From IMG/VR virus record IMGVR_UViG_3300006793_000097, positions 1-37,751 of that record: 37,751 nt of DNA, one strand, 5' to 3'. This document shows positions 1-37,751 of this stretch, piece after piece (position 1 is the stretch's first letter; each line of letters begins with the position of its first letter). Origin of the DNA: a virus. The notes under the pieces were generated by a model. It had not been told where the DNA came from, searched no databases, and saw only the letters and a list, made by a program, of their open reading frames with translations. A program made the translations under genes and the position numbers.

Positions 1-464
1 CAGTTACCTTCAGGTCTTCTACGTACAAGCGTGGTATCATTATCTATTACTATTACATAATAAAATGTTTTTATATCAATAGTAGCATTATAAATTACAT
101 CTTGCTCTATAGTTCTTATTGTAGCAGAGCTATGCCTACCCTCTTCGTGCCTTAACCAACAAAGCTCTAGCTCGTTATTTAAGTATCTCCAACCAAGACG
201 TATAGAATACTTTTGATGTCTAAGGCCAAAATCGCTCATACCATATATTTTGTTTACATCATGTTGGTTTTCTGGTATCTCACTTTTGTATACAGCTGAT
301 TCGTCTAACATAAACTGAAAGCTTATTTTAGAATTTACCGGGTGATTTATAAAGCTACCCGAGCTGTGTTCACCAGCTGGTATTGTGTAAACTCTAAAAC
401 CAAGGTCATCAATTTCTTTTGTACACGAAATAAAAACGAATATTAATAGTATTCTTTTAATCAT
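1..464 (-). CDS. Putative phage lipoprotein, 3' end cut off by window edge
   Basis: An open frame of 154 codons without a stop reads from an ATG at 464 off the left edge. It begins MIKRILLIFVFISCTKEIDD: two basic residues, a short hydrophobic segment and a Cys at residue 14, which is a lipoprotein signal peptide with a relaxed lipobox (FIS-C). The acidic/Lys stretch right after the Cys resembles the signal that sends Bacteroidetes lipoproteins to the cell surface; that reading is inference. The rest is polar and looks beta-rich, with no domain I recognise. The start overlaps the end of the giant virion gene by 8 bases, so the two are probably translated together. Phage lipoproteins often alter the host surface or block superinfection, but nothing here proves that role. 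Confidence 0.72.
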   Translation of the reverse strand, partial: MIKRILLIFVFISCTKEIDDLGFRVYTIPAGEHSSGSFINHPVNSKISFQFMLDESAVYKSEIPENQHDVNKIYGMSDFGLRHQKYSIRLGWRYLNNELELCWLRHEEGRHSSATIRTIEQDVIYNATIDIKTFYYVIVIDNDTTLVRRRPEGN

Positions 465-3400
465 GGTAATAGCAAAGACCTGACTTATTGTTAGTTGTCA
501 TTTTACATCTTTTACCATTTGATTTAATTTTACTACATTGTACTTTTTTATTGTCTTTTCTTTTTTCTACTTTTTGGTGAACAGTACAGTAACCACCTTC
601 TAACGCTTTATTTTTACACCTAGCACCACTTCTACTTATACCAGCACAGATACCATCTTCTTTTTTTATGTTTTCTTTTTCTACTTGTTTGTTTTCTTGC
701 TCTCTTATCTTGTCGTTTTCTATTTTCTTTTGCTTTCTTTTTTCTTTAGAAATTTCTTTTTTAATTATTTTAACTTCTTTCTTAGCATCTAACAAGGCTT
801 GTGGTTGTATATCAAAACTCCAGCTACTCCAACCCATAACCATAGCTATTCTTTCTAATGTCCTATGATCACTGTTCATGGCTTCTCTTACGTTTCTAAT
901 TTTACCATGTATTCTTGATAGTGGCACATTTGTAGCTGCTTCAATTACAGAAAAAGCTGCGTCATACATTGGGTTGTCTATACTAGTCATAGGCATATGC
1001 TTTATAACATCTCTATTGAACTCCCAAGACTGCAAACCTCCATACATTTTTCTAGCTTTAATACCAATTGGAACAGCTAAATTTAATGCTTCAATAACAG
1101 TGTACGCATGATCTGCTCTGTGTTTTTTCTCTTCTTGTTCAAAAAACTCTAGTACAGTATTTTTTATTGTAGCAAATATTGCGCCATACAAACCAGAACC
1201 TCTTAATATAGTATCTGCCATACCATTTGCTATTCTACCATATCTTTGTTCGTCTTTTTGTTTTTTCTTTTCATCTTCTTCTTCATCATCTCCAAACGTT
1301 ACGGCAAACAATGCTTGTTGTAAACTATAGAATATAGCATTTTGGATTGCCCCGTAATATAGTATTTTTGATATATGAGTTTTAGTATCACCTCTACCAT
1401 TTATTAAATCTTGTGCAGCTCGTTTCATCAACCTGTTATACTGCATAGGCGTGTTTTGAAAAGCAAATATTATTTTACCAAGAGGTGATGCTTGTAGCTG
1501 TGATATTTTATCCGGTCTAGCAGACTGTTGAGTTTCTTCTGCTATTTCTTGAAACTCTATAAAAGCTTTTTCCATAGCCTCTTGCTTAGACATACCTTGT
1601 TTTATGTACTTGTTTATTCTATTTCTAATAAACGTAGCTCCACCAAAAGCAATTGCAAAACTATCAGCTATTTGTGTAGGTAAAAAACCTTTTTGCAACA
1701 AAATACCTATTGCTGTTTTTACAGGGTTTCTAGAACCTTTTACGGCTTCCACTAATTCATTAGCATTTACGTCGTGAGACAAACCAGCTCTTCTTTGTTT
1801 TAAGAAAGGTGAGTTAAACAACATTAAAAAGTCAGACCAAAATTGTTTTTGATTAGCAAAAGCCATACCTGCTTTTAATGGGTTGTTATCAGACCAGTTT
1901 ATAAAGTTAACCGTAGATAAAGTTTGTAGTAACGCAGATCTAGCGTTGAAAAACATTGTTGTACCAATAGAACCATGTACCCAGTTCATAAACTTGTTCA
2001 TATTACTATCTCCGCCTCTTTTATTTGTACCGTGTTTCATTCGGTAAAACATATCTTCTAATGCAATTCTATGATTTAAACCATATTGAGATTCAATTTT
2101 ATTTAAATTCTTTTCACTAAATATTGCATTCCAATTGTCTTGAAACTCTTGCAATAAAACATCTCTAGTTTTGTTTGTAATTTCGTTAAGATTTGAAGAT
2201 AAAGTTTCTGCTAACCAACCTATATCATCTGGTGTTTGTAATCCACCTGCTGTTTCTGATATTTTACCATATTGATCAGCATATAACTTAACTGCAGAAT
2301 CACCCTCAACAAATTTAACTATAGCATTTTTATCTGATTGGCTTAAACCAGGTAATTCTATACCAGCTTTAGCATAGTTGTATATCATCACAGCTTGCTC
2401 TAAAGTAAAGTCAATTCCATCAATTTTATCTTTTAACGCTTTGGTTATTTTTTTGTTTGATTTTTTTAAAGCTTTTAAATCTATTGAAACAGATTGTTTT
2501 ATCGCATTTAAAGCTCTAACAGCTTTCGCGTAAGGAACTATTATAGTATCATTAAAAAACTTCATCGCGGCTTCACCTTTTTTACCTTTGCCTAAAAACG
2601 GATATATTAATCCTTTTAAATCTTCAGCCGATGGTGGTAAGAAAAACTTCCACCTACCTTTTCCTTTCCCTCTTTGTCTTCCTTTGGCTTTACTAAATAC
2701 TTTTTCTTTTTTTATACCAGTTGTGTCCTCTATTATTTTATTAAACTCAGCATCTAAGTCTTCATCTTTCCTGCTAAACTCCATGTTACCACCTCTTACT
2801 TGTACTGACTTTCCTTTTATATCTAGCTGATCCATAACATCTTTTACAGCGTCAACATTAGGTAAAGCATCGTCTACAAAATAAACATCATTATAACCTT
2901 CACCATACTTGTTTGCTATCCAAGCTCCTTTTGCCGCTCCAGTGCTATCACCTAGGCCAGTTATATTTTCAATAGGTATATTTATACCTTTTGATTTTAA
3001 CCACTCATGTATAGCTATTGCAGATGCTTGTGGCCTTGCTGTTAATACAAAAGTATTTTCTGGTCCAAACTTTTTTATTCTATTTCTAAGTTTTTGCATT
3101 AAAGGCCCTTCAACACCACCTCTTACGTTTACAAAGTCATTAAAGTTAAACTCGTAGCCATCTTTCATTAGTTGCGGACCTTTTATTGGCCATTGTTCAC
3201 TACTTATTTTTACCTCGTTTCCAGTCTGTGGATCTGTAGCTATAACAAAATTTTCTCCCTTAACAATTAATGTTTCATCAAAATCAAAAGCACTCATACC
3301 TCTTGAAGGTACTTTTTTGCTTTTCATCATTGAGTTTTTGCTTTTTATTAATCTAGGTAAAGAACCAAAACCTTGCTCTCTAACATGTCCTTTTGTTTCT

Positions 3401-6400
3401 TTAAAATGCTTAACTATTTCTATAGCAGTGCTAGATGTTTCTTCTATATTGTTTTCTTTAGGCGATATACTTTTTATAGGTTGCAGCATTACTGGGTCTA
3501 CATCAGGATCTTTAGCAAGATTCATTAACGTTACAGGGTCAAACATCCTACCACCATCAGTAGGTGATTTAGTTTGTAAACCAGCAGCTGTCATAGCATC
3601 GTCCCAAGCTGCGGGTATAACATTTACCTCGTAACCATCAAAAACAGAGTCTATGTCAAGCTCTCCATTTTTTTGATAAGACTCTACTATTCTTTTGTTT
3701 ATCTCTGCTTTTGATACAGAATGTTCAAACCTTAAAACATCTTTTATTGGAATTCCATTTTTATTAGCCCAAGCAATAATTTTACTTACGTTTTTTACAA
3801 TACCTCTTACTGGCGCAGATTTTCTAAGAGCAGAGTTCATACCAGCACCTAAAGTTGTCATTAAAGCGCCAAACTCTTTCATTGTCATTTCACCTTTCTG
3901 AACTTTTTTCCAAGCGTTGTCTAATATTGTTTTTGCTAAAACTCTGGCTTCTTGTGACTGCTCCTCTCTTTTAGCACCATCTCTATCTTTTATAACAGCT
4001 TCTGTAGTTTCTTTCAGTTGAGTTGTTTCAACAACAACCCATTCGCTTTTACCGTCCCAAACTTTAACAGTATTACCCTCTTGTTTTATCCATGTTTTAG
4101 TTTCTGGATTTTTTATTATTTTTGGATTATCAGTATTGTTCATTAAAGCAAGGTGGTCAGAAGCTGTCATGACCGATTTGCTACGGTTACCAGGTGTAAC
4201 CATTTCACCTTTTTTGTTTTTAACCAAAGCAGGGACACCATCAGCACTGTTAGTCGGGTTGTCTACAACATTTAAATCCCCGTCTTTTCGTGGTATACTT
4301 CTACCATCTCCAATTTTTCCTGAACCAGAAAAAGATAATTTAAAAGAATCTTGCATAACAGTTCTACCAGCGTCAACTTGTGAAACACCGTTTTCAACTA
4401 GTTCGCCAGGGGTGTCTTGCGCGACTTTTCTTAGTCGACTTACTCCAGAATAATTACCATCTTCATCTTTTACCGTGTAAACATCACTTATGTTGCCTTT
4501 AATACCAAGAGCTTTTTTAAGACTAAGTTCTACAGCTGCTTGATCTAACCTAGCAACAATAAACTGCTCAATGTTAATATCAATTGCTTCTGAAGCTTTT
4601 ATTTCCATAAACATTTCTACATCTGCCTTTAAAGCTTTAGCTTCTTTTTTAGCTTGCTTAGTTAATGTTTTTAAACCATAAGCATTTTGTATTATGTTGT
4701 TTGCTTTTTCAATAGTAATACCTTCTGGACTACCATAATTAGCTAACACCTCGTCAAGTATAAAATCAATTGGATCTTGCTTTGCTTTTTTACTGTAACT
4801 CATCTCTGATTTACCATCAGATATTTTAGCGGCAAGTTTTTCACTTAACAAACCGTTTTGTAATCCTTCAAGCTTTATGTTTTGAAGAGCTGATAATGCA
4901 GATAAGTTAAGTACTAGTTGTCTTATAGCGCCATCAGAAGACGTGCCAGGTCTAAAAGTACCGTCTGGATTAATACCAAAAGTGTCTAGCCAGTCGTTTT
5001 GATCTACAGAGCTCATCTTGTCTTGTCTAGCTTTACCTACACCACTACCACTCTGATCTTTGCCACCCATATCAATTCTACTACCTTTGTCGTAAAATTT
5101 ACCTAAAGCTCCTCTAGCTATACCAGTTGCCTTGCCAGTTCTATCTTCACCTTCTGGAAGCAAGTCAAACATTGCCGGGTTAAATGTACCGTCTTGATTT
5201 AAACTTTTACTAAGTATTAGTTCTTGAGCTCGAACTCTCATTGTATCGTCTAAGTCTTGGTTTGCTAGTATTCTAGCTGGTTCAATACCAAACTCTCCAG
5301 ATATAACCTCTAAAATACCATATAATGGTCCTAAAGGCGTCACATCACCTTCTTTTGTAGGTCTTTTTATTACGCCATCTTTTTCAACTTTAGCAACTTC
5401 ACCAACTAGTTTTTTAAAATCCTTATAAAACAATCCGTCAAAACTACCTTTGTAATTAGTTACAATATCTTTTATTTTTGCCTTACCATCTTGAGATATT
5501 CCTAAAACATTGTCAACAATTAATCCGGTTATAATTTCTTGAATAGCTTGTCTAGCGCCGGGCGACAAGTCCATGTTTTCTAAACGCTCCATATAAGCGT
5601 CGGACTCTGATTGTAATGTTTCACTTAAATCACCATAATCACCATAAACTTTGTCAATAGAAGTTATACCTTCATCTGGAGTAGCTTGGTTCATCTCAGC
5701 CAACACATCACCTTTAGCTCTAAATATAATTGATTTACCAGCTCCACCTGAAACACCCGTTAACCAACCAAATAAACTTTCATTTATAGCTGGATTAAAG
5801 TTAGCTCTTAATCTATTTCCTAATTTTTCTTTTACTTTTCTTACGTAATCTCTCATTGGTCCTGCTTCAAGATTTATACCTGCAGCAATTAAACCGTCTA
5901 ACCTAGGAGTGTTTTCAATAAAATTCATTGCTTCCCAAGAATCAATTGAATCTAAAAACTCTTGTTTAGTGTTGTATTTTTTAGATCCATCATCGTTTTG
6001 GACATACTGATCAAAATCTTTTTTAACTAACGGATCTTCTTTTAAAACTTGATCAACATTTTTAGAAAAACTTGTTTCAGCATCAGTTGGTGCTTTAGCT
6101 CCTTCAAACATTTTACCCTTAGCGCCATTAGCTATCATACGGGCTATAGCTTTGTTAGGTTTGTTTTTTCTAACAGAAACATCATAATCTCTCATGAAGT
6201 TTTTAATATCTTCTGCGGTGTCAAGGCTAATGTCATGGCCTAAATAGTTTTGTGCAAAACGTCTAAACACGCCTTTCATTTTTGTAAAAAAACTATCATT
6301 AAATTTTATTTGACCATTACGATACATTTCCATTGCAATAGCCATTGCCTCCTCACCTTGTTTTGTTGCCTTGTACCCACCAACTCTTTTGTTAAACAAG

Positions 6401-9400
6401 TCAATGTCTTTTTCAGACATAAAAACGCTTTTATCGTTTAGTATATCTATAACAGCACTACCTAGTTTTTTTCTTGCAGCAGGGTCTTGTTTTAACGTAT
6501 TGTAAAAAGCGCCATGAACAAACTCGTGTGACGCCGTGTTAAACATACCGTCTGTCAATGCTGTTTCTTTATTAACAAGCATTTCAATACGTTCTAAACC
6601 ACCATCTTTGTTAAATACCGGTCTCATACCACCATAGTTTTGAGACTCACGACTTATAAAATCTAACGCATTTCCAACATCACCAACTTGCGACTCTGCC
6701 ATTTTTAAAGCTTCTTTGGCTTCAGCTATTTCTTCTGGCGTAGAGTTTGGATCATTAATTATTTCTGAAGCAGCTTGTTTTAAACCCAAGTTATAACTAC
6801 CAATATTTTCAACCCCAGCTATAGAAGCGTCATATTCATCTTGAGATATGTTTTCGCCCATTTGGTTTGAATCAACCTCTCTAGTTACAAATGGCACTCC
6901 ACCTTGTTCAGCAACTTCTTTTTCATAAGCTTTCATAGCCTCCATCTCTTGTTTATAGTTGTCGTCAACTACATTTGAAGGGTACTTATCTAATACTTTT
7001 TGTTTCTTTTTATTGTTCTTATCAACTTTACTTCGCAGCGCGTCTATTTCCTCTGTTTTTTGTTCTGGCGTTAGATTTTGATCAGCCATAATGTTTTCAG
7101 CGCTTTGTCTAGCTTGGAGGTTTGCTTTTTCTATATTTATTAACTGTTTCTTTTCAGCTTTGCTTAAAAGATTTACACGTTTAATATCTTGCTCTATTAA
7201 TTCGTTTGCTTCATTAACAAGGTTAGCATGTTCTTCTTCTAGTCTAGCTCTTCTAACGGTAACACCTGCACCTTCTTGACCCATCATTGATGCAAGTGAC
7301 TTACTAACTTCGCTTATTCTATTAGCTATTTTACCAACCCTTTGATTATTGTCTTCACCTTGAAACGGTGCAACTAACTTAGGCGCTAGTCTTAAACCTT
7401 GTAAACCACTACTAATAACACCACCACTAATAAAAGATTCACCAACACCATCGTATATATTAACATCTTTGTTTCCAGATAAAATATCTGCAAGATTACT
7501 ACCCATACTAGCTAAACTCTCTGAAAAACCTTCTTCAAAAAATTCCGCACCAGTGCTTTTAATATTGTTAAAAGTAAATATATTTTTTCTTAAATAACTT
7601 TCGTAACCTAGTTTAGCAGCATCTTTACCTGCTTTTTTAGTAAGTGACTGAGCTGTTTTACCAACCGCACCAAGAGTAACTCTTTCAGATAATGCTTCCA
7701 TTGTACCACTAAAAGATGCGTTTGCAACCATAGTACCATAACTTAAATTTTGCCCATACAAACCACCAGTTCGCATGTACAAATCTTTTTCATCTTGTAA
7801 TTGTCTATACTTATTACCCGCTGCAGAAGCACCCATAACATACAAAGAAGCACCACCAGTAGCTGCCATTAATGCTAGGTTTGGTATTTGTTGTGCAAAT
7901 AGATTTGCTGACCACTCTACAGCATCTCCAAAACTACCTATTTCGCCAAACTCAACAGGTCTTCTAACTTTGTTGGTAATATTAAGTTCTTGCCACTTAT
8001 CTAGCTTATCACCAAATCTTGTCCAACGGCTTGATGTTGTTGTTATACTTTTACCAGCTATATTTCTTGTTTCTTTTTCATCTGCAAAAACCCAACCTAT
8101 AGGCGAGCTATTTCTATATGCACTTTGCATGTAGCCTTCTAAAGCTGGATCGTCAATAAGTTTTATTACTTCTTCTGGCATTTGAAAAACCATATCTAAA
8201 GAATCTCCAAGACCTTGTACTAAATCTATAGCTGCGTTACCTAGATTAGCAAACCAAGTGGTAACAACACCTCTGTTTCTGCCAATTTCACCAGCTATAA
8301 CTCTAAGCTCATTTTCTTCTAAACTACCTTTTTCAAGCTTTTGAAATAACTTGTTTGATAGCTTTATGTATTTTTTTCCTTCATCAGATAGAAAATTATA
8401 TCTAGCACCATTTTTTCTATATTCAAATATTTTTTTATCTAGCTCTTCTTGTGCTTTTTTAATCTCTTCATCACTATTATACTCTTTGTTTTGAGCATTT
8501 TCAATTTCTTTTTCAATGTCTGTTTCATCAAAATACTTTACTAATTCTTTTAGTTCTTTGTCTATGCTTGTAAGATCTTCATTTACTATTTGAAACTTTT
8601 GTAAAAGATCTTCGTTTTCTTTAATTTTTTTATCACGTCTTTTATTAGCAACGCCGGTAAGCTCTCTTTCTTCATCACTTTCATAAAAAGCAACTCCACC
8701 TTTGTCTTTTTTTAGTTTTTCAGCTATTCTATCTTCAAACTTACTTTGCTTTTTATCTTCTTTAAATTGTTCTAATACAAAATCACTTTGCTTTTTTAAC
8801 TTTTCTTCATCGCCATTAATTTCTTCTTCAGTTCTTTGCAAAACATCTTTAAATTTTTCGCTATTTAATATTTTTTGTTTTACTAACGCTTTATCTTCTT
8901 CGTTTGTTACACTATCATATTCTATTTTTTCATTTGAATTTTCTTCAAAATACTTTTGCAATGCTTGATTTTGCGTGTATGTTTGTTCAAGTTTAGTATA
9001 AAATTGAGCGTCATCTGTCTTGTTACTAATATTATTTTTCTCTAAAAGATCTTGTTTTCTTTTAACTTCAGCAAAAAATTCTAAATCTTCTTGAGAGGTT
9101 GGAATATTATTTGTACCGCCAGCTGTAGATTTAATCATCTTGGCACTACTTTTATTTTTGTTATGTTGATTTACAGCATCAATTATTTCTTGATTAGTGG
9201 CACCTGGCATATCCCAAGCCTCTCTAACTTTATCAAAATAATTGTTAGCGTTATCATACTTGTTGTTAACGTCTTTAGTTTCTTCTGCAGATATTTTTCT
9301 AGTTTCGTCAGCTATTTCATCTAAATAACCCTCAGGAGTGTCTTCGCGTTGTGGAGCGGGTGGTGTAAAGCCAGGCCTTGGAGGCACGTTTATTGTTGGT

Positions 9401-9600
9401 GAGGCTTTTTCTTTTTCTTCTTTTTCAATATTAGATATACTATCGGAAGCAAATTCATCAGAAGAATACTCAGGTACTGGTTGTTCTACAACTTGTGACT
9501 CTGGATATTTTTTTTGATAGTTTACTATAAACTTTTCAATATCTTTTTCAGGATAACCCTGATTTAACATGTAAGCTACATACTCCTTTAGTTCACTCAT
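457..9600 (-). CDS. Giant polyvalent virion/ejection protein (3047 aa) with zincin, HAD and zinc-knuckle domains
   Basis: Probably an internal virion protein injected with the genome. Visible parts in order: a short helical N-terminus; a long charged, coiled-coil-rich region (about 60-440); hydrophobic Gly/Ala-rich segments near 560-590; a zincin-like site HEFVH at about 1025-1029 with a downstream EEAMAIAMEM helix that could supply the third metal ligand; a long region without clear homology; a HAD-type phosphatase domain at about 2102-2290 (FDFDETL, VLTARP, then FVDDALPNVD); a helical, partly hydrophobic region ending near 2900; a Lys/Glu-rich coiled coil; and two zinc knuckles, C2985-x9-C2995-x9-C3005-x2-H3008 and C3022-x9-C3032-x10-C3043-x2-H3046. 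This mosaic fits the phage polyvalent-protein class. The start is 4 bases after the stop of the previous gene. No DxDGD-type RNA polymerase motif was seen. The individual activities are predicted from motifs only. Confidence 0.85.
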   Translation of the reverse strand: MSELKEYVAYMLNQGYPEKDIEKFIVNYQKKYPESQVVEQPVPEYSSDEFASDSISNIEKEEKEKASPTINVPPRPGFTPPAPQREDTPEGYLDEIADETRKISAEETKDVNNKYDNANNYFDKVREAWDMPGATNQEIIDAVNQHNKNKSSAKMIKSTAGGTNNIPTSQEDLEFFAEVKRKQDLLEKNNISNKTDDAQFYTKLEQTYTQNQALQKYFEENSNEKIEYDSVTNEEDKALVKQKILNSEKFKDVLQRTEEEINGDEEKLKKQSDFVLEQFKEDKKQSKFEDRIAEKLKKDKGGVAFYESDEERELTGVANKRRDKKIKENEDLLQKFQIVNEDLTSIDKELKELVKYFDETDIEKEIENAQNKEYNSDEEIKKAQEELDKKIFEYRKNGARYNFLSDEGKKYIKLSNKLFQKLEKGSLEENELRVIAGEIGRNRGVVTTWFANLGNAAIDLVQGLGDSLDMVFQMPEEVIKLIDDPALEGYMQSAYRNSSPIGWVFADEKETRNIAGKSITTTSSRWTRFGDKLDKWQELNITNKVRRPVEFGEIGSFGDAVEWSANLFAQQIPNLALMAATGGASLYVMGASAAGNKYRQLQDEKDLYMRTGGLYGQNLSYGTMVANASFSGTMEALSERVTLGAVGKTAQSLTKKAGKDAAKLGYESYLRKNIFTFNNIKSTGAEFFEEGFSESLASMGSNLADILSGNKDVNIYDGVGESFISGGVISSGLQGLRLAPKLVAPFQGEDNNQRVGKIANRISEVSKSLASMMGQEGAGVTVRRARLEEEHANLVNEANELIEQDIKRVNLLSKAEKKQLINIEKANLQARQSAENIMADQNLTPEQKTEEIDALRSKVDKNNKKKQKVLDKYPSNVVDDNYKQEMEAMKAYEKEVAEQGGVPFVTREVDSNQMGENISQDEYDASIAGVENIGSYNLGLKQAASEIINDPNSTPEEIAEAKEALKMAESQVGDVGNALDFISRESQNYGGMRPVFNKDGGLERIEMLVNKETALTDGMFNTASHEFVHGAFYNTLKQDPAARKKLGSAVIDILNDKSVFMSEKDIDLFNKRVGGYKATKQGEEAMAIAMEMYRNGQIKFNDSFFTKMKGVFRRFAQNYLGHDISLDTAEDIKNFMRDYDVSVRKNKPNKAIARMIANGAKGKMFEGAKAPTDAETSFSKNVDQVLKEDPLVKKDFDQYVQNDDGSKKYNTKQEFLDSIDSWEAMNFIENTPRLDGLIAAGINLEAGPMRDYVRKVKEKLGNRLRANFNPAINESLFGWLTGVSGGAGKSIIFRAKGDVLAEMNQATPDEGITSIDKVYGDYGDLSETLQSESDAYMERLENMDLSPGARQAIQEIITGLIVDNVLGISQDGKAKIKDIVTNYKGSFDGLFYKDFKKLVGEVAKVEKDGVIKRPTKEGDVTPLGPLYGILEVISGEFGIEPARILANQDLDDTMRVRAQELILSKSLNQDGTFNPAMFDLLPEGEDRTGKATGIARGALGKFYDKGSRIDMGGKDQSGSGVGKARQDKMSSVDQNDWLDTFGINPDGTFRPGTSSDGAIRQLVLNLSALSALQNIKLEGLQNGLLSEKLAAKISDGKSEMSYSKKAKQDPIDFILDEVLANYGSPEGITIEKANNIIQNAYGLKTLTKQAKKEAKALKADVEMFMEIKASEAIDINIEQFIVARLDQAAVELSLKKALGIKGNISDVYTVKDEDGNYSGVSRLRKVAQDTPGELVENGVSQVDAGRTVMQDSFKLSFSGSGKIGDGRSIPRKDGDLNVVDNPTNSADGVPALVKNKKGEMVTPGNRSKSVMTASDHLALMNNTDNPKIIKNPETKTWIKQEGNTVKVWDGKSEWVVVETTQLKETTEAVIKDRDGAKREEQSQEARVLAKTILDNAWKKVQKGEMTMKEFGALMTTLGAGMNSALRKSAPVRGIVKNVSKIIAWANKNGIPIKDVLRFEHSVSKAEINKRIVESYQKNGELDIDSVFDGYEVNVIPAAWDDAMTAAGLQTKSPTDGGRMFDPVTLMNLAKDPDVDPVMLQPIKSISPKENNIEETSSTAIEIVKHFKETKGHVREQGFGSLPRLIKSKNSMMKSKKVPSRGMSAFDFDETLIVKGENFVIATDPQTGNEVKISSEQWPIKGPQLMKDGYEFNFNDFVNVRGGVEGPLMQKLRNRIKKFGPENTFVLTARPQASAIAIHEWLKSKGINIPIENITGLGDSTGAAKGAWIANKYGEGYNDVYFVDDALPNVDAVKDVMDQLDIKGKSVQVRGGNMEFSRKDEDLDAEFNKIIEDTTGIKKEKVFSKAKGRQRGKGKGRWKFFLPPSAEDLKGLIYPFLGKGKKGEAAMKFFNDTIIVPYAKAVRALNAIKQSVSIDLKALKKSNKKITKALKDKIDGIDFTLEQAVMIYNYAKAGIELPGLSQSDKNAIVKFVEGDSAVKLYADQYGKISETAGGLQTPDDIGWLAETLSSNLNEITNKTRDVLLQEFQDNWNAIFSEKNLNKIESQYGLNHRIALEDMFYRMKHGTNKRGGDSNMNKFMNWVHGSIGTTMFFNARSALLQTLSTVNFINWSDNNPLKAGMAFANQKQFWSDFLMLFNSPFLKQRRAGLSHDVNANELVEAVKGSRNPVKTAIGILLQKGFLPTQIADSFAIAFGGATFIRNRINKYIKQGMSKQEAMEKAFIEFQEIAEETQQSARPDKISQLQASPLGKIIFAFQNTPMQYNRLMKRAAQDLINGRGDTKTHISKILYYGAIQNAIFYSLQQALFAVTFGDDEEEDEKKKQKDEQRYGRIANGMADTILRGSGLYGAIFATIKNTVLEFFEQEEKKHRADHAYTVIEALNLAVPIGIKARKMYGGLQSWEFNRDVIKHMPMTSIDNPMYDAAFSVIEAATNVPLSRIHGKIRNVREAMNSDHRTLERIAMVMGWSSWSFDIQPQALLDAKKEVKIIKKEISKEKRKQKKIENDKIREQENKQVEKENIKKEDGICAGISRSGARCKNKALEGGYCTVHQKVEKRKDNKKVQCSKIKSNGKRCKMTTNNKSGLCYYHD

Positions 9601-9604
9601 TTAA

Positions 9605-10726
9605 TTATTCTTGACTGTTAACTTCCTTTATAAAATCTTCTGCTCTCTTGTTTGTATTTCCAATTCTTGGATTATACCCTTGTAACTTTTTTTGCTGTGC
9701 TATAGCAACAAATTCAGCTAAATAATACTGTGCTATATCAAAATTCTCTGGCTTTTGCATGAGATCAATAACGGCTTTTTTATCATCAGCTGTTAAGTTC
9801 ATAAACTCTTCACCAGAAATAACGTCATCACCATCAGCATCAGCGGCAATGTCTGTGTTACCAATTTTTAATTTCATACCCGCGTTACTAACCCTAGTAA
9901 AGTCAGGGTGATTTTCTATAGAGTTTAAAAAACTACCAGTCTCATGCATACCTAGCTGGCCCTTCATCATTGAGTTTATATTTTCTTTAGTAATCATTTT
10001 CTTAACATCAGCTAAAGAATCGCTAAAGCTAAATGGTTGCATTTTTAACTTTTTATCCATTAAACTTTGAGTGAGAAGAGCTATTTGCTCTTGCTCTTTA
10101 ATAGGTTTTCTGTTTTGTGAAATAATTTTATCAAACTCAGTACCTCGTATTTTTATAGGATCTCCGTTAGCATTATTAAATTGTATCATCATTTCGCCAT
10201 TTTCATATATAGGTTTAAAATCTTCACCGCTTTGGCTTGTCATTCTACCTACAATATACTTAGTGTCATCGTCTAACTCTAGTAAATCTATATCTTTTAA
10301 TCCATCAAAAACACCCTTCCATGTTTGCTGCTGAACCGCTCTCTGCTTTTGCTCTCTTAATATTTTAGCAGCTAGTTTTTTATCATTGCTAGATATGGCG
10401 TCATTGTATTTTATCCTTTGTCCTTCTTCAATTTCTAAAAACTTATCATATGTTTCTGGCGTAGCCCAAGAAGCTCTAGACCCAAAAGCATCCATACCAG
10501 CTTCAAAAACTAGATCAGCACTTTCCGTTTTGTTTTTAATTTTAACCCTCTCGTCAACTAACTTTTCAGAACCTTCTGAAACAGCATCGGCTACACCACT
10601 AACCCCTTCGTTAATAGCCTTAATGGTGCTACCAGAATCTAAAGAACCTTTTACTCTGTTCATTATATCTCCGGTTAAACTATAATTTAATGTCCTGCTA
10701 GCAGGCGCTTTTCCTCTTGTTGCCAT
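9605..10726 (-). CDS. Probable internal virion protein with an EF-hand calcium-binding loop
   Basis: A 373-residue protein lying between two likely ejection proteins, which suggests it is also an internal virion or ejection component. It is mostly polar and helical, with a Ser/Gly-rich N-terminus and a KLAAKILREQKQRAVQQQTW helix near 117-136. The clearest motif is a complete 12-residue EF-hand loop, D296-A-D298-G-D300-D-V-I303-S304-G-E-E307, with Asp at positions 1, 3 and 5, a hydrophobic residue at 8 and Glu at 12, followed by a short helix. Only one EF-hand is evident, so it may be a dockerin-like or structural calcium site rather than a signalling pair. It starts 15 bases after the upstream gene and ends 4 bases before the giant gene. 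The virion role is inferred from position; the calcium loop is seen in the sequence. Confidence 0.72.
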   Translation of the reverse strand: MATRGKAPASRTLNYSLTGDIMNRVKGSLDSGSTIKAINEGVSGVADAVSEGSEKLVDERVKIKNKTESADLVFEAGMDAFGSRASWATPETYDKFLEIEEGQRIKYNDAISSNDKKLAAKILREQKQRAVQQQTWKGVFDGLKDIDLLELDDDTKYIVGRMTSQSGEDFKPIYENGEMMIQFNNANGDPIKIRGTEFDKIISQNRKPIKEQEQIALLTQSLMDKKLKMQPFSFSDSLADVKKMITKENINSMMKGQLGMHETGSFLNSIENHPDFTRVSNAGMKLKIGNTDIAADADGDDVISGEEFMNLTADDKKAVIDLMQKPENFDIAQYYLAEFVAIAQQKKLQGYNPRIGNTNKRAEDFIKEVNSQE

Positions 10727-10741
10727 ATTTTTTTTTATTTA

Positions 10742-11413
10742 TTAAACTCCACCACCCGTAAGACTACCAGTTCCACCGTCCATTTTAAATTGAGATGACG
10801 CGTAATCCATACCAGCATCAGCAACGTCTTCAGCGCCACCAAAAGCCATGCCAATAGCTTCTTCTTTTCTTTGTCGAGCAGCAGCAACTTCATCAGCTGA
10901 CATACCCAGCAAACTAGAAACTTTCCCCATCTCAGCTTGTCTACTAATTAACTCACCCTCTCTTTCAAGACCTTGTATTCTTGAAGCTTCTTTCCTTTCA
11001 GCTAATTGATTTGCCTGTTCTTGTTTACCTATTGATACAGATGCTTTTTGAGCATCTAAAGAACCTTGATTAGCTAGTGATTGTGCTAATGCAGCTATTC
11101 CTGAACTACCAGCAGCACCTTTCATCTGCTCCATTATGTTAGCACGTTGTTGTTCTTGTTGTTGTTTTGTAAATTCAGCTTGATCTTGATTTACAGTTAA
11201 GTCTTCCATTGTATTTTCCATATCTAAATACGGGTTGCTAGTGTCTAAACTAGCATACAAGGCTTTATTTTTATCCATTTCCTGTTGAGCTTTTTTCTGG
11301 GCTTGAGCTGCTTTTTTAGCTTGTATAGTACCAGTAATACCTTTAGCAATACCAGTACCAGCTTTTAATGCTAAAGCCCCAAGAGCTACCGCTCCCACTA
11401 CTGCAAATGCCAT
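10742..11413 (-). CDS. Internal virion / ejection protein (T7 gp14-like by character)
   Basis: A 223-residue protein with a hydrophobic Gly/Ala N-terminus (AFAVVGAVALGALALKAGTG) followed by long Gln/Lys/Ala/Glu-rich helices (about 30-170) and a Gly-rich C-terminus ending GSLTGGGV. A hydrophobic start plus an amphipathic alpha-helical body is typical of the small internal proteins of podoviruses that line the channel and cross the envelope during DNA ejection. I infer that role from composition and from its place between the tail genes and the giant polyvalent protein; no sequence signature proves it. It starts 3 bases after the cupin gene stop and ends 15 bases before the EF-hand protein gene, so the genes form one transcription unit. 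Confidence 0.65.
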   Translation of the reverse strand: MAFAVVGAVALGALALKAGTGIAKGITGTIQAKKAAQAQKKAQQEMDKNKALYASLDTSNPYLDMENTMEDLTVNQDQAEFTKQQQEQQRANIMEQMKGAAGSSGIAALAQSLANQGSLDAQKASVSIGKQEQANQLAERKEASRIQGLEREGELISRQAEMGKVSSLLGMSADEVAAARQRKEEAIGMAFGGAEDVADAGMDYASSQFKMDGGTGSLTGGGV

Positions 11414-11416
11414 AAT

Positions 11417-11872
11417 TTATTTATTTTTGTTAATATACTGTTCATATTCTTTGTAATTTTTAGAAACTATTTCTTTTTCTAATTCGTTTATATTTTGTGT
11501 GTTTGTTGGGTTTTTGTGTATGTTTATAAAGATACTATCTTCATGAGCATATATAAGTCTTTTAGCGCCCGGCTGTGAAACTACATAGCAAGGAGCTATA
11601 TAATCTTGTTGTTCTGTTTCTGTAGTTACCGTTAGTTTTCCTGTTAATAAAAACCAAACATGTAAGTGATTGTGTATTGCTCCTATAACTACACTATCTT
11701 TTTGCATGTCCATTTGTCTAACATATATTCCGTCAGCAAATGAGTGTTTTATTGGAAACTCTTTGCAGTTCATTATTTCCCCACCATTATCTATAACCTG
11801 TTCGTCATTGCTATTTAGCAGTAATTTTTCAAGTTCAAGAATTTTTTTTCTTGAAACTACTTTGTTATTCAT
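11417..11872 (-). CDS. Cupin-domain protein
   Basis: A 151-residue single-domain cupin. Motif 1 is visible as GAIHNHLHVWFLLTGKLTV (residues 64-82), offering H67, H69 and H71 as metal ligands and a Gly at the usual turn. Motif 2 is seen in QPGAKRLIYAHEDSIFI (100-116), with Pro-Gly and the last His, H110. The N-terminal 45 residues are charged and helical; the C-terminal 30 are polar. Cupins are small metal-binding beta-barrels with many activities, so substrate and reaction cannot be named. Its place among tail and ejection genes suggests either a structural accessory or a moron. Directly upstream of its ATG is a long AT palindrome, and the 43-base gap to the previous gene is larger than its neighbours' gaps, so it may have its own control. 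Confidence 0.75.
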   Translation of the reverse strand: MNNKVVSRKKILELEKLLLNSNDEQVIDNGGEIMNCKEFPIKHSFADGIYVRQMDMQKDSVVIGAIHNHLHVWFLLTGKLTVTTETEQQDYIAPCYVVSQPGAKRLIYAHEDSIFINIHKNPTNTQNINELEKEIVSKNYKEYEQYINKNK

Positions 11873-11897
11873 AATATATAATTTAATTATATATTAT
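11871..11897. repeat. 27-base AT palindrome overlapping the cupin start codon
   Basis: ATAATATATAATT at 11871-11883 is followed by one central T and then its exact reverse complement at 11885-11897. The 13-bp arms reach into the cupin ATG (11870-11872), so an RNA hairpin would partly hide that start. It could be an operator, a promoter element or a translational switch. It has no GC pairs and is not a normal intrinsic terminator. Confidence 0.6.
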
Positions 11898-11915
11898 AGT
11901 TACACTTTTTAGCGT

Positions 11916-12278
11916 TTATTTACTGCTTTCAAACACGTCAGCACCAATACTAAATATTTCTGCCTCTGATGTAGAGCTATTTTTAAACTTTACATCAGCG
12001 TAATAACCTAGTACGCTGCTAAGGTTAGCCTTGTTGTCTTTGCTAAAAAACACAAAATTAGTTATACCGTTGTAAGTACCAGGTAAACTTGTGTCAACAG
12101 TTAGTATTGGTGAGTTTGAAGTTGCGTTTTGTATTCTTGTTATAGTACCTATTTCAGTAACTGAATAACTATTTACTGTAAAGCCTGCGGTAGTTGTAGT
12201 TGGAACAGTATAAGCAGTGTCGCCAACTTGGCAGGATACGTTTAAAGGCTTATTAAATGTTAGTGTTATTGTTGGCAT
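11916..12278 (-). CDS. Small beta-rich virion structural protein
   Basis: A 120-residue protein of alternating Thr/Val/Ile/Ser-rich strands with no signal peptide or membrane segment, consistent with an all-beta fold. The C-terminal part (FFSKDNKANLSSVLGYYADV, then a polar tail ending VFESSK) is like small virion proteins commonly found beside tail genes in marine phages; that likeness is from memory, not a search. Its ATG overlaps the stop of the 2538-residue tail gene by one base (TAATG), so translation is probably coupled and the product may be made in proportion to the tail protein. The likely role is a tail or fibre accessory, but this is not proven. Confidence 0.65.
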   Translation of the reverse strand: MPTITLTFNKPLNVSCQVGDTAYTVPTTTTAGFTVNSYSVTEIGTITRIQNATSNSPILTVDTSLPGTYNGITNFVFFSKDNKANLSSVLGYYADVKFKNSSTSEAEIFSIGADVFESSK

Positions 12279-15200
12279 TATTCTATATGTATAAAGTTAT
12301 CTAAATAAATTTCTACAGTATCGTCCTGTGGTATTGAAGTTATTTCAAACAACCCTCTAATTTTAACAGATGTTTGATCCTTGTAAGCTTCAACATGTCT
12401 AAGCTCAACACCTAACGCTGTGGGCTTTTCAAATATTATAGAAAGACCTGCTGCTAAACCAGCTTGTAAGTTAGGTGATATACCTAAAGCTGTTGAGCTT
12501 GTGATACTATTAACGGTATGCGTAGTAGATCCAAGTACAAATGTCATGCCAACTCCTACGCCAACGGTTGATGTTACTCTTAAAGCGCTGGCATTTGGAA
12601 GGTTAGTACCTGCTCCAGCAGCATCAATTTTAACTGTTGAACCTGTTGAAAAATCACTAGCGTTAGGTTGTCTACTACCACCAGTACCATCTATACTTAA
12701 AACTCCATCTCCTTGAGGAGTAACTGTTATTTCAAAAGCCTTTATATTACCATCATTTAAGCTAAAGTTTAAAGTTCTACCATCTGTAACAGCCACACTA
12801 CCGCTTGATGTAACAAATCTTTTGTCTTTTATTGCTAACACAGTAGTGTTGTGTGGTACGCCAATACCAGTAATAACCATCCCAGCTTGTATACCATCAA
12901 CTTGCTCGTCAAGTGTTATTTCTGTAGAAGTTGCACCAGCAGTACCACCGGTTGTGGTTATAGTAGTTGGCTCTGTTGTGACTCCAGTTGGTCTAGTAAC
13001 TACTATGCTTACCATACCGGTGTATCCACCACTGAAAGTTTTAGTCGTAAAAGTTAATGTAGAAACACCCTCTTGTATTATACTAGCTTCTCCGTGAGCG
13101 TCAGGCACTCCAGTCGCTAAGCTTGTAGTTGGTGATCCAGCACCAGCTGCAATTATATCAAATCTTCTTTTAGCACCGTTGTTTATTGGTATTGTTATAT
13201 TGTGTCTATTCATACCCTCAGCAGTTATAGTTTGTGTGCCAGAGTTTACAGAACTTGTTTGAAAAACATTATTTGTAAAATTATAATAACCATCGCTAGT
13301 AGCAATATTATTATTGCTCAAACCTTGTTGTAAAGAAACTTGAAGTGTGTATTGTGCTCCAACCGTACCAGACACCGTAACAGGCATTGTGCTTGGGGTA
13401 GTAGGTGCTGTAGGTGAAAAGCTTATTGAACTTAATTGATTACTAGGAATTACAGGCGCCTGCACAAGTTTAAAATGAATATTAAACTGATGAAACAGCC
13501 TACATAAATTAGAAGGATCTGGATTTAAAGGAGCATTACCAGGCGGAGTATATTCAAGTGTGTAAGAAAAAGTAGTAAGTCTACCATTTGCGTCGTAAGC
13601 ATGGTTGCCTTCTAACGAGTTGTAATAAGGCGTGTAGTCATATCCAGTTTGGTTTACGTTTTGTTGTGATCTAGCAAGACCCTCGTAATAGTAACCACTG
13701 TTTGCTGTAAATGTTAACTGTACAACTTGACTCATCATTCCATCAACTAAATCACTACTTTGATACCTTTGTTTAGTTGTTCCAGATGAAGAACCACTAT
13801 CTTCTTGAGTTCTAGTTACTGTAGCAGCGTGAGGTGTCATTGTTGCTATTGTTACCACGTGGTTAGTAAAAAATGGATAATGTACTCTAGCACATAAGCT
13901 TCTGTTAGCTTGGTTTCTTTTTGCACCTAAATCATCGTCAATATCTATATAGTAAATAGCAGCTGTAGTAGGTACAGTGAAAGATGGCATTGTTATAGCA
14001 ACGTTAACTGTGTTTGCAGGATCACCCGCCACACCGTTATTTGTAAATGCAACTTGAGTTATATTTGCATCAACATTACCACCTTGAAACACTCCAGACG
14101 AAGTTTCTGTTGCTCCACCAATTTTAAAATCAAGAGCATCTAAGTCGTATCCAGTGTAAGAACCTCCTACAATGTTAGATATTGTTAAGTTAACAACTTG
14201 CTGCGCAACAGTCGTACCAACAGTGTAAGTAATTGCTTTACTAGTACAAGTCCAAGCTGTTTGTAAACTTCCATCCCAAGCACCACCACTACCATCATCT
14301 CCTTGATAAGTTGAAGAAACGTTGTCAGCCCAAGTAATAGGTACTTGCCCAACATTTGGGTGACTACCACCACCTCCACCAGGGTTACTATGTGAAAAAG
14401 ATGCTTGACCTAAGCCTTGTACAGAAAACTCTGTTTCGTCTAAATTATCTAGATTTGTTTGATCTCCAGCAATTAACCCAAACCATTTACCCTCTTTTTC
14501 TTTAAACTCTACTATGTTACCAGTTTGTTTGTTTGTAATTATAGACTCTACATACCAACCAGTTTTTGCGTCAAGATTATAATACTCACCGTCATTAAAA
14601 GCAACAGTACTTGAACCACCAGCATTGTCGTATGCAGTTGCGTTTGAAGTTGTAAACTGAGTTATTCTTGCTTGACTACCCTCATAATTTAGCGCGCCAA
14701 AGCTTTTTACTGATTCTGGTTTATCATTAAATACAACTGTAACATCAGACTCTGTGTGTACACCATAAAAATTGTTTCTAGTTTCATTACTGTGATGTAA
14801 ATACAACTGTCCATTTTTAAAAGTGTAATACTCATTATTTAAACTTAAACCTTGTTCTGGTTTAAAAGATTTAAAACTTACCCAACCTTTAGCTTTTTCA
14901 CCATAAGATATAGTTGTAAACTCTGGTTGTAATTGTCTTTTGTTATATCTTTTACCTATAGTTATATTGTATTCTTTTTTCTTTGCATCGTAACTACCAA
15001 TTGCAATATCAGCATAATCTCTTAATAGATCGGTAAAATAATCTTTCATACCTAAATCAGATATTGATCTAACACCTTCCCTGCTCATCGCCAACACTTG
15101 ACCTCTTGTTATATCTGTAAAGTATAACTGTTGTGGTGTTGACACAAAAGACTCTGGGTTTGTTGCTATACCCCAATTACCAGAATAAGCTGTTGCTTGG

Positions 15201-18200
15201 CCTAGCACCATTTTGTTTGACGTTACATTTGCTTTTCCGTCAGCGTTGAATAATGCATCTTTATTTGTTAAAACTTTTAAAACTTTATCTTCACAAAGAG
15301 TTATTAAGTCTGTATTTCTAGTGTGAAGTTTTTGTATACTACCATATACAGGATTTAAATCTTTTGTAATATTTTCCGCAGCTATAAATTGATTAGTGTT
15401 GTTAACACCAGCGTTTGAATTATATATACCAGAAAATATTAAACCGTGCTTTCTTCTTTCTTCTCTCACAGGTTCTGCTAAAACTGTAGATGCTTTAACA
15501 CCATTAGCAAATCTAGACTCGTTAAAACTATCCCTAATTCTGTCAGTTTCTACACCGTTACCATATGAAAAGCAATTTGCCCAGTCTAGCATGTGGTATT
15601 GTTTAAATAGTCTTTGACTACCAACAGAGGTAGGACCACCGTGTAAAACTATAGCTGTACCACTAGTAACTTGACCATTAACTTTGCTACCAACCCAATA
15701 ATTTCTTCTTTTTATAAAAGTTATAGTCTGCATGTCGGATATAGTGGTGTTAGATGGTAAAGTTGGTGTAAAGTTTACCGTCTGACCACTCCATGAACTT
15801 ACTGTGTGTGTTGTAGGTGTACCGCTAGAATTTTTAGTTACAAAAGTACTGCCTATAGGTATATACTGTTCGTTTGTTTCGTGATTTAAAGTTATAGGTT
15901 GCAAACCACTAGCTTGATAATATATATCTAAATCAACAGATTCTCTTGGTTCAACTTCCCACACAGCAGGGTTTTCTGTAAAGTTATCTTTAGTTTCGTT
16001 ACTGATAAAAGGTTCTATTATTTCAATAACATCAAAATCATCAGCATCATGCTTTAATGCTCTAACCGGTATTGGTGCACCATTTATTGTACCAGTCATA
16101 GGGTTGTAACCACTTGGACCACTACCAATACCAGGCTTAACACCTATAGTCCATCTTTGTCGAACACACTTGTCTCTATATAATTTTTTTGCAGCTTTGT
16201 TTCCGGTTATACCATCGTCTTTAAAATTTCTTATACCATAAGCACCTATAAATTTAGTGGCATTACTTCTGTACTCACTTTTACCATGTGGTGTGTTTTG
16301 GTAATCATAATCATATGTTTCGTAAATAATTTTATCTGGATCATTTCTAAATCTAAACTTAGTTCCACTTTGCACTAGCTTTTCCATAAACTGCCAAGCC
16401 GCAGCCCTTACCCCAGTGCTATGCTCTTGCAGTCTATGTTTGTACGGTGGATTCCATGGGCTAGTACTTTTGTTTTCCATACCAGACCAAGAAATATCCA
16501 TAAGACAAGTAACACCATTGTTATTCCATATACCCCTAGATATTGCAGCACCCTGAGAGTTGTTTACACTTCTACTAGTACCATTTGATTTTTTAGAACT
16601 AGTGAAGTTATTATTGTTATTGTACCAAACTTGCTCAGCGTCAGGCCTCATAAACAGTGATAGTTCATAACCATCGTTTGTGTTACCATTAACCCTATCT
16701 CCAGGTATGTGATCTTCATGACCACTCCATTGGTAAGCAGTTGCACAGTCAATAAAAAATGATTTTAAACCCTTTATACCTTCCCAAAACTCTTTAGCTT
16801 TTGGATTTATACCGTTAAAAGTTACAGCATCGTTACCTAAAGCGTGTACAGGGTCGTTATGAATTGCTGAACTAGTTATGTCAAAACGCTTACCATTTGT
16901 TCCACCCCATTGGTAAGCCGCGGCAGGACTACCAGTATGATGATGTGAATATTCTGTTGGGTGACTTTTACCACTTAAACTACCACCCTCACTTTTTAAA
17001 GCTTGATAGTGATCAGTTGTTATTGGATATGAACCACCACCTTTGTAACCATTGTTGTTTAAATATCTTAATGACCAAGAGTTTAATACTTTGTAATTTT
17101 GATCTTCACCATCTCCAGCAGCCAAAACGTATTTAGCCAAACCTTCATCTCTGTGTATCTTTACAAAAAACCTTCCATCAAATTCAGGTTTGTTTTCAAC
17201 TTTGTGCTCTACAAGCCTTAATATTAATCCCGCTGGAGGTTGTATACCAGCTGTGCCAGTGTCTGAGTCTGTAAAGTCCATGTCATTACCAAAAGCACCA
17301 TTAATTTTAATAATATATTTATTACCATCGTTTCTTATGTTCATAACATCATACTCTTTAGAAGAGTTTTCTGTAGATATAAGGGTTATAAACATTTTAT
17401 CTGGTGTCTTTATCAATAAATCATCACCAAACGCACCATCAAAAACACCTGTGTCAATCCATATTTCAGTACCACCGTTTACAGGATAACCACTACCAGA
17501 TCCATTACCAAAATTACTAGTGTTACCAGTTGTAATAGTGCTTGTTGTACCACAAGGGCAATCACCTATAACACTTACAACTGTTTTTATAAAGTCAGGA
17601 GCTTCGTTTTCTATAGCTAATACTTTATATCTAGCTTTTTCATAAACAGGTTGGTTTGTTCTATGAGACTTTTTTAGTATTAGATAATCATCTTCCATAA
17701 GCTTGTTTCTTTCTGAAGAAGGAAACGAAAGCCATATGTTACCATCGTTAGCAGTGTAAAATCTATCCATCGCCATGTTGTAATATTCTGATGACGTTTC
17801 TTTTACGTAAAAAGAAAAATGCGTTGCCCAGCTAGGTGGATCACTCTGTAGCCTTGTAAACATTCTGTTTCTTTTTGTTGAAAAGTTTTTGCTAATAGTA
17901 ATTGAAGCATTTTTAGATGTAAGCACTGGTGTTTCTCTTCCATACTTATCACTAAATACTACACCAACCTGATACGTTCTCATGGTTTTAACTGATGGTG
18001 CAGCGTGTAACACTCCAACATTATCTATGTCTTGAGAGTGGAGCTCTAAGAGCAGTTCAGGGTCATCTACATTATAGTTTTGCACGTAGTTACCATATAT
18101 AATTCTATTAACACTTATTTCTTGCGCTATAGCAGATCTTGGAACATTGTCAAAAGGTCTTAGTAGTTGATTAGATGGAACAACCGCGTGGATAACATCA

Positions 18201-19894
18201 GAGGTCACATTGTACTCTCCTCTATCATATGCGTTGTTTTGAAAATCAGTCCAATAAGGATGTCCATCTTTACTTGTTAAAGATTTAACAGTGTAAACGA
18301 CTGGGCTATTGTCTTCTTTATAAAGTATATCTATACCAACAACGTCGTTTGATATTAACTCTTCTGGAAAGTAATTTTTTAACTTTAAACTTTTTATGGT
18401 ATTTCTCATACCAAGGTTATAACCCTTTTTAGGTAAATAATCGTAACCACCAGGTATAAACGCTATCTCAGAAAAAGGTGCAAAACAAGAATACTCACCA
18501 TCTTGGTATTTATATCTGTAAGAAAACCTTACAAATTTAAACTCAAAAAGAGGCTCACTGTCAACTAATCTAATGTAATAGTCAACAACAGCCTCTTCTA
18601 TATCTCCAGCTATAGATAATATTCTAATAGTAAAACCAGCAGTGTTTAAATTATTTGGATTATTAACTAAAGACTCTGTAACAACACCTCTTACAACGGC
18701 CTCTGACTCCGCAAAAGTAGCATTTGAAAGTCCAGTGTCAGCTGTGAACAATATAATATCACCAACTCTGTAATCTATTGGTGTATCAAAATCTGGAGAT
18801 ATTTCGTCTCCAGCATCAACATCTGTAAAGTCAATAGAAGCACTTGTATACCTTAAGTTTGCATCTCCAGCATTATTTATTCTAGGATCTTTTTGATCAG
18901 ACATTTCTAGGGTTAATGGCTGCGTAGGGGATTTTTTAATTACTGTTATATTTTTTTCCTCTACGTATACGGCTTTTTTTCCAGTTCTATCAGTTACAAT
19001 TTCTAAGAAACCGTTTCCATCTCTATCAGCAACTAATCTTGTGTGAAAGTCATGTGTGTCGCCCTCAAATATATTTGTAGTAGGAGCGTTTGTTGGTGAA
19101 GGATTAAAACCAGCTATACCACCACCTTGCAAGTACTCCTCACCACCAGTACCAGCTATAGATCTTTTTATGTTTATTTTTTTAGGTTCGTTAATACCAT
19201 CTGTCCAAAATAAAAAGTCATCTAAAACGTTGATACCAGTTATTATAGAATTTCTGTTAAAATTTAAAATTCTAGGTGCTACAAAAAATACGTCGTCGTT
19301 ACCACTAACCGAAACAGCGCTACTCAATGTTATTGTCCAACGACTATTACCTGTATCGTACGATATATCAGCAACAGTAACCTCGTCATTTATATTAACG
19401 CTAGAATGTGTAAAAGTCATTCCAGCTCTAACACCAGTTTTGTTTATCGTAGAACTACCACCGTCAGGTATTTTTATTGTTACCGAATTGCTGACAGTTG
19501 TAGATGCTTTTGTAGAAACTCCATATATATCGACAAAAACATACTTAGAACTTCTTTTTAAAGTATCGTATTCTAGTATATAATCTCTTTGTATTGGTAA
19601 AGTGGCACCAGTAGTTGTGTTAATACCAGCAGAAACCATATAATATATTTTATCTGTTTCTGGCAAACCAACTGATCCTATGCATGTTGAAGTTGTTGGC
19701 ACACTATATATACCGTTTTCTATAGTGTTTTTTATAGTGTTACCCAGTAGTGTCTGAGCAGAACCAACGTTAGAGTCGTCTGAAGTAGATATTTGTATAT
19801 TTGTTGCATCTCTATATTGGCCATTTGGAATTAACCTTTCGTCAAGGTCTTTATTCATTTTGGCCTGAGAGAAGTTACGTTTTAACTCCGGCAT
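12278..19894 (-). CDS. Giant tail muzzle/nozzle-like protein (2538 aa)
   Basis: Very probably the large tail-tube tip protein of a podovirus. The N-terminus contains NKDLDERLIPNGQYRDATNI (about 14-33), the type of opening found in muzzle proteins of crAss-like and related phages and, distantly, T7 gp12 nozzles. The region about 1500-1750 has propeller-like repeats (for example near QLYFTDITRGQVLAMSREGV at about 1600). The C-terminal third is Thr/Ser/Gly/Asn-rich beta structure with recurring modules of the form GM-x-ITG...TTV, suggesting Ig-like or fibre domains. Similar modules also occur near residues 100-200. It follows the two ring-type proteins by only 3 bases and shares one base with the next gene. 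Its length is well above T7 gp12 (about 790 residues), the excess probably being host-recognition insertions. No frameshift is seen. Confidence 0.8.
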   Translation of the reverse strand: MPELKRNFSQAKMNKDLDERLIPNGQYRDATNIQISTSDDSNVGSAQTLLGNTIKNTIENGIYSVPTTSTCIGSVGLPETDKIYYMVSAGINTTTGATLPIQRDYILEYDTLKRSSKYVFVDIYGVSTKASTTVSNSVTIKIPDGGSSTINKTGVRAGMTFTHSSVNINDEVTVADISYDTGNSRWTITLSSAVSVSGNDDVFFVAPRILNFNRNSIITGINVLDDFLFWTDGINEPKKINIKRSIAGTGGEEYLQGGGIAGFNPSPTNAPTTNIFEGDTHDFHTRLVADRDGNGFLEIVTDRTGKKAVYVEEKNITVIKKSPTQPLTLEMSDQKDPRINNAGDANLRYTSASIDFTDVDAGDEISPDFDTPIDYRVGDIILFTADTGLSNATFAESEAVVRGVVTESLVNNPNNLNTAGFTIRILSIAGDIEEAVVDYYIRLVDSEPLFEFKFVRFSYRYKYQDGEYSCFAPFSEIAFIPGGYDYLPKKGYNLGMRNTIKSLKLKNYFPEELISNDVVGIDILYKEDNSPVVYTVKSLTSKDGHPYWTDFQNNAYDRGEYNVTSDVIHAVVPSNQLLRPFDNVPRSAIAQEISVNRIIYGNYVQNYNVDDPELLLELHSQDIDNVGVLHAAPSVKTMRTYQVGVVFSDKYGRETPVLTSKNASITISKNFSTKRNRMFTRLQSDPPSWATHFSFYVKETSSEYYNMAMDRFYTANDGNIWLSFPSSERNKLMEDDYLILKKSHRTNQPVYEKARYKVLAIENEAPDFIKTVVSVIGDCPCGTTSTITTGNTSNFGNGSGSGYPVNGGTEIWIDTGVFDGAFGDDLLIKTPDKMFITLISTENSSKEYDVMNIRNDGNKYIIKINGAFGNDMDFTDSDTGTAGIQPPAGLILRLVEHKVENKPEFDGRFFVKIHRDEGLAKYVLAAGDGEDQNYKVLNSWSLRYLNNNGYKGGGSYPITTDHYQALKSEGGSLSGKSHPTEYSHHHTGSPAAAYQWGGTNGKRFDITSSAIHNDPVHALGNDAVTFNGINPKAKEFWEGIKGLKSFFIDCATAYQWSGHEDHIPGDRVNGNTNDGYELSLFMRPDAEQVWYNNNNNFTSSKKSNGTSRSVNNSQGAAISRGIWNNNGVTCLMDISWSGMENKSTSPWNPPYKHRLQEHSTGVRAAAWQFMEKLVQSGTKFRFRNDPDKIIYETYDYDYQNTPHGKSEYRSNATKFIGAYGIRNFKDDGITGNKAAKKLYRDKCVRQRWTIGVKPGIGSGPSGYNPMTGTINGAPIPVRALKHDADDFDVIEIIEPFISNETKDNFTENPAVWEVEPRESVDLDIYYQASGLQPITLNHETNEQYIPIGSTFVTKNSSGTPTTHTVSSWSGQTVNFTPTLPSNTTISDMQTITFIKRRNYWVGSKVNGQVTSGTAIVLHGGPTSVGSQRLFKQYHMLDWANCFSYGNGVETDRIRDSFNESRFANGVKASTVLAEPVREERRKHGLIFSGIYNSNAGVNNTNQFIAAENITKDLNPVYGSIQKLHTRNTDLITLCEDKVLKVLTNKDALFNADGKANVTSNKMVLGQATAYSGNWGIATNPESFVSTPQQLYFTDITRGQVLAMSREGVRSISDLGMKDYFTDLLRDYADIAIGSYDAKKKEYNITIGKRYNKRQLQPEFTTISYGEKAKGWVSFKSFKPEQGLSLNNEYYTFKNGQLYLHHSNETRNNFYGVHTESDVTVVFNDKPESVKSFGALNYEGSQARITQFTTSNATAYDNAGGSSTVAFNDGEYYNLDAKTGWYVESIITNKQTGNIVEFKEKEGKWFGLIAGDQTNLDNLDETEFSVQGLGQASFSHSNPGGGGGSHPNVGQVPITWADNVSSTYQGDDGSGGAWDGSLQTAWTCTSKAITYTVGTTVAQQVVNLTISNIVGGSYTGYDLDALDFKIGGATETSSGVFQGGNVDANITQVAFTNNGVAGDPANTVNVAITMPSFTVPTTAAIYYIDIDDDLGAKRNQANRSLCARVHYPFFTNHVVTIATMTPHAATVTRTQEDSGSSSGTTKQRYQSSDLVDGMMSQVVQLTFTANSGYYYEGLARSQQNVNQTGYDYTPYYNSLEGNHAYDANGRLTTFSYTLEYTPPGNAPLNPDPSNLCRLFHQFNIHFKLVQAPVIPSNQLSSISFSPTAPTTPSTMPVTVSGTVGAQYTLQVSLQQGLSNNNIATSDGYYNFTNNVFQTSSVNSGTQTITAEGMNRHNITIPINNGAKRRFDIIAAGAGSPTTSLATGVPDAHGEASIIQEGVSTLTFTTKTFSGGYTGMVSIVVTRPTGVTTEPTTITTTGGTAGATSTEITLDEQVDGIQAGMVITGIGVPHNTTVLAIKDKRFVTSSGSVAVTDGRTLNFSLNDGNIKAFEITVTPQGDGVLSIDGTGGSRQPNASDFSTGSTVKIDAAGAGTNLPNASALRVTSTVGVGVGMTFVLGSTTHTVNSITSSTALGISPNLQAGLAAGLSIIFEKPTALGVELRHVEAYKDQTSVKIRGLFEITSIPQDDTVEIYLDNFIHIE

Positions 19895-19897
19895 ATT

Positions 19898-20806
19898 TTA
19901 GTGTTTTATAATTTTACTACCTCCTCTTAGTATTCTAGTGTATTCTTCTAGTTTAAAGTTTTGTAATCTTAATTTAGTTTTTCTTGTTTCAGCAAATTTT
20001 TGTTTTTTAACTTCAGCAAGTAAACCACCAGGTGTATCTTTTCTTGATAACAAAATACCAAATAACATATGCTTATACATAGCTTCTTCAGCAAATTTAG
20101 GTACTGGTGTACCTCCAAAATCTAAACCATTGTGATCGCTGTTCGTAACAAGTCCATCGCTTATATACTTTAATATTACATTCTTTCCTGAAATATTAGA
20201 GCTAAAATGAAACTTTCCTGCTTGTTGATCAATATAAAAACTACCGTTAACTTGAGAGTGAGCAGGTTCAATACCGTATCTACTACCCTCTAAGTAATTG
20301 TACGCATCTTGATCCTGTCTATTTGAAACAATATTACTTTGTTGTTGAGCCATATACAAGTCTCTAGTTTCAGACTCTTCTGTAAAAGCTAAATCATCAT
20401 TAGCACCAGATATTGTAAACCCACCATCCGCATTTACAGTTTCTGTTATATTTCTAGGATTAGAAGTTTTATCTGTGTGATATATTATTCTTTCAACACC
20501 AGACTCGTCTGCCCATGTAAATTTACAGTAGTTAACGTAATCAACTGGCATAACTAACATTAGCGAAGCTGGTATTTCAACTTCCCAGTTTTTAATAACC
20601 TTTAATGTATCGTAACTTAACTCTTGCAATGCTCTACTAGCATGAAAAGCAACATCACCTGGATAAACATTTTCACATATTTTACCTTTACCAACATATG
20701 TTGCTACAAAAGACTTTACAATATCTTTTAGAGATAAATATCTATAATTACCATGATTACCAGACCCCGCGTAATAACCTTGTTCTTCACTTATATTTAA
20801 TCCCAT
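19898..20806 (-). CDS. Connector/tail ring protein (T7 gp11-like position)
   Basis: A 302-residue protein, soluble and mixed alpha/beta. The N-terminal part includes a helical segment (LSLKDIVKSFVATYVGKG, about 24-41) and a helix ASRALQELSYDTLKVIKNWE before a beta region, EIPASLMLVMPVDYVNYCKF, a pattern typical of gatekeeper and tail-tube ring proteins that form a dodecamer below the portal. The C-terminal part ends in a basic Lys/Arg-rich helix. It sits between another ring-like protein and the giant muzzle-like protein with 3-base gaps on both sides, which supports a role in the tail channel. The exact ring number cannot be assigned from sequence alone. Confidence 0.68.
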   Translation of the reverse strand: MGLNISEEQGYYAGSGNHGNYRYLSLKDIVKSFVATYVGKGKICENVYPGDVAFHASRALQELSYDTLKVIKNWEVEIPASLMLVMPVDYVNYCKFTWADESGVERIIYHTDKTSNPRNITETVNADGGFTISGANDDLAFTEESETRDLYMAQQQSNIVSNRQDQDAYNYLEGSRYGIEPAHSQVNGSFYIDQQAGKFHFSSNISGKNVILKYISDGLVTNSDHNGLDFGGTPVPKFAEEAMYKHMLFGILLSRKDTPGGLLAEVKKQKFAETRKTKLRLQNFKLEEYTRILRGGSKIIKH

Positions 20807-20809
20807 ATT

Positions 20810-21517
20810 TTATTGTTTTTGAGTTTGTGTTTCAGCTGCATTTTTAGACGCTGCTATTTCAACTAATCCAGGTTTGTTCATTACTATACCAGCTAATTCT
20901 AGTATTTTGTTTACTAAAGTGTTTTCTTCAGATGCGTGTAACGTAAAGTTTGTCGCAGCACTAGCATTATATAAAGCTTTTTCATTTACAACTACATAAG
21001 CCCACTCAACAGTTGCTGGTGCATTTATTACTTCACAACTAACACCTCCAGTTTCCTGTGTAGCACTACCATCCATTCTATAAACTTCAATATCTTTTCC
21101 ATCTAATCTTGTATCGATATATACAGCATCAAAATTATTTATATTCATTGAGCTATGCCTTGATGACTTTTTATATCTCATTAATTCGTTTCTATCCATT
21201 TTAACACAAACTAAATCATCTAAGAATATTTTACCTATTTGATAATGCGATGGATATGTGTGACCACCTACAACAGATCCTATGGTTGTGAATGGTGATA
21301 ATTTTCTTTCTAGCAATTTAGATATACTTACCTCAGTATAAGTATCTTCTGGCTCTAATCTTTCTCTTTGATTTTTATCATAAAAATAAGACTCAAATAT
21401 TTCTATCTGAGCCTGATTAGCCAATAAATTAAATTCTTGAGGTGTTATATAACCTCTTTGTTCCTTGTTAGCCATAGCTAATACTCTTTGGTACACAGTG
21501 TCTACGCTTATTGCCAT
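20810..21517 (-). CDS. Connector ring / head-completion protein
   Basis: A 235-residue protein opening with AISVDTVYQRVLAMANKEQRG and then an EFNLLANQAQIEIFESYFYD helix. This N-terminal pattern (a helical pair, YITPQEFN, then a Phe/Tyr-rich helix) is what I recall from head-to-tail connector proteins of crAss-like and marine Bacteroidetes phages. The middle is beta-rich and the C-terminus is helical. Its position after MCP and before the tail ring and muzzle-type genes agrees. The upstream gap of 57 bases contains a GC hairpin, while the next gene follows after 3 bases. The structural role is fairly secure; the precise ring identity is inference. Confidence 0.68.
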   Translation of the reverse strand: MAISVDTVYQRVLAMANKEQRGYITPQEFNLLANQAQIEIFESYFYDKNQRERLEPEDTYTEVSISKLLERKLSPFTTIGSVVGGHTYPSHYQIGKIFLDDLVCVKMDRNELMRYKKSSRHSSMNINNFDAVYIDTRLDGKDIEVYRMDGSATQETGGVSCEVINAPATVEWAYVVVNEKALYNASAATNFTLHASEENTLVNKILELAGIVMNKPGLVEIAASKNAAETQTQKQ

Positions 21518-21540
21518 ATTTTTTTTATTAGTAGTTAGTA

Positions 21541-21558
21541 ATCGCCCCGCAGGGCGAT
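21541..21558 (-). other. GC-rich hairpin between head and connector genes
   Basis: A perfect 7-bp stem (ATCGCCC / GGGCGAT) with a 4-base loop lies 16 bases after one stop codon and 23 bases before the next ATG. On the transcribed strand the following bases are A-rich, with no U-tract, so it is more likely an RNA-stability or processing element than an intrinsic terminator. Confidence 0.5.
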
Positions 21559-21574
21559 CACCACTACAGTTAGA

Positions 21575-22333
21575 TTATTTTAATCTTTTTTCAATTTGAG
21601 AGAAAATCTCAACTCCTTCATCAGTTTTAAACCAAGCGGCTAAAGCTGAGTAAGGGTTTTCATCAAACGGTACGTTCATTAGTTTTCTATCATTAGAACC
21701 CCAAGTAAATGTTCGTTGATCTTGTGATAAGTTTATTATTTTAGCTTCAACAGCTTTAATACCAACATTTCTAAGTTGAACATTATCATCTTGAGCTAAA
21801 TCCATAAACAAATCTGGTCTAGTTTTTGCAAGTATTAACAAGTCTCTTTTAAGTTCTTTTGCACTCATTTTGTTAACAGCAGAACCTTTTTCAACTCGCA
21901 TAATAGCTTCCATTTGTTCAATGTCTAAGTTTTGAGCTACGTTTAAAGCTTCTATTTCTAACATTATATCTTCAACTTGATCTTGAGCTTCTTTTACAGT
22001 GTCAACTTCAAAGTATTTTTTGTTTCTTTGCGGATGATATAGTGATAAAAACTTTTGTAATGTTACGTTTGATTTTGGAACGTATAACGCCCCATCTCTA
22101 AACCAAATATGTCCATATCTAATATCACCTTTCATTTCATCAATAAATACTGTTTTTTGATTTCTTGAATAACATATTTCTCTTTCATAACCCTTCTCTT
22201 CATCAAAGTAATACAATTGTGTAGATCTTAAATGGTAACCAAGAGGTGACATATTTTTTAGAACGTAAGTTCTATTTTTTATTTCCCAAGTATTTTTTTC
22301 TACTTGAGGTTTTTCTTTTTTTGTTTTTTCCAT
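21575..22333 (-). CDS. Conserved-looking virion-region protein, function unknown
   Basis: I do not recognise this 252-residue protein. It begins with a Lys/Glu-rich stretch, then a beta-rich domain (about 15-105, Tyr/Phe/Arg-rich, including RYGHIWFRDGALYVPKSN), then a helical region (about 110-190, with EDIMLEIEALNVAQ and MSAKELKRDLLILAKTRPDLF) and ends with an aromatic segment, AAWFKTDEG. There is no signal peptide or membrane segment. It lies between the major capsid protein and the connector proteins, so a head decoration, head-completion or capsid-vertex role is possible. It is set off by a strong terminator upstream and a hairpin downstream, which suggests its level is controlled separately from that of the capsid gene. 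Confidence 0.62.
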   Translation of the reverse strand: MEKTKKEKPQVEKNTWEIKNRTYVLKNMSPLGYHLRSTQLYYFDEEKGYEREICYSRNQKTVFIDEMKGDIRYGHIWFRDGALYVPKSNVTLQKFLSLYHPQRNKKYFEVDTVKEAQDQVEDIMLEIEALNVAQNLDIEQMEAIMRVEKGSAVNKMSAKELKRDLLILAKTRPDLFMDLAQDDNVQLRNVGIKAVEAKIINLSQDQRTFTWGSNDRKLMNVPFDENPYSALAAWFKTDEGVEIFSQIEKRLK

Positions 22334-22357
22334 AATATAATATATAATAAGATTAGT

Positions 22358-22388
22358 AAATAAAAGCCGAGACCGAAGTCCCGGCTTT
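22358..22388 (-). terminator. Rho-independent terminator after the major capsid gene
   Basis: Read on the minus strand, 12 bases after the capsid stop, there is an 11-bp stem with one G-U pair closed by a C(UUCG)G tetraloop, followed by TTTTATTT. The loop is at 22374-22377 and the arms are 22363-22373 and 22378-22388. This is a classic intrinsic terminator placed to give high capsid mRNA levels with partial read-through to the connector genes. Confidence 0.88.
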
Positions 22389-22400
22389 AATTAATTAGTA

Positions 22401-23921
22401 CTAGTAAGTACCTGTTGCTTCAATTAGCATAAAGTTGTTAGCACCTTGAGTAACTAAACATCTTTCAGATAAGAAATGCATTTCCATCGCATCTAAATCA
22501 GAAGTAGCAGCTCCAACTGAACCAGTAGTCCAAGTTTTGAAACGTCTGTCTTCCATATTAGAAGCTCTGTATCTTACGTGTAAGAAAGGTCTTTTTAGGT
22601 TTTTACCTAATGACTGATCGTACACAGTAGTAGTACCAGCAGGAATAAATACCCCTCTGATGTGATTATCAACATCTTTGATACCACCTCTTGTAGATAC
22701 ATCGTTTAAGTATTTCCAGTCAGTTTTGTAGAAGTCATAAGAACCTCTTCTGAAACCAGAGAAACCTAAATTTAATGCCATATCTTCAGAGTTATCAAAT
22801 ACACCGAAAGATAAACCACCAGTTGAGTGAGGGTTTAATCCACCAAGCATATCATCAACAGTTAACATAAGGTCTCTATCAGCGAATATCATGTATTCTT
22901 CAATAGCTCCTTGCTTATCAAACTCTTTTAATATTGCATCAAAATCACCTAAAGCTTGTGCTGAAGTTGCAGTTGCAAGTAAACCATCATAAGCATTACC
23001 TCTGTTTTTGATAGCAGCAAATAAACCTTCAGAACCAGTCAAAGTGTTAGATAGATGAGAAGTTACAGTTTGAGTAGCACTTTCATGCTCTACCATAACC
23101 ATTTCTAAATAATCAGTAAAACGAGCTCTAGTATCACCAGCAGCTTTTAAGTACCATAAGTAACCGTTTTGCCCGTCTTCACCAGTAACTTCAACCCAAC
23201 CAATTTGAGATGCATCAGATCCTGAAACCTCATACATGTCTTTGATTATAACAGGTTTGTTGTTGAAAGACTTGAACTGTGGCTTGTTAGCAGTAGTTCT
23301 ACCAGTAGTACCTTTTGCATATTCAGAACCATAAACCATTAAACCGCAAGTAACATCGTCATTTGCAGCAGTAACAGTTCCAATTCCAGTACCAGCATCC
23401 GTTAAAGGTTGTATAGTACATGAAGCGTGAGCTACAGCAGGTGAACCAACATTAGTAGTACCTACAGCTGTTACATAACCTTTTAAAGTTTTGTCAGCAT
23501 CAGATAAAATAACTAAGTCACCAATTCTTACAGCTACATCTGCAGCTCCAGAAGCACCAGCAGCTGTAGAAGTACCGTTAACAAAGTTTCCGTCAATATC
23601 TTTAACGAATAAGAAGTTGTAAGTACCAGTAGGTGATGATCTTTGTATGTTACCTTGGTATGATATGTGTAGTCTTCCTTGCTCTGACCAGACTACTTGA
23701 TCAGCGGACATTGCTTCTTCAGCTCCGACCATTTCTAAAAATCCACCGATAGTTCTGTTTCCAAAAACCTCAGCTTCTTCTTCCATTAAATCTGGTAAGT
23801 ATTGTTGCGCCCATCCTGCAGTTGCAGTAGCAGTGAAATCAATATAGTTAGTAGTTAACGCTTGTTGATTCATTGCTGGCACGCTATTTAACGACCCACC
23901 AGGTGTCATTGTAATTGCCAT
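22401..23921 (-). CDS. Major capsid protein
   Basis: A 506-residue protein that forms the head shell. It has the expected place, after TerL, portal and a scaffold-like protein, and the expected features. The N-terminal arm includes WAQQYLPDLMEEEAEVFGNR (about 37-56). A Gly/Ala/Val/Thr-rich beta region (about 105-205) looks like an inserted or extended domain. Helices such as EMVMVEHESATQTVTSHLSN follow, and the C-terminal segment MHFLSERCLVTQGANNFMLI is typical of HK97-fold capsid proteins of marine phages. The stop is TAG, unlike the TAA of most neighbours. A strong terminator follows directly, in keeping with very high expression. The leader is A/T-only with no Shine-Dalgarno sequence. The capsid call is strong although made without a search. 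Confidence 0.88.
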   Translation of the reverse strand: MAITMTPGGSLNSVPAMNQQALTTNYIDFTATATAGWAQQYLPDLMEEEAEVFGNRTIGGFLEMVGAEEAMSADQVVWSEQGRLHISYQGNIQRSSPTGTYNFLFVKDIDGNFVNGTSTAAGASGAADVAVRIGDLVILSDADKTLKGYVTAVGTTNVGSPAVAHASCTIQPLTDAGTGIGTVTAANDDVTCGLMVYGSEYAKGTTGRTTANKPQFKSFNNKPVIIKDMYEVSGSDASQIGWVEVTGEDGQNGYLWYLKAAGDTRARFTDYLEMVMVEHESATQTVTSHLSNTLTGSEGLFAAIKNRGNAYDGLLATATSAQALGDFDAILKEFDKQGAIEEYMIFADRDLMLTVDDMLGGLNPHSTGGLSFGVFDNSEDMALNLGFSGFRRGSYDFYKTDWKYLNDVSTRGGIKDVDNHIRGVFIPAGTTTVYDQSLGKNLKRPFLHVRYRASNMEDRRFKTWTTGSVGAATSDLDAMEMHFLSERCLVTQGANNFMLIEATGTY

Positions 23922-23952
23922 TTTCTATTTATTTTTAAAATTAATTATTTAT

Positions 23953-25152
23953 TTATTTTTTACGTATTTTAACTTTAAAGTCGCTAGCATTATTACCTAA
24001 TACTTTAAATTTAAGACCTCCTAATTGAGCCTGGTCATGTGAGCCTCTAGGATTAACATTTATGTTTTTATCTCTAGCTACTCTGTCTTTTATAGCATCT
24101 GCTTTACCTTGCTCGTAAAAGTGTCTTGCAACAGCATCAGGATTCATTGCCGTAAACAAAGACTTGTGATAACCCGCAGCATCTGACATTTGATTATTTT
24201 TATTCAAAAACTTTTTGACAAAATTATTAATATCACTTTGGCTTTCTTTTACTTCATTTACATTCTTAACATTAAATCTGTATTTTTTATCACCAACACT
24301 GTAGTCAAAGCCTTTAAAGCTTTCACTAAATAAATTATTAGTTTTATTTAAAAATACATCTTTTTGTTCTTTAGCAACTTTTTGATTTGCTTTTGACTCC
24401 TTGTCATATCTATTAAAAAAATCAACGGCTTTTTGTTGTTCCTTGGTCAACTTTGACCCAGCCTTGATCTCTTGATAGTATTTGGACTTTAACCCGTCCA
24501 GGTGGTTTTTAGCGTCGGCAACTTGCTCTTTAAGCGCTAATTTTTTTCTTTTAATATCTTTTTCTTCATCAAGTTCTTCGTCATACGAAAATTTATCTTC
24601 CATGATAAAGTCTACCTCTTCAGAAGTTAAATGTGGTTTTGTCTGTTTATAGTATTCCTTTAAAGCAGTTAAATTATCCATATCAGAATAATCTTTATTA
24701 AGGTTTACATAATCATTTATATCACCACCTGTGTCTTCCATAAAACTCATAAGTTTTTGAATGTTTTCAGGAAGTTGTTCTCCAGTTTTTTCAGCTTCAA
24801 CAACAGCTTCTTCAACTTTTTCAGTTAATTCTTCTGTTTCTTTTTTAACTTCTTCTTCAATAATCTCTTCTAATACTGGAGTTTCTTGTGTTTCTGTTTC
24901 CGGCTGTACTTCTTTTTGTTCTTCTGTGGCATTGGCATTTTCATCGACTCTAACCACTCCCTCGTCGATAGGGTTATCTTTTTTAGTTTCATCTTCTTTG
25001 GTTTCTGGTTTTTTACTTAAATCTACTTTTGTTACAGGCTCGTTTTGCTTTAAAACTTTCCTACGTTTTTTTACTTTTTGTTTTCCAACCTCATTATTTA
25101 CAACGGGTTGTTCTACAGTTTTTGCAACTGCATCATTTTTGTTTTCTTCCAT
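23953..25152 (-). CDS. Capsid scaffolding-like protein
   Basis: A 399-residue, highly charged protein lying between portal and major capsid genes, the standard place for a scaffold. The N-terminal 130 residues are Lys/Glu/Val/Thr-rich and very acidic between about 55 and 125 (for example EEEVKKETEELTEKVEEAVV). The centre is helical and coiled-coil forming (about 190-300). The C-terminus is basic, as expected for a helix that binds the inner face of the capsid protein. No protease catalytic motif is evident, so it does not look like a fused maturation protease. It ends 31 bases before the capsid ATG and starts 17 bases after the portal stop. The role is inferred from position and composition. 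Confidence 0.75.
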   Translation of the reverse strand: MEENKNDAVAKTVEQPVVNNEVGKQKVKKRRKVLKQNEPVTKVDLSKKPETKEDETKKDNPIDEGVVRVDENANATEEQKEVQPETETQETPVLEEIIEEEVKKETEELTEKVEEAVVEAEKTGEQLPENIQKLMSFMEDTGGDINDYVNLNKDYSDMDNLTALKEYYKQTKPHLTSEEVDFIMEDKFSYDEELDEEKDIKRKKLALKEQVADAKNHLDGLKSKYYQEIKAGSKLTKEQQKAVDFFNRYDKESKANQKVAKEQKDVFLNKTNNLFSESFKGFDYSVGDKKYRFNVKNVNEVKESQSDINNFVKKFLNKNNQMSDAAGYHKSLFTAMNPDAVARHFYEQGKADAIKDRVARDKNINVNPRGSHDQAQLGGLKFKVLGNNASDFKVKIRKK

Positions 25153-25169
25153 AATAAAATATTATATAA

Positions 25170-27515
25170 TTAATTAATCTTTGGGTTAAATTTATCAAGA
25201 CCTAGTCCACCCCCTAGTATATCATTACCTGAAGATTCAAACTTTTTAGTCTCTTTACCAGTTTGTTTCATGGTCTCAATATTTTCTTTACTTTTGTTTT
25301 CTTTTTCTTTCAACTGAGTATTTAATTCAAACTCATATTGCATCAACTCTTTTTTCAATCTCACCTCCTCTTGTAAATACTGCATTTTAAACTTAGCTTG
25401 TGCAGTTTCTACCTGTATTTCTGAAGCTGTTTTTGCTTGATTCTTTTGCATCTCCGCTTGTGCTGCTGCTTGTTGTTGATCTGCATTAGCCTTTGCTTGT
25501 GCTTGAATATTTTGTTGTTGCATTTGCTGATCTTTTTCAGCTTTCTTTTTTCTTTTTAACTTTAACAATTGATTTGCTAATCTAACACTTCTAACCTCTC
25601 TAACGTCTATAGCATCATCTAAATCAATTAATTTCTGAGCTAAAGCTGTTTGTATGTTATTTTCAAGTAATTGTTTTTGCTCTTCATCAGGCTCTAATTC
25701 TAAGAATATACCAAAGTCATATAAGTGTAACTCAGACATTTCTTTTAATGTTGCTACGTTATGTGCACCTACAGCTTGTATAAAAGCATCTTTTGTTGGT
25801 GAGTATTCTAGTATATCAGATATTCTTAAAGATAACTTTTCCGCTATTTCAGCTGTGATAAACATCGATGAGTCTAATATATGTCTTGTTGCAACGTTAG
25901 AGTTGGCTGCAGCTAGTTTTTGAACACCAACCAAAGCTCTTGCATCAGGCACACTACCATCTCTAGCCTCGTTAAGACCAGTTGTATCTCTAATCATCTG
26001 CAGGTAGTAGTTATAAGTTTGTATTAAACTTTGTAACTTACCATTGTTAGAGCCATTTGCTATTTGTTGTATTGGAATTTTACCAGCGTTAGGATCTCCT
26101 TCAGAAGTCATTGATCTACCAATAACAGAACCTGTTTGGAAGAACATGTTTAAAGCTTCTTGTGGGTTATAATTTGTACCGTTACCTAAATCTATCTCAG
26201 CTAAACCATCAGCATCTAAGTAAACTCCATCAGGAACCATTTTAGACATCACCTGTTGAAGTTTTAAGTGAGTTAGTTGTATCATATCAGCAAAGCCAGT
26301 AATTCTGCTTACAGTGCTTTCTATTTGACCGTTATACATTCTTGGTGCTACAATACTATAGTTCATTTTAACTCTGTTAAAATCACTCTTATCACGTATC
26401 ATGTTTTCACACTTGTTCCAAGCTAATAACTTGTCAGTACCTAATATCAATGCACCTTCATATACACACTCAACAGCTCTTTGTAATCTATAGTAATTAC
26501 CCTCGTTGTTTGATGGCGGATCAAACGTGTCTTGCTTTTCAATAGCTTTTTCAGCTCCACTACCTGTTTCTTTTACCTTGTAAGTGTCATGACTATATGT
26601 TTTGTAATTAAAATATAGTATTTGTACTTTATTTTTGTCAGAAGTTTCTCTAAAAGTATATCTACCACTAGGTCTTTTAGCGCTTTTGTTTATACCCTCT
26701 AGGTCAGATTGCGTTAGGTTAGGAAACTGTCTAACAAGTTCTGGTATTGGTATTGTTTTAACTTCACCAACATAATATATATCTTCAAAATAAGGAGAAT
26801 CAGTATATGAGTATATTAAGTTAGCTGGATCAACATACTCAACAGTAACGCCTTCGCTAAAATTAAAGTTTGTTTTTACACAACCAATACCTAGTACTGT
26901 TAGGTCATACAATAATCTTCTTCTTGTTAAATCGTAGTTGCTACCATCTAATAAGCTATTTATTGCTTGCTCCTCGGCTATTTCTACATTTTGCTTATAT
27001 GTTAACTGCATATGTAACGCTAACTCCTCTTCTGTTTCTGGTAACACGTTAGGATCTGTTTCATAAAGGTTCATACTCATGCCAACAGCTGCTTGGTCAT
27101 TAAAAACTTTAGTTTGCATATCCCTAAGCATCTTTTCCATATACTCAGTTCTTTTACTAACACCATACTGATCTTGCGAATAAGCCTTTACGCTAAACAT
27201 CCTTTCGGACATACCATTGACAACTATATCTACAAACTTAGGTATAATAGGTATTGGCTTCCAGTCTAAATTAAGGTAAGACAAATCACCATTAATAGAT
27301 AACTCATCTTTATATTTTTGTATTGATTGTTCTCCACGTGCATATAGTCTTAGTTTGTGGAACTTTGATTGAGCGTCATAGTATTTATTGGAATGTGTAC
27401 CATTGAACCACTCTTGCTCAATAGCCCTAGCTATTTTTAAACCATAATCATAGCTCATTTTTTCCAAGTCGCTTACAACTTGAGAAGGAAAGTTAACATG
27501 TACTGACTCAGCCAT
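25170..27515 (-). CDS. Portal protein
   Basis: A 781-residue protein following TerL by 6 bases. It would form the dodecameric vertex through which DNA is packaged and to which the tail attaches. The N-terminal region contains a DWKPIPIIPKFVDIVVNGM segment (about 83-101) typical of large portals of marine podoviruses and crAss-like phages. A wing/stem region follows, with YDLTVLGIGCVKTNF (about 205-220). The C-terminal third holds the long helices of the crown and barrel: first MIRDTTGLNEARDGSV, later a Gln/Ala/Lys-rich coiled coil. The barrel-like extension suggests the long, P22-like portal type. The assignment is strong from length, position and character. Confidence 0.85.
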   Translation of the reverse strand: MAESVHVNFPSQVVSDLEKMSYDYGLKIARAIEQEWFNGTHSNKYYDAQSKFHKLRLYARGEQSIQKYKDELSINGDLSYLNLDWKPIPIIPKFVDIVVNGMSERMFSVKAYSQDQYGVSKRTEYMEKMLRDMQTKVFNDQAAVGMSMNLYETDPNVLPETEEELALHMQLTYKQNVEIAEEQAINSLLDGSNYDLTRRRLLYDLTVLGIGCVKTNFNFSEGVTVEYVDPANLIYSYTDSPYFEDIYYVGEVKTIPIPELVRQFPNLTQSDLEGINKSAKRPSGRYTFRETSDKNKVQILYFNYKTYSHDTYKVKETGSGAEKAIEKQDTFDPPSNNEGNYYRLQRAVECVYEGALILGTDKLLAWNKCENMIRDKSDFNRVKMNYSIVAPRMYNGQIESTVSRITGFADMIQLTHLKLQQVMSKMVPDGVYLDADGLAEIDLGNGTNYNPQEALNMFFQTGSVIGRSMTSEGDPNAGKIPIQQIANGSNNGKLQSLIQTYNYYLQMIRDTTGLNEARDGSVPDARALVGVQKLAAANSNVATRHILDSSMFITAEIAEKLSLRISDILEYSPTKDAFIQAVGAHNVATLKEMSELHLYDFGIFLELEPDEEQKQLLENNIQTALAQKLIDLDDAIDVREVRSVRLANQLLKLKRKKKAEKDQQMQQQNIQAQAKANADQQQAAAQAEMQKNQAKTASEIQVETAQAKFKMQYLQEEVRLKKELMQYEFELNTQLKEKENKSKENIETMKQTGKETKKFESSGNDILGGGLGLDKFNPKIN

Positions 27516-27521
27516 ATATTC

Positions 27522-29738
27522 TTATTTTATTATTTTTGACACGAAACCATCATTGCTGTAACGTGATATATTAATGTTTAATTTTTGTTTTTCAAGATTT
27601 GGGTTTGGTTTGTACAGATGTCTGTTACAAGCCATAACCGCCAAACCACTACTTATAGTGGCATCGTATTTTGTTCGTTTATTTATATCAAACCCACTCC
27701 AATCGTTTAAAGTTCTGTTGAAATACATATTACCATAAGTATCTTCGTTTACTTTTCCAACATGGCTTTGTATATACATTTCAATTGCAGCAGCATGTGC
27801 TTGTTTTATATCTTCACTTGAGTTTGGTATACCACCTATTTCTTTTTCAGTTACAGAAAGTTTATTCCATGATTTATCTGGCCTATTCATACTGTAACCC
27901 CTATAACCTCTTCTTCTTAAATAATACAATAAACGTGGTTTGTTATTTTCACATAATAACGGCATCCCATAAAACACTAGAGCCATCAAAACGTCTTCAA
28001 AAAATATATCAGCTGTTTGTGGTCTAGCTATATACTCTAAAAAAAACTGGTTGGCTGGTGCGTTTTCCATACTAAACTTAGTTAAGCCGTGCAAAGCGCC
28101 TTTAGAGCCTTTACCGTCTACAGTTCCTGATATATCATAACTATCACAACCAAAAGCACCCATATGCTCGTTACCAGGGTATCTAATACCGTTTTTAACT
28201 AAAATTTTGTTTTGTAGTTCAACACCAGGTGTCCACGTGACGTTAAATCTACCTTTTGGATCTGGATAAAATATTACCTGAGTATCTTTAATACCATTTA
28301 CCCATTGGAAGTTTCCCTTACTATAACCAATAGATCTGTTCATCTCTTCGTTGTAATCTATTTGCTCGTATATTTTTACTAGATTAAATATACTGTTTTT
28401 TGCCTCATCTCTAAAAGCGTGTTCAGTAGTCCTTGGAAATTGTCTGTAAAATTCGTTTAAAGCGTCTTGATCATTTTTTAAACCATCGGCCTCGTTGTTC
28501 CAGTGATCAATAATACCGTAATCAATTAACTCTCCGTCTGGTCCGTATACATCATTATCTGGATTATTAAATACTGGATGTCCGTATTCATCAATAAATC
28601 CTTCGTAGTTCCATTCCATTGGGATAAAGAGAGAATACAAGCCAGACTTTGTTTGTCCATTCCTGTTTCTTTGAGTAACGTCTGAATCATTGTATAGTTT
28701 TTTAAAGTTATTACCTCCTTTGTCTAGTGCGTTTGATGTTGATCCCATCATACACTTACCTATAATTCTACTACCTAATCGTAAACAAGTTTTTGTTACT
28801 CGCCAGTTGTTTAATATGTTATCAGGCCTTTCCCATTTACCACTTTCATCGTGTACTAGCAAAGCTAGCTTTTCACCGTCATAACTATTGTCTCCAGTGT
28901 TTTTCCAGTCTATAGTTGTGTCTAAGCCTTTTAACTCCTCTAATTTTTCATTAGCAGTTATTTTTTTTCTTGTAAACTTGCTAGCTGGAACTCTATATGC
29001 TAATTCTGTTTTAGGTCGATCCATACCATCTTGAATCGGTTTAAAAAAGAAAGGGTAATTAACTGATATTGGTACAACTTTATCGGTAAACATTTTTTTA
29101 GCGTCTGATCCACTTTTAGATAATATACCATATCTACTATCACTTGATATTGTAGCTAAATTAACTGTTTCAGCTGATGACATAAAAGAAAAACCAGATC
29201 GTCTATTTTTAAGGTAACACATACCGTAGCATCTTTTATCTGCTTTGCATGCTTCCCAGAATATAAAAAATATTCTATTAGCTTCTCTAAAATCTGGCGC
29301 TCCAACATCTATTTTACTCCATTGCAAGTACATATAGTGGCTACCAGTTATGTATGTTGGTGTACCACTATTGTTAAACCAAAAACCTTCTTCTCTATTT
29401 TTAAACTCTTGGTCTATATAGTCAAACCATTGTTCTTTTTGGTTTTCTGGGTGTGACCTCCAGTCAAATATATTTTTAAGTCTACTTAGTTCTTTTGGAT
29501 AATCTAGTCTTTCCCACTTTTTTACTTTGCTAGACTGCAGTTGCACTGGTTTTTTTGGCAACGCAACTCGCAAATTTTGTATCTCAAGTATTTCACCAAT
29601 TGTACCATTTTTTGATATAACGATAATATCATGTTCTTTACTATATCCATATTTCCATTTTTTACCCTTATTCATACGAGTTATAGTCGTACGTTTAATA
29701 GGTTCTATTATTTTAATTAGTGATTGCTCGTACTTCAT
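27522..29738 (-). CDS. terL: Terminase large subunit (TerL)
   Basis: The packaging motor ATPase and nuclease, 738 residues. ATPase part: an arginine-containing Walker A-like segment, KNRRSGFSF (177-185); Walker B LALLVHDE (291-298), with D297 and E298; and a coupling motif, MGSTSNALDKGG (331-342). Nuclease part: the first acidic motif GCDSYDISG (530-538, D532); a second acidic region, ADIFFEDVLMALVFYG (576-591); and a third candidate in KYDATISSG (690-698, D692). The roughly 100 N-terminal residues are an extension before the ATPase domain. The ATG overlaps the stop of the candidate small terminase as ATGA. All key motifs are present and no frame break is seen. Confidence 0.92.
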   Translation of the reverse strand: MKYEQSLIKIIEPIKRTTITRMNKGKKWKYGYSKEHDIIVISKNGTIGEILEIQNLRVALPKKPVQLQSSKVKKWERLDYPKELSRLKNIFDWRSHPENQKEQWFDYIDQEFKNREEGFWFNNSGTPTYITGSHYMYLQWSKIDVGAPDFREANRIFFIFWEACKADKRCYGMCYLKNRRSGFSFMSSAETVNLATISSDSRYGILSKSGSDAKKMFTDKVVPISVNYPFFFKPIQDGMDRPKTELAYRVPASKFTRKKITANEKLEELKGLDTTIDWKNTGDNSYDGEKLALLVHDESGKWERPDNILNNWRVTKTCLRLGSRIIGKCMMGSTSNALDKGGNNFKKLYNDSDVTQRNRNGQTKSGLYSLFIPMEWNYEGFIDEYGHPVFNNPDNDVYGPDGELIDYGIIDHWNNEADGLKNDQDALNEFYRQFPRTTEHAFRDEAKNSIFNLVKIYEQIDYNEEMNRSIGYSKGNFQWVNGIKDTQVIFYPDPKGRFNVTWTPGVELQNKILVKNGIRYPGNEHMGAFGCDSYDISGTVDGKGSKGALHGLTKFSMENAPANQFFLEYIARPQTADIFFEDVLMALVFYGMPLLCENNKPRLLYYLRRRGYRGYSMNRPDKSWNKLSVTEKEIGGIPNSSEDIKQAHAAAIEMYIQSHVGKVNEDTYGNMYFNRTLNDWSGFDINKRTKYDATISSGLAVMACNRHLYKPNPNLEKQKLNINISRYSNDGFVSKIIK

Positions 29739-30013
29739 TTCGATCTTCCTTCAGCAAAACCCTTAAATACTTTTTGCTTTTTTTCTTGTGGAATTTTACC
29801 CTCTATCAAGTTCTCCTCTTCTTGTATTCTGTTAAGTATTTCAAACGCATCAAATATAGCTAACTTTTTTGTCGCTGCAGCGTTTTTTAACCTATCGGCA
29901 GACACATCATCCTCGGTGTTTGTTATAATTTTTTCTTTAGCAACGTTTATTAACTCTTCAACTGCCCTGTGCCCAGCTTGTATTATAAGTTTCTTTGTTT
30001 CCTTCGTGTTCAT
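29735..30013 (-). CDS. Candidate small terminase subunit
   Basis: A 92-residue, all-helical, charged protein directly upstream of TerL, with a 4-base ATGA overlap. It has two predicted helical regions (about 5-30 and 45-72, the latter including ADRLKNAAATKKLAIFDAFE) and a basic tail. Position and helical character suit a DNA-recognising small terminase, but no helix-turn-helix is obvious and the identification is by context. Its start lies 56 bases inside the end of the preceding gene, an unusually long overlap. No other in-frame ATG is available, so the overlap seems real unless a rarer start codon is used. Confidence 0.5.
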   Translation of the reverse strand: MNTKETKKLIIQAGHRAVEELINVAKEKIITNTEDDVSADRLKNAAATKKLAIFDAFEILNRIQEEENLIEGKIPQEKKQKVFKGFAEGRSK

Positions 30014-30548
30014 ATTTAATTGTAATATATTTATTCATTATCCTATACAACCTTTCGTTATTGATGACAAACTCATATTCGTCATTTGGTGTAAAGCCTA
30101 CTATATCGCCTTCTTTAAGATAATTACTGCTGTACTTAATCATACCAGCCAGTGGTTTTTCAGGGTTTAAGCTATACTTCCAATCGTTTTTTAAAGGTTT
30201 TACAAAACAAAAACCATCAACAGGTTTCCACTCTAAAGAGCGTTTATACGCGTATACTTGATCTGGTTGTACTAAATAAGTTTTTTCATCTATAAAACTT
30301 CTACTATTTTTTTCTCTACCTTTAACATCATTCCATCTACGAAAAACATTGTGATTAACTATTAGCTCGTCGCCGACTTGTATATCTGTTTTATAGGCTA
30401 AGGGTATAGACTTAACTATACCCTGCCTATTTATAAACTCGTAATTTGATATTTCAGTATTTAGTATTAATTCTTTATCGCCAACTTTTTTAGCATTATT
30501 ATACCTTTCACCCTTAGGCTCTATTATAAAATAAAAAGGACTTTTCAT
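29958..30548 (-). CDS. Protein resembling two fused GroES-like barrels
   Basis: A 196-residue protein with two halves that share a pattern. The first half (about 5-102) has GIVKSIPLAYKTDIQVGDEL, then NHNVF, and ends YLVQPDQVYAYKR. The second half (about 108-180) has VDGFCFVKPL, then LAGMIKYSSNYLKEGDIVGF, and ends ERLYRIMNKYITIKYE. In GroES the equivalent elements are the first strand (hhVK), the GxV strand, a Val-Gly-Asp turn before a strand, and a closing strand near the C-terminus. I infer a tandem GroES-like fold. No mobile loop with a GGhhh tip is visible, so it may be a structural protein or an altered co-chaperonin. It overlaps its neighbours at both ends (1 base upstream, 56 bases downstream). 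The function is not established. Confidence 0.5.
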   Translation of the reverse strand: MKSPFYFIIEPKGERYNNAKKVGDKELILNTEISNYEFINRQGIVKSIPLAYKTDIQVGDELIVNHNVFRRWNDVKGREKNSRSFIDEKTYLVQPDQVYAYKRSLEWKPVDGFCFVKPLKNDWKYSLNPEKPLAGMIKYSSNYLKEGDIVGFTPNDEYEFVINNERLYRIMNKYITIKYEHEGNKETYNTSWAQGS

Positions 30549-30766
30549 TAATACTCTAGATTATACTCAACAGATATTGCCATATTTTTATTAAAGTCTT
30601 TCCATGGTATTACAGCTCTATTTTTTTTAATATAAATTGAGAATTTATCTTTTTCTTCAATTATATCACAAATAGTGTGACCACCATAAACTTCTTGACC
30701 AACAGCATAATGCATGGCATCAGTTTTATAATCTTTACCTACACTAATCTTCCTTATTATCTGCAT
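30548..30766 (-). CDS. Small beta-rich protein, function unknown
   Basis: A 72-residue protein beginning MQIIRKISVGKDYKTDAM, with a run of short strands (QEVYGGHTICDIIEE, KFSIYIKKN) suggesting a small beta-barrel or sheet. I do not recognise it. An earlier in-frame ATG at 30790 would add 8 residues but enlarge the overlap with the upstream gene from 23 to 47 bases, so the later start is preferred; both are possible. Its stop shares one base with the ATG of the next gene (TAATG), which indicates translational coupling to the tandem GroES-like protein. Confidence 0.58.
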   Translation of the reverse strand: MQIIRKISVGKDYKTDAMHYAVGQEVYGGHTICDIIEEKDKFSIYIKKNRAVIPWKDFNKNMAISVEYNLEY

Positions 30767-31019
30767 CTTCTGGGTATTGTATTGTACCATCAGCGATGTT
30801 GATGTTTACAGTGCCATACTCTTTTTCAAGTTTTTCTTGAACCAGCTTTAACTCATCTTGTATTCCGGCATGTTGATGTAGTAACGTGTGTTTTACTGTT
30901 TCTAATCTACCTAACTCCATACGTAATTCGTTTACTTTAGCAACAACTCCTTGAACTTCTTTTAAGTTTTCTTCACTTATTTTTTCTGGTTTTAAGTTAA
31001 CCATTTCTTCTTTTGCCAT
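30744..31019 (-). CDS. Short coiled-coil protein, function unknown
   Basis: A 91-residue, acidic protein. Residues about 15-68 form one long predicted coiled coil with heptad hydrophobics (EVQGVVAKVNELRMELGRLE, then a second helix after HQHAG). The C-terminus is a short acidic beta/turn tail (NINIADGTIQY, then DADNKED). There is no membrane segment. It comes 18 bases after the holin-like gene and overlaps the following gene by 23 bases. The place next to a holin could fit a spanin-like or chaperone role, but it has no signal peptide or lipobox, so the function is left open. Confidence 0.6.
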   Translation of the reverse strand: MAKEEMVNLKPEKISEENLKEVQGVVAKVNELRMELGRLETVKHTLLHQHAGIQDELKLVQEKLEKEYGTVNINIADGTIQYPEDADNKED

Positions 31020-31037
31020 TTGATTTAATTTTAATTA

Positions 31038-31424
31038 TTATTTTTTTACTTTTTCTAAGCTACGGCCACCAAAATAGGCACCTATAACCGTGATAAGAAC
31101 TAATTGTAACAAATCAGTCCATTTATCTTGCACCGTAAACTTTATAAAACCAGCATCGATAAATACTAGTAATACAGTGCTAATTACTAAAAACACAAGA
31201 ACTATTGGTCTTATATTCTTAGACAACCATGAGTCAGAGTTCATATCCATCTTCCAACGCTCTGTTACTTGTTTCTGCATTTCTGCCTCGTAACCCATAA
31301 TCATATCTTTAATAGCTGCTTGTGCAGCTAACTTTTCTTCTTTAGTAGTAGTTAGGTTGTCTAAAACCCCACCTACGTTTTTTACTAATTCACCAGCTCC
31401 AGCTGAAAATATTTTACTTAACAT
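31038..31424 (-). CDS. Holin-like membrane protein
   Basis: A 128-residue protein with a soluble, helical N-terminus (about 1-65, including TKEEKLAAQAAIKDMIMGYE) and two membrane segments: IRPIVLVFLVISTVLLVFID (71-90) and a second at about 103-118 that runs into YFGGRSLEKVKK. The WLSKNIRPI entry into the membrane and the GAYFGGRSLEK exit are typical of the holins found in gene transfer agents and many marine phages. The expected role is to form inner-membrane lesions that time lysis. No endolysin is adjacent; the nearest enzyme is the HExxH protein two genes upstream. The ATG shares one base with the preceding stop (TAATG). Confidence 0.8.
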   Translation of the reverse strand: MLSKIFSAGAGELVKNVGGVLDNLTTTKEEKLAAQAAIKDMIMGYEAEMQKQVTERWKMDMNSDSWLSKNIRPIVLVFLVISTVLLVFIDAGFIKFTVQDKWTDLLQLVLITVIGAYFGGRSLEKVKK

Positions 31425-31621
31425 TATTTATTTTTTTTATTTTGTCTTGCTTTTAAACGCTCTTCTTGTTGCTTTATAGTACCTTCGGTTCTTCTAGCGC
31501 TTATATTATGCTCAGAATAATCCATTTCTTCTTTAGCTGTGTAATCTCTTTTATTTTTAGGTTTTTTTGATCCAAAATCAAAATTCTTATAAAAACCTTT
31601 TATTTTCATTTTAAACCCCAT
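31424..31621 (-). CDS. Small basic protein, paralogue of the gene at 31985-32341
   Basis: A 65-residue, Lys/Arg-rich protein without a known domain. Its N-terminal 35 residues (MGFKMKIKGFYKNFDFGSKK, then PKNKRDYTAKEE) line up with those of the 118-residue protein two genes upstream (MALFKMRGFPKFDF, then KSEKPENKTNYNKA). This likeness runs to the very first Met and so supports the start used here rather than the internal Met at residue 5. The start overlaps the metallopeptidase gene by 11 bases and the stop overlaps the holin-like gene by one. The function is unknown; the shared basic motif may bind nucleic acid or a common partner. Confidence 0.6.
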   Translation of the reverse strand: MGFKMKIKGFYKNFDFGSKKPKNKRDYTAKEEMDYSEHNISARRTEGTIKQQEERLKARQNKKNK

Positions 31622-31985
31622 TGTGTACTTTTTTTTCGTTTTTATATGCTAACTTTTCCCAAGGTAATTTTTTACTACCTTCTTCAACCCAACTTCCGTT
31701 ATATTTTACTTTACCTGCTTTTCTGTGAAACGTTTTGTTCTTGTGTCTTATATAGTCATCACCATAAGCTAGCTCACCACTGTTCATCCGTTTAGTATGA
31801 TCGTACTCATGCGCTATAATTTCTTTATCTAAACTACTGCCTGGTTTAATTTTTTCATTAACAGTAATAGTGTTGTTATTTTGCGCTAAACCTAAAACAC
31901 CTTTTGGCAATTTATCTCTTTTAAGCGTAAAGCCTTTTCTATTGTCAACTGCTTGAATTCTACCTGTTCCAAGTTTAAATGCCAT
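31611..31985 (-). CDS. HExxH zinc metallopeptidase-like protein
   Basis: A 124-residue protein with IIAHEYDHTKRM at 57-68, giving H59, E60 and H63 of a zincin active site. LPWEKLAYKNE at 108-118 offers E110 as the likely third zinc ligand. The preceding TITVNEKIKPGSSLDKE fits the edge strand and active-site helix order of small phage zincins. There is no signal peptide. Possible roles are processing of a virion protein, attack on a host protein or a part in lysis; nothing in the sequence chooses between them. It sits between two paralogous basic proteins, sharing one base with the first and 11 with the second. The motif is directly seen; catalysis is not proven. Confidence 0.7.
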   Translation of the reverse strand: MAFKLGTGRIQAVDNRKGFTLKRDKLPKGVLGLAQNNNTITVNEKIKPGSSLDKEIIAHEYDHTKRMNSGELAYGDDYIRHKNKTFHRKAGKVKYNGSWVEEGSKKLPWEKLAYKNEKKVHNGV

Positions 31986-32341
31986 TACTTTTTTGAGCTT
32001 GAATATTTTTTTCCAGCAGCAGAATTACCCATTAGCGTTAAGCTAGCGGCTGCAGAATTACCCATATTTTTAAGATTAGAACTTTTTTTAGCTACACCTC
32101 TTTTAGATTTCTCTTTTGTAGATATGTTTTTTTCACCCCTGTACTCATCAGTACCCTCGTAAGTAGGATTAGGTCTATCTTCTTGTGTGAATTTAAATTT
32201 ATTCGAAGCTACTGTTTGGCCAGCGGATTGATCGTATTTATCCGTGTTATAATCTCTTGCTTTGTTGTAGTTTGTTTTGTTTTCAGGTTTTTCTGATTTA
32301 AAATCAAATTTTGGAAAACCTCTCATTTTAAATAGTGCCAT
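31985..32341 (-). CDS. Basic low-complexity protein with MGNSAA repeat
   Basis: A 118-residue, Lys/Asn/Ser-rich protein, probably largely disordered. The N-terminus (FKMRGFPKFDFKSEKPENKT) matches that of the 65-residue protein two genes downstream. Near the C-terminus the peptide MGNSAA occurs twice, 11 residues apart (at about 91 and 102), and the DNA keeps a matching 14-base direct repeat. It begins immediately after the stop of the winged-helix gene (TAA followed by ATG) and ends overlapping the peptidase gene by one base. Family and function are not recognised. Confidence 0.6.
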   Translation of the reverse strand: MALFKMRGFPKFDFKSEKPENKTNYNKARDYNTDKYDQSAGQTVASNKFKFTQEDRPNPTYEGTDEYRGEKNISTKEKSKRGVAKKSSNLKNMGNSAAASLTLMGNSAAGKKYSSSKK

Positions 32342-32782
32342 TTATCTGTCTTTGTCTTTTATCATATCATCTATAGCTTTGTTATAAACTTTATCTGTAT
32401 ATGATTTGTTATTAAAAAATTTACTTCTTTCTGATGTAGGCAAATCTTCTTCACCTAAAAGTATTCTGTATATTCTACTGATTAACTGAGAGCATTTGAA
32501 AGAAGTTTTAAATATAGAATATTTTATTGTAGTTCTATTTCTATGTCTCCATGTTTCTATCCAACCCTGTCTCTTTAACCTTTCCCATCTACTTTTATCC
32601 CACGAGTATGTATAAACTCCGTTGATAAAATCGTTACGTGTAAATCTTCCTTTACAATCTAAATAAATTAAAAGTTCTAAATCTGCATCTAAGATGTCAT
32701 AAGTTTTACAAGCCCATTTTCTTACTAACCTATAGTACTTAAACAAGTTTAATTCTCTTACATCTTGCGCTGTTATTCTCAT
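32342..32782 (-). CDS. Winged-helix (MarR-like) DNA-binding protein, probable
   Basis: A 146-residue basic protein. The central part (about 30-115) has the order helix, helix, recognition helix, beta-wing: LDADLELLIYLDCKGRFTRN, then WDKSRWERLKRQGWIETWRH, then the wing RNRTTIKYSIF and a closing helix. This is the layout of MarR-type winged-helix regulators, with many Arg/Lys/Trp residues suited to DNA contact. It may regulate the phage's own late genes or a host promoter. It overlaps the GroES stop by 4 bases (ATGA) and abuts the next ATG, so it is co-expressed with the chaperonin cassette. The fold is inferred from pattern only. Confidence 0.6.
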   Translation of the reverse strand: MRITAQDVRELNLFKYYRLVRKWACKTYDILDADLELLIYLDCKGRFTRNDFINGVYTYSWDKSRWERLKRQGWIETWRHRNRTTIKYSIFKTSFKCSQLISRIYRILLGEEDLPTSERSKFFNNKSYTDKVYNKAIDDMIKDKDR

Positions 32783-33036
32783 TCAACAATAACAACGTCT
32801 ATATCTCTAATCACATGGTATAGTGTGTCATTTAAGCTTAAACCGTGACCAGCATGCTTATCGTAGTATATTATATCTTTTTCACTTATATAATCTACTA
32901 AATTACCAACAGACACTACCGTGCCCTTTATATACCTATTGTCCTCATCTATTTTTTCGGTCATTATAAGACCTCCAACTTTTTTAGGTTCTACCTTGTG
33001 TTTCTCTATTATAAGAAACCTGTTTAATGCTTTCAT
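32779..33036 (-). CDS. groES: Phage co-chaperonin GroES
   Basis: An 85-residue co-chaperonin that would cap the GroEL ring. MKALNRFLIIEKHKV corresponds to the first strand of GroES, KKVGGLIMTEKI to the mobile loop with its GG-hydrophobic-hydrophobic tip (GGIVL in E. coli), and YIKGTVVSVGN to the G-x-V strand. The C-terminus closes with DTLYHVIRDIDVVIVE. It is about a dozen residues shorter than E. coli GroES (97), mainly around the roof loop and the middle. The mobile loop is intact, so it should bind a GroEL. It is separated from groEL by a dioxygenase gene with only 6 bases between, and it overlaps the following gene as ATGA. Confidence 0.85.
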   Translation of the reverse strand: MKALNRFLIIEKHKVEPKKVGGLIMTEKIDEDNRYIKGTVVSVGNLVDYISEKDIIYYDKHAGHGLSLNDTLYHVIRDIDVVIVE

Positions 33037-33042
33037 ATTAAA

Positions 33043-33474
33043 TTAAATAAAAATTAAAAATACTTGTCTATCACCGATTGTGGGGTTTACTTTGTGTTCT
33101 ATGTCAGAGCTGTGTGCACATAAATCACCTATAGATCTTTCAACCTCTACAACCTTGTCTTTTTCTTTGTAATAAGTTTCACCACCACTGTAATCTCCTT
33201 TTAACAATACTGTACAACCAACTTGACACCAAGCCATATGATTACTAGACCCTGTATCTACGTGCCAATCGTGACCTTGACCACTAGTTTTTTCAATTTT
33301 AAAGTATGATTCTGCTTTAATTTTAAAATCAAAGTCAATAGCTAATTTATTTATAATCTTATCAACTATTTTGTTTTTAGTTTTTAACACGTAATACTTT
33401 TCGTTTAGAAGTAAAGTTTCGTAAAGATGTGATATATCTTGTTCAGATAAAAAATTTAGATATTTATTTCTCAT
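33043..33474 (-). CDS. 2-oxoglutarate/Fe(II)-dependent dioxygenase (prolyl hydroxylase-like)
   Basis: A 143-residue oxygenase of the P4H-like double-stranded beta-helix class. The facial triad is visible as HDWHVDTGS (H71 and D73) and HSSDIEHKV (H127), followed by GDRQVFLIFI, whose R136 would bind 2-oxoglutarate. GDYSGGETYY is the usual strand between them. Such enzymes hydroxylate protein side chains, nucleobases or small molecules; the substrate is unknown. ATG at 33474 is chosen over a TTG three bases earlier. It overlaps the groEL stop by 11 bases and precedes groES by 6, so it lies inside a chaperonin operon, an unusual place. Confidence 0.82.
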   Translation of the reverse strand: MRNKYLNFLSEQDISHLYETLLLNEKYYVLKTKNKIVDKIINKLAIDFDFKIKAESYFKIEKTSGQGHDWHVDTGSSNHMAWCQVGCTVLLKGDYSGGETYYKEKDKVVEVERSIGDLCAHSSDIEHKVNPTIGDRQVFLIFI

Positions 33475-35029
33475 CAACCCTTATATTAGAAATTACGCAG
33501 TCAGCAGATATAATTGTTGAAACAACACTAACAGCATTTTTAAGTGCTGACTTTGTCACAAGTACTGGATCTATAATACCAGAGTCTATCATATCAACTT
33601 CTTTTCCAGTTACAACATCAATACCATTACCTTCGTGTAAAGAAACTATTTCTTTTATACCAGCATTGTCTAATATAGTGTTATACGGTGATTTTATTGC
33701 GTCTAATAATATTTGCTCACCTTTGTTTACAGCTGTAATTTTCTGTGAAGCGTTTAGTAGTGCAACTCCACCGCCTGGAACTATACCTTCTTTTAGTGCA
33801 GCTTTCGTAGCGTATATAGCATCTTCCACTCTATCTTTTTTTTCTTTTAACTCTACTTTAGAATTTGCGCCAACCTTAACAATACCAACACTACCAGACA
33901 ACATTGATAGTCTTTGCTCTAATTTTTTCTTTATATAACCGTTCTTTTCGTTTAAAAAAAGTTTTGATACTTGATCTATTCTTTCTTCTAAATTTTGTTC
34001 TATTTCTTCTAAAGTTGTTATAACAGTAGTATCGTTATCCGTTACAGTGTATTTAGCTTCACCTAAACAATTAATGTTTACAAGATCTAAGTCATCACCT
34101 AACACCTCATCTATAATAGTTGCTCCAGTTAGTATAGCTAAGTCTTCACAAGTGTCTCTTTTAGTAGGACCAAAGCCTGGTAAGTCAATAATGTTTATTT
34201 TAATATTACCTTTTGCTTTGTTCATCAATAACGCGGCTCTAACTTGTTGAGATACCTGAGAAACTATTAATATAGGCCTGTTTTTCTTTATAGCAAACTC
34301 TAAAAGTGTTTGAATTTTTCTAACATTAGGTATTTCTGACATGCATATAAGTACAAGTGGATTATCTAGCTCACAAACTTGCTTTTCTTTGTTAGTTATG
34401 AAGTACGGCGATGTTAAACCATTGTTTAATTGTACTCCATCTACGATTTTAACGTGTGTTTCTTCTGTTTCAGAGCTTTCCATCAACACAACACCGTTTT
34501 CTCCAACCTTTTCGTAGGCTTCGGCTATAATTTTGCCTAAAAACTTGTCGTTATTACAAGAAATTGCAGATACATTGCTTAACATGTCGTTTTTTACATC
34601 TAGTTTGACTGTATCTAAGTAGTTATTAACTTTTTCAAGGCAAGAATTAACGCCATTTTTAATATCTCTTGTAGAAACACCGTCTTTTTGCGACTTTGTG
34701 GCTTGTTTTAACAAAGACTGAGCTAAAACAGTGGCTGTAGTAGTTCCATCACCAGCCTCTTTTACAGTGTTTTGTGCAGCTTCTTTAATTAATGTAGCTC
34801 CTATGTTTTCAACCGGGTCATATAAGACTACGCTTTGCGCAACGGTTACACCGTCTTTTGTAATCACCGGTTTACCTCTTGCGTCTTCGTATATTACGCA
34901 CTTACCTGAGGCTCCTAAAGTTGATTTTACTGCTTCAGCTAGCTTATCAACGCCAGCTATTATTCTAGTTTTAGCTTGATCGCCAAAGTTTAAGTCTTTG
35001 ACGATCTCGCTAGGTAAATTGTATTCCAT
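33464..35029 (-). CDS. groEL: Phage chaperonin GroEL
   Basis: A 521-residue group I chaperonin. Equatorial ATP site: ITKDGVTVA (D59), EAGDGTTTATVLA (D94) and KKDRVEDAIYATKAALKEG (D403), so all three catalytic or Mg-binding Asp residues are kept. The apical domain, with GLTSPYFITNKEKQVCELDN and then PGFGPTKRD, keeps the substrate and GroES-binding layout. It ends at ISNIRVDEK, lacking the GGM-repeat tail of E. coli GroEL (548 residues). It should fold phage virion proteins, perhaps the giant ones, with the phage GroES made two genes on. The start follows an A/T leader with a pentamer repeat and no Shine-Dalgarno sequence. Confidence 0.95.
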   Translation of the reverse strand: MEYNLPSEIVKDLNFGDQAKTRIIAGVDKLAEAVKSTLGASGKCVIYEDARGKPVITKDGVTVAQSVVLYDPVENIGATLIKEAAQNTVKEAGDGTTTATVLAQSLLKQATKSQKDGVSTRDIKNGVNSCLEKVNNYLDTVKLDVKNDMLSNVSAISCNNDKFLGKIIAEAYEKVGENGVVLMESSETEETHVKIVDGVQLNNGLTSPYFITNKEKQVCELDNPLVLICMSEIPNVRKIQTLLEFAIKKNRPILIVSQVSQQVRAALLMNKAKGNIKINIIDLPGFGPTKRDTCEDLAILTGATIIDEVLGDDLDLVNINCLGEAKYTVTDNDTTVITTLEEIEQNLEERIDQVSKLFLNEKNGYIKKKLEQRLSMLSGSVGIVKVGANSKVELKEKKDRVEDAIYATKAALKEGIVPGGGVALLNASQKITAVNKGEQILLDAIKSPYNTILDNAGIKEIVSLHEGNGIDVVTGKEVDMIDSGIIDPVLVTKSALKNAVSVVSTIISADCVISNIRVDEK

Positions 35030-35051
35030 TTAATTTAATTTAATTTAATTT
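35029..35051. repeat. Pentanucleotide repeat in the groEL leader
   Basis: TTTAA occurs four times in tandem (35029-35048) followed by TTT. Read on the coding strand, this is AAATTAAATTAA and so on, running straight into the groEL ATG. It gives an unstructured A/T-only ribosome landing region, and as a short tandem repeat it could vary in copy number. Confidence 0.65.
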
Positions 35052-35056
35052 GTTGT

Positions 35057-35353
35057 TTATTTAAAAGTTTTTACGACTTTCGGCCCTTTTGTAGCCTCTA
35101 CCTTTTTTGAGAAATGGTCGATGCTTCCGTCAATTGCTGCTTCTGCACCTTCTATGGTTTCTCTACGTGTCATGTCTTGCCACTCGTTATCAGAGTTTAG
35201 ACTTAAACACTCAGTTTGGTAAAATCCATTAGGAAGCTGGGTTATTCTCCAGTTACTTTTAGTAGCTAGATGTTGCCATTGCTCAATAATTTCTTTACTC
35301 GGTTTTTGGTTGCCAACAGTATGCGTGCTGGTCTTGTAGTATAAGTATGTCAT
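35057..35353 (-). CDS. Small protein of unknown function upstream of groEL
   Basis: A 98-residue soluble protein. It has a polar N-terminus (MTYLYYKTSTHTVGNQKPSK), a helix IIEQWQHLATKSN, a short beta stretch (WRITQLPNGFYQTECLSL) and a helix in ETIEGAEAAIDGSIDHFSKK, ending in a Lys/Val-rich tail. No family is recognised. It lies 27 bases before groEL in the same direction and 49 bases after the previous gene, so it is in the same transcript. It could be an early member of the late operon. Confidence 0.6.
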   Translation of the reverse strand: MTYLYYKTSTHTVGNQKPSKEIIEQWQHLATKSNWRITQLPNGFYQTECLSLNSDNEWQDMTRRETIEGAEAAIDGSIDHFSKKVEATKGPKVVKTFK

Positions 35354-35380
35354 TGGTTTTATTTTTGGTTAATACTTAGG

Positions 35381-35399
35381 TATAGGGTCTTTCCCTATA
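35381..35399. other. Hairpin just after the first minus-strand gene
   Basis: TATAGGG (35381-35387) and CCCTATA (35393-35399) form a perfect 7-bp stem with a 5-base loop, three bases past the stop of the 161-residue gene. On the transcribed strand no U-run follows (CCTAAGTATT), so termination would be weak. It may protect or process the mRNA. On the plus strand it is followed by a short T-run and could act as a terminator for any leftward-opposing transcription. Confidence 0.5.
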
Positions 35400-35402
35400 T
35401 TT

Positions 35403-35888
35403 TTATGAATATCTTCTATTCATTTTTTCATCTGGCTTCGATGGTCCTATTTGGCCAACGTATGATTCTTTTACTTTCATTTTTTTAGGAGGTAAAGTTG
35501 GCATCTTAGTAATATGCTTGTAAAATGGCTTTTTATGCTTTGCAAATACCTTGTTAGCTTTTTCCTCTGGGAAACCACCTTCTATAGCCTCAGCTTTTGC
35601 TTCAGCTTTAGTTCTTTTTTTAGTCATTAATCTCTCACGTCTTACTATTTGTGCAGCTGTCTGTCCTGCTTGCATTGGCCCGTGAGCTTCTTCAGTGTTA
35701 CCGTGTGAAGGTCTTTCGTTGTGAATATGTTCTCTTTCAGTACCGGCTAGGTGCTTTGTTTTCATAGTAGGCGCCTCGTTTGGATCTACTAATCCATACT
35801 TTGGCATACCCCTTTTACATGTGTATTTCTTATACACTCCTTTAGGTTCCATCATGAAACCTCTGTTTTGTTGTTTAAAATCAGGCAT
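35403..35888 (-). CDS. Basic protein of unknown function, first gene of the minus-strand run
   Basis: A 161-residue, Lys/His/Pro-rich protein, probably with limited folded structure. It begins MPDFKQQNRGFMMEPKGVYK, has a His-rich stretch (GTEREHIHNERPSHGNTEEAH, cited for composition), a helical region with RTKAEAKAEAIEGGFPEEKA and a basic C-terminus. I do not recognise a family. As the first gene after the divergent region it would be the first product of the late transcript. The single ATG at 35888 fits; the leader is A/T-rich. Confidence 0.6.
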   Translation of the reverse strand: MPDFKQQNRGFMMEPKGVYKKYTCKRGMPKYGLVDPNEAPTMKTKHLAGTEREHIHNERPSHGNTEEAHGPMQAGQTAAQIVRRERLMTKKRTKAEAKAEAIEGGFPEEKANKVFAKHKKPFYKHITKMPTLPPKKMKVKESYVGQIGPSKPDEKMNRRYS

Positions 35889-35912
35889 AGTCGTAATTGT
35901 TTTGTTATTTTA

Positions 35913-35940
35913 TATCTACTATTATTACATAGTAAATCAA
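35913..35940 (-). promoter_or_regulatory. Possible promoter for the minus-strand run
   Basis: On the minus strand TTGATT (35935-35940) and TAGATA (35913-35918) are 16 bases apart, resembling -35 and -10 boxes, about 25 bases before the first ATG. In such AT-rich DNA this could be chance, and I see no exact Bacteroidetes TAnnTTTG box. Confidence 0.25.
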
Positions 35941-35951
35941 TAATTTAAAAA

Positions 35952-35999
35952 GTGGACACAAGCCCCTTACTATATATACTATAACTACCTAATGTCCAC
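35952..35999. repeat. Spaced inverted repeat, possible operator
   Basis: Seven-base arms GTGGACA and TGTCCAC enclose 34 bases that include CTATATATACTATA. The spacing is three to four helical turns, so it could bind a regulator at two sites or form a long hairpin. It lies just upstream of the possible minus-strand promoter. Confidence 0.45.
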
Positions 36000-36019
36000 A
36001 AAAAAAAATATTATAAATT

Positions 36020-36043
36020 TAGGGGTGTAGTGTTGCCCCCCTA
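36020..36043. other. GC-rich hairpin in the divergent region
   Basis: TAGGGG and CCCCTA form a 6-bp stem with a 12-base loop (36026-36037). The following sequence is pyrimidine-rich rather than a T-run. The role is unknown; terminator between the divergent units, or origin structure, are both possible. Confidence 0.4.
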
Positions 36044-36326
36044 TATACACATACCCCCTCACTATGGGAAAGTCCAACTTTCACCCCGGGCCCACTCATT
36101 GTGTACACATTACAATTATATTATCAATATATATTAGTATTTATTTTGTTTACACAAACATACTACGACTATATCTCGATATTATATATATATAAAATGC
36201 AAATACAAAACTACAAAATGTATAAAACAAATATAAATATAATTACAAACTCGCAGAGTGTGCGCAGTAACAGTGACAGTAAGAATTATATATAAATAAT
36301 AATAGTACTTTTATATACAAACAAAC

Positions 36327-36356
36327 TACGAATACAAATAGATAATAATAATAAAA
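36327..36356 (+). repeat. Repeated AT leader, copy 1
   Basis: This 30-base segment, containing ACAAATAGATAATAATAATA, differs at one base from 37357-37386. Each copy lies shortly before a small plus-strand gene, 27 bases before the ATG at 36384 in this case. A more diverged version can be seen before the gene at 37020. It is probably a shared promoter or leader element. Confidence 0.6.
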
Positions 36357-36383
36357 CAAAGTTAAACTAATAAATAAATAAAT

Positions 36384-36605
36384 ATGAAATTAAATAGTAA
36401 AAGATTTGTGATAAGAAAATCACTAATAGGTAAAAATGCAGTAATAACAGTCAACTTCAAAAATGGTAAAGTTGCTAAGTATAATCACGATAAAGTGTAT
36501 GAAGTAATGAAAGATAAACTAGAAAGTATGAATTGCTTTATAAAGTACAAAAGTTATACTGCTTCTAACAATGTTCCACTCGTTGCAAGAGAAATCTGCG
36601 AGTAG
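36384..36605 (+). CDS. Small basic protein, first of the plus-strand genes
   Basis: A 73-residue, Lys-rich protein (MKLNSKRFVIRKSLIGKNAV, then ITVNFKNGKVAKYNHDKVYE) with an N-terminal beta part and a helix near 40-52. No family is recognised. The ATG is preceded by a purely A/T leader of AATAAATAAAT type. It is the first gene to the right of the divergent region and may be expressed early. Codon use is A-rich like its neighbours. A short length with no homologue makes the call moderate. Confidence 0.55.
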   Translation: MKLNSKRFVIRKSLIGKNAVITVNFKNGKVAKYNHDKVYEVMKDKLESMNCFIKYKSYTASNNVPLVAREICE

Positions 36606-36663
36606 TAATACAAAGTCGAGTTAGTTCACTATTCCCTCGTATAATCAAATATGAATAGTAATA

Positions 36664-36706
36664 AGTAGTCATGGTGCCGAGGTGTGTTCGATTCACACGC
36701 TACTAC
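36664..36706 (+). ncRNA. tRNA T-arm-like hairpin with outer stem
   Basis: GTGTG (36682-36686), the loop TTCGATT (36687-36693) and CACAC (36694-36698) match the T-arm of a tRNA, including the G-C closing pair and a TTCRA loop. Outside it, AGTAGT (36664-36669) can pair with ACTACT (36701-36706). No D-arm or anticodon arm in the right place was found, so this is not a normal tRNA gene. It may be a tRNA remnant, a tRNA-like RNA structure or the tRNA-derived half of an attachment site. Confidence 0.35.
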
Positions 36707-36719
36707 TAAAATAAATAAT

Positions 36720-36965
36720 ATGACTAGAGAAGAATTAAAACACTTGTGGTTTAATTTACCAAGAGTAAAACCACTAAAAGAAATAAAAGCAATAGTAATA
36801 ACAAGACATGGTGACAATCATTACTCATGTGAGCGACAAACTCAAACACAAGAATATTGGGCAAGTAGTAGTAGTAACTTCAGTACGTATGAAGAAGCTT
36901 TAGACAGAGCGAATACTATGCTTGACAGTGAAATCCACGAAGGTTATGAGTTAATTATAAACTAA
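36720..36965 (+). CDS. Small protein of unknown function
   Basis: An 81-residue protein starting MTREELKHLWFNLPRVKPLK. A beta part (IKAIVITRHGDNHYSCERQT), a Ser-rich link and a helix YEEALDRANTMLDSEIHE follow. The general layout, strands and then an EALDxA helix, resembles that of the protein at 37553 (VERALDYAMQWCHE), so the two may be distantly related. The ATG at 36720 is chosen because its leader AAATAAATAAT matches the neighbours; an upstream GTG at 36684 would start inside the T-arm-like hairpin. The function is unknown. Confidence 0.6.
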   Translation: MTREELKHLWFNLPRVKPLKEIKAIVITRHGDNHYSCERQTQTQEYWASSSSNFSTYEEALDRANTMLDSEIHEGYELIIN

Positions 36966-37019
36966 TACAAACTAAATACGACAATAGTAAGATAATATAT
37001 ATGAATAAATAATAATAAT

Positions 37020-37139
37020 ATGTACGAAGCAATAGAACACTGGAAACAGTATCAAAAAGAAAAACGAGCGATGAAGATGACACCGTTCTTAATTAAACTA
37101 ATCAAAAAAGAATTAAAAGAAAAATTATGCACAAAATAA
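37020..37139 (+). CDS. Very small basic protein (39 aa)
   Basis: An open frame of 39 codons, starting MYEAIEHWKQYQKEKRAMKM and ending in a Lys-rich helix. It probably forms a single amphipathic helix. It follows an AATAATAATA leader like its neighbours, and its end overlaps the start of the lipoprotein gene by 13 bases, the same style of overlap as the pair at 37393 and 37553. This supports a real gene despite the size. The function is unknown. Confidence 0.5.
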   Translation: MYEAIEHWKQYQKEKRAMKMTPFLIKLIKKELKEKLCTK

Positions 37140-37345
37140 AAAATAACGCAGCGGAAATAGTAATAACAGCAATGACAGTAGTAACACTACTAAGTTCATG
37201 TGGCACAATGGTAGATATGGTGGCAACTTGTCCAGCGTATGCTTCAGGTGTAACAGAAGAAATGCTTGGTGAAGATATGTATGCTAATCAAAGTTGGTGT
37301 AATGATGAGCAAGGTAGACAAAACTATGTGTTTATAAACTACTAA
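37127..37345 (+). CDS. Small phage lipoprotein
   Basis: A 72-residue protein with a lipoprotein signal peptide: basic start MHKIKNN, hydrophobic segment IVITAMTVVTLLSSC and the lipobox LSS-C at residue 25. The mature part is about 48 residues, with two further Cys (about 34 and 58) that could form a disulfide, and no known domain. It would be anchored in the envelope. Small phage lipoproteins often exclude related phages or mask receptors; that role is only a suggestion. It overlaps the gene before it by 13 bases. Confidence 0.68.
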   Translation: MHKIKNNAAEIVITAMTVVTLLSSCGTMVDMVATCPAYASGVTEEMLGEDMYANQSWCNDEQGRQNYVFINY

Positions 37346-37356
37346 TACGAACTTAA

Positions 37357-37386
37357 TACGAATATAAATAGATAATAATAATAAAA
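37357..37386 (+). repeat. Repeated AT leader, copy 2
   Basis: This 30-base segment matches 36327-36356 in 29 of 30 positions and lies 6 bases before the ATG at 37393. Near identity of a non-coding stretch about 1 kb apart suggests a conserved expression signal or recent duplication. Confidence 0.6.
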
Positions 37387-37392
37387 ATAACT

Positions 37393-37566
37393 ATGAATAA
37401 AATAAAATTCCTTAAAAATAACTACTTACAATTAAATAATATAACTTACAAACCATTTACTATTTGCGAACTTGCTGACACTAGATTTGGCAAAACTGAC
37501 GAAAACGGCGATTCTTATATCACTGAATGGTTTAACTATAAAGGATTTACTTATGTCGCACAATAA
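37393..37566 (+). CDS. Small protein of unknown function (57 aa)
   Basis: An open frame of 57 codons, starting MNKIKFLKNNYLQLNNITYK and ending ITEWFNYKGFTYVAQ. It is mixed in composition with several aromatic residues in the C-terminal half, suggesting a small beta fold. It is preceded by the repeated leader and overlaps the next gene by 14 bases. No family is recognised. The overlap style and leader support coding. Confidence 0.5.
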   Translation: MNKIKFLKNNYLQLNNITYKPFTICELADTRFGKTDENGDSYITEWFNYKGFTYVAQ

Positions 37567-37751
37567 ATATAATATAAATATACAATACTCGCACGATAAC
37601 TTCTACAAAGTATCACTAACCGATCACAATGGTGCTCGAACTGTAGTGTACGAACCAAGTGTCGAACGAGCATTAGACTACGCTATGCAGTGGTGTCACG
37701 AGTCAGATCAGCGCAAGCAAGAGCGAGATACTCACAACAAAGCAATAGCAG
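37553..37751 (+). CDS. Small protein of unknown function, cut by the right edge
   Basis: An open frame of 66 codons without a stop reads to the window end. It begins MSHNKYNINIQYSHDNFYKV, with beta strands, then a helix SVERALDYAMQWCHESDQRK and a charged tail. The layout is like the C-terminal half of the protein at 36720. GC content and codon use (CGA, TCG, CAC) are a little higher than for its neighbours. The true C-terminus is outside the window. The function is unknown. Confidence 0.5.
   Translation, partial: MSHNKYNINIQYSHDNFYKVSLTDHNGARTVVYEPSVERALDYAMQWCHESDQRKQERDTHNKAIA

Follow-up and report, generated by a model that had tools for sequence, protein, structure and literature searches.

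Anticodon-less mini-tRNAs behind phage genes, candidate punctuation marks of phage messenger RNA

Why would a phage carry the T-arm of a tRNA between two small genes? The question arises in a stretch of 37,751 nucleotides, hereafter the window, which is the 37.7-kb record of an uncultivated phage (G000) with PHROG matches to terminase, portal, GroEL and GroES. Among other terminases, the closest to its own is encoded by an uncultivated podovirus genome (64.7%), ahead of those of Flavobacterium phages (44.4%), Cellulophaga phages (about 37–38%) and a Tenacibaculum phage (32.4%). Two very large ORFs occupy the minus strand at 457–9600 (3047 aa) and 12278–19894 (2538 aa). The tRNA-like element, which we call a mini-tRNA, stands behind a small gene that we call gene X, in the following layout.

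36327–36346, plus strand: TACGA-N9-GATAAT, a motif resembling phage promoters, 5′ of gene X
36384–36605, plus strand: gene X (73 aa), with the mini-tRNA behind it
36617–36659, plus strand: H-type pseudoknot between gene X and the mini-tRNA
36664–36706, plus strand: mini-tRNA, 43 nt, 58 nt behind the gene X stop with the pseudoknot in between
36664–36669 with 36699–36704, plus strand: acceptor-like outer stem of 6 bp, AGTAGT with GCTACT, innermost pair U.G
36670–36675, plus strand: D-loop-like CAUGGU, its GG at 36673–36674
36676–36681, plus strand: linker, 6 nt
36682–36698, plus strand: T-arm, with a T-stem of 5 bp (GTGTG 36682–36686 with CACAC 36694–36698)
36687–36693, plus strand: T-loop TTCGATT (UUCGAUU)
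36705 and 36706, plus strand: A73-like A and C74-like C, followed by TAAAA
36720–36965, plus strand: downstream ORF (81 aa), its ATG 13 nt behind the mini-tRNA, with no promoter motif in the gap

An earlier note on this DNA had described a T-arm with an extra outer stem, without the rest of a tRNA. Inspection of the sequence confirmed its coordinates for both parts, and the remark on the rest of the tRNA held in part: there is no D-stem and no anticodon arm, but a D-loop-like GG and an A-C end are present. The acceptor-like stem and the T-stem are 12 nt apart. A canonical tRNA is thereby set aside, despite a T-arm with the conserved T-loop, and ARAGORN called no tRNA in the window. The acceptor-like stem ends at 6 bp with A.A at the seventh position, where a pair forms in 7 of 24 aligned rows. 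Rfam returned no family at gathering score in the window, and its sole match at E ≤ 5 within 36560–36760 was CRISPR-DR6 at 36716–36740 (E 1.2). Folding energy is ordinary (−10.3 kcal/mol, z −0.16; 74 of 200 shuffles as good), and the minimum-energy fold at the site differs from the T-arm. The hairpin followed by a T run that marks an intrinsic terminator was also looked for and rejected, as ACTAAAATAAATAATATG stands 3′ of the hairpin.

To follow the element across phages, we gathered relatives through gene X, which has relatives encoded at 53 loci, and through a degenerate pattern (14 loci). A 22-mer of the mini-tRNA led to four other IMG/VR contigs, all with an identical 42-nt core, versus 72–83% identity in the aligned gene DNA. 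In a MAFFT alignment of 25 sequences, 24 of them distinct (A1), 93.4% of the 288 stem cells are paired, compared with 68.6% after shuffling and at most 59.4% in slid registers, and covariation reaches 0.677 versus 0.165 in shuffles. Ten of the 12 mini-tRNA pairs show changes on both sides, and both strands of both stems covary. RNAalifold predicted 11 of the stem pairs from A1, the outermost missing, with 10 changed on both sides. No row of A1 departs from the GG at 36673–36674, from GUUCGAUUC or from the C that follows the stem, though this constancy is partly built in, as patterns holding these letters supplied some of the rows. A covariance model of the mini-tRNA (R1) gave 42 matches at E < 1e-9 over 68 sources, of which 25 are the A1 rows that built the model and match it by construction; its best E was ≤1.6e-6 in 30 of 40 whole records, themselves chosen because they hold loci. 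Locus counts overstate genomes, because four locus pairs (L002/L025, L003/L021, L006/L020 and L015/L019) share a contig each. The earlier note had made its proposal depend on the hairpin being conserved in related phages, and the proposal survives on this point, because a tRNA-like RNA element is kept there, with 42 identical nucleotides and covarying stems. On the strength of these alignments, the window mini-tRNA is kept by natural selection.

The space between gene X and the mini-tRNA is also structured. In the window, stem 1 of the pseudoknot pairs 36617–36620 with 36636–36639, and stem 2 pairs 36628–36634 with 36653–36659. Across 12 sequences, 132 of 132 cells are paired (slid registers reach up to 43.2%), 20 cells are changed on both sides versus 5.3 in shuffles, and covariation is 0.479 versus 0.183; for two of the five measures, pairs changed and pair types, 56 and 51 of 500 shuffles reached the observed value. 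Other relatives have different modules in its place, as judged by eye and uncounted. One, upstream of the mini-tRNA in L023 and L026–L031, is a hairpin with the constant loop TGAAGTGCTGATTAG on stems of varied sequence, again by eye, with one loop change in L032. Another, in L035, L038–L041, L043, L046 and L047, has the form GGTGACT..CCGAACC..AAACTGG.. and looks like a second pseudoknot.

Gene X itself has no Pfam match. Its predicted fold is confident (pLDDT 92) and has no PDB match at E ≤ 0.001, for which reason a recognisable RNA-binding protein was rejected. Behind gene X at 68 loci, the mini-tRNA is present in 44 by a strict rule, including five with a longer linker (L018, L035, L036, L043 and L049; 41–84 nt from acceptor to T-stem versus 10–13), and R1 finds it at L016, L017, L024 and L062. 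Eight of the 68 slots are lost at contig ends. In 12 relatives with an intact slot neither the strict rule nor R1 finds a mini-tRNA; 11 of these are 56–72% identical to gene X, and some carriers are equally distant, down to 62%. The 41 proteins encoded downstream of gene-X mini-tRNAs fall into 15 clusters while the mini-tRNA stays behind gene X, and a cis-regulator of one particular downstream gene was rejected on this count. The mini-tRNA belongs to the upstream gene. The promoter-like motif occurs three times on the plus strand of the window and never on the minus strand (expected 0.15 and 0.10 under a second-order Markov model), and it is missing within 80 nt behind the mini-tRNA in 22 of 23 loci, L007 being the exception.

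Related phages also encode real tRNAs, and these share a feature with the mini-tRNA. In all 26 canonical tRNAs inspected, a C follows N73, and in 25 the rest of CCA is missing. The same C74 in the mini-tRNA suggests one 3′-end pathway for both. Further tRNA-like genes were seen among gene-X relatives. In L059 (7874–7955) and L035 (7925–8005), tmRNA-like genes of 81–82 nt match both Rfam tmRNA ends and are too short to hold an mRNA-like domain; by inspection, both have G3.U70 and A73. Longer tRNA-like elements with an ..AACTAG/CTAGTT.. acceptor and a T-arm lie at about 5.7–9.8 kb in L027, L034–L038, L049–L052, L054 and L059, and ARAGORN misses them.

The same architecture is found in many other viral contigs. 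Two loose patterns with fixed D-loop-like and T-loop letters, whose conservation is thus by construction, found at least 220 sites in new loci. Among the sites listed, 148 can form both stems, the T-stem with 5 bp and the acceptor stem with 5 bp or more (6 or more in 141), whereas seven shifted controls gave 0–5 such sites; removal of near-identical copies left 133, and 132 have full flanks. At E ≤ 0.01, R1 picked 111 copies in 83 of the loose-pattern loci, a set selected after the stems had been counted. In their alignment (A5), 95.5% of cells are paired and 586 cells are changed on both sides versus 168 in shuffles, although A5 was fitted to R1 and two of its five measures lie within shuffles (11 versus 11.0 pairs; 41 versus 44.9 pair types). 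A C stands 12 or 13 nt behind the T-loop in 118 of the 132 copies listed (13 in a tRNA) and within 10–14 nt in 126, the latter count being less striking because a chance C is frequent when three places near the stem end are tested. CCA is encoded in none of these 126 C-bearing copies. The first stem base is T in 43 copies listed, A in 42, G in 42 and C in 5, which amounts to no G1 preference, and the base before the stem is in most cases A (75 of 132) rather than U. ARAGORN called no tRNA or tmRNA in 49 of 60 such loci, so most copies lie outside tRNA clusters; at L227 (11638–11709), an ARAGORN or annotation tRNA call overlaps a mini-tRNA.

Placement of these copies follows the genes. Among the copies listed, 117 of 133 distinct ones are intergenic; the remaining 16 lie inside ORF calls and were left out of the strand counts. 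For the 117, the upstream gene is on the same strand in 95 and on the opposite strand in 15, and the downstream gene in 83 and 23, respectively. In 50 of 110 distinct copies listed, the start overlaps the stop codon of a same-strand ORF of at least 50 aa or follows it by no more than 10 nt; the same holds for 22 of 550 random positions, and the opposite strand gives 8 of 110. Some contigs carry genes and elements in series (four copies in L290, four in L227, three in L161), and several elements of multi-copy contigs lie inside short ORF calls (L227, L291, L228, L297 and L283). On the minus strand of L117 (943–1771), six mini-tRNAs follow one another at intervals of about 150 nt, and AACA-like runs abound in the sequence there. 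Tenacibaculum phage Gundel_1 (L095) carries a mini-tRNA-like element with a longer insert near 791–845 and a Pistol ribozyme at 2564–2642 (65.6 bits).

Isolated phages carry the architecture as well. For VanLee and Sitrop we used a rule chosen after the first examples (T-stem 5–6 bp, acceptor 5–7 bp, GG not demanded) and took shuffled gaps as its control. Within a 32-gene leftward block of Gordonia phage VanLee, 15 of the 17 gaps of at least 50 nt hold an element, as do 0 of 340 shuffled gaps, and 14 of the 15 elements begin 2–31 nt behind a stop. Streptomyces phage Sitrop has elements in 8 of 13 gaps (0 of 260 shuffled), and in neither phage does a CDS or the opposite strand contain one. Cafasso has three in gaps; Syn5 and S-TIP28 have one each, before the major capsid gene. 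Short-query BLASTs returned mostly chance-level rows, and six intergenic or other rows were inspected: the architecture is present in Syn5, PV4-TP1 and VanLee, Littlefix and Trixie show a T-arm with no acceptor stem under the stem rule used, and the XM05 row is an ordinary tRNA region. His2 virus has a T-arm alone (R1 E 0.056). At E ≤ 0.05, R1 matches none of VanLee, Cafasso and Sitrop, whose T-stems are mostly 6 bp, and the claim for these three is therefore one of shared architecture, short of homology. Taken together, the elements have a conserved structure, are biased towards the gene strand, stand directly behind genes and recur along operons.

Several annotations in the isolates touch on these elements. 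The annotated tRNA-Arg of Sitrop (L318, 11494–11576) and a tRNA call in VanLee (L317, 16227–16317) each overlap a mini-tRNA and a CDS, and both may be mis-calls because of the CDS overlap. In VanLee (1752–3368) and PSonyx (L316, 1267–2431), both element-carrying phages, a Ro-like RNA-binding protein and an RtcB RNA ligase are annotated; a link between RtcB and the elements was rejected, as the enzyme turned up in 2 of 28 records, both isolates. S-TIP28 has a Glutamine-II riboswitch match (L312, 993–1045); a small ORF follows it, and the capsid-gene element lies downstream.

Known RNAs offer partial precedents. The mascRNA of animals is cut by RNase P and tRNase Z, which sets the 3′ end of MALAT1; like the mini-tRNAs it is a short hairpin of tRNA-like form that lies 3′ in a longer RNA, but it is single-copy, whereas the mini-tRNAs are phage-borne, intergenic and repeated. 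Its Rfam family, mascRNA-menRNA (RF01684), scored 23.0 and 22.5 bits on two VanLee elements (E 0.09 and 0.12; gathering 42.5), was outscored at one of them by Plastid-ycf2 (E 0.027), and gave no match at E ≤ 5 around the window mini-tRNA (36560–36760). In mitochondria, tRNAs punctuate transcripts: there too, tRNA-like units stand directly behind stop codons, between genes of one transcript, but those are real tRNAs, whereas the phage elements have neither D-stem nor anticodon arm. The tRNA-like domain of tmRNA (RF00023) likewise joins a T-arm to an acceptor with no D-stem and no anticodon arm, yet the window mini-tRNA has no G3.U70 by inspection and no RF00023 match. In plant-virus tRNA-like structures, a pseudoknot builds the acceptor stem, whereas the window acceptor is a plain helix and its pseudoknot a separate 5′ module. 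What the two share (PMC5723415) is tRNA mimicry in a viral RNA with a pseudoknot nearby. No Rfam family reaches threshold on the window mini-tRNA or the similar elements searched, and we found no report of such phage elements in open-licence literature. Processing signals that resemble tRNA are known, and an anticodon-less, repeated, intergenic phage version of them looks new.

We propose that the mini-tRNA is a punctuation mark within phage mRNA, where host RNase P and/or tRNase Z would make cuts that part the neighbouring messages, a reading to which we give a probability of roughly 0.55. The stacked acceptor and T-arm, the UUCGAUU T-loop with the D-loop-like GG and the A73-C74-like end would supply the features that tRNA-maturation enzymes recognise. 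According to PMC11143913, RNase P cleaves acceptor/T-arm hairpins in vitro and recognises them by the T-loop, by a length of 12 bp and by R73-C74-C75, and it is on this ground that cutting by the two host enzymes is proposed. Those synthetic substrates are built from the same parts as the phage elements and differ little from them in their 12-bp length but carry CCA, whereas the phage elements encode C only; PMC5723415 reports that E. coli RNase P requires CCA on such small substrates. We infer that host RNase P, on the 5′ side, and/or tRNase Z, on the 3′ side, would excise the mini-tRNA behind the upstream stop codon and separate upstream from downstream mRNA. In the window, the 3′ end of gene X mRNA would then carry the pseudoknot, and the probable benefit is separate 3′ ends and stability for adjacent phage mRNAs. 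In favour of punctuation are the placement of copies directly behind genes on the gene strand, the window copy itself standing 58 nt behind the stop, together with the covarying stems, the repetition along operons, the constancy behind gene X while the downstream proteins change, the scarcity of promoter motifs between mini-tRNA and next gene, and the C74 shared with phage tRNAs. Against it are the missing CCA, the lack of a G1 preference, the A rather than U before the stem, the failure of R1 to match VanLee, Cafasso or Sitrop, the imperfect outermost pair in the window, the ordinary folding energy, the 12 gene-X relatives that have no mini-tRNA and the promoter motif directly behind the mini-tRNA of L007, because of which separation cannot always be needed.

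Other functions must be weighed against punctuation. The excised mini-tRNA could serve as a small RNA in its own right, a sponge or decoy that occupies host factors with affinity for the acceptor and T-arm, be they tRNA-targeting defences or toxins, the CCA enzyme, EF-Tu or RNase P. The retained features of the tRNA elbow and the several copies in some phages (six in L117) agree with a decoy, which could stand anywhere, however, whereas the copies are tied to gene ends and the gene strand, and the gene-X clade has mostly one per record. A processing signal fits better because copies stand behind many unrelated genes, and we regard the decoy as improbable, though the strongest of the alternatives. 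Slightly less probable still is a 3′-UTR stabiliser that is never excised on its 5′ side, where tRNase Z or stalled exonucleases make the 3′ end and the upstream mRNA is shielded by a tRNA-like terminus, to which CCA may be added. This would suit the A-C end shared with phage tRNAs and an upstream gene that is nearer than the downstream one (medians of 12 and 38 nt among the copies listed that were measured), but RNase P should still act if the mini-tRNA folds like a tRNA, and elements also occur between genes of one unit. Quite unlikely is a role in cis on the downstream gene, be it in translation or in regulation: an ATG ORF does begin within 50 nt in 62 of 110 copies listed, and 13 nt away in the window, but the downstream proteins are unrelated (besides the 41 in 15 clusters, 83 make 71 clusters among the copies listed), and in 17 of 117 copies listed the upstream gene is on the same strand and the downstream gene on the opposite one.

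Readings that place the function in DNA fare worse. In integrons, attC marks mobile gene cassettes, and a comparable recombination site would account for the exchange of genes behind gene X next to the mini-tRNA and for gene-element units in series; yet the T-loop letters and the A-C end are tRNA-like, the copies of one genome differ in stem sequence, and among related records, many of them fragments, tyrosine integrase PF00589 was found in 0 of 40 and resolvase-type recombinase PF00239 in 0 of 30, leaving such a site very improbable. The earlier note had suggested that the element, which does resemble a tRNA 3′ end, might be the phage-borne half of an attachment site located there. That proposal fails on the same searches, on covariation of both stem strands, which an attP core need not show, and on the lack of a host tRNA match: the 22-mer of T-arm and acceptor end has one match in genome_contigs, a Reinekea contig, in whose 8-kb locus ARAGORN found no tRNA. 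Integration is thus unsupported by the records and contigs searched, and we give it next to no weight; the more distant relatives phi18:3 and phi38:1 have recombinases by annotation. A search of 185 bacterial genomes of Reinekea's class gave no match at E ≤ 1e-4 and, having no positive control, is uninformative. Equally negligible is a decaying remnant of a tRNA gene, which would leave tRNA-like parts alone in phages whose relatives carry real tRNAs and, in one case, a tmRNA: two-sided changes in 10 of the 12 pairs and the 42 nt identical in diverged genomes argue for present selection.

A broader version of the punctuation reading, which we hold to be about an even bet, is that anticodon-less mini-tRNAs of about 42–50 nt are an overlooked and very widespread punctuation code of many unrelated phages with Bacteroidota, cyanobacterial and actinobacterial hosts, and perhaps of archaeal viruses. 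With such marks in the role otherwise taken by RNase III sites or terminators, host tRNA-maturation enzymes would dice their polycistronic RNA; the elements would have spread or arisen repeatedly, and tRNA finders would miss or mis-call them. If so, some dubious phage tRNA calls, such as the tRNA-Arg of Sitrop, would be explained, and the mini-tRNAs would be natural substrates of minimal size for both RNase P and tRNase Z as well as a compact, portable processing signal. It would also reveal the way in which mRNA ends arise between the genes of such phages. Many phages would divide their operons with a pathway borrowed from the host, to which it is essential, and bacteria would thus have a counterpart to the tRNA punctuation of mitochondria.
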